A stretch of 64,000 bases of DNA from the NCBI RefSeq assembly GCF_041146795.1, contig NC_135188.1, forward strand, positions 481,376-545,375, in the 5' to 3' direction. The position numbers and the translations under genes are program-made. Shown here in pieces: positions 1 to 64,000 of this stretch; the first letter of the stretch is position 1, and every line of letters begins with the position of its first letter. The notes under the pieces are model-generated. The model was not told the DNA's origin. It was given only the letters and a program-made list of their open reading frames with translations, and searched no databases. The stretch comes from Maylandia zebra. Lineage: Eukaryota; Chordata; Actinopteri; Cichliformes; Cichlidae.

Positions 1-234
1 CAAGCTGCACAGGGCACACGCAGCACCAGGCAGAATTAATGACGTCCCTGATCCACAGCTCAAGCCCAGCCACCCGCTGCCTCCTCGCCGCCTCCTCCTG
101 GGACCTTCAAGGACCACCCACCAGCCACTGGTACACATTCCAATCTTACACAATGGCCCCAGCATCACAGGGCATCTCCTGACATTAAAATCTATCCTGA
201 TTTCTGTTGTTTTTCCCTCATCTCTGAGCCGCTG

Positions 235-292
<58 letters not shown>

Positions 293-508
293 TCTCTCTT
301 TTACACAAAAAACACATGTCAGTTGTTAAGGAAAATGTTATAAAACACTTCTTCAGTAAAGACTCAGAGAAGAGAAACACACAGAACTTCTTGCTAGCAA
401 GGGCAGCCTCCACTCTAAGAGACTCCAGTGAGAGAACTGCCCCGGTCTTTATTTTATACTCCATTGAGCGTGTGTGTGTGCGTGTGTGTGTGTGTGTGTG
501 TGTTGACA

Positions 509-539
<31 letters not shown>

Positions 540-586
540 GGAGAGATACAAAGGAATGTAATTCAAATTTTGCACTTCAGACCTTA

Positions 587-623
<37 letters not shown>

Positions 624-691
624 GACAGAGAGAGAGAGAGAGAGGGAGAGATACAAAGGAATGTAATTCAAATTTTGCACTTCAGACCTTA

Positions 692-730
<39 letters not shown>

Positions 731-1008
731 TGTCTTTTACACAAAAAATGCACTTGCAACAACTTTAATATGGAATGTACTGGACTTCCCAGCTAGGCGC
801 CCTCCTGTGGATGACAGGTGCAATTGATTGTCAAAAGCAGATATCTAACAGCTTCTGACACTTTGTACCGCATTGAGCCAGCAGAGGGAGCCCCCCTGGT
901 TCAATCCCAGTTGCACAGCAGTTGTGACCAGCTTCTGTCTGTGTGCTTTGGTGTGTGTGAGTGTGTGTGTGTGTGTGTGTGTGTTGACAGAGAGAGAGAG
1001 AGAGAGAC

Positions 1009-1051
<43 letters not shown>

Positions 1052-1088
1052 TACAAAGGAATGTAATTCAAATTTTGCACTTCAGACC

Positions 1089-1136
<48 letters not shown>

Positions 1137-1251
1137 TTTTACACAAAAAATGCACTTGCAACAACTTTAATATGGAATGTACTGGACTTCCCAGCTAGGC
1201 GCCCTCCTGTGGACGACAGGTGCAATCCCAGTTGCACAGCACTTGACCAGC

Positions 1252-1293
<42 letters not shown>

Positions 1294-1865
1294 CAGACAG
1301 ACAGACAGAGAGGGAGATTCAAAGCATCAGGACCAGGAGATGACACAGTGCTCCAAAGGCCTGGTTCTGCTGCCTCCTCCTCCACCCACCTGCTGCAGAC
1401 GCTTCTGTGAAGGGAAACTGCTACATGTTATGTCACCGATCCCTGCCATGCTGCGTGTCTAACGACCCGGCAGGGCCTGCTGAGTACAGTGGTGGTGGAA
1501 TCGGCCCGATCGGACACTCCTATCTGCCACTTTGACCTTTTTATTCCGTCAAATTTGGACCCATTTACACCAAGTCCAGAACCGTTGGTGCTATCGACAT
1601 GGGGTCTTCACCAGCGCGTGCGGAGCGGCAGAAACACCCCACGTAGACACCACTTTCATCCCTCTACGACACTTACTTTCCCAGTTATTCCATTTTATTC
1701 CGTCAAGCTCTGGCTAAATCCCCTTAACCTAAGCAACCCTAATCATACCTGCATTTGTCCACTGGAGGGAGACAAAAAAACCAAGCTCTGAGATTCAAAT
1801 TTTGAACTGCAGACCTCACAGTGTCTGTGTGTGTGTGTGTGTGTGCGCTTTGGTGTGTTTGCTTT

Positions 1866-1914
<49 letters not shown>

Positions 1915-2116
1915 CAGAGAGAGAGAGTGACACTTGCTGTGTATTTAAGAAACAAACGCTCAAAGAAACCAAACAGAATGACACAGGCAGAAAGACACTG
2001 TTTTATTTTGGTAACCAATGATGCATTTCTTCTTCCCTTGTACAGTGCACCCTGAAGCCGTGTGTGGACCAGGAGATCAGCAGAACAGGAACCACAGAGC
2101 GTCAGCGGCAGACATC
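1..2116. repeat. Satellite unit A1 (GT/GA-rich, about 2.1 kb)
   Basis: The 20-bp word at position 1 returns at 2117, 5075 and 7205, which defines units of about 2.1 kb. Each unit holds long (GT)n tracts, (GA)n tracts and unique-looking spacers, including a block at about 1463-1740 with two copies of TATTCCGTCAA. A1 and the unit at 5075 share variants that the other two units lack (for example CTCCTGGGACC and GAGCCCCCCTGG), so they belong to the same subtype. Open frames here translate to His-Thr or Cys-Val runs and are not genes. Near 1726 the unit carries a degenerate telomere-like string, CCTTAACCTAAGCAACCC. Confidence 0.93.
504..1095. repeat. Composite (GT)n-(GA)n minisatellite inside the satellite
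   Basis: Within each unit a subrepeat of about 90-110 bp occurs two to four times: (GT)n, then TTGACAGAGAG, a (GA)n tract, GGGAGAGATACAAAGG, then a spacer ending CTTCAGACCTTAC before the next (GT)n. Copies here lie at about 504-592, 622-692 and 983-1091; equivalents occur at about 2605-3390, 5577-6180 and 7698-8322. Tract lengths differ between copies, as expected for slippage. Confidence 0.9.
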
Positions 2117-4019
<1,903 letters not shown>

Positions 4020-4108
4020 CTTAACCTAACCCTAACCCTAACCCTAACCCCCTAACCCCCTAACCCTAACCCTAACCCCCCCTAACCCTAACCCTAACCC
4101 TAACCCTA
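4020..4108. repeat. Interstitial telomere-type tract (CCCTAA)n
   Basis: About 90 bp of CCCTAA with some CCCCTAA and CCCCCTAA variants. This is the C-strand of the vertebrate telomere repeat. It interrupts the satellite at the degenerate telomere-like word inside the unit. After the tract the satellite restarts from an earlier phase (AAATGCACTTGCAACAAC), so the tract marks a junction and not a simple insertion. Confidence 0.95.
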
Positions 4109-4211
4109 AATGCACTTGCAACAACTTTAATATGGAATGTACTGGACTTCCCAGCTAGGCGCCCTCCTGTGGACGACAGGTGCAATCCCAGTTGCACAGC
4201 ACTTGACCAGC

Positions 4212-4251
<40 letters not shown>

Positions 4252-4823
4252 CAGACAGACAGACAGAGAGGGAGATTCAAAGCATCAGGACCAGGAGATG
4301 ACACAGTGCTCCAAAGGCCTGGTTCTGCTGCCTCCTCCTCCACCCACCTGCTGCAGACGCTTCTGTGAAGGGAAACTGCTACATGTTATGTCACCGATCC
4401 CTGCCATGCTGCGTGTCTAACGACCCGGCAGGGCCTGCTGAGTACAGTGGTGGTGGAATCGGCCCGATCGGACACTCCTATCTGCCACTTTGACCTTTTT
4501 ATTCCGTCAAATTTGGACCCATTTACACCAAGTCCAGAACCGTTGGTGCTATCGACATGGGGTCTTCACCAGCGCGTGCGGAGCGGCAGAAAATCCCCAC
4601 GTAGACACCACTTTCATCCCTCTACGACACTTACTTTCCCAGTTATTCCATTTTATTCCGTCAAGCTCTGGCTAAATCCCCTTAACCTAAGCAACCCTAA
4701 TCATACCTGCATTTGTCCACTGGAGGGAGACAAAAAAACCAAGCTCTGAGATTCAAATTTTGAACTGCAGACCTCACAGTGTCTGTGTGTGTGTGTGTGT
4801 GTGCGCTTTGGTGTGTTTGCTTT

Positions 4824-4872
<49 letters not shown>

Positions 4873-5074
4873 CAGAGAGAGAGAGTGACACTTGCTGTGT
4901 ATTTAAGAAACAAACGCTCAAAGAAACCAAACAGAATGACACAGGCAGAAAGACACTGTTTTATTTTGGTAACCAATGATGCATTTCTTCTTCCCTTGTA
5001 CAGTGCACCCTGAAGCCGTGTGTGGACCAGGAGATCAGCAGAACAGGAACCACAGAGCGTCAGCGGCAGACATC
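4109..5074. repeat. Partial satellite unit after telomeric tract
   Basis: Satellite sequence resumes at the ATGCACTTGCAACAAC word, which lies about 1.1 kb into a unit, and continues to the next unit start at 5075. It repeats the block already present at 3450-4019, so the last 0.6 kb of B1 is present twice on the two sides of the telomeric tract. It carries the same GAAAATCCCCACG variant as B1. Confidence 0.9.
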
Positions 5075-5308
5075 CAAGCTGCACAGGGCACACGCAGCAC
5101 CAGGCAGAATTAATGACGTCCCTGATCCACAGCTCAAGCCCAGCCACCCGCTGCCTCCTCGCCGCCTCCTCCTGGGACCTTCAAGGACCACCCACCAGCC
5201 ACTGGTACACATTCCAATCTTACACAATGGCCCCAGCATCACAGGGCATCTCCTGACATTAAAATCTATCCTGATTTCTGTTGTTTTTCCCTCATCTCTG
5301 AGCCGCTG

Positions 5309-5364
<56 letters not shown>

Positions 5365-5546
5365 TCTCTCTTTTACACAAAAAACACATGTCAGTTGTTA
5401 AGGAAAATGTTATAAAACACTTCTTCAGTAAAGACTCAGAGAAGAGAAACACACAGAACTTCTTGCTAGCAAGGGCAGCCTCCACTCTAAGAGACTCCAG
5501 TGAGAGAACTGCCCCGGTCTTTATTTTATACTCCATTGAGCGTGTG

Positions 5547-5577
<31 letters not shown>

Positions 5578-5588
5578 TGACAGAGAGA

Positions 5589-5619
<31 letters not shown>

Positions 5620-5666
5620 GGAGAGATACAAAGGAATGTAATTCAAATTTTGCACTTCAGACCTTA

Positions 5667-5703
<37 letters not shown>

Positions 5704-5771
5704 GACAGAGAGAGAGAGAGAGAGGGAGAGATACAAAGGAATGTAATTCAAATTTTGCACTTCAGACCTTA

Positions 5772-5818
<47 letters not shown>

Positions 5819-6096
5819 TGTCTTTTACACAAAAAATGCACTTGCAACAACTTTAATATGGAATGTACTGGACTTCCCAGCTAGGCGCCCTCCTGTGGAT
5901 GACAGGTGCAATTGATTGTCAAAAGCAGATATCTAACAGCTTCTGACACTTTGTACCGCATTGAGCCAGCAGAGGGAGCCCCCCTGGTTCAATCCCAGTT
6001 GCACAGCAGTTGTGACCAGCTTCTGTCTGTGTGCTTTGGTGTGTGTGAGTGTGTGTGTGTGTGTGTGTGTGTTGACAGAGAGAGAGAGAGAGAGAC

Positions 6097-6139
<43 letters not shown>

Positions 6140-6176
6140 TACAAAGGAATGTAATTCAAATTTTGCACTTCAGACC

Positions 6177-6226
<50 letters not shown>

Positions 6227-6341
6227 TTTTACACAAAAAATGCACTTGCAACAACTTTAATATGGAATGTACTGGACTTCCCAGCTAGGCGCCCTCCTGT
6301 GGACGACAGGTGCAATCCCAGTTGCACAGCACTTGACCAGC

Positions 6342-6381
<40 letters not shown>

Positions 6382-6953
6382 CAGACAGACAGACAGAGAG
6401 GGAGATTCAAAGCATCAGGACCAGGAGATGACACAGTGCTCCAAAGGCCTGGTTCTGCTGCCTCCTCCTCCACCCACCTGCTGCAGACGCTTCTGTGAAG
6501 GGAAACTGCTACATGTTATGTCACCGATCCCTGCCATGCTGCGTGTCTAACGACCCGGCAGGGCCTGCTGAGTACAGTGGTGGTGGAATCGGCCCGATCG
6601 GACACTCCTATCTGCCACTTTGACCTTTTTATTCCGTCAAATTTGGACCCATTTACACCAAGTCCAGAACCGTTGGTGCTATCGACATGGGGTCTTCACC
6701 AGCGCGTGCGGAGCGGCAGAAACACCCCACGTAGACACCACTTTCATCCCTCTACGACACTTACTTTCCCAGTTATTCCATTTTATTCCGTCAAGCTCTG
6801 GCTAAATCCCCTTAACCTAAGCAACCCTAATCATACCTGCATTTGTCCACTGGAGGGAGACAAAAAAACCAAGCTCTGAGATTCAAATTTTGAACTGCAG
6901 ACCTCACAGTGTCTGTGTGTGTGTGTGTGTGTGCGCTTTGGTGTGTTTGCTTT

Positions 6954-7002
<49 letters not shown>

Positions 7003-7204
7003 CAGAGAGAGAGAGTGACACTTGCTGTGTATTTAAGAAACAAACGCTCAAAGAAACCAAACAGAATGACACAGGCAGAAAGACACTGTTTTATTTTGGT
7101 AACCAATGATGCATTTCTTCTTCCCTTGTACAGTGCACCCTGAAGCCGTGTGTGGACCAGGAGATCAGCAGAACAGGAACCACAGAGCGTCAGCGGCAGA
7201 CATC
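5075..7204. repeat. Satellite unit A2
   Basis: Nearly identical to A1 apart from microsatellite lengths, sharing A-type variants at the diagnostic sites. It begins 5,074 bp after A1, which fits a higher-order repeat made of one A-type and one B-type unit. Confidence 0.9.
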
Positions 7205-7643
7205 CAAGCTGCACAGGGCACACGCAGCACCAGGCAGAATTAATGACGTCCCTGATCCACAGCTCAAGCCCAGCCACCCGCTGCCTCCTCGCCGCCTCCT
7301 CCCGGGACCTTCAAGGACCACCCACCAGCCACTGGTACACATTCCAATCTTACACAATGGCCCCAGCATCACAGGGCATCTCCTGACATTAAAATCTATC
7401 CTGATTTCTGTTGTTTTTCCCTCATCTCTGAGCCGCTGAGTGTGAGTGTGAGTGTGTGTGTGTGTGTCTCTCTCTCTTTTACACAAAAAACACATGTCAG
7501 TTGTTAAGGAAAATGTTATAAAACACTTCTTCAGTAAAGACTCAGAGAAGAGAAACACACAGAACTTCTTGCTACCAAGGGCAGCCTCCACTCTAAGAGA
7601 CTCCAGTGAGAGAACTGCCCCGGTCTTTATTTTATACTCCATT

Positions 7644-7700
<57 letters not shown>

Positions 7701-7710
7701 GACAGAGAGA

Positions 7711-7745
<35 letters not shown>

Positions 7746-7792
7746 GGAGAGATACAAAGGAATGTAATTCAAATTTTGCACTTCAGACCTTA

Positions 7793-7833
<41 letters not shown>

Positions 7834-7836
7834 GAC

Positions 7837-7886
<50 letters not shown>

Positions 7887-7933
7887 GGAGAGATACAAAG
7901 GAATGTAATTCAAATTTTGCAGTTCAGACCTTA

Positions 7934-7982
<49 letters not shown>

Positions 7983-8239
7983 TGTCTTTTACACAAAAAA
8001 TGCACTTGCAACAACTTTAATATGGAATGTACTGGACTTCCCGGCTAGGCGCCCTCCTGTGGATGACAGGTGCAATTGATTGTCAAAAGCAGATATCTAA
8101 CAGCTTCTGACACTTTGTACCGCATTGAGCCAGCAGAGGGAGCACCTCTTGTTCAATCCCAGCTGCACAGCAGTTGTGACCAGCTTCTGTCTGTGTGCTT
8201 TGGTGTGTGTGAGTGTGTGTGTGTGTGTGTGTTGACAGA

Positions 8240-8274
<35 letters not shown>

Positions 8275-8318
8275 GGAGAGATACAAAGGAATGTAATTCA
8301 AATTTTGCACTTCAGACC

Positions 8319-8364
<46 letters not shown>

Positions 8365-8479
8365 TTTTACACAAAAAATGCACTTGCAACAACTTTAATA
8401 TGGAATGTACTGGACTTCCCAGCTAGGCGCCCTCCTGTGGACGACAGGTGCAATCCCAGTTGCACAGCACTTGACCAGC

Positions 8480-8513
<34 letters not shown>

Positions 8514-8942
8514 CAGACAGACAGACAGACAGAGAGGGAGATTCAAAGCATCAGGACCAGGAGATGACACAGTGCTCCAAAGGCCTGGTTCTGCTGCCTC
8601 CTCCTCCACCCACCTGCTGCAGACGCTTCTGTGAAGGGAAACTGCTACATGTTATGTCACCGATCCCTGCCATGCTGCGTGTCTAACGACCCGGCAGGGC
8701 CTGCTGAGTACAGTGGTGGTGGAATCGGCCCGATCGGACACTCCTATCTGCCACTTTGACCTTTTTATTCCGTCAAATTTGGACCCATTTACACCAAGTC
8801 CAGAACCGTTGGTGCTATCGACATGGGGTCTTCACCAGCGCGTGCGGAGCGGCAGAAACACCCCACGTAGACACCACTTTCATCCCTCTACGACACTTAC
8901 TTTCCCAGTTATTCCATTTTATTCCGTCAAGCTCTGGCTAAA
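7205..8942. repeat. Satellite unit B2, ends in a telomeric tract
   Basis: Shares B-type variants with the unit at 2117 and begins 5,088 bp after it. Like B1 it stops at CTAAATCCCCTTAACCTAA and enters CCCTAA repeats, so the satellite-to-telomere junction is at the same place in both B units. Confidence 0.9.
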
Positions 8943-9130
8943 TCCCCTTAACCTAACCCCTAACCCTAACCCCTAACCCCTAACCCTAACCCCCTAACCC
9001 CCCAAACCCCTAACCCCCTAACCCCTAACCCTAACCCCTAACCCCCTAACCCTAACCCCCTAACCCTAACCCCCTAACCCTAACCCTAACCCCTAACCCC
9101 CCTAACCCCCTAACCCTAACCCTAACCCTA
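8943..9130. repeat. Interstitial telomere-type tract (CCCTAA)n with variants
   Basis: About 190 bp of CCCTAA, CCCCTAA and CCCCCTAA repeats closing the satellite array. It ends as CCCTAACCCTAGCCGGGCC, joining the terminal word of the elements described downstream (AGCCGGGCCTATTC). All the repeat is in the C-strand orientation. Confidence 0.95.
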
Positions 9131-9299
9131 GCCGGGCCTATTCTTTCCCCACACCCTAACCAGCCTGTGCCTCCTGGGATTGGTGGTGCCCCTGCCCATT
9201 GCCTCTCTCCCTCATTGTGGGGAGCCCCCCACCCACTACCCTGTCCTTACCCTAACCCCATTGCCCCCCTCCCCCCTCCCCTTCTAGCCCTAACCCTAA
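9131..9299. repeat. Telomere-like degenerate C-rich segment with an element 3' end
   Basis: Begins with GCCGGGCCTATTCTTTCCC followed by CACACCCTAACC. The same terminal word and CCCTAA junction close the element ending near 10041, so this is the 3' stub of a further, mostly lost copy. The rest is C-rich sequence with scattered CCCTAACCC words and no coding signal. Confidence 0.7.
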
Positions 9300-9832
9300 G
9301 GGACACTTAAAAGCCTAAATAAAGAGAACGAACGACAAGAAAGTCAGAAAAAACAGTACACAAGGAAAGGATTTACAGGAAGGGGGTGCCATAACAGAAA
9401 AATACAGAACACAGGACGGGATGTCTAAAAGGAAGGGGGTGCCATTTAAAGAAGTAAGAATAAAGAAAAGAACATCAGAAAAATAAAGAGAAAGAATAAA
9501 GAGCAAGAAAAAGAATAAAGAACAAGAGAAAAACTAAAGAACAACAGAAATACAAAGAGAAAGATAAAGAAAAACAGAAAGAATAAAGAACAAAAGACAG
9601 AATAAAGCTCAAACAGAAATACAAAGAGAAAGATAAAGAAAAACAGAAAGAATAAAGAACAAAAGAAAGAATAAAGCACAAACAGAAATACAAAGAGAAA
9701 GATAAAGAAAAACAGAAAGAACAAAGAACAGAAAAAGTTTGAAAAAGGGAGAGCTAAAGCAGAAAAAACTGAGAGTAAAGAAAAAACTAAGAAACAGAAA
9801 AAGTTAAGAAAAACAGAAAGGAAAACGAAAAG

Positions 9833-9841
9833 TATAAAAGG
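9833..9841 (+). promoter_or_regulatory. TATA box of element copy 1
   Basis: TATAAAAGG is a consensus Pol II TATA box and lies 31 bp before the first base of the hammerhead fold. A start site 25-30 bp downstream would place the ribozyme at the very 5' end of the transcript. The same box stands before the other two copies. Confidence 0.6.
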
Positions 9842-9871
9842 CCAAGAGTGGCGAAACAGAACACAAAAGCG

Positions 9872-9927
9872 GGTGGGCCAGCCTGAGGAAGGCTCAAGAG
9901 AAGCCGAAACGTCGCGAATGGCCCACC
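9872..9927 (+). ncRNA. Hammerhead-like ribozyme motif, copy 1
   Basis: Helix I is formed by GGTGGGCCA (9872-9880) with TGGCCCACC (9919-9927), plus an inner GC/GC pair next to the core. The core is CTGAGGA (9883-9889), fitting CUGANGA. Helix II is GGCT/AGCC around a short loop, followed by GAAA and a minimal AC/GU helix III. The predicted cleavage site is after GTC (9911-9913). One extra A lies between the core and helix II, which departs from the canonical fold. Activity is not shown by sequence alone. Confidence 0.7.
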
Positions 9928-10562
9928 ACAGTGCACTACACCCGCTTAGGGTAATTTTTTGATCAGGGGGCACCAATACCAGTCCCATGGATGGACCGTG
10001 CACCTAGGTTCCGGCATAGCCGGGCCTATTCTTTCCCCACACCCTAACCCTAACCTAAATTAAGAGAAAAAAGACAAGAAAGGTCAGAAAAAAGACAGAG
10101 TACAAAAGGAAAGGATTTACAGGAAGGGGGTGCCATAAAAGAAAAATACAGTACAAAGGACGGGATGTCTAATGAGAAGGGGGTGCCATTTAAAGAAATA
10201 TAAGAAAGAATAAAGAAAAGAACACAAGAGGAATAAAGAGAAATAATAAAGAACAACAGAAAGGAAAAAAGAACAACAGAGATAAAAAGAGAAAGACAAA
10301 GAGAAATACAAAGAGAAAGGTAAAGAAAAACAAAGAATAAAGAACAAGTATAAGGAAAAACAGAAATACAAAGAGAAAGGTAAAGAAAAACAAAGAATAA
10401 AGAACAAGTATAAGGAAAAACAGAAATACAAAGAGAAAGGTAAAGAAAAACAGAAAGAACAAAGAACAACAGAAAAAGGGAGAGCTAAAGCAGAAAAAAC
10501 TGAGAACAAGTAAAAACTAAGAAACAGAAAAAGTTAAGAAGAACAGAAATGAAAAACAGGAG

Positions 10563-10571
10563 TATAAAAGG
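10563..10571 (+). promoter_or_regulatory. TATA box of element copy 2
   Basis: TATAAAAGG lies 33 bp before the hammerhead-like fold and is followed by the same CCAGAGTGGCGAAA context as in copy 1. Confidence 0.6.
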
Positions 10572-10603
10572 CCCAGAGTGGCGAAATTGAACACAAGAGC
10601 GGG

Positions 10604-10654
10604 TGGGCCAGCCTGAAGAAGGCTAAATTAAGCCGAAACGTCGCGAATGGCCCA
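10604..10654 (+). ncRNA. Hammerhead-like ribozyme motif, copy 2
   Basis: Helix I is TGGGCCA (10604-10610) with TGGCCCA (10648-10654), plus GC/GC at the core. The core is CTGAAGA, helix II is GGCT/AGCC around a different loop (AAATTA), then GAAA and GTC at 10640-10642 as the predicted cleavage site. Predicted cleavage here and in copy 1 would release an RNA of about 729 nt. Confidence 0.7.
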
Positions 10655-10775
10655 ACCCCAGTGCACTACACCCGCTTAAGGGTAATTTTTTGAACAGGGG
10701 GCACCAACACCAGTCCCAATGATGGCCCGTGCACTCAGGTTCCGGCATAGCCGGGCCTGCTCATTTCCTAACACC

Positions 10776-10927
10776 TAACCCTTCTGCCTGAGACCCCTTT
10801 CTTTACCCAAACCCATATTTTGCCCTAACCCTAACCACTATGATTGTGACCCTAACCCAATTATTTACCCTAACCCTAACCCATGTTATTAGCCCTACCC
10901 CAAATATCTTCCCCTAACCCTAAACTT
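10776..10927. repeat. Degenerate telomere-like tract between elements
   Basis: Scattered CCCTAACCCTAACC words (about 10833, 10880, 10914) within C-rich filler. It separates element copy 2 from the longer, more diverged third element. Confidence 0.75.
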
Positions 10928-11527
10928 TTTTTGGGGGGGTTCATTAATCTAAATCCATAAATAAATAAATAAATAACCTCATAATGATAAATACCACGGT
11001 ATTATTACATACTACAAATTGTGTACAATAAACAAACAATGGGGAAACGGGACATATTGGGCGTTAGAACTTTATTAAAACCGTTAACACAACAAATTTT
11101 TATTCATACCCCTTTTAATCACTTTACAATTCACACTAAAACAGTTGTCAAAATCAAAATTTATTAAAACCCCTAAAAATACATGTTGATTGAATACACA
11201 ACTCCAAGAAGCATAAAAACACAATTTGGCTAAAAACACAAATGCAATTTTCAGATCATAAACTAATTTCTCTATAAACTCACAAAAATTCATAAAAACA
11301 CGATTGGATTTAAAACATAAACATGCAAATTTGAAATCTCATATACATCACTTAAAAATACAGTTTTTTGAAAATTCACATAATATACAAAATATAAAAT
11401 ACATTTCATGCAATTTTATTACAAAGGTTAAAAAACACACATTCATTTTAGTCTAAAACCATCCCAGACATTTCAAAATACATTGCCTAACCTAAAATTC
11501 AAAAAAACTCACGTTGGAAACCAAGCC

Positions 11528-11536
11528 TATAAAAGG
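11528..11536 (+). promoter_or_regulatory. TATA box of element copy 3
   Basis: TATAAAAGG lies 86 bp before the hammerhead-like fold, farther than the 31-33 bp seen in the other two copies. Confidence 0.5.
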
Positions 11537-11621
11537 CTGCACAGTAGAGAGGAGCTCATTTGGGAGCTGACCGTTGAAGAGGCAACATCTCTCTCTCTCT
11601 GTGCATTCCCAGTTTATTCAT

Positions 11622-11678
11622 TGTGCCCCAGCCTGAAGAAGACCTATCTTGGGTCGAAACGTCGCGGCAGTGGGCACA
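11622..11678 (+). ncRNA. Hammerhead-like ribozyme motif, copy 3
   Basis: Helix I is TGTGCCC (11622-11628) with GGGCACA (11672-11678), plus the GC/GC pair at the core. Helix II is GACC/GGTC around TATCTTG. The core words CTGAAGA, GAAA and CGTCGC are unchanged from copies 1 and 2. Both helices have different sequences from the other copies yet remain paired, which is covariation support for a real RNA fold. Predicted cleavage is after GTC at 11661-11663. Confidence 0.7.
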
Positions 11679-12079
11679 TTAATTCATTGGTTTTCACTTA
11701 TTAAAAATTAAACAATTTTATTAATTTCATCTATTTTGGTTTAAAAACAAATTTCATTTACTTTTTTTACTTTTTCTTTTTTTCTCGCCTTGTTTGTGAT
11801 TGTAAATTCATATACACATAATTTACATATCTAACTGGAATAAATAGCACATTAAAACAATTATTAAATAAAGATAACAAAGGCGACATCAAGAGATACA
11901 AAAAAATCCATGGGGTCCCGGATGGACTCAGAAGGCTGGACGGTGGTGCGTCACGGGAGAGGGCGGCTGCCTTCCCGTAGACGTGTCCAGCAGGGGACAA
12001 GTGGCAGGGGTGGGGGGATGGACCGAGCACCGTCTGGACCCTTTAAGGACCGGACTCAATCCCACATCCCTAACCCTCA

Positions 12080-12730
12080 TCTAATTATATTATATTACAT
12101 TATTAATGTTAAGGTTCAGTTTGCATACAATTACAATAGGTTACAATTGTCCTACAATGAGCTGCTTTTACTTTCTTACTTTCAGTACATTTCAGAGCCT
12201 TTTCTTTATTTTACTCTGAAACTGGAAACTTTCCTGTTTTTAAACACACGTTTGAAATTTGATGGCAGTGAGACATTTGAATAACGTTGTTCAACATTCC
12301 CAGTCACAGAGGAAGTCTCCTGGAGGTGGTCCTGCTGTAGAAGAGCCTGTTATCAAACCAGTGCTCCCAGCAGTCCTCGAACTGGGGACTCTCTTAGAGG
12401 AGCGCCAGGTGAGCGTGAACCTCGGCCTTCCTCAGCTACTACACTGCTGCCAGAAAGGAAACCCGATGTTGCTGATGTCTGACGGCGGCGTGAGTCGTAT
12501 ACAGGAGCCGGCTTGTTTCCAGGAAGCTGCTCGCCACCTCGAGCCTCCATTTAAATGGAAAAACATGCGTCATGGAAGAAAATCATCCTCCATGTTTGGA
12601 TATTTACATCATTTCATTCACACAAAAACATCTTCAATAACAGTCTGAATGAAGCTCAGGTGTTGATGCTGCTCACTGATTGGACGGTTGGTTTCAGCTC
12701 TGCTCTCAGTCTTTACTGCACAGGTAAAAG
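12080..12730. other. No recognised gene
   Basis: A/T-rich start, then a 129-codon open frame at 12259-12648 (+) that I do not recognise; it shows no domain, no clear splice sites and no codon bias evidence, so it is not annotated as a gene. No other structure was found. Confidence 0.5.
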
Positions 12731-13796
12731 GTAGAAAGTAGGGATGGGTACCGGTATCCGGTGCCATGATGGCACCGGTTCTGACATAAACGGTAGTAAC
12801 CAGACCGAAAAGCAGCGCACATTTCGGTGCTTTATTTCGGTGCTTTTTTTTTCCTGAGCTGTGATACACTTTAGATTCTAGCCGATCATTTTAGGTTTCC
12901 GAAGATAGAAGGCGGGGCCAGGTACGTACGTTCTTTTAGAGCAGAGCTACAGATTAAGAATGCCCAAGGCAAAGCGGTCAAAAGTCTGGCTGTACTTCAC
13001 AGCAAAATATGCAAACTCAGCAGCCTGCAACAAGCGCTTTGAGCTGATACTGTGATACTGTCAAAGGAGGTAACACCTCAAATCCGATGAAACACCTGGC
13101 GACGCATAGCGTTTTTTTTAAAAGCCGAGAAATGCGCCGTATTTGATAGCTTGCTGCGAGACCTCACACCGAGCACATCTACTGCGGGTGGGTTGCCTGT
13201 TATTGGACCTGGAGTTAGCAACATTCCCCCAAAAACACGAAGAGGAGAGTCCTGGCCCCTAGCCCTGCCAGTGTAGCAGAAATGATGACGGATGATGATG
13301 GCAGCAGCAGCCGTTCTTCTCTGCGTGAGTAGCTTAATGTTGTTCGTGTGTAATTTATATTGAGTAGACTAACCACGTTATTAAATTAATGCATGTAAGG
13401 TGAACTAGCAAACATCATCATAGCTACATGTTGCTGTCTTCTTGTTTGATGGCAGATACTCCCTTCACCCTGGCCAAAAAGGCTAAAATGACCAAAGAAA
13501 AAGTGGAAAACAGCTGAACATGAGAGGTTTTTGGACAAAGTTTGTGTTTTTTCATTGTTTAAGCACTGCTTCCAGCCAAGAGTGATACCATATATGCCCC
13601 ATAGCTGCAGAAAAGGCTAACATTGTTATCTTTTGACAAAAAAACAGCTGAACATGAGAGGTTTTTGGACCAATTTTGTGTTCTCCATTCTTTAAGCGCC
13701 GGTTTGAGCACCGTTTAAGCACCGGCACCATTTCAAAAGTACCGGTTTGGCACCGGTATCGATAAAACCTAAACGATACCCATCCCTAGTAGAAAG
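12731..13796 (+). mobile_element. hAT-type DNA transposon (ZBED family), decayed, with 8-bp TSD
   Basis: The element proper is 12739-13788. Its ends are inverted repeats (TAGGGATGGGTA against its complement TACCCATCCCTA), flanked by a perfect 8-bp target duplication GTAGAAAG at 12731-12738 and 13789-13796. Eight-bp duplications are typical of the hAT superfamily. Inside, a frame from ATG 12960 reads as the start of a BED zinc finger (MPKAKRSKVWLYFT, a CNKR stretch, then GGNTSNPMKHL after a frame break), ending near a GTGAGT donor at 13325. The rest of the transposase is missing. A 25-bp phrase CAGCTGAACATGAGAGGTTT occurs twice (about 13512 and 13646). Confidence 0.85.
12960..13330 (+). pseudogene. 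BED zinc-finger transposase remnant
   Basis: Translation gives the N-terminal BED finger of a ZBED/hAT transposase: the KVWLYF start, NSAACNK with one conserved Cys, and, in another frame, GGNTSNPMKHLATHS, which carries the KHL..H part of the finger. Frame changes and the absence of the catalytic region and the hATC dimerisation domain make it a pseudogene. It probably supplied DNA binding to the terminal repeats when intact. Confidence 0.7.
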
Positions 13797-14204
13797 TGTG
13801 ACTGGATCTATAGACTGGAAACGGAGAAACTCACTGTGACGACAAACAGTTTTGTTCCAAAAACAGTCAACAGTCTGGGTGTGTCAGTATTAGATGTATT
13901 AGATGTCTGTTGACACTGGCAGATAAAACAAGGTTTCATGTTAACAACGGAACTTTAGTCTGAACCAGCCTGAAGTTAAACACACTGATACAGGACCAGA
14001 AGCTGCAGTCAGACTAACATTAAATTATAAAACCAAGGCTCTGTCAGTAAAGTCTTTACAATGGTCAGGATTCATTAAAAATGTCAGATTTTTCTTATTT
14101 CCAGAAATCTTGTGATATCTTGTGTGAATTGTTTCTTCTCCATTTACTATGTGTTTATGCCTTTTGTCCTGTGTTCATATCGTTATTTCTTCACCCCCAA
14201 ATCA

Positions 14205-14545
14205 TCATGGCAGATGGCCGCCCCTCCCTGGTTCAGATCAAGATTTCTTCCTCTTAAATGGGAGTTTGTCCTTCCCACTGTCGTGAGATCACTTGCTCAT
14301 AAGAGCAGAGATCCTTTTCAAGTAACGACTGATGTAATAGGTTTACTTTATTGGTGAGGTAATCAGTAATTAGTAACTAATTACTTTTTCATATAACTTG
14401 ACTACCACTGCATAAGAGGCTGTATGATTGCTGGGTTTTTCTCTGTATGTATTACTGTAGGATCTACCTTATAAGATAAAGTGTCTTGAGGCAACTGTTG
14501 TAGTTGTTCGGCGCTGTATAAATAAAACTGAATAAAACTGAAACA
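14205..14545 (+). mobile_element. LINE 3' UTR fragment, interrupted by a short MITE
   Basis: CATGGCAGATGGCCGCCCCT, then a GGGAGTTTGTCCTTCCCACT phrase, then GTGTCTTGAGGCAACTGTTG and a tail of AATAAAACTGAATAAAACTG. This arrangement is the common 3' end of fish LINEs of the Rex1/L2 groups. At about 14320-14410 a sequence with GTAATCAGTAATTAGTAACT interrupts it; similar words recur near 63010, so this is a short transposon fragment. Confidence 0.65.
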
Positions 14546-15534
14546 CCAGATAAACCAAAGAATTGATTGTTGCATGGTATCTGGAGCAGGTGGCACTACT
14601 CCAGATTATTTATGAAACACTTCTTTCATGTGGACACGCAGGTGAAACCCTGGATTAACTTAATGGGTTGAAAGCTACCTTCGGTGACAGTTTATTGTCA
14701 TCACTGGTGTTTTGGTAAGCAAATACAGTTACTGGAAAAATACCCCGGATATATAGCTGACTGGCTGTGCTGAATGTAGGAAGTTTAACAGGATCTAGAT
14801 GGCAAACAGGGAAACTCCCTGGCGTTGAATGTTTGCATTGTTCATATTCCAAAGAAAACAAACAATGTCAGAGCTGAGCTCCGATCAGTGTGTTCTGATC
14901 TCATCAAATATCCTTGAGTTCATGAACAAACATTCTGTTTTCACTTTTAGGGTATACACAGAGGATTATTTGGTGTCAGTCAGACTTTAAGGACTGCTCA
15001 CAAAAACACTGCTGATTGCTTTCACCTGAATTCATCTCATCACTGTGAGTATGACTTTGTTTATTTGACAGAAAATGAGAGAAGTTAATGTTTATTAGTT
15101 AACCTTACATGTAAATGTTTCTCTAACCCCCTACTTTTTTAGAATCTTTTTTTCATTGTTTCTCTGCTCTGTGTGTTTGGAGCACTCACTGTGGAAATAT
15201 GAGTAATGTCACAGATGCTCAAACGCACTGAGCATCCATTTTGAAAATGTGTTTTTAAAAGATTAAAGGAATGAAATTAGAAAGGGAAGTTTAAGGGGCG
15301 GAAAAAGCAGTAGAGCCCTTTGAAGGAAAATTTTTAAATAAGGTCTGTCTTCCTGGAAGTGTCTGACAGGATGGAGCACGGGGACTGTAACATGATCAGT
15401 GGACACTATGATGGCATTTGTATCATGTCTACTGGAGACTTCAGCTATGTGTTCACTGATGTACAAACAGAAATGCTTCCACAGACAGATGACATGTTCT
15501 TCACTCTCGTTTTGTTCTTCAGTTTACAGACACC

Positions 15535-16477
15535 ATGGGTGCTCGGCAGTCCACCATTCATATTACAAACAAGACCCACGGCTACACCCTTCGTAACCCC
15601 AGGTGACTACACCTTTGTTCTTCTGTGTTTGCTGTGGTGATTTCTAAAGTGGGCGGGATTTATATGTAACCCTACAGTAAGTTTCCACACATTAAAGATC
15701 TATACTGTATGAATCTCAAAGCATATTCTTTTGGTTTTATTTTACAAACTCATCCATATTGACCTTTCATACTGGTGAGTGCTGCTGAACTGAAAAGCTG
15801 ATGAATTAAAAACAAAAGAAATGTACATAAAATGAAACAGAATTGGCTTAGCAGCATCACACCTGTGTTTGTGTGCAGTGACCACACGGGAAGCTGTAAC
15901 AAAGACACATATTTAACACATATGCATGTTACAGTAATACCCCTGTCCATGTTTCTTACTCTAAAGACATTGACCCACCTGACTCATGATGAGGAGTATG
16001 GATCCTCTTTGAATAAAAATATTAATTCATGTTTTCTTTTTTCTGACTAGTCTGCATCTTGTTAGCGGACTTTGCCAGATTCCTTTGCCAACAAAACTCA
16101 AGCCTTCTGAATCTGGCAATGCTCTGTTCTCTAAGATTGGTGGCACAGCGTGTGGATCTGTTGGAGTCTTCACCTACGATCTCTACAATCCAACTACAGA
16201 CAGAGCTGATAAGAAAATAGCTGTCATGTTCTCTGTTCCTTTTGACTATGGCCGGTACTCTAACTGGTTTGCAGTCGGAGCCTTTGACAGGGAAACAAAC
16301 TGTGATAATGATCTTTATCACAAGATGTATTACAGTGATGAGAGAGGGTTTGTCAGAGGAAAAGCTGATGGTCATGATCTGAAACACAGAGATGATGATG
16401 TTGTCGTTACATTGGGCATGACAAACTCCAGTGTTGCAACACTGAAAGTTGATGTACACAACAGGGAACAAATCTAA
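15535..16477 (+). CDS. Actinoporin-like pore-forming protein (two exons)
   Basis: Exon 1 is 15535-15602 (ATG in CACCATGG context, followed by a GT donor at 15603); exon 2 is 16051-16477 after a CTAG acceptor. The join keeps the frame (phase 2) and gives about 164 residues, close to the size of fish actinoporin-like proteins. Family signs are the ITNKT phrase in exon 1 and, in exon 2, GTACGSVGVFTY, the MFSVPFDY-SNW segment equivalent to the lipid-binding aromatic region of actinoporins, and a C-terminal beta-strand pattern. No signal peptide is seen, as in other fish members. Sea-anemone relatives bind sphingomyelin membranes and insert an N-terminal helix; the fish proteins' role is poorly known, so cytolytic function is inferred only. 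AATAAA at 17110-17115 is a possible poly(A) signal. There are no stops or frame breaks. Confidence 0.85.
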
Positions 16478-17280
16478 TTATTTAAATGAGAGGTCTTATT
16501 GTTTTTAGGGCAGATCTAGCGAAATGGCATGATCACCCTTCATTAATATTATCTGGATTTACTCACCCTAAGGCTGATGATCCGGATATCAGATGGTTAA
16601 GGGCCCCAGGGCTTCCCTTTCTTTTACAGAAAATGATCCTTATAAAATCTAGAGCAAAGATATGCCAGTAAAACACAACACTGTTGTAAAAAGGACATCG
16701 GATTAAGGCTGCAGCTGTTTGAGATTGTGAACCAGCTTCACATTACAGAAAACTCAGGTTAACCCTGAAGTTACCTGAATAAGCTAAAATCCTCTGGAGT
16801 TAAAACCTTTAGTACTTTAAAAATTAGCTTTGACATTGAATCATTAAAGATCAGCTAAAGCAGGCACAACATGGTCACATAGACGGGATATATGAGTTGG
16901 ATAACTGGTCAAATCAGACTGAACCTCACCACCAAATATTTTTAAAATCCTTACTAAACTGTAAGGGTGTAGTGCAAGATTTTAGGCATTTAATAATCTG
17001 TTATTGTTTCTGCTGGAAATACTTTCTGAGAAATACTGATGTTATGTTTCCTGTGCATAACTTTAAACAAACAATTGCTTTGTTTGTTTGTTATTTTACC
17101 CTGAACATCAATAAAGACATAAACCGGACTTTAATGAAACCCGTCTCTTTGCTTTATTCACTGACATTTCTTCCACTTTATTGATATGGTTTCATTTTGT
17201 GAAAAATGTGTAATTCCTTTAATGATACAAATCTAATTTTGACACACATGTTCACAGTATTGCTATATAGAAAGAGCAGT
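16478..17280 (+). other. Probable 3' flank/UTR of the actinoporin-like gene
   Basis: A/T-rich non-coding DNA after the stop codon, with AATAAA at 17110-17115 about 630 bp downstream. No repeat or other gene was recognised. Confidence 0.4.
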
Positions 17281-17281
17281 C

Positions 17282-17545
17282 TTGGTCTTCCTTGGTCTCT
17301 TGTGTTCTGAGGGCCTCTGGATGTCTGGATCTCCTCCATACCTGCTTAATGCCCTGGGGGACGGGGCTGTGGCCCCCCCACACCCTCTAGCAGATCGTTA
17401 CCTGAAGGAACCTTTTAAAAACAAGCGCGCTCATGCTCACAGGTGTACACACGGTGCTCACACACACAAACTACACCCTTTTTGGCTCCTACCTCAAAGC
17501 ACACTGTGTGCTGTCGATCCTACGTGCTGCACAATAAGGTTTAAT
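17282..17545 (+). repeat. Remnant of the poly(A) retroposed repeat family
   Basis: GGTCTTCCTTGGTCTCTTGT, then TCTGGATGTCTGGA and CTAGCAGATCGTTACCTG are the diverged reverse complement of sequences near 47510-47650 and 51470-51600. It is therefore a fourth, old fragment of that family in the opposite orientation to the two long copies. Confidence 0.75.
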
Positions 17546-17770
17546 ATTTAGTATTAACCGTTATACACAGATTATCATGATGATGTTTTTTATTATATTG
17601 CTCTCTTTTTTGCTTGTTTTCTCTTTTTTGTTTTCTCAACAGCTGATCCAGGTGATTGATATATATCTGTAACAACTTTTTTTACACTAGGATTGTGAAT
17701 CTTCATCAACAGTTTCCCACTTCTTGTGATATGATCAATTGTTCTACCTGCACTATTTTGTCCTACTCAG

Positions 17771-18115
17771 TTGTCATCCTCTCAATCCAAATTTGAACTT
17801 CCTACAATAATTCAGGTATGTTCCATGATCACTAAATTAAGATCATCATCATGTATACTTGATCCACTGCCCACTAATCTTGTTAAACTTTTACTCCCCT
17901 CTCTTGGCTCATTGATCACTAATATTGTCATCAGACATCAGATTTCAAAGAGGAATAAATTTGGATACCACCGGCATAAAAGTAGAATGGGAGGGAGAGC
18001 CTTCAGTTTTCAGGTCCCTCTTCTGTGGAACCAGCTTCCAGTTTGGATTTAGGAGACAGACACTATCTCTACTTTTAAGATTAGACTTCAAACTTTCCTT
18101 TTTGCTAAAGCATAT
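17771..18115 (+). pseudogene. LINE remnant, internally deleted (Rex1-type RT)
   Basis: Translation first gives an RT N-terminal phrase (CILDPLPTNLVKLLLPSL, matching the LLDPIPTKLLKEVLP region of the LINE at 50.4 kb) and then, about 100 bp later, the C-terminal phrase GGRAFSFQVPLLWNQLPVW typical of the end of LINE ORF2. The catalytic centre between them is deleted. Confidence 0.7.
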
Positions 18116-18892
18116 AGTTAGGGCTGGACCAGGTGACCCTGAATCCTCCCTTAGTTATGCTGCAATACGTGTAGACCAGAGGCAGAGCCAGACATTTGAA
18201 ACACCCGGGGCTTAGCCCTAAAGGGTAGTATGCATGTGGGATTTTTTTTTTTTTTTTTGGGGGGGGGGGTTTAGAAATGACTGAAAGATTAATAGGCTCT
18301 GTTTTGAGTTTTGTTCAAAAAAGAATGACTTCATATAGGGAAAAATATATATCACATATACAGGACACCTTAAACTAGTTTTTTAATTAAGCAGCAAGGC
18401 AGAACAAAGTCAGGGCTGTATCAAGACACGAGGACTAAACCCCGATTCAACCAGACCCAGAACTGATCCGGAATTAAAACAGGACTGCAACAGTTCAAAA
18501 TTAGGACTACTTAGGATTTAACCAAGATAGAACCAGAATCAGAACTAGATGATAGTAGCACTAAAAATCATCATAGACCTGCACTACACTTATTTTTTAA
18601 TTCTACCAAAGTACACTATTTAGATTGAGAAAAGTTTATATAATTATTTAGCCTTGTTGTGCAAACAAGCCTGCATAACTTAATAAATATAGAATTTGAA
18701 AAATAGCAAACCTAAAAAGAAACACTAGGTACGAGATACATGAGTACCTATGATACGGTGATACTTTTGGTAAACAACCATTTGACTAACATGTGTGTCT
18801 CACCTGCTCTTGTTCCACCTCTGTTCTGTCCTCATTCTCCATCTCCCTCTCTGTTCCTCTCTCTCCCTCTTTGTGCTGACAATCATCAAATA

Positions 18893-19491
18893 TACAGTTG
18901 AAACCAGATATTTACAAACTCTTCAGATCAAAACACTTTTATAATTGTAACATCAAATCAGACTAAACGTTTATTTTTTTAGATTGATAAATATAAAAAA
19001 CATAGTTTCTCTCTTTACTCTTAAAGTTAACAAATATCTGTATTTCTTAATTGCAAATGGCACCAAATTGTATTCAAACTTGAGCCACACTTATGGAGCT
19101 CCATAGTTCTTTTCCTGGTGTTTTGGTTGACATCTCTTGATTTTCCCATGTTAAAGAAACAGGCTCTGTGTTTTGCCTTATATGCATCCACAGCTGTGCC
19201 ACCAGTTTACTCACATGGACTCTACTAACCTATCAGAAACTTCTTCAGCTCAGAATGGAATCGTCTGGAGTTTTCTTATTAATTAACAAACTTAGTGTAT
19301 ATGTACTCCTAAATTTGATCAAAGTGATAAAAAAAAATAGACAGCTCTGTCTCTCTTTATTCTAACATTTAACTAATTCAAAAGATATTTCAATATTTAT
19401 CTAAAACAAAAGTTTACTCTAAATTGATGTTTTACAGTAAAAATGTTTTATGTTTTCTCCCTAAAGTGTATGTAAATATCTGGTTACAAAT
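18893..19491. mobile_element. Tc1/mariner deletion derivative
   Basis: The left end TACAGTTGAAACCAGATATT is mirrored by the right-end complement, sharing AACCAGATATTTACATA. The right half (about 19080-19330) reads like the 3' part of fish Tc1 elements (CTATCAGAAACTTCTTCAGC, GTCTGGAGTTTTC). No transposase catalytic region remains. The TA target site is clear on the left only. Confidence 0.65.
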
Positions 19492-19525
19492 GTGAATATC
19501 CTGCTGTGTACTGAAATCCCTCTTG

Positions 19526-20095
19526 GGCTACGTCCACACGTACACGGGTATTTTTGAAAACGGAGATTTTCCGTTTTCGTTTTAAAAAATAATCCCGTCC
19601 ACACGTAAAGGCAGAAATGAAGGAAAACGCTGCTAGGAACATGCCAAAGCAGCAGGTGGCGCTATATTCCTAACCGTGTAGAAATGTTGGCCAATCAGAA
19701 GTCTAGAAGCCTCGGCGGGAAAAAGTAAACAAAGCTGGGGCATAGAAGCAGAACCGAGTCGTATGTGTGGGGGGACAGTAACTGTGTGTGTATATGTAAG
19801 CATGTAAACACTGCAGAGAGTACAATTAACAGTAACAGTATTGTAGAAATTCATTTCACCGAAACAATAACGTGGTGCACACTGTGACGTCAAAAAAGGC
19901 GCACATCTTTGACCTGCATTTTCTGCGTTTTTCTCGTCCGCACGTAAATGCAAAAACGGAGTTTTAGAAAATATCCACCCTGCCCGGAGTTTTTAAAAAT
20001 CTCCGTTTTCAGTGACCAAAAACGCCGTTTACGTGTGGATGAAAGGTGCAAACGCATAGGTTTTCAAAAATACCCGGGTACGTGTGGACATAGCC
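19526..20095. mobile_element. 570-bp inverted-repeat transposon (MITE)
   Basis: The ends are near-perfect inverted repeats of about 34 bp (GGCTACGTCCACACGTAC at the left, GGCTATGTCCACACGTAC as the complement of the right, both continuing CGGGTATTTTTGAAAAC). They are flanked by a 3-bp TTG direct repeat (19523-19525 and 20096-20098). No coding frame is present. The superfamily is not certain; the 3-bp duplication would fit a Harbinger-like origin. Confidence 0.8.
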
Positions 20096-20759
20096 TTGTT
20101 TTGCATAGAAATATACTGAACAACATACAAAGCATAATATATAAAATAACATTTACCTGAGTTTTTTCTTTGAAAGAACCCTCTAATGTCCATTCTTATA
20201 TTTCAGTGCATAACTGAAACCGATTTAGTCGGGGAGGGTAAGAACTGAAAATATGAAATAAACACACGTAAGCTAAGACTAAAAAAAATGGCATTTGTTC
20301 GGCTTTTCATTTCGCCATTTGTTGATTCACTTGAAGAGCAAGTAACGTAATATGGGTCAAGTGATCAGTTTGATATCAATCTTTCGTGATACACAGTCAT
20401 ATTTACATTATTTGTACAGTACGAATGATTTGCTTTGATACCTGGTCAAACTTAAGCTCTCCTTAGTATGGCTGGCTCCGTTTCTCCAACAGTGCACTCA
20501 CAGGCAGCAGCTGCCCCGCCCCCTCGCTCAGTCGCTTAGTGCCTGAGCTCGGATCATACCAATATCAGGGGGGATTCACGCACAGTCGTAAATTCCCACA
20601 GTGTGCACTATGTGCTTCGAATATTGTGTGTGCTTTTTGTTTTATACAGTTATCAGCCAGGCATCTAACTATGAAAAAATTACACTCCAAAAGACCCCGG
20701 GCTTCTGACAAAACAACCCGGGCTTAAGCCCAGTAAGCCACCCCCACGCTCCGCCCCTG

Positions 20760-23700
20760 AATACAGAGGAGGGAACTAATGCTGACTTTAGTGACCAGCT
20801 CAGGATTCACTTCTACTCTTCTCTTCTATTGTATATTATAGAGATCTCTATATTGCTTTATACCTCAAAGGTTTTTGAAACATTTCATCATGTGTCCATC
20901 AATTCATTTGATTCAGTAACGTAAATAACTGATGTCTGCACATGAATTATGTTTCTATCAGTAAAGTCTAGACTATTAATTCTGATGGTATTATAGGTGC
21001 TCTTAGTCTATCTGTCTGCTTTATACTTAGCTTCCTCTCCTCACCCACAACCGGTTAATGTTGCTAAAGGCTGTATTTTAATCCAAACCATGATGATGAA
21101 ATAGAAATCAAAACTTAAACTCTGTCTCCTCCTTTCTGGTGTGTTCAAGGATGCTGGTTGATTAGAGATGGTCTATCTCTAATCTTCTGTGCCATTTAAA
21201 AACAAAAACAACAACTGTTAAGGGTTCAACTATTGAGGAGGGATACAGGAGGTAATCCAAATAACAACACTGATCCGGCCGGGTGGAGTCAAACGATGAT
21301 TTTAATGAACACACGTGTGGGAGATGAACACTGTACGCAGACAGCATTGATCTCTCTCTAACAATACACAAGCAGTTGTTTTATATAATCAGGGAAATTT
21401 ATGACGCCCCCTCATGAGTCATCACATGCATAAGTTTCAAAACCACAATGACTTTTAACACAGTTTGAAAAAACAACATCACCTCGTCTCCATCCCAGGT
21501 GTCTTCCTGTCGCTCGTCCTGCCCGCGCTTATCGTCTGAAACATCAGACCCACATTCTGCAACAAACTGTTCTTTTGCAGGCACAATTTTGCAGTCACAA
21601 GCAAAATATAATTAAACTTTCACCTATAAATGAGTCCATCTACTGTGTGTGTGTGGCTGTGTGTGTGTCGACCTGAAATGCACTCAGTTTCACCTCTCAC
21701 CTCACCAGCTAGACCTTGTAACCTTTCCACCAGACAGAAGGCCAGCACGTACACAACTGAAACTATATGTGTAATATGTTGAATAAATGTTTTAATCAAG
21801 AACCTCTACTAAAAGCTTAATCAAAAGATATAAACGAATAAAAGACAATAATGAATAACCTGGTTATTCAAATAGCATCCACCCAACAGCTCCTCAAAAT
21901 AACTTACACTTAGACTCTGCTTTAGTTTCACTTTCACAAGCACGCTCTGCAAAAGCCTGCGCTTCCTGTCTACTTTGGCACAGAGTGTACTCAGAGTTAG
22001 GCCTTTCTTTTATAATGCAATATAATCTGCATATAAACATTTAAGATTATGAAAAGCATTCAAAAGCATTTAAGACTATGAATTCAACTCAGCAGTTTAA
22101 AGTGGTTATAACTGCACCTGTAATAAAAGTTAATTGGGTGCCAATATGTTTAAACATCTGAATACAATATCAATGCTGTAGATTATGTTATTAATGTTAT
22201 TAATGCAATAGTAATGATGATGACCATGAACAATAGCAGTAAAATATTTCTCTGATCTCCACACAACAAAAAAAACCCTCAAAAAACAAACAAACAAAAA
22301 CAACTGGATTTAACAAAAGAGAAAAACTTTTCTCTCTTGGCTTCAAGTTTATTTTACTGACTCTCCATCGCAGTGGGTGGAGGAGATGGAGCCCTCAAGC
22401 AGCAGATTCTGGAGTTAAAGTAACAATCAGAAGAAAGCTGGATTAGAGAGAGGACGGAGAACCCAAATGGCTCTCTGACAGAGGATGAGAAATTATTATT
22501 TCGAATTTTAAATCACATAAAGTTACTTCAATCACTAAATTCACTAAAATACAAACCTCGGTTATGAAAGAAACCTCAAACAATAAAACAAGTAAATACG
22601 ACTTTATTTACACAATGAAACCAAACCTGTCCTGCTCTACTAGAGCTGAAAACCAATGAGAATAAGTAGTTTTTCAATTATTGACAGATTAGGCAGCTTT
22701 TATGTGAAAGAGCTAAATATTTTGAGCCATGAATGAAAAGACTTTTTCACCTCCGCTTTTGAGCACTGGTTTGAAAAAAACATTACTCCAGCAAGTAATT
22801 AAGTAATGTTCTGCATTACTTTTAAGAAAAGGAACCAGGAATGTGCAATACTTTACTTTCTTTTTGAGTAACCACCCTAACATGTGAACTTTACTCTGAC
22901 TGAGACTCAGTTGGACTTGTCAGCTTTTCCTTGTTTTTCAGTTTGATTGCTGCTGTCACACTGAGGGTTTTGTGTTCACTTTGTACTTCTTTTAGTGTTT
23001 CAAGCTTTTAATAATTATTAGCGGATCAGAGTGTGGTCTCTCGAGTTTCCCTGTGTGTTGCTCTCCACTGAAGTCATTGGATATTTTGTATTTTTTTTTT
23101 TTTTTGTTTGATCCTATTTCACAGATAAGACCAGAGGCCTCCTTCCACCCTTGGTCATTGGTCATTAGCCAGTTCATTATTCTGTAGAAAGACTTCTTTC
23201 AGAGCAGGTATACTCTAGGTATAGGTTAAAATCTATCCATGTTACAATAACCACAACTGAACATTAATGACAACTGATTGCCTGGTACCAACATATCAGT
23301 CCTTACATAATAGACACAGAGTGAACTCAGTGTGTTTTCAATGTGTAGGAAATATTCACGTGTAAAGATCTAAACCACTGTAATAAAGATAAGATGGTAG
23401 TGACCAGAAGATCAGGTCTGAGTTTGTCTGAGACCTTTTCACCCTTTCTTTTCACAAACAGTCAGACTTATCGATGAAACCTAAAAATATATATATATTT
23501 AAAAACAGAAGGAATAAAGTAGAATAAAGATTTAATAACCTGTGTGATGTTCCCACACAGCCAACCAAAGCCTGATGGCTCTGAAAGACAGAATAGAAAG
23601 TCAGACATTTTTATGTATTTTACATAAAGTATATCTGATGTATGATCTGGATTAAAGTGTAAATCAAACTCCTCATGTATGTTAGTCTTTTTACAGTCTT

Positions 23701-25840
23701 TTTATATAACATGTTTTTACTGTAGAGCTTCACAAAGATCAGGTGTTCTGCAAACTGAAACTATGCTGCATGGAGGTCCCAGTTTTTCTAGTTTGTTGAC
23801 GGGAACTATTATGAAAGAATGTTTTCCTTGGCTGAGAACACCTAACGTCATTAAAAAAAAAAAAAAAACTACCTTTATTTCTCATTAATTTGATGTAGGA
23901 AAGAGCAAAGAACCAATGCTGACTTTAATGAACATCCTAATCTCTATAATATTTCTATCTTTGAGGTTTCTGACAGGTTTCTTTATGTCTGAGTCCCTGA
24001 ATTCATTTGATTCTGCATGGTGAATAATTTGATCTCTGCACATAAATAATAATCCATTAGTAAAACCTAAACTATTAATTCTGATGGTGTTATGTCTTGA
24101 TGATCTTGGTCTGTCTTTCAGCTTTCTGTTGGTGCAGCCACTGTAGAAACAGTTTGGTCTCATAGTTTACTGACAGGAATAAACGAGTTCAGAGTGAAAA
24201 AAGAGTTACAACAGTCAAAATTTTGTGTGTCACTGTCCCAGAACATGTGATCTTTGCCAAGACAGGCAAAGAAAAGTGATGATTGTTGTTGCTGAAGAGT
24301 AAACTGTGATGATGAAATAGACAGAACTGTCTCCTCTTTTCATGTTGGATCCCAGTGTGACCGAAGTCTGATCAGAGAGGTTCTCTGTGTGATGAGTAAG
24401 GAGTGAGACTATGTTGGCCGATCATCTCTAAACTTCTATGTGATATAGAACAGGATTTGAAGTATCAGTTCAGCTGTATTAAAACCCTTAATAAACAGTC
24501 CTTCTGTATTTACTGTCTGTATTGGGCTCCTAATCTTCAAAGATTTAACACAAGATGTTGGTCACATGACAATCAACATAAAACACACACACAAAATCCA
24601 AGATCTGCTGCAGATGTTAAAGTTTGTTCTCCATATCAAAGAATCTGCTGATCATGTTAGTACCTGTAGGATCAATGGAAAAAACACTGATTGAGTTCAC
24701 TAATCAGACTCAGAGGAAGAAGTAGAATATTTCCCCAGCAGCAGCAGCATCATGCTGTGATCCTTATTTCCTGTTTCAGACTCTAATATTTCTGCTCTGA
24801 CATTTACTGACGTAACGAAAAAAAAAAAGGTTTGTTAGAAAGATCATATTTGTGTTCTCATTAGGATACAGATCGGTGTGTGTGTGTGTTGGACTGTAGC
24901 ATATTAGCATACAGTTTTGTATTGTTAACTGGTAATTATGTGACAGTTTATTTCCGGTCAGTGTAACGAGTAGTATAATATATTACTTACTCCAGAGAGT
25001 AATGAAGTAATGAATAACATACTGCATTACTTTAGTAAAAGTAGTGAATAATGGTTAATACATTACTTTTCTTGCGTAACTAATCCAAACAGTTCACATC
25101 ACAATATGAACTGTAGTCTGACTCAGACTCAAGCGAGCAGTCAAATGGCACTTTTTTTTCTCAAGTAAACACATATATTTGTGGCCTCCTCAGTATGGAA
25201 CAGTGCCGGCCATGTGCTTTTAACTGTTTTTAGTACCATTCACACACTCAGACTCAGACACCTGACTTGCTAGTTGACTCAAACACTATCATCATAAAGA
25301 TGCTGTGTGAGCTCCTTCCTTTGTTATGGACTTTGAAGCTGAGCTTTGGCAGTTAGAAAGTTTCATGTTTTTAAATGCCAGCATGTAAACTTTAATTTCT
25401 TTCAAAAGTTTGTTTTTATTAGACAAAGGTTTCGGTGCAACATACAATACAGAGTACTTCAGAATTTTTCACACTATGGTTCCCTCCTCAACCATTAAAC
25501 AACAAATAACTGCCAGCCAGATGAATCATGGATCAGCTGAAATGTTTGAAAATGTTCTCTACACGTGTTGAACTGACTGAATATTAATGGACTGAAGCTT
25601 CCAGTCACAGTGAATCAGTGTGTGTCAGTGAATGCATCGTGTGTGCTTCACGGCTCCATCTAGTGGACTGATAGTAGAGCAGCTGATGGCAGCTTCCTCT
25701 GCCTCACACTGCTGTCTGACTGCATTCAGCTGACACTGAGATGAAGCAGGAAAGAAGCAGCTGATATTTGGACAGCACACATGATGGAAAGGAGGATTTC
25801 AGTTGATGTGCACATGAATGATTTGTGTTTCCTCTGCAGG
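20760..25840. other. Non-coding stretch with local duplication and transposon scraps
   Basis: No gene recognised. 20770-21180 and 23900-24370 are diverged direct copies (shared phrases TCTGCACAT, CTATTAATTCTGATGGT and GATGATGAAATAGA). Words such as AGTAATGAAGTAATGAATAA (24990-25090) and AAGTAATTAAGTAATGTTCT (22790-22820) are short transposon ends. There is a short (GT)n at 21640-21668 and a (T)15 run at 23090. Otherwise it is A/T-rich sequence without structure that I can support. Confidence 0.55.
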
Positions 25841-26409
25841 TGAAGGTAGAAAGTGTGTGTGAGCTGATGTGAATTGAGCAGCATGGATCAGTGTGAGGAC
25901 AGAGAGGAGGGAGTCCCTCCCTCTAAAACCACTCTGTGTGGGGAACATGAGAGCCAGACCAAAGCTCAGAGGTGAGATGACCATCTCTAACTGTCCATGA
26001 CTCTTCTCCATGTCACAGCTCAGCACTCACATCACTGCTCCATCATTATTCACAGGAACCCACCTGGACCTCCACCCAGCTCTGTGTCCTTACAGAGTGA
26101 CTGGTGTAAAGCTCTTCCCATTCATTTTAAAGTCCAGCCTGTATCTGCTGCAGAGAGGTGAGCTGTTAGTAACATGAACTCTTTGATGTCAGTTTAACGT
26201 TGATGTTGATGCTTGATGCTGTTTCCTGAGTGAGGAATTCCTTTATTTTATAAAACATGTCCAACACTTTAACTCCTGCTGCTCACAGTGGGACCCTCAG
26301 TTACAATGACTCACCTCAAATGTATTTAATGTAAAGTAATGAGCCTGCTTTGACAATGTAAGGTGCATATATTTGTTTAAAAATGTAGTGAGTAAAACAA
26401 GTAAATTAC

Positions 26410-26730
26410 TTCAAATTTACTTCAATAGTGAAACTTAAAAGAGTGTGCTTAATATATAACGTCTTACACTCCCCTGCTCCACCACCCCTGAAGGAGTTCA
26501 TTAGGCGTAAAGAATGCTTAGACAGGACCACTCGCGCTACAACCCGAGGAGAGTTGTTTATACCCCACAGATGGACTGCATTTGGGCAGAATGTCCTTTC
26601 TGTCCAGGGTCGCCGTCTGTGGAACAGTCTTCCTCAATCCATTATAAAATGCTCTAAATTCAACTTGTTTAAGGCAAAGGTTAAAAACTGGTTATGGACA
26701 AATCAAGTGTGTGATCATGTATAAGTTGTA
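26410..26730 (+). mobile_element. LINE ORF2 C-terminal fragment in an NLR intron
   Basis: The frame 26428-26724 gives YNVLHSPAPPPLKEFI, TTRATTRGELFIPH and GRRLWNSLPQSI, the usual C-terminal region of fish LINE reverse transcriptases. It lies between the two duplicated exons. There is no catalytic domain. Confidence 0.75.
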
Positions 26731-26812
26731 TAGTTTTAATGTTTTAAAACTCCACGACTCTTCTCCATGTCACAGCTCAGCATTCACATCACTGCTCCAT
26801 CATTATTCACAG

Positions 26813-26914
26813 GAACCAACCTGGACCTCCACCCAGCTCTGTGTCCTTACAGAGTGACTGGTGTAAAGATAACTTTATTGGTTTTAAAGTCCAGCCTGTG
26901 TCTGCTGCAGAGAG
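26813..26914 (+). other. Tandemly duplicated NLR linker exon
   Basis: Exon 26056-26157 and exon 26813-26914 are both 102 bp, share GTGAGC donors and near-identical upstream intron sequence (CTTCTCCATGTCACAGCTCA), and differ mainly in the middle codons (ALPIHF against DNFIGF). The duplication step is 757 bp. Both keep the reading frame, so the linker would be lengthened by one repeat. Confidence 0.85.
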
Positions 26915-28668
26915 GTGAGCTGTTAGTAACATGAACTCTTTGAGAGATGATTTAACTGCTTGATGTTGTTGGATATAAAGTGCAGTGCAAACATGTCTGC
27001 AACCCAAAGGACCCAATGCGACTCCATGTGATGTGTTTTGCTTTTCTATTTTTGCACAATCAGTTTTTGTTCATTGCACTTTCCAGCGCATGCTGCTCTG
27101 GCTCCGGTGCTCTGCTTCAGCTGCTACCCTCTCTCCACCGCAGCCGCTACTGAAAGAAGAAAGGCATTGTTAGAAAATACTCACCGGCTGTGACACACCA
27201 GCCTCCCCGACACCATACCCTGAACCCATTGCTTCACTCCTCCTGTGCAGCCAAGCCACCAACCACACAAATTCTAAAACTAAAAACTAGTATAAGGGGG
27301 TCACTGCTGTGCAACAATGTTTTTATGTTAAAAACAAGGATACTTTGCAATTTCACCTGTTTTTCACTGAGTTACCAGTTCTGTCAGTATTTAGCTAATG
27401 TAAACTGATGTAAATCTGTTAGCAGCAACCAACCTAGTGACATGTTCTGTACAGTCACAAGATGCCATTAAACATGTATTAAAATCCTGTGTCTCAGACA
27501 GTGTTAAATGTGTGACAGTATTTAGAGCAGGGCTCCATGGTGTAAATTAGCCTTTTGGAGTGTTTTCACAAACACAGCAATCAGTATCAAGAACAGATGG
27601 TGTAGGAGGTATTTCTGTAGTGAAGAGGCTGAGTGTCTGCAGGACTCCAGCTGCTCCAGCAGGTATCTCCTTTGTGCTTTGCTTCAAACACAGTGTAGGT
27701 GGGAACTTCCACTCAGGTATTTCAGGTGTTGCTGGATGGAGGAGGACAAATAGTTTAGTGAGCATGACTCCATGTGAGAGCTGCTTTGATGTCCTGCTGA
27801 GAAGTTTGTCTTCTTGGAGGTTTCAGGATTGTTGCTGTGAATATTGCAGTGATGAAATGAAGACCATGAACTGTGAGCACTGAAATTTCCATCTGAAGCC
27901 AGAAGAAAGAAGTATGGACCTTGTCTGTGTAGGTTCTCAGTGTCCTGCTAAATCAACAGCAAAACAGAAAACTAGTTTTCATGACTGTTGGAGAGTCATG
28001 AAAACTAACCTGGGTTGTTCTGCTTTACAAAAGCCTTAGTTTAGGAAAAGAAAGGAAGGAAAGTTGAAGATCACAGAAACTGAAGCAGAAAATAATAAAT
28101 ACATTCAAGAAGGATGAAAAACGGCACAAGACTACACTATAGTATTGCACTGACAAAAAAAGCACTGAAGAATTAAACATGAAAGAAATTAACTCAAAAC
28201 ATAAAATTAAGCTTAATGCAAACCATCATCAGCAAAACAAAATCATCAAGCACCAAAAACTCCACAGAAATGAAACAAGAACAACAAATTTGAAAACACA
28301 ACAAACCTAAAGTTAAAATACTGTGATTGTGTTAAAATGAAAAAGAGAAATCTCAATGACCTTGAAAAATGATGACTTAAGTTTTCAAAAAGGAAAAGAA
28401 ATATCTGCATTTGTAAGCAGTGACTGATGCATGCAAAAGGAACTTATATGCCAGATATCAGCTGGAGACACTACAAGCTCCAATTTGCTTTTGTGCTCAG
28501 AATATAAACCAGCAGATTGGTTCCAAGACTTGATGAATAACTAAATATACTGTCATAATTAAATTATATTGACGGGATGAAGTACACACTAGAAACAACT
28601 GTGTGTCTTTTTGTTTCTCTCTCGGCGACAAATTTAATGTGATCTAATTCTTCATGGTTCCTCCACAG
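26915..28668 (+). other. Long NLR intron
   Basis: Bounded by the GTGAGC donor at 26915 and the CTCCACAG acceptor at 28661-28668. A 107-codon open frame at 27560-27883 lies inside but is not recognised. The 28080-28420 part is A-rich. No other feature is seen. Confidence 0.5.
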
Positions 28669-31097
28669 AGTGGACCAGCAGAGCTCAAAGGTTCCCAGTG
28701 GTCAGTCTGCCCAGCAGCATCAAACACAGCTGGACTCCATATTTATGGTCTGTACATGTACAACAACTACTGTTACATCTATTCTGTTCACAATCATCTC
28801 CATGCTGCTCTTTGTAGACCAGTGGATTGTCAGTGTGTCCAACATGTATCTGGTGTTTCGCTCCATGATTTCAATTTGATTGGCTCATTCATAAAGTATT
28901 CTGTTCCAGCTGCTGGAGGACAACATCATCACTTTTGTGAAGAACGAGCTGAAGAAGATCCAGAAGGTTCTGAGTCCAGATTACTCAGAATGCTCAGAGA
29001 GTCAGAGGGAGGATGATGAGGAGAGGAGCAGCAGAGAGGCATTTGTGAAGATCACACTGAACTTCCTGAGGAGAATGAAGCAGCAGCAGCTGGCTGACCG
29101 TCTGCAGAGCAGTAAGAGGATTTCAAAAGATTTAAGCTGCTGGTGAAACATGAAATATTTACTAATTTCCAAATACACAGACCAACATGTAAGAATTATT
29201 ATATATGGACCTTAAATCGTCTATGCATTTTGTAAAACAGCATAATGAATTTTACATTGTGTTTTATGTTTTTGTTTGTGTTTGTGTGGCTTTTTTTTTG
29301 AGAACTTCCAGCTTCAGTTTGTCACCGTAACCTTAAATCCACCCTGAAGAAGAAGTTCCAGTGTGTGTTTGAGGGCATCGCTACAGCAGGAAACCCAACC
29401 CTTCTTAATCAGCTCTACACAGATCTCTACATCACAGAGGAAGGGACTGCAGAGGTCAATGATGAACATGAGGTCAGACAGATTGAAACAGCATCCAGGA
29501 AACGAGACAGACCAGAAACAAGAATCAGACAAGAAGACATCTTTAAAGCCTCACCTGGAAGAGATGAACCAATCAGAACAGTGCTGACAAAGGGAGTGGC
29601 TGGCATTGGGAAAACAGTCTTAACACAGAAATACACCCTGGACTGGGCTGAAGACAAAGCCAACCAGGACATCCAGTTCATATTTCCATTCACTTTCAGA
29701 GAGCTGAATGTGCTGAAAGAGGAAAAGTTCAGCTTGGTGGAACTTGTTCATCACTTCTTTATTGAAACCAAAGAAGCAGGAATCTGCAGCTTTGAAGACT
29801 TCCAGGTTGTGTTCATCTTTGATGGTCTGGATGAGTGTCGAATTCCTCTGGACTTCAACAACACTACAATCCTAACTGACCCTAGAAAGTCCACCTCAGT
29901 GGATGTGCTGCTGATAAACCTCATCAGGGGGAAATTGCTTCCCTCTGCTCGCCTCTGGATAACCACACGACCTGCAGCAGCCAATCAGATCCCTTCTAAA
30001 TGTTTTGGCATGGTGACAGAGGTCAGAGGGTTCACTGCCCCACAGAAGGAGGAGTACTTCAGGAAGAGATGAGGAGATGAGGAGCAGGCCAGCAGGATCA
30101 TCTCCCACATCAAGACATCACGAAGCTTCCACATCATGTGTCACATCCCAGTCTTCTGCTGGATCACTGCTACAGTTCTGGAGGATGTGCTGGAAACCAG
30201 AGAGGGAGGACAGCTGCCCAAGACCCTGACTGAGATGTACATCCACTTCCTGGTGGTTCAGGCCAAAGTGAAGAAAGTCAAGTATGATGGAGGAGCTGAG
30301 ACAGATCCACACTGGAGTCCAGAGAGCAGGAAGATGATGGAGTCTCTGGGAAAACTGGCTTTTGATCAGCTGCAAAAAGGAAACCTGATCTTCTATGAAT
30401 CAGACCTGACAGAGTGTGGCATCGATATCAGAGCAGCCTCAGTGTACTCAGGAGTGTTCACACAGATCTTTAAAGAGGAGAGAGGACTGTACCAGGACAA
30501 GGTGTTCTGCTTCATCCATCTGAGTGTTCAGGAGTTTCTGGCTGCTCTTCATGTCCATCTGACCTTCATCAGCTCTGGACTAAATCTGCTGGAAGAACAG
30601 CAAACAACCTCTCAGAAGTCTGAAACAAGAGAATCTGCAGAGAAACTCTTCTACCAGAGTGCTGTGAACAAGGCCTTACAGAGTCCAAATGGACACCTGG
30701 ACTTGTTCCTCCGTTTCCTCCTGGGTCTTTCTCTGCAGACCAGTAAGACTCTCCTACGAGGTCTGCTGACAGACACGGGAAGTAGCTCACAGACCAATCA
30801 GGAAACAGTCCAGTACATCAAAAAGAAGCTCAGTGAGAATCTGTCTTTTGAGAAAAGCATCAATCTGTTCCACTGTCTGAATGAACTGAATGATCGTTCT
30901 CTAGTGGAGGAGATCCAGTTGTACATGAGATCAGGAAGTCTCTCCACTCGTAATCTGTCTCATGCTCAGTGGTCAGCCCTGCTTTTCATTTTAATGTCAT
31001 CAAGAAAAGATCTGGATGTGTTTGAACAGCAGAAATACTCTTCAGAGGAGGTTCTTCTGAGGTTGCTGCCAGTGGTCAATGCCTCTAATAAATCTCT

Positions 31098-32820
31098 GTA
31101 AGTAAATAGGTGCTCATCCCTTAATTTTGTAATTATTTTGTGCACAATTTTTAAAAAATAACTGTAATGGATGCTGGTATCTAGAAATTGGATAAAATCT
31201 TAAGTGGTCATCAGTACTCAATTCAATAGAGAATACATGTGTAGGAGCAGAAATTGTCGGCATTTCTGAAATAATTCTGGTTGTAATTGTTATTAAAGTA
31301 ACATCCGGACCATAAGAACACAAGACCCAGCCTGTAGTGAATCCATACGTGATAATCATCAACTCTTCAAAAACGAATAGAAAAAAACTCATGTTTTGTT
31401 CATATCAAAAGCAATTTGAGTGAACCAGTGTTCTGTTACTGCACTGTTCTCTCTTCAGTATTCCTCATTTCCCAAAATACTAACTGGGTTGTCAGTTAAA
31501 GACGTGTTCACTCTTATATACTACACTAAGCCTTGGTTTTACAATCACCCAAATTTTGAAGCTGCTGGTGAATTTAATCATTTTCTTCATGTTGCTTGTG
31601 GGTTCCTGTTGCCAGTTCTCAGAAAAATCTCATTCTTTTTTTCTACAGCTTTGCCTCAATCCCCCCTGTTTCTACTTCTCTGATTAGTGCTGTCCTCCCC
31701 TTCAACCTTTTTCATGATATTGGATTCAGTTTGTATTTTATTTCTTCTTTCAGTCAGTCAGTCAGTCAGTCAGATTGACAGAATGCCATGACCAGTATAG
31801 ACACAAAGGCACTATTAACACTGGAAAATGAAGCATGAGACTGCTGACTGTCTCTAATCGCTTTGTGGATGATCCTGATGTAAGGATTTGGGTTATTACT
31901 CTGCTTCTGTGGGAATAATTGCCAAGAAGTCTATACTGCACCAACCTCTCAGCCTTGTTCAAATTACCCAGCCTTTTAGCTTTTATTCTAGGTCACACCC
32001 TCTATCTACATTCCTCACACCTGCATTGTTCAATGCTAGATGCCAGGACCATGCCTCTTCTTGTTTCCTCTGAACCTGGGTTGTTCTGCTTAAGCCAGCA
32101 CCTTACCAGAGTATAGTCAACCTGTAGTATTCCTCTAAGTCTTGAAAGATGTGGCTAGTCTTCTTGGAGTCTGATTTCCATGTGACTGAGCTGATTACCT
32201 GAGAAATTGTGCCTCCTGTTCCTGAACTAGCTAATCCTGAAGCAGATGATCCTGAACCCAGAATTTTGAGGCACATGAGCCTGCATGGCCCAGATCCTGA
32301 GGCAGTGTCCTGTTCCTGAACTGGAGCTGGCTGAACCGAAGACTAAGGCCACTGCTGGCTATGTGCCTGGCCTTCAGATTGGCTGTGTCTCTGTGGTTGG
32401 CCACATGTTTATCCACCTGAGAGGACTCAGTTACATCTCTGGCTTGACCATATTCTATCTTTAGACTAGCAACTTCACCACTGGAAATTCACCACTGGCT
32501 GGTTAGCTCCACCTTGATTTCCAATTATTTGTCCTGTCTCATTGATGGCGTGCTGATCAATCACCCTGCCTGACCATCACTGGGCATCCTCATTGTCCAA
32601 GTGGATAGTTCTACCTCAGGCACCTTTTTCCTCAGCCTTCAGAGGGTCTGTGTCCTGTTTTGCCTTCAGAATGGCACATAGAGAGGTTCCACTATCTTGT
32701 TCTATGTTTAGGTTTACTAATCTCACATTGCTCATTTACAGCCTTGTCAGTCTCAAAATATTGTGTATAATTTCTAACGCATAAACTTTAGTCAGCAGTA
32801 TGTAACTACATCATCAACTA
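31098..32820. other. No gene recognised; expected LRR exons absent
   Basis: A/T-rich and CT-rich sequence with a short (CAGT)n at about 31752-31775. LRR exons would show L..L.L repeats in frame with the GTAAGT donor at 31098; none were found on the plus strand. Sentence-like phrases near 32080-32420 (CCTGAACC, CCTGAGGC) look like low-level repetition. Confidence 0.5.
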
Positions 32821-32825
32821 CTATA

Positions 32826-33170
32826 TTGCCATCCATCCATCCATCTGTCCATCTATCTGTCTTGGCCACCCGAGACATATAATCTTTCCAACATGTCCTG
32901 GGTCTGCCCTGGGGCCTCCTGCTGGTGGGACATGCTGGGAACACCTCACTCAGGAGGTGCCAGGGAGTTATCCTTATCAGATGCCTAAACCACCTCAACT
33001 GGCTCATTTCGATGTAGAGGAGCAGCAGCTCTACTCTGAGCCCCTCCTGGATGGCTGACCTTCTAACCCTATCTTTAAGGGAGAGGCCAGCTACCCTTGG
33101 GAGGAAGCTCACTTCTGCCGCCTGTATCCGTGACCTCGTTCTTTCAGTCACTACCCACAGCTCGTGACCC
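32826..33170 (-). mobile_element. Rex3/RTE-type LINE, 3' part (minus strand)
   Basis: Minus-strand translation gives GHELWVVTERTRSRIQAAE, FLPRVAGLSLKDRVR, QLRWFRHLIR and RRPQGRPRTCWKDYMSR, which is the C-terminal region of the Rex3/RTE-type LINEs common in fish. It ends in a GATG-type microsatellite (about 32826-32860), as RTE elements do. The upstream part continues at 36750 after a nested insertion. Confidence 0.85.
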
Positions 33171-33238
33171 CTGGTTCCCCAGCTCCAACAGTCTCGGTCA
33201 TTGTGTCCTTGGGCAAGACACTTCACCCGTTGCCTACT
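33171..33238 (+). mobile_element. Short interspersed repeat, left part (split by L2)
   Basis: GTGTCCTTGGGCAAGACACT and CACCCGTTGCCTACT, a common fish interspersed repeat whose continuation GGTGGTGGTCAGAGGGCCC resumes after the LINE at 36537. It has interrupted the Rex3/RTE element between its HTVTYG and GHELW codons. Confidence 0.75.
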
Positions 33239-36200
33239 AGGCTTAAAATGGCGCCGGTGAGGTCGGCTGCCGTGCTGGATGCTCTGCCCTAACTTCTCCA
33301 CTTTTTGCAGTTTTTCGTCACTTTTTGCTATATCTGCGATAATCTTGCATGGGCATCATGCAAAACACACAAATCCGCTACAGTAGAGACACTTTGGTTT
33401 CTATTGGTCTACAATACACGAACATTTCACCATGTTTAACTCCGGACCCAACCTGGCCAAAGGAGATCCTGAGAGAGAACAAAGGACGCGACCCTAAGCG
33501 ACGGCCTCGAGGTAAAAGAGCCGGCATCAGGAACAGGCTACGGGCTCGCGCACACCGCGCACCCATGCCCAGTATCCTGTTAGCCAATGTTCAATCCATC
33601 GAGAACAAGCTTGATGACCTCAGAGCCAGAATCAAGTTCCAGAGAGACATTCGGGACTGCAACCTCCTCTGCTTCACCGAGACTTGGCTGAACCCAGCGA
33701 TACCAGACCACGCCGTGCAGCCGACGGGGTTCTTTTCGGTTTACCGCATTGACAGGACAAGGGAGTCGGGGAAGAAAAGAGGTGGTGGAGTGTGTTTGAT
33801 GGTGAACAACAGACAGCACAAACATCTCCCCACTCACACGCTCTTGCTCGCCCAATCTGGAGCTTTTGATCGTTAAATGTCGCCCTTTCTATCTCCCTCG
33901 GGAATTCACTGCGGTCATTGCCTGCACTGTTTACATTCCGCCTCACGCGGACTCGGACACTGCCTTATGTGAGCTACATGAGGCTCTCACACATCAACAA
34001 ACACTTCACCAAGATGCCGCACTCATTGTTATGGGAGATTTTAACAGAGTGAATCTCAAACGGACATTTCACAACCTTCACCAGCACATCAACTGCCCCA
34101 CCCGGGGCACGAGGACATTAGACCACTGCTACACCCCGTTCAAGAACTGTTACAAGGCTCAGCCCCTGCCGGCATTTGGAAAATCGGACCATGCCGCCAT
34201 CTTCCTCATGCCTGCTTACAAACAAAGGCTAAAGCAGCAACCACCAATCAGGAGGGAGGTCGCTCGCTGGACGGACCAATCAGTGGCCGCGCTGCAGGAC
34301 GCACTGGATGACGCAGACTGGGACATGTTTCGGCACAGCTCTGATGACATCAACATGTTTACGGAAGCGGTTGTGGGATTTATCGGGAAACTAGCGGACG
34401 ACACAGCAGAAAGAACTATCATCCGAACGTTTCCCAACCAGAAGCCGTGGGTGGATAAAAACATCCGCGACGCTCTGAGATCACGCACCGCTGCCTACAA
34501 TGAAGGGCTCGTCTCCGGTAATATGGACCTATACAAGGCTGCATCCTACAACGTGCGCAGCGCGGTCCGAAAGGCAAAGCGGAGCTACGGGGAAAAACTA
34601 GAGTCACAGCTACGACAGTGCGACTCTAGGAGCCTGTGGAAAGGACTGCGGACTATAACGGACTGTAAACGACCAGCATCTTCAATGATGAATGCCGATG
34701 CTTCACTGGCTGATGAGCTGAACACGTTTTATGCTCGCTTCGACGCCGCAGCAATTAAAACAACAAATGGCTGCGCGCGCTCGGAGTGCACCAGTGAAGA
34801 AAATGCATTCGTCATCACAGAGCATGCCGTGAGGAACACCTTCAGGAGGGTGAACACCAGGAAGGCAGCAGGACCAGATGCAATCCCTGGCCGGGTCCTT
34901 AGAGCCTGCGCTGATCAGCTAGCACCGGTGTTTACGGAGATCTTCAACCTCTCCCTGGCCCAAGCTGTGGTTCCCACGTGCTTCAAACAGTCCATTATTG
35001 TTCCTGTTCCAAAGAAACAACAGCCCGCTTGCCACAATTACTACCGTCCAGTAGCACTGACTTCAATTGTGAGGAAGTGTTTTGAAAGACTGATGAGAGA
35101 TCACATCACTTCTTCACTTCCTGCCACCATCGACTCACTTCAGTTTGCTTACCGGACTAACCGTTCCACAGACGATGCCATATCTCACCTGCTCCACACA
35201 TCCCTGAGTCACCTGGACACTGGCAGAGGGAATTATGTTAGGATGCTGTTCGTGGACTACAGTTCAGCATTCAACACAATAATTCCCTCTAAGCTTTTCA
35301 CCAAGTTGACAGATCTAGGACTCAGCTCATCACTGTGTCAGTGAATCCTCAACTTCCTCACAGACAGACCCCAATCAGTGAGGGTGGGAAAACAAGTCTC
35401 CCCCTCCATCTCACTCAGCACTGGAGTGCCTCAGGGCTGTGTTTTAAGCCCCCTGCTGTACTCACTGTACACTTATGACTGTGTAGCCACATCAGACACC
35501 ACCTCCATTGTCAAGTTTGCTGACGACACTGCTGTTGTGGGCCTGATCTCCGACAACATCGAGACGGCCTACCTGGAGGAGATTAGGAACCTGGAGACCT
35601 GGTGCCAGGAGAATAACCTCCTCCTAAACATCAGCAAGACTAAGGAGCTGATCGTGGACTTCACTACAAAGCAGGCGAGGAATTACAAACCCCTCATCAT
35701 CAGTGGCACGCCAGTGGAGAGAGTGGACAGTTTCCGATACCTGGGTGTCCACATCACTCGGGACCTGTCATGGTCCTGCCACATCAACACCCTGGTTAAG
35801 AAAGCCCGTCAGCGTCTCTTCTTCCTCAGAAGACTTAGAGACTTCCATCTGCCACTGAAGGTGCTCAAGAACTTCTACTCCTGCACCATCGAGAGCGTCC
35901 TGACGGCAAACATCTGCACCTGGTTTGGGAACAGCACCAAGCAGGACAGACGAGATCTGCAAAGAGTGGTGCGCTCAGCCGAACGCATCATTCAATCAGA
36001 GCTCCCTGACCTGCTGTCCATCTACACCAAGCGGTGCAGGTCCAAAGCTAGGAAGATTATGATGGACCTCTCCCATCCCAACAATGGACTCTTCTCACTG
36101 TTGAGGTCTGGGAAGCGCTTCCGCTCCCTTAAGGCCAAAACAGAGAGAATGAGGAGGAGCTTCTTCCCCCAGGCTATTCGGGCCCTGAACCAGGTGTAGG

Positions 36201-36536
36201 ACTGGACTCTCCCAAACACGTCACTATAAGACTGGACTCTCACACACGTCACCACACGCACCACCACACATTTCCTATAATCCTATAATTCCTATAATTT
36301 ATAATCTTTATAATCTTTATAATCTCTTCTGCTATTTGCACATTCTTTACTGTAAATTCCTAAGTTAATTTGTAAATTCTGTAGTAAACTGTAAATTGTA
36401 AATATTGTAAAACTTTTCTTCTGTCATTTAATGGTCGGGCATTGTACAGCTACAAGCATTTCACCCCCATGTCATACTGTGTATGGTTGTGTGTGTGTGA
36501 CAAATAAAATTTGAATTTGAATTTGAATTTGAATTT
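33239..36536 (+). mobile_element. L2-type (jockey/CR1 group) LINE, nearly full length
   Basis: Starts near AAAATGGCGCCGGTGAGGTC (33246) and ends with AATAAAATTTGAATTTGAAT and a (GAATTT)n tail to 36536. The target site is split as GCCTACT/ACTGGTGG, suggesting a 3-4 bp duplication. Endonuclease and reverse-transcriptase domains are both recognisable. It is inactivated by a frame break and a nonsense codon. Confidence 0.85.
33349..36199 (+). pseudogene. L2-type LINE ORF2 (endonuclease plus reverse transcriptase), broken
   Basis: The apurinic endonuclease region starts at about 33566 (NVQSIENKLDDL, FTETWLNP, GGGVCLMVNN) and continues in the next frame after about 33808 (GDFN, RTLDHCYT, SDHAAI). 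The RT follows: KAAGPDAIPGRVLR, YYRPVALTSI, FVDYSSAFNTI, GVPQGCVLSPLLYSLYTYD and the catalytic FADD at 35516-35527. Frame 1 changes to frame 2 near 33808, and a TGA at 35342-35344 replaces the Trp expected before ILNFLT. The C-terminal FRSLKAKTERMRRSFFPQAI ends at 36199. The intact protein would nick target DNA and copy its own RNA there. Confidence 0.88.
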
Positions 36537-36749
36537 ACTGGTGGTGGTCAGAGGGCCCGGTGGCGCCAGTGTCCGGCAGCCTCGCCTCTGTCAGTGCGCC
36601 CCAGGGCAGCTGTGGCTACAATGTAGCTGCCATCACCAGTATGTGAATGTGTGTGTAAAAGGGTGAATGACTGAATGTAGTGTAAAGCGCTTTAGGATCC
36701 TTAGGGACAAAGTAAAGCGCTATACAAATACAGGCCATTTACCATAGGT
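36537..36749 (+). mobile_element. Short interspersed repeat, right part
   Basis: Continues the repeat begun at 33171: GGTGGTGGTCAGAGGGCCC, CAGTGCGCCCCAGGGCAGC, GTGTAAAGCGCTTT and CGCTATACAAATACAGGCC ending at TTTACC, after which the Rex3/RTE element resumes. This 3' end is widespread in fish genomes. Confidence 0.75.
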
Positions 36750-38590
36750 GACGGTATGGACATAGATCAACCAGGAAATTGAGAGCATCACTTTTACACT
36801 CAGCTCTCTCTTCACCACGACTGACTGGTACAGCATCTGTATCACTGCAGCCACAGCACCAATTCATCTGTCAATCTCCTGCTCTTTTCTCCTGTCACAA
36901 CAAGACCATGAAAAACTTAAAGTTCTCCACTTGGGGCAGGAACTTTGTCCCTGACCCATAGTGTACACTATACCCTTTTCTGGTTGAGGACCATGGCCTC
37001 AGATTTGGAGGTGTTGATTCTCATTCCCACCGTTTCACACTCGGCTGCAAACGTTCCAGTCCGAGGTGAAGGCCATCACCGGATTAAGCCAACAGAACCA
37101 CATCATATATGAAAAGCAGAGATGAGATTCTGCAACCAGCCAAGTGAAAGCCTTCACCACTTAGCTATGGATAGAAATTCGGTCCAGAAAAATTACGAAC
37201 AGAATCTGTGACAAAAGGCAGCCCTGGCGGAGTCCATCGTATGCTGAGAACGAGTCCAACTTATTGCCGGCTATGTGGACCAAGCTTTTGCAACAGTTGT
37301 ATAAAGATTGAATGGCCCAAAGCAGACACCTCATAATCCCAAAGCACCTCCCACAGGACACTCTGAGGGACACGGTCGAATGCCTTCTCCAACTCCACAA
37401 AACACATTTAGACTGGTTGGGCAAACTCCCATGCACCCTCAAGTATCCTTGGGAGGATAAAGAGCTGGTCCAGTGTTCCATGACCAGGACAAAAACCGTA
37501 TTGTTCCTTGCTCCAAGGTTCAACTAATGGACAGACTCTTTTTTTTTCCAGCACCCTGGCATAAACTTCCCAGGGAATCTGAGGAGTATGATCGCACTAT
37601 AGTTGGAACACACCCTCCGATCCCCTTTCTTAAAGATGGGAACCACCACCGCAGTCTGCCAATCCAGAGGTACCACCTCTGATCCCCACACAACAATGTA
37701 GAGGCGTGTCAATCAAGACAACCCTACAACATCCAGAACCTTCAGGAACTCAGGGAGTGGACCTCATCCACCCCCGAGGCTCTGCCACCAAGGATTTGTT
37801 CAACTGCCTCAGTGACATCACCCCCAGAGATAGGTGAGCCATCCCCATACACTACTTCCTCCACGGAAGACACGCCAGTGGGATTAACAAGGTCCTCAAA
37901 GTATTCCTTCCACCGCCCTGAGAATGTTCTCCTTTGAAGTCAGCAGCGCTCCACCTGCACTATACACAGTGCAGGTAGAGCGCCACTTTCCCCTCCTGAT
38001 TCACCTGACAGTTTGCCAGAAGGAAGTCCAAAAGTCTTTTTCCATGGCCTCTCCAAACTCCTTCCACACTCGAGTTTTTGCTTCAGCCACTGCGCAACCC
38101 GTGTTCCGCTTGGCCTGTTGGTACCTGACAACTGCGTCCAAATTCCCACAGGGTAAGCCTGGTGGCTCCCTTCACATGTGATGTCCACCATTTGGTCAGG
38201 GTTTCCACCACAACAGGCACAGGCCACCTGGCGGCCGCAGCTCTGTTCAGCAGCTTTGGTAATGGAGGTGATGAACATGGTCCATTCGGACTCCATGTCC
38301 CCAGTCTCCCTCGGAATGCTGTTAAAGCTCTGTCTGAGGTTGAAGATCTCACGGACTCTGGCCTCTAGTAGGCGTTCCCAGTGCACCCTCACTATTCGTT
38401 TAGGTGTGCCATGTCTGTCCAGCATTCTCCCCCGCCACCTGATACAACTCACCTCCAGGTGGTGATCAGTTGACAGCTCAGCCCCTCTCTTTGCACAGGT
38501 CACAGGTCTGGTGAAATGATTACAAAATCAATAATCCACCTAGGGTGTCTTGGTGACATGTGCACTCTTATTTTTGAACATGGTGAGGAC
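36750..38590 (-). pseudogene. Rex3/RTE-type LINE, RT and upstream region (minus strand)
   Basis: Minus-strand frames read, from high to low coordinate: RIVRVHWERLLEARVR, ESEWTMF, AVVVPIFKKGDRRVCSNYS (about 37590-37660), then AIQSLYNCCKSLVHIAGNK, GLRQGCLLSQILFVIFLDRI (about 37170-37310). These are the linker and RT of an RTE-type LINE. Several frame changes and stops are present. It joins the fragment at 32826-33170 in order and strand, so both come from one insertion. Confidence 0.82.
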
Positions 38591-39617
38591 AGTTCACTAG
38601 CTAAGGATTTCCTTGCCCTTAATTAACACCTTCAATCTCACCCAGTGGGTAAGTGAACCAACTCACACAAAAGGTCATATACTTTATTTGGTACTGTCCT
38701 ATGGTCTGGACATTTGCATTACAGACATTAAGGACTCTGGGATTTCAGATCACTTCCCGGTTTTTGTTTAATGCTGTAGTGAGCAATGTGGAATTGAACA
38801 GTGATAGTCCTTTGCGGCAGATGCATACATTAACTCCCAGTCAATCGCTCACTTTGCAGCTGCTTTCCTTGACCCTCCCCTCTCTGATGCTAACTGTAAT
38901 GGGGATTTATCAGCGGCTGAGCTTGCTAACCTCTTTTATACTACATACGCTGACATTCTTAACTCTGCGGCACCTCTGAGGATTACATGTGCCAAATCCA
39001 CATGCCAACCCTGGCTAAATGATACTACTTGCACCCTTAGGCGTGAATGTCGTCACACTGAGAGAAAATGGAAGAAAGACAAACTCCACATCTCTCTGGA
39101 CATCCTTCATAATTGTTTATCTAAGTATTAAAAGTCTGTTAAAGCTGCCAAATTTGCCTTTTTGTCTAGCATTATTATGACTAAAACCACAACTCCCGAG
39201 CCCTTTTAATATTTTTTTCTGTGATAAACCCTTGCACTATCACTTATAGGGATGCCTCCCCGGCTCTTTGTAATAAATTCTTAAAGTATTTCACTGAAAA
39301 GATCTCAGCTCTAAGGGCTTCTCATCCATCTCATTTATCGTTAGTTTTAGACCCAGTTCCAGTCTCTGAATGCTTGACTGTCTTTCAACAGTTTGAGTCA
39401 GTCTCTTATTCTGCTTTAAAAGATATAATTGATCATCTTAAAATCTCTGGTCCCCGTACGATATTCATTCTTGTTTCTTTAAGCAAGCTTAACATACTAT
39501 AGTTCCTTGTATCTTACTTCTGCTGAATGCATCATTGTCATCAGGTTGTGTACCGTCTGTCTTTAAGCATCCTGTGGTGCAACCTATTATGAAAAAGAAA
39601 AACCTTGACCCTAAAAT

Positions 39618-39800
39618 CAAATCAAATCAATTTATTTATATAGCACTTTTCACAGGATAAAAACCACAAAGTGCTTCACAGTAATATAAAACAGAAATAC
39701 ATAAAATACATTAATAATAAAACACACAGCACAAATCTAATTAAAAGCCAATCTAAATAAATGAGTCTTAAGTTGCTTTTTAAAAGAATAAATGCAATCA
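39618..39800 (-). mobile_element. LINE 3'-end insert in the Rex1-type element
   Basis: AAATCAAATCAAATCAATTT, then ATTTATATAGCACTTTTCAC and AACCACAAAGTGCTTCACAG. Read on the minus strand this is a typical LINE 3' UTR with a (TTGATTT)n tail. It splits the Rex1-type RT between PIMKKKNLDPK and the NLRLISKI region. Confidence 0.7.
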
Positions 39801-40247
39801 AGGCAATGCTCTCATTAACCTCAGGCTGATCTCCAAAATCCCTTTTATGTCCAAAATATTGGAAAAAGTAGTTCTAAAACAACTTAAGGCCTTTTTAGAT
39901 GGAAATGGTATTAATGAAAAATTTCAATCTGGTTTTAAACCTCACCACAGTTCTGAGACAGCCTTACTTAGACTTTTAATGATCTTCTTTTAACTGTTGA
40001 CTCTGGATATTCCGTAGTTTTAGTTTTACTAGACTTGACTGCTGCTTTTGACACGGTTAATCACAACATTGTTCTATCGAGACTGGAACATTTTGTTGGT
40101 CTTAAAGGTACAGTTTTACCCTGATTTAAATCTTACCTCTGAGAGATCATTCTCTGTTGCTTTGGGGCAACACTCCTTGGCCTCTGCCCTTATTTATTGT
40201 GGTGTGCCTCAAGGGTCTGTGCTTGGTCCTGCTCTTTCTCTTTGTAC

Positions 40248-40450
40248 ATGTGTTACGTCCCCACGAAGAGGTCTAGGCGTTTGAGTGAGGGGACCAGTAA
40301 CAAATGGGTCCGGAAATAGAATGAAAAGGAAAACAGACAAGAGATATTCTATAACAATATAGTTTTATTACAAATAATATAGTTTTATTACAAATAACCT
40401 TAACTTAAAGAGCCGGCAATGCCGTTTTACCAACAATGCCAAAGAAACAA
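40248..40450. mobile_element. Unclassified insert in the Rex1-type element
   Basis: TGTTACGTCCCCACGAAGAG to AAAGAAACAAAGG, lying between GVPQGSVLGPALSL and ISFHCYADD, which are adjacent in intact RTs. It begins TGTTACG and contains a direct repeat of ATATAGTTTTATTACAAATA (about 40357-40397). It could be an LTR fragment; this is not resolved. Confidence 0.5.
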
Positions 40451-41374
40451 AGGAAACAAGAAAAAACAAGAAAAAGACTACCAAACATCTCCTTTCACTG
40501 TTATGCTGATGATATTCAGGTTTATTCATCTTTGAAATCTGATGTGTCTGCTTCTATGCAACCTCTGTTCAACTGTCTGCATGAAGTTAAAATTTGGTTA
40601 TCACATAATTTTCTTACACTGAATGAGAATAAGACCGAAATCATAGTTTTTGATAGTCACATTCTGCCAGACTGGTTAGCTGATGTCCTAGGTCCTCTTG
40701 CTAGCCATCTCTTGCTCACTGTAAGAAACCTTGGAGTGTTCCTGGATAGCTCTTTTAATCTAGAGAAACAGGACTCCACTGTGGTAAGAAACAGCTTTTA
40801 CCAGTTGCACCAGATATCTAAAGCAAAGCCATTTCCACGCATTTATCACATCCTGTAACCCCCTCTACTTGGGCGTCCAACACTCTTCTCTTTACCGGCT
40901 TCAGTTAGTTCGAAATGCAGCTGCACATCTTTTAGCAGGTTAAATTGTAGCCAACTTACATTGGCTTACATAGTTAAATATCGTATAGATTTTAAAATTC
41001 TTTTGTTCACTTTTAAAATTCTAAAGAATTTAGCGCCCAGCTATCTTTCCAAATTCCTCCATTTGTACAATCCCAATAGAGAAATAAGATCTTCCAATCA
41101 GATGTTCCTAGCATAACCTAGGTCTCGACTGAAGTTGAGAGGTGACCGTGGCACCTAGACTCTGGAATAACCTCCCTGTTCATATTCGTACCGCCGAGTC
41201 CATCCAGTCTTTTAAATCCCATCTTAAAACCTCTTTTTACTTTGGCTTTTGATTCTAACTAGTTGGCTGTTATGTGGCTTGCTGCGTTGTCACCTATTCT
41301 TTCCTGTCCTGTTTTCTTATTGTTTTGTTTTAATTGTCTCATACTTTTACTGACTGTGAACAGAGGTGGGTAGT

Positions 41375-42080
41375 TGTCATGGTCCTGGGTCGTGCGACCC
41401 AGTGTTTTGTGTTTAGTCTATTTTGATGTTTGTTTGTTTAGGTTCATTAAGTTATTCCAGCTCATTTGTAATTATATTACCCTATTAAGCCTCCCTTGCC
41501 CTTCATGTGTTTATGTCTGTGTGTCTTGTGTTGTCAAGTTCATGCTGTCGCTTCTGTCATCTTCTCCCTGGTTCGTGCGTCTACCTGTCATGAGTCATGT
41601 CTGCGTGGTTATGTTTAGTTCATGTCCTGTCTAATCTCCATGTTTCCTGTTTTACTTTGTAAGTCTGTATTCAATGTCAGTGTATTTAGTTTCACCTCTC
41701 CTGTCCTGTCGTTAGGTTCATGTGTGTCAGCTGTGCTCCCATGTGTGGCCACTTCCCCTGATCATCCCTCATGTGTATTTAGTCTCGGTGTTTCATGCAG
41801 TCTGTGTCGCGTCGTCTGTGTTCCCACCCTCCATGTTGTCACAGCCAGTCTTTTGTATTCATAGTTATGATTTCCTGTGTCTTCATAGTTTATCCTGGTA
41901 TCACTTTCCCAGTTTAGTTATAGTTTAGTTTTGTCACTGCGCTTCTGCCTTGTTTGCACTCCTTGTCTTCAGCCACAATAAAGGCTCGCTTTTCGTTCAA
42001 CTCAGTTTCGTGTCCACGCCTGTGTCTGCACCTGAGTCCTCCACACACTCGCCACACGGTCTCCCACTACGACCGTGACA
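41375..42080 (+). repeat. 5' LTR of a long gag-like element (706 bp)
   Basis: Begins TGTCATGGTCCTGGGTCG and ends CCGTGACA, giving TG...CA ends with the 5-bp inverted repeat TGTCA/TGACA. It is CT-rich, with AATAAA at 41977-41982 and no coding capacity. Its start matches the minus-strand LTR at 55864-56443 (TGTCATGGTCCTGGG). The flank CAGAGGTGGGTAG is a known start of another fish repeat, into which the LTR element appears to have inserted. Confidence 0.75.
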
Positions 42081-42093
42081 GTACGGCGCGACC

Positions 42094-43230
42094 ATGTCGG
42101 ACTCAGCGGACATTTCAGAGGAGGTAGGAGAGGAGCTGAACAGGCTCTGCCGCATTATGGATCGCATCATCGGATGGACGGATCCAAGAGTGGTTTCCAT
42201 GGGATTGGCGGCCGTGGACGCCATTTTGTTGCGGGAGCCACGGTTGCGACAGCTCCCCCACCTCATCGAGGCGTTTGACTCCCTGGGCCCCCTTAAGGAG
42301 GAGCTTCATGCCCTTGCGCTGGCCCAGAGGGTCCTGAATGCCGCCTCAGCACCCACACCTCCACCCCGTAAACGGGTGTCGTCATGGCTGCCTCATGAGC
42401 CAGAGGCTGTGAGAGGTGGAACGCTCAGGCCCACTTCCACTCAGCCATCGCCTCACCGTGGATCGGCTTCCTCGTTTCTGCCACAGTCAAGCTGCACTGA
42501 CCAGCACACGGAGGCGATGGAAGCCATAGATTTTGGTGACGATGAGCGTCAGCAGGTGTTACGGGCTTATCGGGAGGAGGAGCTCCGTTGGAAGCCTTGG
42601 CTCATTCCCGAGGAGGAGTTCCCACCTGTCGCCCTGCTTCAGACCGGCCGCTCACCTTCACCGCCTCGCGAGGACTTCTCGTCTCCGGCCGCTTGTCTGT
42701 CGAGGATGTGGGCAAAGGAAGAAGACCCGATCCCAACAGTTAACGCTGCCGCGCTCGCGGCCGCTCCCAGGAGGAAGCGGCGTCGGCGTCGCTCTACACG
42801 GCACTCAGAGGTTAGTGATAATGTTCTGTTGCCACTGAAACGCCCTGGATGTAATGAGGGCGAGGGGCTGGGAAAGACAATTAAGGTCTCGGAGATGGAG
42901 ACTCAATTTACCTGTACTGTTAACTCTGTCACCCCCCCATGCACCTCATCGCGGTCTGTTTTCTCGGGGGCCAGTGAAGAAGCTGTCTTTTCCATGCCTC
43001 TGACTGCTAATGTTGAAGGTGTTAATCTTGTGCCCACGTTGTGTTTTGACAACAAAGCTAAAATTTCTGATGTTGGGCACGCTATTCTTGGGGAAAACAC
43101 ACTGCCATCACCGAACTGTGAAACCGACACTGCCAAACCGGCCATAGACTCTTCAGTCCTGAGAATTAAACCAAGTGATGTACTGTTAAACCCTGGTATT
43201 ATGTATGAGCAGGCTGAGGGGGGACATTAG
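42094..43230 (+). CDS. Gag-like protein, N-terminal frame (378 aa)
   Basis: ATG lies 13 bp after the LTR end. The N-terminal 90 residues are helical and Leu-rich (EELNRLCRIMDRIIGWTD to LAQRVLNA), followed by Pro-rich sequence, an acidic stretch and a basic run (PRRKRRRRRSTRH at about 42766-42804) that could bind nucleic acid or act as a nuclear signal. No protease, RT, integrase or zinc knuckle is visible. Its position after an LTR suggests a Gag-type role in a non-autonomous LTR element, but I do not recognise the protein family. It ends at TAG 43228 inside the start of the next frame; a six-G run just before (about 43216-43221) may explain the frame change. Confidence 0.6.
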   Translation: MSDSADISEEVGEELNRLCRIMDRIIGWTDPRVVSMGLAAVDAILLREPRLRQLPHLIEAFDSLGPLKEELHALALAQRVLNAASAPTPPPRKRVSSWLPHEPEAVRGGTLRPTSTQPSPHRGSASSFLPQSSCTDQHTEAMEAIDFGDDERQQVLRAYREEELRWKPWLIPEEEFPPVALLQTGRSPSPPREDFSSPAACLSRMWAKEEDPIPTVNAAALAAAPRRKRRRRRSTRHSEVSDNVLLPLKRPGCNEGEGLGKTIKVSEMETQFTCTVNSVTPPCTSSRSVFSGASEEAVFSMPLTANVEGVNLVPTLCFDNKAKISDVGHAILGENTLPSPNCETDTAKPAIDSSVLRIKPSDVLLNPGIMYEQAEGGH

Positions 43231-46075
43231 CGAAACAGAATGTACTAATGATTCTGCACACCCAGAACATCCATCTTCCACTGAGAGGGCTTCTTTTAAG
43301 ACCGCTACGGCATCTGGGGCCTTATTTAAGACCGTGTCTCAGCCCCTGCTGTCCGTTAACTACAAATTAAGTGAGAAAGCTTCTGATCGGACCAGTAGTA
43401 AGACTGTATTGCCTTTGGCTAGCACCCCCCTTTCCAAGTCTGTTTTCCTTGTTCCCAAGTCAAATAACAAATGTTCTGTTTGTATAACTAGGCCAGCGAA
43501 AGAAGAAATGTCCAGTGTTGATCATGAAAATGTCTGTTATGATCCTGTGCTGATCGGTCCCCATGTTCCTCACTCTGCTGATGGTTTGACCAGAGTGAGT
43601 GCTTTGGAGCCCGACATCAGCGACTGCTTTTCTACACCAGTCCATCGGGCCGGGAAAAATATTATGGGTCTGCCAGGATTCCCTATGTCCGTGAATGACA
43701 TTGCAATTTCCGTTAATACAAAACTGAAGGACTGTTTAAGTTATGCTCCTGTTTTATCCAATGACAAGGCTGAATTTTGTGTTTCCAAGACTGTCGGGGG
43801 GGAGCGCCATGCTAGTCATTACAAACCAGCTAGCCCTTTAACTGCACCCCTGGGCCAGGACCTTTTGACAGCAGTTAATGAACTGGCCGATCTAAAGACA
43901 ATTCAGCCGGATTGCTCAGAGCCAGTCCACTATGTTTTCTGTGCAAAGCCAAGTCCATGTGCATTCCACTCACTAGCCTTCTACAGCCGATTAGTGTGTG
44001 TGGCTGAACCCCTCCTTAACTCAGTCTCGCCAACGGGGGGCTTAGATTCCAATAAGCGTAGTTATTTCCCATGTGACTGCCAAATTATTGTGTTAAAATC
44101 ATCTGCACATAGTCCTGGTTGTTTTATGTGGGTTCATGAATCAAGTCTTGGCCTTAAGACTCATGCTTCCTGGGACAATATAACTATCACTTATGTCACT
44201 GAGCCAACTTATTTCAGGTCTGAAATGTTGTTTGAATCGTGCTCCAAGACAGAAGGTGTGTTTAGCTCCCCAAGAAGGGCAACTAAGGACAAGCCGGACT
44301 GTGTTAAGGACTTAGAGACTTTAAGGTTTTTGTCTGTCGTTGCTCCTCTGCTTACACCTGACAAAGTCAATGTCCGGAACTTTGTGCTCACTCCCAGGGT
44401 GGCTGTGGCGTTGCCTGACCTCTCACCTGCGTCTGATCTCCAGGTAGAGGCAGTGGTCACCCATCCAGCACCTGAGCTAGTTCCCACCACCAGGGTCAGG
44501 GCAGCCGTAGGTCAGCCATATCCTGCACCTGCATCTACACCTCAGGTGGGAATGGCTGCCGTCCGGTTTGTTCCTACACCCGGGTTGGTTCCCAAGGTTA
44601 TGCCAGTCAGCACACAGCTGAGCTCCGCACCCAGCCTAGGCACTTGGGTGGGAGCGGTTGTCGCTCTGCAGGCGCCTGCACCAGCTCATGTTTCCATTGG
44701 AGGCTCAAGAGAATCATCTCCGCCACAACAGCCTCCTACTCAGGTGGCAGCCCTGCTCCCGGTCCAGCCAGGGGCCTCCATAACTGTTCATCCTGCGCCT
44801 GCTGCTGGATGCCTGGGTGTGCCTATCCGGCACCCTGCAGCATCCACACCACTTCACGTCATGCCAGCTGGAGGGCCCGAGGAGCCCGTCCAGTCCCATG
44901 CCACGTCAGCTGGGGGGCCCGAGGAGCCCGTCCAGCAACCTTCCTCGTCAGCTGGGGGGCCCGAGGAGCCCGTCCAGCCACCAGCTGCTCCACCAGCAGC
45001 CTCATCCACGCCTGCAGCAGCAGTTTCATCCACACCGCTGCCTGCTGCAGCGCCTCCATCTCCGGCTTCCACGCCGCCGCCAGCTGCGGTCTCCGAGTCT
45101 TCGTCCTCGCCAGCTGCGGCCTCCGTGTCTTCATCGTCGCCTGGTCCAGCCTCCGTGTCTTCACCCACGCCGTCGCCTGGTCCAGCCTCCGTGTCTTCAC
45201 CCACGCCGTCGCCTGGTCCAGCTACAGCCTCCGCCTCAGCTTCGGCGTCATCAGCTTTGTGTTCGCCTGGTCCAGCTTCAGCCTCCACCTCAGCTTCATC
45301 AGCTTCGCCTGGTCCAGCCTCTGCCTCAGCTTCGCCTGGTCCAGCATCTGCTTCAGCTTCACCCGCTTCGCCTGGTCTGGCTTCACCTCCGCCTGGTCCA
45401 GCTTCAGCATCCGCTTCAGCGTCGCCTGGTCCAGCCTCCGCTTCAGCTTCTGCTTCGCCTGGTCCAGCCTCCGCTTCAGCTTCTGCTTCGTCTGGTCCAG
45501 CCTCCGCTTCAGCTTCTGCCTTGTCTGGTCCAGCCTCCGCCTCGCCTGGTGCCGCAGGGATCACGCCACCTTCAGGTCCCAAACTGCCGCCTCAACGTCA
45601 TCGATCATTTGTCAGGCCGCTTGTTGGTCATCATCACCACTGTGGCCGCCCTCCGGACTTCTGTTGCCACCCCCCCCCCCTTCCGCGTGGACGACCTCCT
45701 ACACGCCACCACTGCCTTCCGCGTGGCCGGTCTCCAGACTTGCATTCCCGCAGCCGTTGCCGTCCGCACGGTCGGCCCCCAGAACTGCTTCCTCGCCGCC
45801 GTTGCCATCCGCACGGTCGGCCCCCTGAACTGTTTCCACGCCGCTGCCTACTGCGTGGCCGGCCTCCGGACCTGCCCCACTGCCGCTGCCATTCACATGG
45901 TCGGCCTCCGGAACTGAACTGTTTTGGCCTCCTGCGCTGTCGGCCCCCTGAACTTGGCCATCTGGGCCTTTTTGGAATCTCAACAGGGTTGTCCGATAAG
46001 AACAGATGGCGTATCCACAAAATCCACTGCCACTCAGTTATCTGCCGTTCACTCATTTATTTAACAAGAATCTGA
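43205..46075 (+). CDS. Continuation frame: long Pro/Ala/Ser-rich repetitive protein (956 aa)
   Basis: Overlaps the previous frame by 26 bp and lies in the +1 frame relative to it, so the two probably formed one protein of about 1,330 residues. The first 400 residues are non-repetitive. Then come Pro-rich sequence, three GGPEEPVQ repeats (about 44868-44985), a long S-P-G-P-A-S-A-S region (about 45130-45560) and His/Arg/Pro-rich GRPPEL-type repeats (about 45645-45950). GGPEEPVQ and GRPPEL blocks recur in the minus-strand protein at 56461-58458. The last 25-30 residues (from about 45980) read like unrelated sequence, so the element is truncated and has no 3' LTR here. Confidence 0.6.
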   Translation: MSRLRGDISETECTNDSAHPEHPSSTERASFKTATASGALFKTVSQPLLSVNYKLSEKASDRTSSKTVLPLASTPLSKSVFLVPKSNNKCSVCITRPAKEEMSSVDHENVCYDPVLIGPHVPHSADGLTRVSALEPDISDCFSTPVHRAGKNIMGLPGFPMSVNDIAISVNTKLKDCLSYAPVLSNDKAEFCVSKTVGGERHASHYKPASPLTAPLGQDLLTAVNELADLKTIQPDCSEPVHYVFCAKPSPCAFHSLAFYSRLVCVAEPLLNSVSPTGGLDSNKRSYFPCDCQIIVLKSSAHSPGCFMWVHESSLGLKTHASWDNITITYVTEPTYFRSEMLFESCSKTEGVFSSPRRATKDKPDCVKDLETLRFLSVVAPLLTPDKVNVRNFVLTPRVAVALPDLSPASDLQVEAVVTHPAPELVPTTRVRAAVGQPYPAPASTPQVGMAAVRFVPTPGLVPKVMPVSTQLSSAPSLGTWVGAVVALQAPAPAHVSIGGSRESSPPQQPPTQVAALLPVQPGASITVHPAPAAGCLGVPIRHPAASTPLHVMPAGGPEEPVQSHATSAGGPEEPVQQPSSSAGGPEEPVQPPAAPPAASSTPAAAVSSTPLPAAAPPSPASTPPPAAVSESSSSPAAASVSSSSPGPASVSSPTPSPGPASVSSPTPSPGPATASASASASSALCSPGPASASTSASSASPGPASASASPGPASASASPASPGLASPPPGPASASASASPGPASASASASPGPASASASASSGPASASASALSGPASASPGAAGITPPSGPKLPPQRHRSFVRPLVGHHHHCGRPPDFCCHPPPLPRGRPPTRHHCLPRGRSPDLHSRSRCRPHGRPPELLPRRRCHPHGRPPELFPRRCLLRGRPPDLPHCRCHSHGRPPELNCFGLLRCRPPELGHLGLFGISTGLSDKNRWRIHKIHCHSVICRSLIYLTRI
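45130..45560 (+). repeat. Coding repeat: Ser-Pro-Gly-Pro-Ala units
   Basis: Repeats built on TCGCCTGGTCCAGCCTCCG and GCTTCAGCTTC, giving S-P-G-P-A-S-A-S-A-S in the main frame. Three frames and the opposite strand are also open across the block because of the repeat periodicity. Confidence 0.85.
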
Positions 46076-46079
46076 AGCA

Positions 46080-46890
46080 CACATCCATCATGTGAGTGAG
46101 GGGATTTAACAGGCTGTAAAATGCTATATGCCGTGTGGTGAGTGATGGTGTGGTTTCTGTTGGAAAGAACATAAAAGTCTTCCATAATTATGTGAATAGA
46201 GTGAATTAAATGTGTAATACAACAATACAAACAATACTGGATAGTGGAACATTCAACCAAAATAAGGGAGTATCAACAAATGCTAATTTTACTATTTACA
46301 TAAATCCTAACTAGGCACTTTACACTAGAGCTAACATGAGAAATTAGTGACGGTCCCTAATGACCCCACGGCAGAGGCTGCTTCGCAGTAAACGGCAGTA
46401 ACATTTGGTAAACAAAGGGTGCGCCAAGGATTAAACAAGGGAGGATAATGGCCGCAGCAAAGAACAAACACGATAAAACACAGAAACTTACAGTCTCATG
46501 GACGCACCGCTAACAGCATTAGAAGGAACGAAAATCCACACGGTGAGTAAAACTCTGCTGCTTCCCACCTGCAGCTCCGACCGAACTCTCTGCGTCGACG
46601 TGTGCATAATGATGAGGTGGAATTGTGTCTTCTGATTGGTGAAGAGAATGGGTTGCCTCACCGCTCATTGGCTAAACGGCAGCAGTATGCTGATATCTTA
46701 CTCAGCAGATGTGGCTCCGTTCGTGAGTTCTGCGAACTGGCTGGCCTTTTGTACAGTTTCAGTCTGCCTGTGTGACAGAGGCAAATAGGAGCAGCTAACA
46801 TTTGAAAGTGGCAGCTTTATTAATTGAAACTTTGATAAGCTAATGCTGATAAGCTCATGCTGTTTATGAGCCGTGTTAAAATCAATATTG
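46080..46890. other. No gene recognised
   Basis: Ordinary composition, no repeat family recognised, no open frame of note. It lies between the truncated LTR element and the retroposed repeat. Confidence 0.5.
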
Positions 46891-46891
46891 T

Positions 46892-49311
46892 ATTCTCATT
46901 CTTTTTTTCTTTTCTTTTTTTTTTCTTTTTTGTGTCCCGTTTGGATCTTTAGCCATCAGAATTGTTGTCTTAAGGCCAAGAAAGATGCCAAGCGGATTTA
47001 TTTTACCAAGTGGATCATCATGGTCTTGCCATATTGGTCCATTTGATTGACCTTTATTATAATTATGAATTTATTTAATTTTCGGTTGCTACAAACGGGA
47101 CAGACATGACTGGGGGATAGGACCGGGAGAAAGAATGAAAGAAAGAGAGGGAGAGAAAGAAAACCAAAGGGGAGAAGAGAGGGTGAGAAGGGGGGGAAGA
47201 AAGAAAAAAAACAAAATAAACAAAAAAACAAACAAACAAAGCACCTGGGTCACCTGTATGGAGAAAAAAAACAGAAGAGAAAGCAAACAGCAAAGAGCAA
47301 CATAATAAAAAAAAAAACAGCATCATCACAATAAACTAGCTAGCAGTAGATATCAGTAGATACTAAATAACAAACGATATTGTTCAGCACGCAAGATAGA
47401 CAGCGCACAATGTGCTTTGAGGCAGCAGCCAAGAAAGCTGTAGTCCGCGTCTGTGAATACCCGTGTGTACACCTGTGTGCATACCTGTGTGGATCAGCAT
47501 GCTTGTATTCCAAAGGTTTCTCCATGTAACGATCTGCTAGGGAGTGTGGGGAGCCACAGCCCCGTCCTCCAGGGTATGAAGCAGGTATGGAGGAGAGCAA
47601 AACTCCAGACATCCAGAGGCCCCCAGAACACAAGAGACCATGGAAGACCAACAGAGGGGCAGCCGCGCCACTGTCCCAGCAAGAGCTGAGGAGAGTCCCA
47701 GATGAGGGTTCACCCAGCAGCCGCGGAGCAGAAGCCAGGGGGAGTTGCAGTGACGTGCCCGTGAGCTCCGCCGGCAGCCAGCTGTGCCTGAGTGACCGAG
47801 CCCCAGGCCGAGAGGCCGGGGGCACCCCACCTCCGAAGTGGCCCGAGCGAGCCCAAGGCTCCAGGCCCCGATAAGCGGCCGCCAAGGAGTGAGCCGGTGT
47901 GTACCTGGACGCCCACCCCCAGACACAAAGAACCACCAACGCACCGATACCTGAGGGAGTCCGCCACTGGCAGGGGAAGTGGTGGTGGGTGGAGATAGGC
48001 CTCCAAACCTTGGAGGGCCTGAGATGTCCCCAGAGAGGTGGCGTCTGATACCCAACCTGACATATAGACACAGACATACAGGCACACACAGACACAACCA
48101 TCCATTCCCCCCCTCATACTCTCATATGCACTTACTCCACACTGAACCAACGTGGAGACAGACATAAAGAGACGCTGTACACACGATCACACTCCCCAAG
48201 CGTACTCTACGAACCGGGTCTAGGTACCCTTGCCCCTGGAGGGGGGAACTGCACCCAGACCCAGGTGGTGTTACCCTTTTCCCTGCGGTGGGGAGAGGCA
48301 GACCGCCCCGACTCCGTAGCAGCAGGGAGGCCCCACACTCCAGACCGCAGTCGGACGGTCAACTCCTCCTAGCCCTCCCGCTCCAGCAGGCCGCAGAGAA
48401 CGGGGGTGGGAGAAGACTCCAAACCTCCCTCCACCCGCTCATTGTAGTGTTGATGCATGTGTGTTCTAAGGTGCAATTAAAACCCAGGAGGGCATGGAGC
48501 TACCTGCCAAGGAGCAGCAGGTAAGCGCATAGTCCCTCCTGATAGCCCTCAATGTCTAAGTGTATTTAAAATTGAGAGGTGGGCAACGACGCCAGGGGTG
48601 AGATGTACACCCTGATGGTAATTTGGACTCCGTGTATCGTGCCCACCCCCAAGATCCTATATGTATGTGTAATGAGAGTGTGAGTAATGTGAATGTCTAA
48701 GTTGTGGGATAAAATTGAGGCAGAGGCAGCCAGAAGGGGACGGGGGGGTAGCCTCCTCTGCACCCTGGTGACATACCCCTACTTCAAGGCCCTGCATGTG
48801 TGGGTGGTTGTGGTGGAGCGGGAAGAGGGAGGCAGCTGGAGATGGGGAGGGAAGGAAGGGAGGGGCAGGTGACCCCTCCCTGGGGCCAGCTCCCCCGCTG
48901 ACCCCAGTAGGCACTCCCACACTCCGCGACCCGCCAGGGAAAGGGGGCCCAGGCCCATCCAGACCGGGGCCCAGTGCAGCAGCGCCTCCCGGCCCCACAG
49001 AGCCCGGGACAGTCCACCCAACCCCACCACAGAGAAAACTGCACCCACCCCACCATCCACTCATCTTCCAGACTACATAAGACAATAAACGCCCAGGCTG
49101 AGATCTTCCTCCACCTCTCCTGTATCTCCCCCTCCTGCAGAGAGAGTTCCTGAAGAGAGGAAAGCTCCTGCAAGATGTGACCATCTCCCCCACCAGTTGA
49201 AGAGCCCCCCAGGTGGCTCGACGCACCGGCCCACAACCCCGGCAACACACCAACCAGGACCCAAGCCCCCGAGGCCCGGCCCGGGCCCCAGCCCAGAGAT
49301 TCTCATTCTTT
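46892..49311 (-). mobile_element. Retroposed 2.4-kb repeat, long copy, with 13-bp TSD
   Basis: The direct repeat ATTCTCATTCTTT lies at 46892-46904 and 49299-49311. The enclosed element, read on the minus strand, starts with GC-rich sequence (CTCTGGGCTGGGGCCCGGGC) and ends in a poly(A) tail (T-rich 46905-46935 on the plus strand). Both features are the signature of LINE-machinery retroposition. Open frames exist on both strands (for example minus 47340-48101) but show no recognised domain, and the copies differ by indels, so I call no gene. Related copies are at 50906-52590, 63796-64000 and 17282-17545. Confidence 0.8.
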
Positions 49312-49930
49312 AGTTTGACAACAGTAACAGAAAAATAAGAACTTGAGAACAAACTTATTTTGGATTCGGCTTTGAATGTGGTTAAGAACCACTCAGAATA
49401 TAGAAACGTGGGCTACCTAGCATTAGATGGAAATGGTGATGGAAATGGTGCCTCTTCGAGGCAGTCCGAAAGTCTTTTTACATGGCCTCTCCGAACTCCT
49501 CCCACACCCAAGTTTTTGCAAAGAAAAAAAGAAGAAAAAAAGAAAGAAAAGCAAGAAAAAAAAGAAAAGCAAGAAAAAAAAAGCATTAGATGGTCACATG
49601 GTTAAAAAGCAAGGGAAAATGGCATTAGCTTTAGCAGCTAATGCTTATAAGAGCTGTCCCACAGTAATATTATCCCCGAGAACACTTCAAATAAAGCCTA
49701 CACTTAAACTGAGAGTGATTTGTGTTGGACAAAATATGCTTTGCTGCTAATCATCCACAGCAGTACAATTTGCATAGTGTTCCAAGCTTTCTGTTAGCTA
49801 GCAGTGAGGGGGTGGGACTATGGTCTGTCAGAGAGAGATGGATTAAAACCAATTAGATGATGATAATCAAATAACTCAGCTCCTTAACTGGCATTGGCTG
49901 CACCTATGTCAGAGGAGCTATTTAGGTACC
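49312..49930. other. Mixed repeat scraps
   Basis: 49470-49520 (AAGTCTTTTTACATGGCCTC) matches the Rex3/RTE sequence near 38030 (AAAGTCTTTTTCCATGGCCT) and is followed by an A-rich run (49520-49580). The remainder is unrecognised. Confidence 0.5.
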
Positions 49931-50900
49931 ATGGTTACATGAGCTCATAAACCAGAGCTATTGAATGTTTTGAACGCTACCCCAACAGAGGTCTATTATC
50001 TTGTTAATAATTTCACCTCCTCACTACGTACGACTCTGGAGACTGTAGCTCCTGTGAAAACTAAGGCCTCAAATCAGAAGTACCTGACTCCGTGGTATAA
50101 TTCTCAAACACGTACCCTAAAGCAGATGACTCGTAATCTGGAGAGGAAATGGCGTGTCACAAATCTAGAGGATCATCATTTAGCCTGGAGAAATAGTTTG
50201 CTGCTTTATAAGAAAGCCCTCCGCAAAGCCAGAACATCTTAATATTCATCACTGATTGAAGTAAATAAAAACAACCCCAGGTTTCTCTTCAGCACTGTAG
50301 CCAGGCTGACAAAAAGTCAGAGCTCTTTCGAGCCAACCATCCCTTTAACGTTAACTAGTAATGACTTCATGAACTTCTTCACAAATAAAATTTTTATCAT
50401 TAGAGAAAAAATTACCAATAATCATCCCACAGATGTAATATTATCTACAGCTACTCTTAGTACCATTGATGTTAAATTAGACTCTTTTTCTCCAATTGAT
50501 CTTTCTGAGTTAACTTCAATAATTACTTCCTCCAAACCATCAACCTGTCTTTTAGACCCCATTCCTACAAAACTGCTCAAAGAAGTCCTGCCATTAATTA
50601 ATTCTTTGATCTTAAATATGATCAACCTATCTCTAATAATCGGCTATGTACCACAGGCCTTCAAGCTGGCTGTAGTTAAACCTTTACTCAAAAAGCCATC
50701 TCTAGACCCAGCAGTCTTAGCTAATTATAGGCCAATCTCCAACCTTCCTTTCATATCAAAAATCCTTGAAAGAGTAGTTGTCAAACAGCTAACAGATCAT
50801 CTGCAGAGGAATGGTTTATTTGAAGAGTTTCAGTCAGGTTTCAGAGCTCAGCACAGCACAGAAACAGCTTTAGTGAAGGTTACAAATGATCTTCTTATGG

Positions 50901-50905
<5 letters not shown>
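49930..50905 (+). pseudogene. Rex1-type LINE, linker and RT N-terminal part
   Basis: Translation gives APVKTKASNQKYLTPWYN, then STCLLDPIPTKLLKEVLP, VVKPLLKKPSLDPAVLANYR, PISNLPFISKILERVVVKQL and FQSGFRAQHSTETALVKV, the N-terminal half of a Rex1-type RT. A TAA at 50240-50242 replaces a Tyr codon. The RT is cut before its catalytic FADD motif by the retroposed repeat at 50906. Confidence 0.85.
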
Positions 50906-50937
<32 letters not shown>

Positions 50938-52590
50938 CTGTCCCATTTGGTTCTTTAGCCATCAGAATTGTTGTCTGAAGACCAACAAGGATACCCAATG
51001 GATTTACTTTGCCAAATGGATCTTCGTGGCATTGCCGTATTGGTCCATTTGGTCGATCTTTGTTTTTATTATTTATTATATTTTATTTTCAGATGTTACA
51101 GACGGGACAGACATCAGTGAGGGATAGGAAAGGGAGAAAGAAAGAGGAAGGAAAGGAAAAACAGAAGGGGAGAGGGACAGTGAGAAAGGGGGGGAGAAAA
51201 AAAATAAAAATCTCCTGGATCACCTGTTGAGAGAAGAATAGAAGACAAAAAAAACAAAGCAACATACTAAACACAACACCATCGCATTAATCTAGCTAAG
51301 TGTAAACAGCAGTATATACTAAATATTCAATGTTGTTGTGCAGCACGCAGGACAGATGTGCTTCGAAGTAGTAGCCAAGAAAGGTGTAATTTAAGTCTAC
51401 GAGCAGTGAACACCCGTGTGCATACCTGTGTGGATCAGCGCGCTTGTATTCCAAAGGTTTCTCCATGTAACGATCTGCTAGGGAGTGTGGGGGGGGCCAC
51501 AGCCCCGTCCTCCAGGGTATGAAGCAGGTATGGAGGAGATCAAAACTCCAGACATCCAGAGGCCCCCAGAACACAAGAGATCATGGAAAACCAACAGAGG
51601 GGCAGCCGCGCCACTGTCCCAGCAAGAGCTGAGGAGAGTCCCAGATGAGGGTTCACTCAGCAGCCGCGGAGCAGAAGCCAGGGGGAGTTGCAGTGACGCG
51701 CCCGTGAGCTCCGCCGGCAGCCAGCTGTGCCTGAGTGACCGAGCCCCAGGCCGAGAGGCCGGGGGCACCCCACCTCCGAAGTGGTCCGAGCGAGCCCCAG
51801 GTTCCAGGCCCCGATAAGCGGCCGCCAAGGAGTGAGCCGGTGTGTACCTGGACGCCCACCCCCAGACACAAAGAACCACCAACGCACCGACACCTGAGGG
51901 AGTCCGCCACCGGCAGGGGAAGTGGTGGTGGGTGGAGATAGGCCTCCAAACCTTGGAGGGCCTGAGATGTCCCCAGAGAGGTGGCGTCTGATACCCAACC
52001 TGACATATAGACACAGACATACAGGCACACACAGACACAACCATCCATTCCCCCCCTCATGCTCTCATATGCACTTACTCCACACTGAACCAACGTGGAG
52101 ACAGACATAAAGAGACGCTGTACACACGATCACACTCCCCAAGCGTACTCTACGAACCGGGTCTAGGTACCCTTGCCCCTGGAGGGGGGAACTGCACCCA
52201 GACCCAGGTGGTGTTACCCTTTTCCCTGCGGTGGGGAGAGGCAGACCGCCCCGACTCCGTAGCAGCAGGGAGGCCCCACACTCCAGACCGCAGTCGGACG
52301 GTCAACTCCTCCTAGCCCTCCCGCTCCAGCAGGCCGCAGAGAATGGGGGTGGGAGAAGACTCCAAACCTCCCTCCACCCGCTCATTGTAGTGTTGATGCA
52401 TGTGTGTTCTAAGGTGCAATTAAAACCCAGGAGGGCATGGAGCTACCTGCCAGAGAGCAGCAGGTAAGCGCATAGTCCCTCCTGATAGCCCTCAATGTCT
52501 AAGTGTATTTAAAATTGAGAGGTGGGCAACGACGCCAGGGGTGAGGTGTACACCCTGATGGTAATATGGACTCCGTGATTGTGCCCACCC
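50906..52590 (-). mobile_element. Retroposed repeat, second copy (5'-truncated)
   Basis: Starts with a T run of about 27 bases (poly(A) on the minus strand) followed by GCCTGTCCCATTTGGTTCTT and tracks 46905-48650 closely, with small indels, up to GTGCCCACCCC. The 5' part present in the longer copy (48650-49298) is missing, as expected for incomplete reverse transcription. It has landed inside the Rex1-type LINE. Confidence 0.85.
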
Positions 52591-52693
52591 CTTTTAGACC
52601 CCATTCCTACAAAACTGCTCAAAGAAGTCCTGCCATTAATTAATTCTTTGATCTTAAATATGATCAACCTATCTCTAATAATCGGCTATGTAC
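52591..52693 (+). repeat. 103-bp exact copy of upstream LINE sequence
   Basis: 52591-52693 is identical, base for base by eye, to 50549-50651 in the interrupted Rex1-type LINE (CTTTTAGACCCCATTCCTAC to CGGCTATGTAC). The LINE does not resume at its break point after the inserted repeat; this displaced segment is found instead. Confidence 0.9.
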
Positions 52694-52730
52694 TCAAACA
52701 AGCTTTCACAGCAATAGGTGTGGCATGTAC

Positions 52731-52881
52731 AGAACTCAAATAACATCTCCTTAAAAGGAGAGACCATTAGCTTATCTGTTGAAACAGGAGGTAGCTTGGT
52801 ATATATAGAACTCAATAACATCTCCTTAAAAGGAGAGACTGTTAGCTTATCTGTTGAAACAGGTGGTAGCTTTTTGGCTGT
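52731..52881. repeat. Two tandem copies of a 75-bp unit with a palindrome
   Basis: 52731-52805 and 52807-52881 are about 95% alike. Each contains the near-perfect palindrome CTCCTTAAAAGGAG, followed by TTAGCTTATCTGTTGAAACA. The palindrome could form a short hairpin or be a protein-binding site; no function can be assigned. Confidence 0.8.
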
Positions 52882-53696
52882 CACAGCACATTTTTTCTGC
52901 ACACAAATGTCTCACTCCCTTTTCCTGCAATTGTCCAATTCACAAGCTCTTCTTCCTTTAAATGAAGCTACAAATAAACATAACACAAAACTCAAAATCT
53001 TTCAACAACAGTGAAACAATCACAGCTGATTGTGTGATGATGTAAACTGTCACTGTTACATTCAGTGTGTGTGACATAATGTTAGTGCAGGGCTGATAAC
53101 AGCCTGGTTCTGTTAGAAACACATGAACGTGTCCATAGATCAGTGTGTGTTTAACATGAGAGCTTCAGCCCTGCTGATGTGTTAAATAAAGACATGCAGG
53201 AAAACTGATGAGACTCTGAAATAACTCTTTATATTTATAATGTAACTCTGCATCAAAAGAACAAGAAAGGATCCCAGACAGGTTTATGTGAGCAAAGACG
53301 ATTCTGACGTTTCTGTGTTTCTAACAGTTTGACATTATTAGTAAATAGACTGCAGTGAACAGGATTTATAAAGAGCTTATATATAAAGATATGACAGCTG
53401 TTTGACAAGTTTATCACTCTGTGTTTTGACCTGATCAGTCCAGCTGTTTACTTGAAATATGTTCATTTACCTAGTCTGTTATATTTATGTTCTTGTCTCT
53501 GTTGAAAAACACATTTTAATGTCCCTCAGATTTTTCGCCCAGATGAATAAATATAAAAATGACACAAACTGACTGCAGCTACTTTTTGTCCTTTCTGTCA
53601 AAAACCTTCATCTGACTCATGAGAGACACGTATCAGCTGTTTGTGACAGATCAGAGGCCAACAAGTCATTTATAACACTTTCAATCATTGTTTAGC
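52882..53696. other. No gene recognised
   Basis: A/T-rich sequence of ordinary complexity with no long open frame, repeat or RNA gene that I can support. Confidence 0.5.
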
Positions 53697-54061
53697 ACAA
53701 ATTCAAATTCAAATTTCAAATGTTTTATTTGTCACGTACACAGTCATACACAGTACGATATGCAGTGACATGCTTAGACAACTGCTCGTGACCTAAAGAA
53801 AAAAAAGGAAAGGGCTATGAATAAGATAGGAAATAAATATGAAAAATTAAAGTGTAAATTTAACTAGGAAGGAATAAAATATAAAAAATTAAGGTTAAAA
53901 CTGAAATAACTGTACAACACAAATTAGAATGAAGGGTAAATTTAACTGGGAAAGAATAAGATAAAATATATAAATTAAAGTTGAAAATAAAATAACTGTA
54001 CAACAAAATACACAATACACAGTATAGAACTATATAAGAATGTATGAAGAAATATAAATAA

Positions 54062-54096
<35 letters not shown>

Positions 54097-55863
54097 ATAA
54101 CAGCAGCTGTACAAGTATTAACTGGAAATGAAGAATATAGTGACCAGTGTTGTGCAATCCACATTATGTCTTGTGCAGTGCAAATATGCTTAAAGTGATT
54201 TAAGTGATAACAATGTCCAGAATGTCCAGTGTGTGTGTAAGAACTATATGTGTGGGTCAGTACTGTGTGGGGGTGTGATTGAGAGACCGTATCGCCTGCG
54301 GGAAGAAGCTCCTTCTCAGTCTCTCTGTGTTGGTCTTCAGGGAGCGGAATCGCTTTCCTGACCTCAACAGAGAGAACAGTCCGTTGTTGGGATGGCTGAG
54401 GTCCTTCACGATCTTCCTGGCCTTGGTCCAGCACCGCCTGCTGTAGATTGAGTGCAGGTCAGGGAGCTCGGAGCGGATGGTGTGCTCAGCTGACCGCACA
54501 TCCCTCTGTAGAGCTCGTCTGTCCTGCATGGTGCTGTTCCCGAACCAGGTTAAGATGTTTCCCGTCAGGATGCTCTCTATGGTGCACGAGTAAAAGTTCC
54601 TGAGCACCTTGGAGGGCAGTTGGAAGTCTCTCAAGTGTCTGAGGTGGTAGAGACGCTGACGGGCCTTTTTCACCACGGAGTTGATGTGACAGGACCATGA
54701 CAGGTCCTGCGTGATGTGAACTCCGAGGTATTTGAAGCTGTCCACTCTCTCCACTGGGCACTCGTTGATGGCAGGGGTCTGGTAGTTCCTCTCCTGCTTA
54801 GTGCTGAAGTCCACTATCAGCTCCTTTGTCTTACTGACGTTTAGAAGGAGGTTGTTCCTCTGGCACCAGTTCTCCAGATTCCTAATCTCCTTCAGGTAGG
54901 CCGTCTCGTTGTTATCAGAGATCAGGCCTACCACGACGGTGTCGTCAGCAAACTTGATGATGGTGGTGGAGCTGGTAGTGGCCACGCAGTCATATGTGTA
55001 CAGAGAGTACAGCAGGGGGCTCAGAACACACCCCTGGGGGGCTCCAGTGCTGAGAGTGGTGGAGGCTGAGACATGTCCGCCCATCCTTACTGCCTGTGGT
55101 CTGCCAGTTAGGAAGTTGGAGATCCACTGACACATAGATGAGCTGAGTCCCAGATGCTCCAGCTTGGTGGTGAGTGTGGAGGGAATTATGGTATTAAATG
55201 CAGAGCTGTAGTCTATGAAGAGCATTTTAACATAATTCCCCCTTCTAGTGTCCAAGTGAGTGAGTGATGTGTGGAGGAGATGAGAGATGGCATCGTCTGT
55301 GGAACGATTTGGACGGTAAGCAAACTGTAGTGGGTCCAGTGTGTCTGGTAGTGAAGAAATGATGAAGTCTCTGACCAGGCGTTCAAAGCACTTCATCACT
55401 ACTGAGGTGAGGGCTACAGGGCGATAGTCATTGAGAGAAGCAGGGTGGGGTTTCTTCGGGACAGGAACAATGATGGACTCTTTGAAGCATGTGGGGATCA
55501 CCGACTGAGATAAAGAGATGTTGAATATCTCAGCGAACACAGGAGCTAGCTGGTATGCGAAGTCTCTGAGGATACGACCTGGGATCCCGTCTGGTCCTGC
55601 TGCTTTCCTGGTGTTCACTCTCTTGAAGGCTCTCCTTACTTCATGCTCGGAGATGACGAGCACGTTTCCGGTGCTGGCAGTATCTTCCTGTCTGCAGCCG
55701 TTAGCGCCGCTAACACTAGCATTGTTGGAGTCCTTAGCTGCAGCCTCGCAGCGAGTATAGAAAGTGTTCAGCTCGTCTGCCAGAGTCACGGCCGAGTTCG
55801 TCATACCGGTCGTTGGTGCTTTATAGTCCGTTATTGTCCTTAGTCCCCGCCACAGGCTCCTAT
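53697..55863 (-). mobile_element. L2-type LINE, 5'-truncated (minus strand)
   Basis: The 3' tail is at 53697-53720 (AAATTC repeats, the complement of GAATTT). The body matches the LINE at 33.2-36.5 kb. The homology stops at 55863 at the codons for SLWRGLRTITD, directly against the LTR beginning at 55864, so the upstream part was lost or displaced by that LTR element. A short (AC)n lies at 54075-54096 in its 3' UTR. Confidence 0.85.
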
Positions 55864-55909
55864 TGTCATGGTTCGCTGTGTGGCAGGCAGGATGAGGACC
55901 CAATCGCAA
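54257..55909 (-). CDS. L2-type LINE reverse transcriptase, open frame (550 aa)
   Basis: An uninterrupted minus-strand frame covering the whole RT: KAAGPDGIPGRILRDF, NDYRPVALTSVVMKCFERLV, FIDYSSAFNTIIPS, GAPQGCVLSPLLYSLYTYD, catalytic FADD (54941-54952 region) and the C-terminal RSGKRFRSLKTN. The first 15 codons lie in the neighbouring LTR and are not LINE-derived. The endonuclease domain is absent, so it cannot be an autonomous element. The RT frame is better preserved than in the plus-strand copy, which suggests a younger insertion. Confidence 0.8.
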   Translation of the reverse strand: MRLGPHPACHTANHDNRSLWRGLRTITDYKAPTTGMTNSAVTLADELNTFYTRCEAAAKDSNNASVSGANGCRQEDTASTGNVLVISEHEVRRAFKRVNTRKAAGPDGIPGRILRDFAYQLAPVFAEIFNISLSQSVIPTCFKESIIVPVPKKPHPASLNDYRPVALTSVVMKCFERLVRDFIISSLPDTLDPLQFAYRPNRSTDDAISHLLHTSLTHLDTRRGNYVKMLFIDYSSAFNTIIPSTLTTKLEHLGLSSSMCQWISNFLTGRPQAVRMGGHVSASTTLSTGAPQGCVLSPLLYSLYTYDCVATTSSTTIIKFADDTVVVGLISDNNETAYLKEIRNLENWCQRNNLLLNVSKTKELIVDFSTKQERNYQTPAINECPVERVDSFKYLGVHITQDLSWSCHINSVVKKARQRLYHLRHLRDFQLPSKVLRNFYSCTIESILTGNILTWFGNSTMQDRRALQRDVRSAEHTIRSELPDLHSIYSRRCWTKARKIVKDLSHPNNGLFSLLRSGKRFRSLKTNTERLRRSFFPQAIRSLNHTPTQY

Positions 55910-56443
55910 AACTCACACACACGGGGATGAACTCAAAAAACACAGCTTTATTGCTGGCCACGAGAAACAATACAAAACTAAACTGGGAAAAACTAACATA
56001 AAGCTCACCAAGGAACACAGGGGAATCACACACAACATGAGGGAGAACGCGACGCCGAACAGAGGGAGACTCAGACAGAAATACACAGAGGGTAAACGAG
56101 GAAAGTGGGCACACACGGGGAACACAGGTGACACTGATAATCATAACGAGACAGGGCGGGGTGAACTGAACATGACATGTACAGGCACAGAGGTTCAGAC
56201 AGGAGGAGAGAGAGCACGGGGAAACACAGACATAATGGGCAGGGGAAACATGGGATAAAACATAAGGAGAGACGAGGGCTCACAGATACACAGAGGGGCA
56301 CACAGGGGGTAAAAGCCATGAAGGGAAAACACTTAGGGAACAACACAACAGGGCAACTCAGAAAACATGGCCTAAATAAGGAACGAAATACAAAAATACA
56401 AGGAACTAAGAATACTGGGCCCACATGGCCCAGGACCATGACA
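55864..56443 (-). repeat. 3' LTR of the second gag-like element (580 bp)
   Basis: On the minus strand it begins TGTCATGGTCCTGGGCC and ends CGAACCATGACA. AATAAA on the minus strand is TTTATT at 55947-55952. It follows the gag-like frame and a G run in minus orientation, as a 3' LTR should. Only the first 15 bp and the general CT-rich layout match the LTR at 41375, so the two elements are diverged subfamilies. Confidence 0.75.
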
Positions 56444-56446
56444 TCA

Positions 56447-56461
56447 CCCCCCCCCCCCCCC
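56447..56461 (-). other. Polypurine tract (G run) before the 3' LTR
   Basis: A run of about 14 C on the plus strand, read as G on the minus strand, lies between the gag-like frame and the LTR start. LTR elements use a purine run at this place to prime plus-strand DNA. A pure G run is unusual, and could also have expanded by slippage. Confidence 0.6.
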
Positions 56462-58458
56462 TAAAGGGCTGGCTCCCGACAGCCCAAACCCGAGAAACAA
56501 AAACAAAAACAGAAAACAACCCACCCAGGGCGGGAGGCGGGGGACCAGGACAGAGGGACCAGAACGGGAAACAAAACAAACAACAGAAAACACAGGAGCA
56601 CATGACCATAGTCAAAATAAAGTTCAGGGGGCCGACCCAGAGCCCACAGGCACAAGAGTTCACGGGTCACACGGTCGGGGGGCCGACCAGGCGGGTGGCA
56701 CAGGTGACAGAGCTGGTCCGTAGGCCGGCCGTGCGGAAGGCAATGGCGGCGGCGACGAAGGAGACGACGGAGCAGTTCAGGAGGCCGGCCGCGCGGAAGG
56801 CAGCGGTGGCTCTCCAGTGTCAGGCGTGCTGGCCATGGCCCGGTGGGCACAGGACCAGACGAAGCACAGGCTGAGGCTGGACCAGACGAAGCACAGGCTG
56901 AAGACTCAGAGGCTGGGCCAGACGAGGACGAAGACTCAGAGGCTGGGCCAGACGAGGACGAAGACTCTGAGGCTGGGCCAGACGAGGACGAAGACTCTGA
57001 GGCTGAAGCCGGAGCCGGACCAGGCGGAGCAGGAGCAGCTGATGCAGAGGCCGGACCGGGCGAGGATGACGGCTCTGAGGCTGCAGCTGACGAAGCACAG
57101 GCTGGAGCTGCAGCTGACGAAGCACAGGCTGGAGCTGCAGCTGACGAAGCACAGGCTGGAGCTGCAGCTGACGAAGCACAGGCCGGAGCTGCAGCTGACG
57201 AAGCACAGGCTGGAGCTGCAGCTGACGAAGCACAGGCCGGAGCTGCAGCAGACGAAGCACAGGCTGGACCAGGCGTAGCAGAAGGTGGCTGGACGGGCTC
57301 CTCGGGCCCTCCAGCAGACGAGGCGTGAGGCCGGACGGGCTCCTCGGGCCCTCCAGCTGACGTGGCATGAGGCTGGTGCGGTTCTCCTGAACCCCCAGCT
57401 GACGAGGAAGGTTGCTGAACGGGCCCCTCGGACCCTCCAGCGGAGACAGGAGGCTGAACGGGCCCCTCGGACCCTCCAGCGGAGACAGGAGGCTGAACGG
57501 GCCCCTCGGACCCTCCAGCTGACGAGGTAGATGGCGGCGTGGGAGCCGCGGAGTCCTGGATGAGCTCATCCGAGCTCCCAGCAGGAGCTGATGCAGAGCC
57601 AGAGAGATTTGAGACCCCTGGCTGAATGTTAAGCTGACCAGCGGACCATACTGCTATCGGGGACTGGGCTACAGGAGCTACTGGGGCCTGCGCTACAGGC
57701 GGCACTGGAGCTACTGGGGCCTGCGCTACAGGCGGCACTGGAGCTACTGGGGCCTGCGCTACGGGGGACACTGGAGACTGAGCTGAGGGGGACACTGGAG
57801 ACTGAGCTGAGGGGGACACTGGAGACTGAGCTGAGGGTGGCTGCGAGGGAGCTAACTGAACTGAGGGTGGCTGCGAGGGAGCTGACTGAACTGAGGGTGG
57901 CTGCGAGGGAGCTGACTGAACTGAGGGTGGCTGCGAGGGAGCTGACTGAACTGAGGGTGGCTGCGAGGGAGCTGACTGAACTGAGGGTGGCTGCGAGGGA
58001 GCTGACTGAACTGAGGGTGGCTGCGAGGGAGCTGACTGAGCTGTGAAGGGCTGCGAGGGAGCTGACTGAACTGGCCTGGGAGGAGAAACACGAGCAGGAA
58101 AAGGAGCAGGCTCAGAAAAAACTGTCCGAGAAATGGCAGGCTCAGGGTCGACAAAAATAGCTCTATCAAAAATGAACCCGCCGTCCACTTCATGTTTTGT
58201 AGTTTTAGCATTGTCCGGTTTATGGTGGCGGGCGCGCCGCCTCCTTCGAGCAGAGGAAGCTGGCGCGATGGGCGCTGATGGCGCCAACACAGAGGGTGAC
58301 GTAGTGGTGAGTTCCCCGTCGTCCGCCCCCATCCTTGCCAGAAATGAGACAGGCGAAAAATAGCCTGAGCGGATCGGAACAAAACAAAACAAAAAACAAA
58401 AAAAACAAAAAACAAAAAACAAAACAAAACAAAACAAAAATCTTCTAGTTTCACTCAT
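56461..58458 (-). CDS. Gag-like repetitive protein of the second LTR element (665 aa)
   Basis: A minus-strand open frame. The likely true start is the Met of MGADDGELTTTSPSV at about 58333, since the first 40 codons are Phe/Cys-rich and derive from an (AAAAC)n-like tract (58378-58440). Then come a basic stretch (ARRRRRARHH), eight or more decapeptide repeats SVQSAPSQPP (57831-58070), VAQAPVAPVP repeats (57660-57770), GGSEGPVQ/GGPEEPVQ repeats (57290-57510), nine-residue ACASSAAAP repeats (57085-57260), Ser/Gly/Pro repeats, and GRPPEL-type motifs toward the end. The GGPEEPVQ and GRPPEL blocks link it to the protein at 43205-46075. No enzymatic domain is seen. Confidence 0.65.
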   Translation of the reverse strand: MSETRRFLFCFVLFFVFCFFCFLFCFVPIRSGYFSPVSFLARMGADDGELTTTSPSVLAPSAPIAPASSARRRRRARHHKPDNAKTTKHEVDGGFIFDRAIFVDPEPAISRTVFSEPAPFPARVSPPRPVQSAPSQPFTAQSAPSQPPSVQSAPSQPPSVQSAPSQPPSVQSAPSQPPSVQSAPSQPPSVQSAPSQPPSVQLAPSQPPSAQSPVSPSAQSPVSPSAQSPVSPVAQAPVAPVPPVAQAPVAPVPPVAQAPVAPVAQSPIAVWSAGQLNIQPGVSNLSGSASAPAGSSDELIQDSAAPTPPSTSSAGGSEGPVQPPVSAGGSEGPVQPPVSAGGSEGPVQQPSSSAGGSGEPHQPHATSAGGPEEPVRPHASSAGGPEEPVQPPSATPGPACASSAAAPACASSAAAPACASSAAAPACASSAAAPACASSAAAPACASSAAAPACASSAAASEPSSSPGPASASAAPAPPGPAPASASESSSSSGPASESSSSSGPASESSSSSGPASESSACASSGPASACASSGPVPTGPWPARLTLESHRCLPRGRPPELLRRLLRRRRHCLPHGRPTDQLCHLCHPPGRPPDRVTRELLCLWALGRPPELYFDYGHVLLCFLLFVLFPVLVPLSWSPASRPGWVVFCFCFCFSGLGCREPAL
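57085..57265 (-). repeat. 27-bp coding minisatellite, about 7 copies
   Basis: GCTGACGAAGCACAGGCTGG plus AGCTGCA, repeated every 27 bp; the minus strand encodes the nonapeptide ACASSAAAP. The repeat number is likely to vary between individuals. Confidence 0.9.
57831..58070 (-). repeat. 30-bp coding minisatellite, about 8 copies
   Basis: CTGAGGGTGGCTGCGAGGGA then GCTGACTGAA, repeated every 30 bp with few changes; on the minus strand each unit encodes ten residues, SVQSAPSQPP. All copies keep the frame. Confidence 0.92.
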
Positions 58459-58459
58459 T

Positions 58460-58615
58460 TAAACTCTGGCTGCAGGATTCTGTTCACCCCTGCTATCATG
58501 TTCCCCAAAATAATACTAATTCAGTCGTCTATGTATCAGTTCTCAACCCACTCAATAAACCAGACAGGATGATGGTAACAGTATTACCTACTTAAAATTG
58601 TGTTTGATCTTCATT

Positions 58616-58655
<40 letters not shown>

Positions 58656-61020
58656 GTCGGGTTAATACATTTTCTGTTTTTATGTTTCCTTTCATGTACC
58701 TTCCCCCTTTTTTCTGAAACAAAACTCCGTTCACTCCAAATTTTGTTTCAGAAACATCTAAATGAAAAACTCTGTCTTAGTCAGGCACAGCTAAACCCCA
58801 AATGCTTCCAGGTTACCATAGGCAACCACACTGTGTGTTGTTAACCCCTTCTACAAATGCCCTCTTTTAATGTGTAACACTTTGTGTATGATTTTGTGTT
58901 ATCTCTGGTGCATATTATGTGCATGTGTGGTGTCACCTTTCCATTTTTCTAACAGTACACTTGCATACCTCAGTGCTTGTCTTCCTCCCCCTTTTGTGGT
59001 GGTCTGGACACTGTCAATCCTCCACTTCCAGGCAGTCGCTTGTCTCCCCGGATTCCTTAACCTAATTTGATTCCCCACACTAAAACAGCCGCCTCAGTCC
59101 TCTTCTGTTCCTTTTCTTCTCTCCCACTTTTCAGTCCAATGGCAGTCAGTTGTCTTCAGCTTTGTCCCGTGTATCTCTTTGTCCCACTGTCTCATTCATT
59201 GCCATCTCACTCCAAACATGGCAAATGTCAAGCTCAGACAGTCTTCTCAAAAGTCCTTCACACACAGTGAGGTTGCAGCTTGCTGGGAACGCATCTCCAT
59301 CCATCCAATCTAGATGGTGGTTCTTCTCTTTCTGATGCCGTTTGCCCACAGCGCTGCTGGACCTCTCTGCTCAGAACTCTGGTATTGTCTCTTGGACTTC
59401 TGTCCATTGTTGATGTTCATGCTTATGCTTCTGAAACTGCACTCTGTGTCTTCAGGGAGAGATTAGCTTCCTTGGAGCTTGCTTGTTCAGGATGAGGACG
59501 GGAAGCTGCAAAACAATTCAGCCAAAAAATTCTGGCTGGGTGTTTCTATTTTTTCTAATGATTTCAACCTATAATTTTCTTCCGACTGCTGCCCGTGGAG
59601 AATTGATCCAGGTCTGTTCCCCACCTGTAATCGACAGACTGAGAGACTTTCATTATTCAGTGTGACTGCATATGTTTTCATCACTCCTAAAGCAACACAT
59701 CTCTACTCATTTTGTTTTAAACTCTGACTTTAAACCCCAAAAATGAAATTTTTATTTGGTCTTAACTACAAACCCAAAAATCTTCTTGATGTTGTTGTTA
59801 ATTATTTTCATCCACCACACTCCAAATTATGTTTTCTTTTGTGTCCAGCAGGGGAAGAAGGTGACCTGTAGCGTCACTGCTTCCCCCAGTTGGAGACAAT
59901 TTCCCACTCACACTTCCACGCTTTTTATTTTCTTTGTTTTCATGATTTTCTTTCTCTTTTTTTATTACCCCATTGTTTTACACCCACACATTAACCTGTT
60001 AACTCACTCCTTCAACCTCATCTTCCTTTCACCCCAACAGCTCTCATAGAGTCAGCAATCAAATTCTCCATTCATCCTTGAATACTTGATCACCTTTAAA
60101 TGTCACTGTTAATTTTATCAATTTATTTATCATTACTTTAACACTAATCCACTGTTTATTTATTTTTTTATTTACTTTAGTTCATTTCCTCCTCTTTGAT
60201 CACTACGATTTCTTGACTATTTATTATTTCACAGAAAATCAACTAATCTACTTTGTCTCCCTTTTTGTCATCAAGGAATTCACACACACTCACAAGCTAG
60301 TCACTAGCCCCCACCTTTTCTTTCTCTCTCACACACACGCACATTTTACTCTTCGTTCGTTCCACCTGTGAACCCGCCCCTCGAGGCTGGCTCACACACA
60401 CCTCATGCTTCTCGCAGTCCCATTCAAACTTTCTGCGAGACACTTCTTCCTCTGCTTATTCCGGACAACGCCCCAAGCGGCACACAGAGCGGGTGCCGTC
60501 CGCTCTTGTGCACCTCGCAAATTATTCAAACTGCGCCACGGACTCGATACTGCGGTTTCTCTTCCCCTAAAAGATATAAAACCAAATTAAACCCCCCAAT
60601 TGACTTCACAGTTTGCAACAATTCGCGACACGGCCTCCTGCCGCGATTTCTGCACACCACAAACACACACTTTTAGACACGAATTCTTTTTATTACTTCA
60701 ATTGACTCCCGTACTTCAGATGAGACACAGACTCTAACTGCGCTTTCACACAAACTGCACAGTCTACACACACTGCAGTCAGTGGGCTGAGCCAAGCAGT
60801 CGTACTCTCACTAAGAAGCAACTTGCCCCCACTATTATGCATGTTATCAACCGCGACTAGGATCCAACACCTAGCTTTAGTTATTTAGAGCGCCCCGGTG
60901 CCCAGGTCACCAACCCGGCAAATCCCAAGGACGCGTCCGACCAAGGGTGGAGTTGCCAAACTCGGAGCGCACACGGCCCTTAGCCGGCGACAAAGCCTTT
61001 CAGCCCCGCTTTCTAACTAA
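58460..61020. other. Non-coding; possibly internal region of the retrovirus-like element
   Basis: CT-rich plus-strand sequence with short frames only. If the minus-strand LTR at 61440 is a 5' LTR, gag/pol would be expected here on the minus strand, but none is recognisable. The part above about 60700 has a different, more GC-balanced composition resembling a retroviral leader. Confidence 0.4.
58618..58652. repeat. (GT)n microsatellite
   Basis: About 17 GT units. Confidence 0.95.
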
Positions 61021-61035
61021 TAGTAACACAAGTTT

Positions 61036-61209
61036 CCTGCTTTAACGCACGGGGACGGATCACCGCCACTTTTTTCCTAATTAAGACGGATGAAACACTG
61101 ATTCTATTAAGCCGTAACAAAAATCTCCTGCTTTAACGCACTGAGATTTTCTTACGGGGCGCTAAACATCAACTTGGAGTTCTTAAAAAAGTCTCTTGCT
61201 TTAACGCAC
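61036..61209 (-). repeat. Three spaced copies of a leader motif
   Basis: CCTGCTTTAACGCAC at 61036-61050 and 61127-61141, and CTTGCTTTAACGCAC at 61195-61209, each followed by a GAGA- or GGGA-type word. They lie between the primer-binding site and the possible coding region of the retrovirus-like element. On the minus strand the motif reads GTGCGTTAAAGCAGG. Confidence 0.8.
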
Positions 61210-61417
61210 TGAGACGGACGCTAGCCGCCTTTTTTCTACTGAGTGAATTTACACTGGGATACGTTCAACTTAGCGAACAGATAATTTAGGCTTTAAACAA
61301 TATGCACGGTTCGAAAATAAACAGGTCGTGCTTACCTTTTAATCATGTGAGCTAGCTCTCTGTTCGCCTCGTTTCACGATCTCAGCTCTGCCAATTCATC
61401 TCTGCGCCTCGAGCGAA

Positions 61418-61435
61418 TCCCGGGTTTCGGCACCA
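61418..61435 (-). promoter_or_regulatory. Primer-binding site complementary to tRNA-Phe
   Basis: The plus strand reads TCCCGGGTTTCGGCACCA, identical to the 3' end of vertebrate tRNA-Phe(GAA) including CCA. The minus strand therefore has TGGTGCCGAAACCCGGGA, a textbook primer-binding site, 4 bp from the LTR boundary at 61440. Confidence 0.88.
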
Positions 61436-61439
61436 AAAC

Positions 61440-62068
61440 TGTTAAGAAATCAGTTTTACCCCGGTTCTTTTTATTCCTCGAGCATCCAGAGATGGCACCG
61501 GACTCAGTAGTCATTTTCACAAAACTTTTATTCATCTTTATTCATCTTCATTTAAGCATGCATGCACTTCTAGAAGGGAAGACGAGGCCGGTGTCCCTCT
61601 CCAAAATCTTCACTCCTTTGTCTGTGAAACACAGTTTTATAGGGGCGACCCTATCATAAAACCCCCTACGGTGTGCTGCAAACTCTGTCTGTGTCTATGT
61701 GCACGAGCACATGAATGCCTACATGTGCGCGTTCCCTCGTGTCAATGTGAGTGCTCGTGTGTGACTGTGTACGCATACCTGTGTGTATGTGTGAGTGCAC
61801 ATGAGTGAGTGTGGGTGTGGATGTGTGTGCGTGACAGTTAAAACACTGTGGGTGTAGGTAACTCCCTAGAGGTCATAAAACCCCTCTCACTTCCAGACCA
61901 CAGTTACAAATCTTGAGACCCCCACCCTAAAACATCCTCTGGGGAATTTCCACTCAGTGGGGGAGAGGTCTCATACAATCTACTCCTAAGTTCACGACAC
62001 AGTGAGGCCTTCATTACTTTAAGGGCAGTATCAATGTCTCTACAATAGTTCTACATTCTATGTTAACA
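61440..62068 (-). repeat. Retrovirus-like LTR (629 bp, minus strand)
   Basis: Ends TGTTAA...TTAACA form 6-bp inverted repeats with TG/CA. On the minus strand it has TATAAAAC (plus 61634-61641) followed about 100 bp later by AATAAA twice (plus 61527-61532 and 61537-61542), giving the U3-R-U5 order. U3 holds a long imperfect GT-rich stretch (61680-61845). It is followed by the tRNA-Phe primer site, so it is a 5' LTR. No second LTR or viral genes are recognised in the window; this is an old, incomplete endogenous copy. Confidence 0.82.
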
Positions 62069-63060
62069 CATTTCTAAACTCTAAAATCAGCTAAACATTC
62101 TACAAAGGTTAACTGGTTATAAATGAAGGAAACACTGCAGAAGATGTTCGAGTAACCAAGGCTGAGGCTAAACCAACAACACGTTACAGACTCTCTAATG
62201 TTAACCAGACATGCTGGGGCAAGGTGTTCAACTAAAACTGGAAGAGGTCCAGTCAGAGAGGATTCACTGAAGCATGATCATAATAATATCTAATTATTCA
62301 GTGATCGTTCTAAGTGCTGAACTTCATAAAAATGAACCAAAGAGAGTTAAATCTTGAATTTCTCCTCCTCTGTTTCTCATCCTGACTGAAAGTCTGAACC
62401 AACTCCACAGAAACAGAAGCTAACCCCAGGCAAGGCAGCGTGATGCATCCCGAGACAACAGGACTGGGATATCTACATAACTGTGTGAGTCAATTGCCTT
62501 CAAAAAGTTTATCAATTCACTTGAACCAAAATCACGAACACCCGGTGCTGCAAGAGTTAATAGTCTCATTGGGGCCAAGATATACATTTTATAGTTGCCT
62601 GGTATCAATGGTTGTTCATCTGCCTTTATTTATTTATTTATTTAAAGAACCCATAGGTGGGAATGTGAGTTGTCTGTCTCTGCGTGTTAGCCCTGCGACA
62701 GACAGGCGACCTGTGCAGGGTGCAGGGTATGGTAGCTGGAATAGCAACATACCCAAGGATAAGCAGAAGAGCATGACTGATATGATGAAACTGGGATTTT
62801 GTTGCACTTAATTATTGCAAACAAAACTAAAACTATAACTGAAACTAATCAAAACTAAACTGAAACTAAGGATTTTCAAAAAAAATTAAAACTAAACTAA
62901 ACTAGCAAACAATTGGTAAAAACGAATTAAAACTGATATAAAATTGAAAATCTGAAGTCAAAACTAAATAAAAATAAAAACTAATGAAAATTGCAAAACT
63001 ATTAAAACCCTGGTAATTAGTTACTGATTACTTTTTTCAAGTAACTTGACCAACACTGTT
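62069..63060. other. Non-coding with repeat scraps
   Basis: 62690-62740 (AGCCCTGCGACAGACAGGCG, ACCTGTGCAGGGTG) is a common fish LINE/SINE 3' phrase preceded by (ATTT)n. 62815-63000 is an A-rich run of AAACTAAAACT-type words. 63010-63060 (TAATTAGTTACTGATTACTT, AACTTGACCAACACTG) is the end of a short DNA transposon also seen near 14350. Confidence 0.55.
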
Positions 63061-63103
63061 CACGGCAGCCATAAGCTTCTCCAAGATCTTATCCGTGCTG
63101 CAC

Positions 63104-63489
63104 TCAATGAGCCCATTTTGAGAAACTCACGCCTCGTCCCATCATTTCAATCCCAGCGTGCAGCCTTGTGGGGGTTTGAACAGCCGGTTCCGCTTCCTTA
63201 ATTCTTCGATAAGCCAGGGCCAAGCCAGCTCCGATCAGCAAGAACCCTGTTATCATGGTTCCGAATAGGTAGATATCTTCAGCACTCAGGCTCACCCAAG
63301 CTCAGACTTCTCGTTGAGAAAAGGGGTGTCAATTGCATTCAGCGACAAGTTGATCAAATCCATAATTCCTCTTTTAGGTTTTAGAGAACAGACTGTGAGA
63401 GAGTGTTCCAGGGAAAAGTAATACAAAAAACACGAGACTAAGGGGGAGGAGGAGGAGGAGAAAAGTGCGACTGCCTTCGTCAAGAGCAA
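63104..63489 (-). pseudogene. Small single-pass membrane protein fragment, frame-broken
   Basis: Two minus-strand frames abut: the first ends MDLINLSLNAIDTPFLNEKS near 63300; the second continues AWVSLSAEDIYLFGTMITGF, then LLIGAGLALAYRRIKEAEP. Together they read as one short protein with a hydrophobic segment of about 22 residues followed by a basic cytosolic YRRIK. A one-base change near 63300 would separate the frames. I do not recognise the family; it could be part of a host gene, an envelope-like tail or a transposon accessory gene. Confidence 0.35.
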
Positions 63490-63795
63490 GAGAGTAGTCC
63501 ATCATCTGGTGTCCCCACTGTGGACTTCTCTGACCTCCTCTTAGGACACCAGAACATGATCTTCCTTTGGTTCAACACGACTCACCAGGAGGCCACGTTT
63601 GAGCTGTAAGGAGATGACATCATCACAGTGATCACTCTGGGAACATCCAGGACCACCATGTTTGTAGTTTTCTCCTTCCCACTGTAGCTGTGTTTGAACA
63701 GTTTGTGCACACATGCTCTTCATCTACCCACAGTGACTCCACGCTGGTACAGAGCTCTCCTCTAACCTGTCACATACTTATAGGGATGTATTTCC

Positions 63796-64000
63796 TTTTT
63801 TTTTTTTTTTTTTTGCCTGTCCCGTTTGGCTCTTTTGCCATCAGAATTATTGTCTAAAGGCAAAGAAAGATGCCCAACGGATTTACTTTACCAAATGGAC
63901 CATCCCAGCCTTGCCATAATGGTCCATTTGATTCACCTTTTATTGTTTATTTTATTTTCACTTGCTGAATACGGGACAGACTTGACTGGGGGAAAGAAGG
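63796..64000 (-). mobile_element. Retroposed repeat, third copy, cut by the window end
   Basis: A T run (63797-63815) followed by GCCTGTCCCGTTTGGCTCTT and the phrase CCATCAGAATTATTGTCTAA, matching the starts at 46905 and 50906. It runs off the window at GACTGGGGGAAAGAAGG. Confidence 0.85.

Follow-up and report, generated by a model that had tools for sequence, protein, structure and literature searches.

Minimal type I hammerhead motifs in a candidate telomere-directed Penelope-like element family with two ORFs in the cichlid Maylandia zebra

Background

Penelope-like elements (PLEs) carry minimal hammerheads of type I order that lack helix III, lie in a pseudo-LTR and occur in tandem copies (Cervera and De la Pena 2014; Lunse, Weinberg and Breaker 2017). 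Literature citing these papers describes minimal hammerheads as being used as dimers. The telomere-attached PLEs described in the accounts available to us are endonuclease-deficient and come from rotifers, fungi, protists and plants. Terminons with Athena elements of bdelloid rotifers are reported to have PLE reverse transcriptases (RT) at chromosome ends, in arrays running head to tail, to be cut short on the 5' side by telomeric repeats, to include GDSL esterases among their accessory functions and to carry, close to the 3' end, a hammerhead that precedes telomeric repeats in reverse complement; they are endonuclease-deficient and up to 40 kb long (PMC6431247, PMC12477314). The Poseidon element PAc of Anolis carolinensis is reported to have a single ORF with RT and a C-terminal GIY-YIG domain, a hammerhead, a tail, and AT-rich targets. 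Its protein cuts DNA and initiates synthesis inside the RNA, at a stem-loop downstream of the hammerhead, where the genomic copy ends as well; the hammerhead cuts only in the presence of the protein, and uncleaved RNA is the main substrate (PMC11167929).

Here we analyse a window of Maylandia zebra DNA, that is, the whole stretch of 64,000 nucleotides studied (C22:481376-545375; the genome is 962 Mb). We consider it probable, at roughly 0.77, that three folds in it are minimal type I hammerheads of a telomere-directed, two-ORF PLE family with short derivatives in a teleost host. The folds have the type I order, the lack of helix III, the pseudo-LTR place and the tandem copies of the published minimal hammerheads; the fish families differ from these by lying mostly near contig ends and may also differ by a fixed extra A before helix II. 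Leaving aside the missing endonuclease and the giant size, the fish element shares with terminons most of these features, with a telomeric word that is not immediately adjacent to the hammerhead. It is 5.2 kb long, has GIY-YIG fused to RT and a predicted GDSL-like fold in ORF1, resides in a vertebrate and uses CCCTAA. Since GIY-YIG is present, it falls outside the terminon group, which is defined by the lack of an endonuclease, although it seems to work like terminons. With PAc it has in common RT with C-terminal GIY-YIG, the hammerhead, the tail and a putative start of reverse transcription inside the RNA, at a stem-loop that follows the hammerhead; it differs by having two ORFs, by CCUAACC at that place and by lying mostly near contig ends. 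Tx1_Acar of Anolis is a LINE, not a PLE. It is likewise listed as a telomere-associated retroelement, in a vertebrate (PMC10088271). Among the matches listed in a literature search, no title or abstract described a telomeric PLE in a vertebrate, which does not establish its absence from print; motif words retrieved only unrelated papers among the matches listed.

Hammerhead motifs

All three motifs of the original prediction are present on the plus strand, each downstream of a shared word.

9833-9841, plus strand: word TATAAAAGG, upstream of hammerhead copy 1
9872-9927, plus strand: hammerhead copy 1, predicted cut after 9913
10563-10571, plus strand: word TATAAAAGG, upstream of hammerhead copy 2
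10604-10654, plus strand: hammerhead copy 2, predicted cut after 10642
11528-11536, plus strand: word TATAAAAGG, upstream of hammerhead copy 3
11622-11678, plus strand: hammerhead copy 3, coding family, predicted cut after 11663

The order in each copy is helix I, CTGANGA, an extra A, helix II, GAAACGTC and helix I. In every copy the strands of helices I and II are complementary, and between copy 3 and copies 1 and 2 both sides of the pairs are changed, as had been claimed. The pattern CTGANGA-N8-30-GAAACGTCG matches the window three times and 100 shuffles of it not once. The strict form CCTGANGAAG...CGAAACGTCGC has 881 matches genome-wide against none for the reversed control, which rules out a chance motif. 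Judged by their sequence, the three motifs are real and represent minimal type I hammerheads without stem III, of the kind known from PLEs. The original prediction had named both PLEs and retrozymes as relatives. The former assignment stands, since the motif is flanked on one side by the TATAAAAGG word and on the other by ORF1 of a PLE that has RT and GIY-YIG domains; the latter is weaker.

Compensatory changes extend to 12 hammerhead copies, taken from the window and from loci (L numbers below) fetched elsewhere, and involve both helices. The four outer pairs of helix II are complete in 11 of the 12; the decayed copy L020 has one A-C, and it is also the single copy in which the core word is not intact (TTGAAAA). 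GAAACGT[CT] follows helix II in 12/12 copies, leaving no normal helix III. The extra A before helix II, originally noted as atypical, is present in all 12 and is a fixed feature of these families. Helix I was tested on nine representatives: own partners pair with a mean of -18.7 kcal/mol, swapped partners with -11.4, and the own-partner sum was not attained in any of 20000 permutations. In seven of nine rows the own partner fitted best, related families partly fitting each other.

The expectation that Rfam would recognise the motif failed. The gathering score of Hammerhead_1 (RF00163) was missed and no Rfam hammerhead model matches, probably because these models expect stem III. A genome search with RF00163 gave 0 matches, yet it gave 0 in its 14 control genomes as well. 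With no Rfam match, the identification rests on core words, covariation and context.

A second hairpin (the tail hairpin) lies downstream of the hammerhead, about 10-16 nt ahead of the word C(C)CTAACC.

10005-10028, plus strand: tail hairpin 1
10736-10759, plus strand: tail hairpin 2 (complementarity)
12032-12055, plus strand: tail hairpin 3, within the ORF1 coding stretch

Its arms covary in eight representatives (own -18.5, swapped -11.5, permutation p 5e-5), with the own arm fitting best in just four of eight rows and one tie; for L007a, the anchor of this comparison landed on a second, nested tail. The copy-2 hairpin is absent from the minimum-energy fold of the 58-nt stretch tested. In the coding family the tail hairpin falls within ORF1.

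The coding element and its short derivatives

The copy-3 motif repeats at C1:43.7-64.5 kb with a period of 5185 bp (five units). One of these units (L051) encodes ORF1 of 619 aa and ORF2 of 756 aa, the latter with RVT_1 (9.5e-8) and a C-terminal GIY-YIG domain (2.6e-6); the five C1 copies of ORF2 are 100% identical and have no stops. Tandem units with RT and C-terminal GIY-YIG within one ORF are what a canonical, endonuclease-positive PLE has. Copy 3 corresponds to the 3' portion of one copy of this two-ORF PLE, whose 5185-bp unit is arrayed on C1. The 3' UTR of the coding element contains CCCTAACCCTAACC words. A second coding PLE family was observed at the left end of C5 (L005:8900-10000); its hammerhead has GAAACGTTGC and, upstream, TATAAAAGG.

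No match to ORF1 was found among Pfam and PDB sequences. A structural model of its Sarotherodon relative, built on 30 sequences and confident solely in about residues 107-241 and 430-603, has a C-terminal alpha/beta domain with pLDDT >90 across most of residues 440-600. Foldseek relates this domain to SGNH/GDSL hydrolases: PatB is the best match (3.7e-6), followed by PAF acetylhydrolases and GDSL esterases, with TM-scores by target length of 0.35-0.68 among the matches listed. According to the model, the C-terminus of ORF1 is an SGNH/GDSL-like fold. The words GDSN, GLN and DHLH, which we take to be catalytic, are readable in the sequence. Among named relatives of ORF1, the one from the tilapia Sarotherodon galilaeus is closest (89% identity), and further ones are from other teleosts, including Scophthalmus, Hemibagrus, Channa, Pampus and Larimichthys. 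No relatives of the element were found in the viral contigs searched.

Hammerhead copies 1 and 2 belong to short units. Such units form arrays at C1:1-39 kb (1063 bp), on C4 (673 bp) and on C13 (706 bp). They retain the TATA word (TATAAATAG in L013 and L007b), the hammerhead, the tail hairpin and a word resembling CCTAACC (CCCTTACC in L013); the two ORFs would not fit into their length. The tail and the stretch around MDRAP are similar between the short units and the coding PLE. Units within arrays are alike: all eight are identical in L001; L004 has 14 units, 10 of them distinct, with a mean identity of 99.7%; the 13 units of L013 represent three distinct sequences, two of odd length; and C1:1-33 kb contains two distinct 1063-bp sequences. 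An 889-bp period is common to C2 and C11.

Insertion ends

Nine of ten 3' junctions of insertions lie at C(C)CTAACC: those of window copies 1-3 (W1, W2, W3) and of L007b, L015b, L015c, L020, L054 and L055. Within arrays the tail continues as CCTAACCAGCC (L001, L004, L015a, L007a, L051, L052) or CCCTTACCAGCC (L013), and window copies 1-3, L007b, L015b, L015c and L020 depart from this course at C(C)CTAACC; for L020, where the next sequence is AACCCTAATC, there is no in-array sister for comparison. L054 and L055 are two C1 array ends whose positions were predicted by the rule before the sequences were retrieved, and both junctions were as predicted, namely CCCTAACC|CCCATATTTT and CCTAACC|CTAACCCCCTAACCC, respectively. 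The tenth junction, that of a 30-bp piece at 10782-10811, ends ambiguously, short of CCTAACC. Telomere-like repeats continue past the junction in copy 1, L015b, L015c, L007b and L055; the flanks of copies 2 and 3 and of L054 soon diverge. That nine out of ten insertions end at a C-rich word capable of pairing with the telomere suggests that the elements add themselves to chromosome ends.

A tail of the copy-1 family followed by CCCTAACCCTAACC occurs at nine places in the genome (at most one mismatch). Eight are at contig ends on the expected strand: three of them just past the proximal-most array unit on C2, C11 and C13. Three of the eight (two in L015, one in the window) also count among the nine junctions above. 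The ninth, with one mismatch, is on the plus strand of C10, 0.96 Mb from the right end. The distance from the cut site to the CCTAACC word is about 130 nt in short units and about 405 nt in coding copies. In L051 and L052 this word lies within ORF1, where it encodes P-N; at the protein level, P54 is present in 30/30 aligned ORF1 relatives and N55 in at least 90%. No insertion 5' end coincided with the ribozyme cut site among the few 5' ends examined.

The window itself contains several insertions side by side.

8944-9130, plus strand: degenerate telomeric (CCCTAA)n tract that meets the copy-1 insertion at its truncated 5' side, with the final 2 bases common to both
9129-10049, plus strand: copy-1 insertion, starting within a tail hairpin and ending at the next tail
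10042-10049, plus strand: CCCTAACC at the 3' end of the copy-1 insertion, then CTAACC
10054-10780, plus strand: copy-2 unit (85% identity with copy 1), with CCTAACC at its end (10774-10780)
10782-10811, plus strand: short piece resembling the tail of the L013-type family
10812-12075, plus strand: 5'-truncated copy of the coding PLE, with 3' UTR containing CCCTAA words, TATA word, hammerhead and ORF1 start
11910-12075, plus strand: beginning of PLE ORF1 (MGSRMDSEGWTVVRHGR...HIPN), broken off where the insertion ends on its 3' side

In length, the copy-1 insertion exceeds one unit: 9129-9161 repeats 10017-10049 with 100% identity, so its template covered more than one unit. The coding copy ends at CCCTAACC (12068-12075) on AT-rich DNA. 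From the centromere side to the telomere side, the order is coding copy, short piece, copy 2, copy 1 and (CCCTAA)n, which would be the expected trace of repeated additions at an end with 5' truncation.

Elsewhere in the window, positions 1-8800 consist of repeated GT- and AG-rich units, in which 300-bp references recur every ~2.1-3.0 kb, with a CCCTAA tract at 4030-4109; these repeats are an independent subtelomeric satellite. A gene of the FISNA-NACHT NLR type, in two open stretches with one stop between them, occupies 29302-31098. Long ORFs of 378, 956 and 665 aa at 42094-46075 (plus strand) and 56461-58458 (minus strand) have no Pfam match at E 0.001.

Chromosomal location and polarity

A genome search with ORF2 gave at least 61 matches (59 of 1345 candidates scored), 46 of them on contigs of known length and the other 15 on C19, C33 and C47. 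Thirty of the 46 lie within 500 kb of a contig end, and at left ends 15/15 are on the plus strand, at right ends 15/15 on the minus strand. This is the orientation expected if the C-rich strand is sense, and it holds at 13 of 13 ends (two-sided sign test on ends, 0.0002); counting ends is fairer than counting matches, since those within an array depend on each other. As control we used a LINE of the same window. Among the 79 matches listed of 28734 candidates, 72 are on contigs of known length, and two of these fall in the terminal 500-kb regions, which make up 2.3% of the sequence. The location at ends with a C-rich sense strand is terminon-like, though 16 of the 46 ORF2 matches, about a third, are interior, more than 500 kb from an end.

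The hammerhead motifs show a similar distribution. Of the first 100 strict matches (out of 881), 95 are in the outermost 100 kb of C1 and C2, and the other five are at C1:42.04 Mb. The copy-3 hammerhead has 13 matches, eight at left ends, all on the plus strand, and five on right arms, all on the minus strand, one of the latter 3.56 Mb from the end. Hammerhead arrays of the opposite polarity were found on the minus strand at C1:1-39 kb, in the left 10 kb of C4 (15 sites) and in the left 10 kb of C13 (14 sites), and on the plus strand at the right end of C14 (at least 15 sites). On C1, the two array orientations are separated by a 100-N scaffold gap. Perfect polarity was thus rejected as a general rule for hammerhead arrays; it holds for the 30 near-end ORF2 matches.

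The largest interior group of ORF2 matches is at C9:31.63-31.65 Mb, from where hammerhead units continue to 31.69 Mb. This region (C9:31.630-31.691 Mb), 6 Mb from the end, contains stop-free ORF2 copies (69% identity to the query) and at least 43 hammerhead units on the plus strand. It may reflect a join made in assembly, an old point of fusion or a genuine insertion in the interior. None of the 19 contig starts (left ends) has a long pure telomere array; six begin with at least 5 kb of N, and one of these six is all N. The left end of C14 (L014) has TTAGGG words every 800-895 bp in another repeat, which is without the GAAACGTCG word.

A second fish

An 11-kb contig filed under a fish-gut bacterium (L052, LJHE01000041.1, from Epulopiscium single-cell data) contains tandem PLE units with a period of 5441 bp, an ORF2 66% identical to that of M. 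zebra and six CCCTAA words at the contig start. Its hammerhead, CTGATGAAGACCCCTAAAGGGTCGAAACGTTGC, is of the same ribozyme type. Most likely this is DNA of the host fish contaminating a bacterial record, and another fish thus probably has the same element layout.

Proposed mechanism

The sequences themselves show how the elements are built, the covarying helices, the excess near contig ends, the strand bias of coding copies and the CCTAACC 3' ends; telomere priming, binding by the protein, and ribozyme cleavage with its role are inferred. As the simplest account, pairing of CCUAACC, the complement of the vertebrate telomere G strand, with the telomeric 3' end would fix the start of reverse transcription. 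Tandem units would be transcribed from the TATA box just ahead of the ribozyme, and the ORF2 protein would bind the tail (hairpin and CCUAACC) of the next unit. CCUAACC would then pair with the G-rich 3' strand of the telomere, at the natural overhang or at an end that GIY-YIG has opened. Reverse transcription would proceed from there toward the RNA 5' end, making the sense strand of the added DNA the C-rich strand, and would often halt early, producing 5' truncation. Telomeric repeats would be added again, and the next element would land on them. The hammerhead should cleave the tandem transcripts; as helix III is only an ACGU palindrome, the ribozyme, if active, would need a dimer or the element protein.

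One further possibility, which we regard as rather unlikely, is that cleavage and ligation by the ribozyme yield unit-length RNA circles, that CCUAACC on such a circle is paired by a telomeric 3' end, and that the RT, a relative of telomerase, copies the circle repeatedly, so that even arrays arise in one event. The copy-1 insertion exceeding one unit and the array 3' ends lying on the tail would agree with this. On the other hand, no 5' end was observed at the cut site, recombination also yields identical units, read-through transcripts also span units, and the reported substrate of PAc is mainly uncleaved RNA (PMC11167929). If circles were nevertheless used, a retroelement-based end maintenance would lengthen teleost chromosome ends beside telomerase.

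TRAS and SART elements nick telomeric tracts with their own endonuclease. Similarly, the primer could be a GIY-YIG nick within double-stranded telomeric tracts rather than the natural overhang. This variant of the best explanation is a serious candidate, though we put it somewhat below even odds. Location, polarity and 3' ends would be the same as under overhang priming. The domain is retained in ORF2, telomeric repeats occur 3' of L007b and L015c and 5' of the piece at 9129, and the PAc protein is reported to cut DNA and initiate internally (PMC11167929); against a nick, W3 and the five-unit C1 array are trailed by few or no telomeric bases.

The hammerhead units might instead be a subtelomeric satellite spread by end-to-end recombination, for which a PLE was just the seed and which involves no telomere pairing. 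The likeness of units within arrays and the period shared by C2 and C11 would fit, and short subtelomeric CCCTAA tracts could also arise by recombination, a point against telomere priming. However, 3' ends at one word in 9/10 cases across different families, with 5' ends at differing points, would not be expected of a satellite; moreover, the coding arrays are open and L052 shows the same layout. We consider this explanation unlikely. Finally, it is very improbable that the units are animal retrozymes, which are small retroelements with circular RNA and type I hammerheads and would have no relation to PLE coding: short units in tandem, each carrying a single hammerhead, would suit them, and very weak helix III is reported for amphibian retrozymes, but retrozyme hammerheads are described as mostly canonical with loop contacts (PMC7229834), the helix III of the canonical type I form used to define metazoan retrozymes is absent here, and the tail and MDRAP stretch are similar in short units and coding PLE.

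Telomere-primed addition of a two-ORF PLE remains our preferred reading. An endonuclease-positive PLE with a hammerhead appears to attach to telomeres in a vertebrate, and probably in another fish too, as endonuclease-deficient relatives do elsewhere. This would join three loose facts about PLEs, the ribozyme, the internal start of reverse transcription and the kinship with telomerase, in a testable form. If the element is active, it would bear on the growth and divergence of fish chromosome ends.
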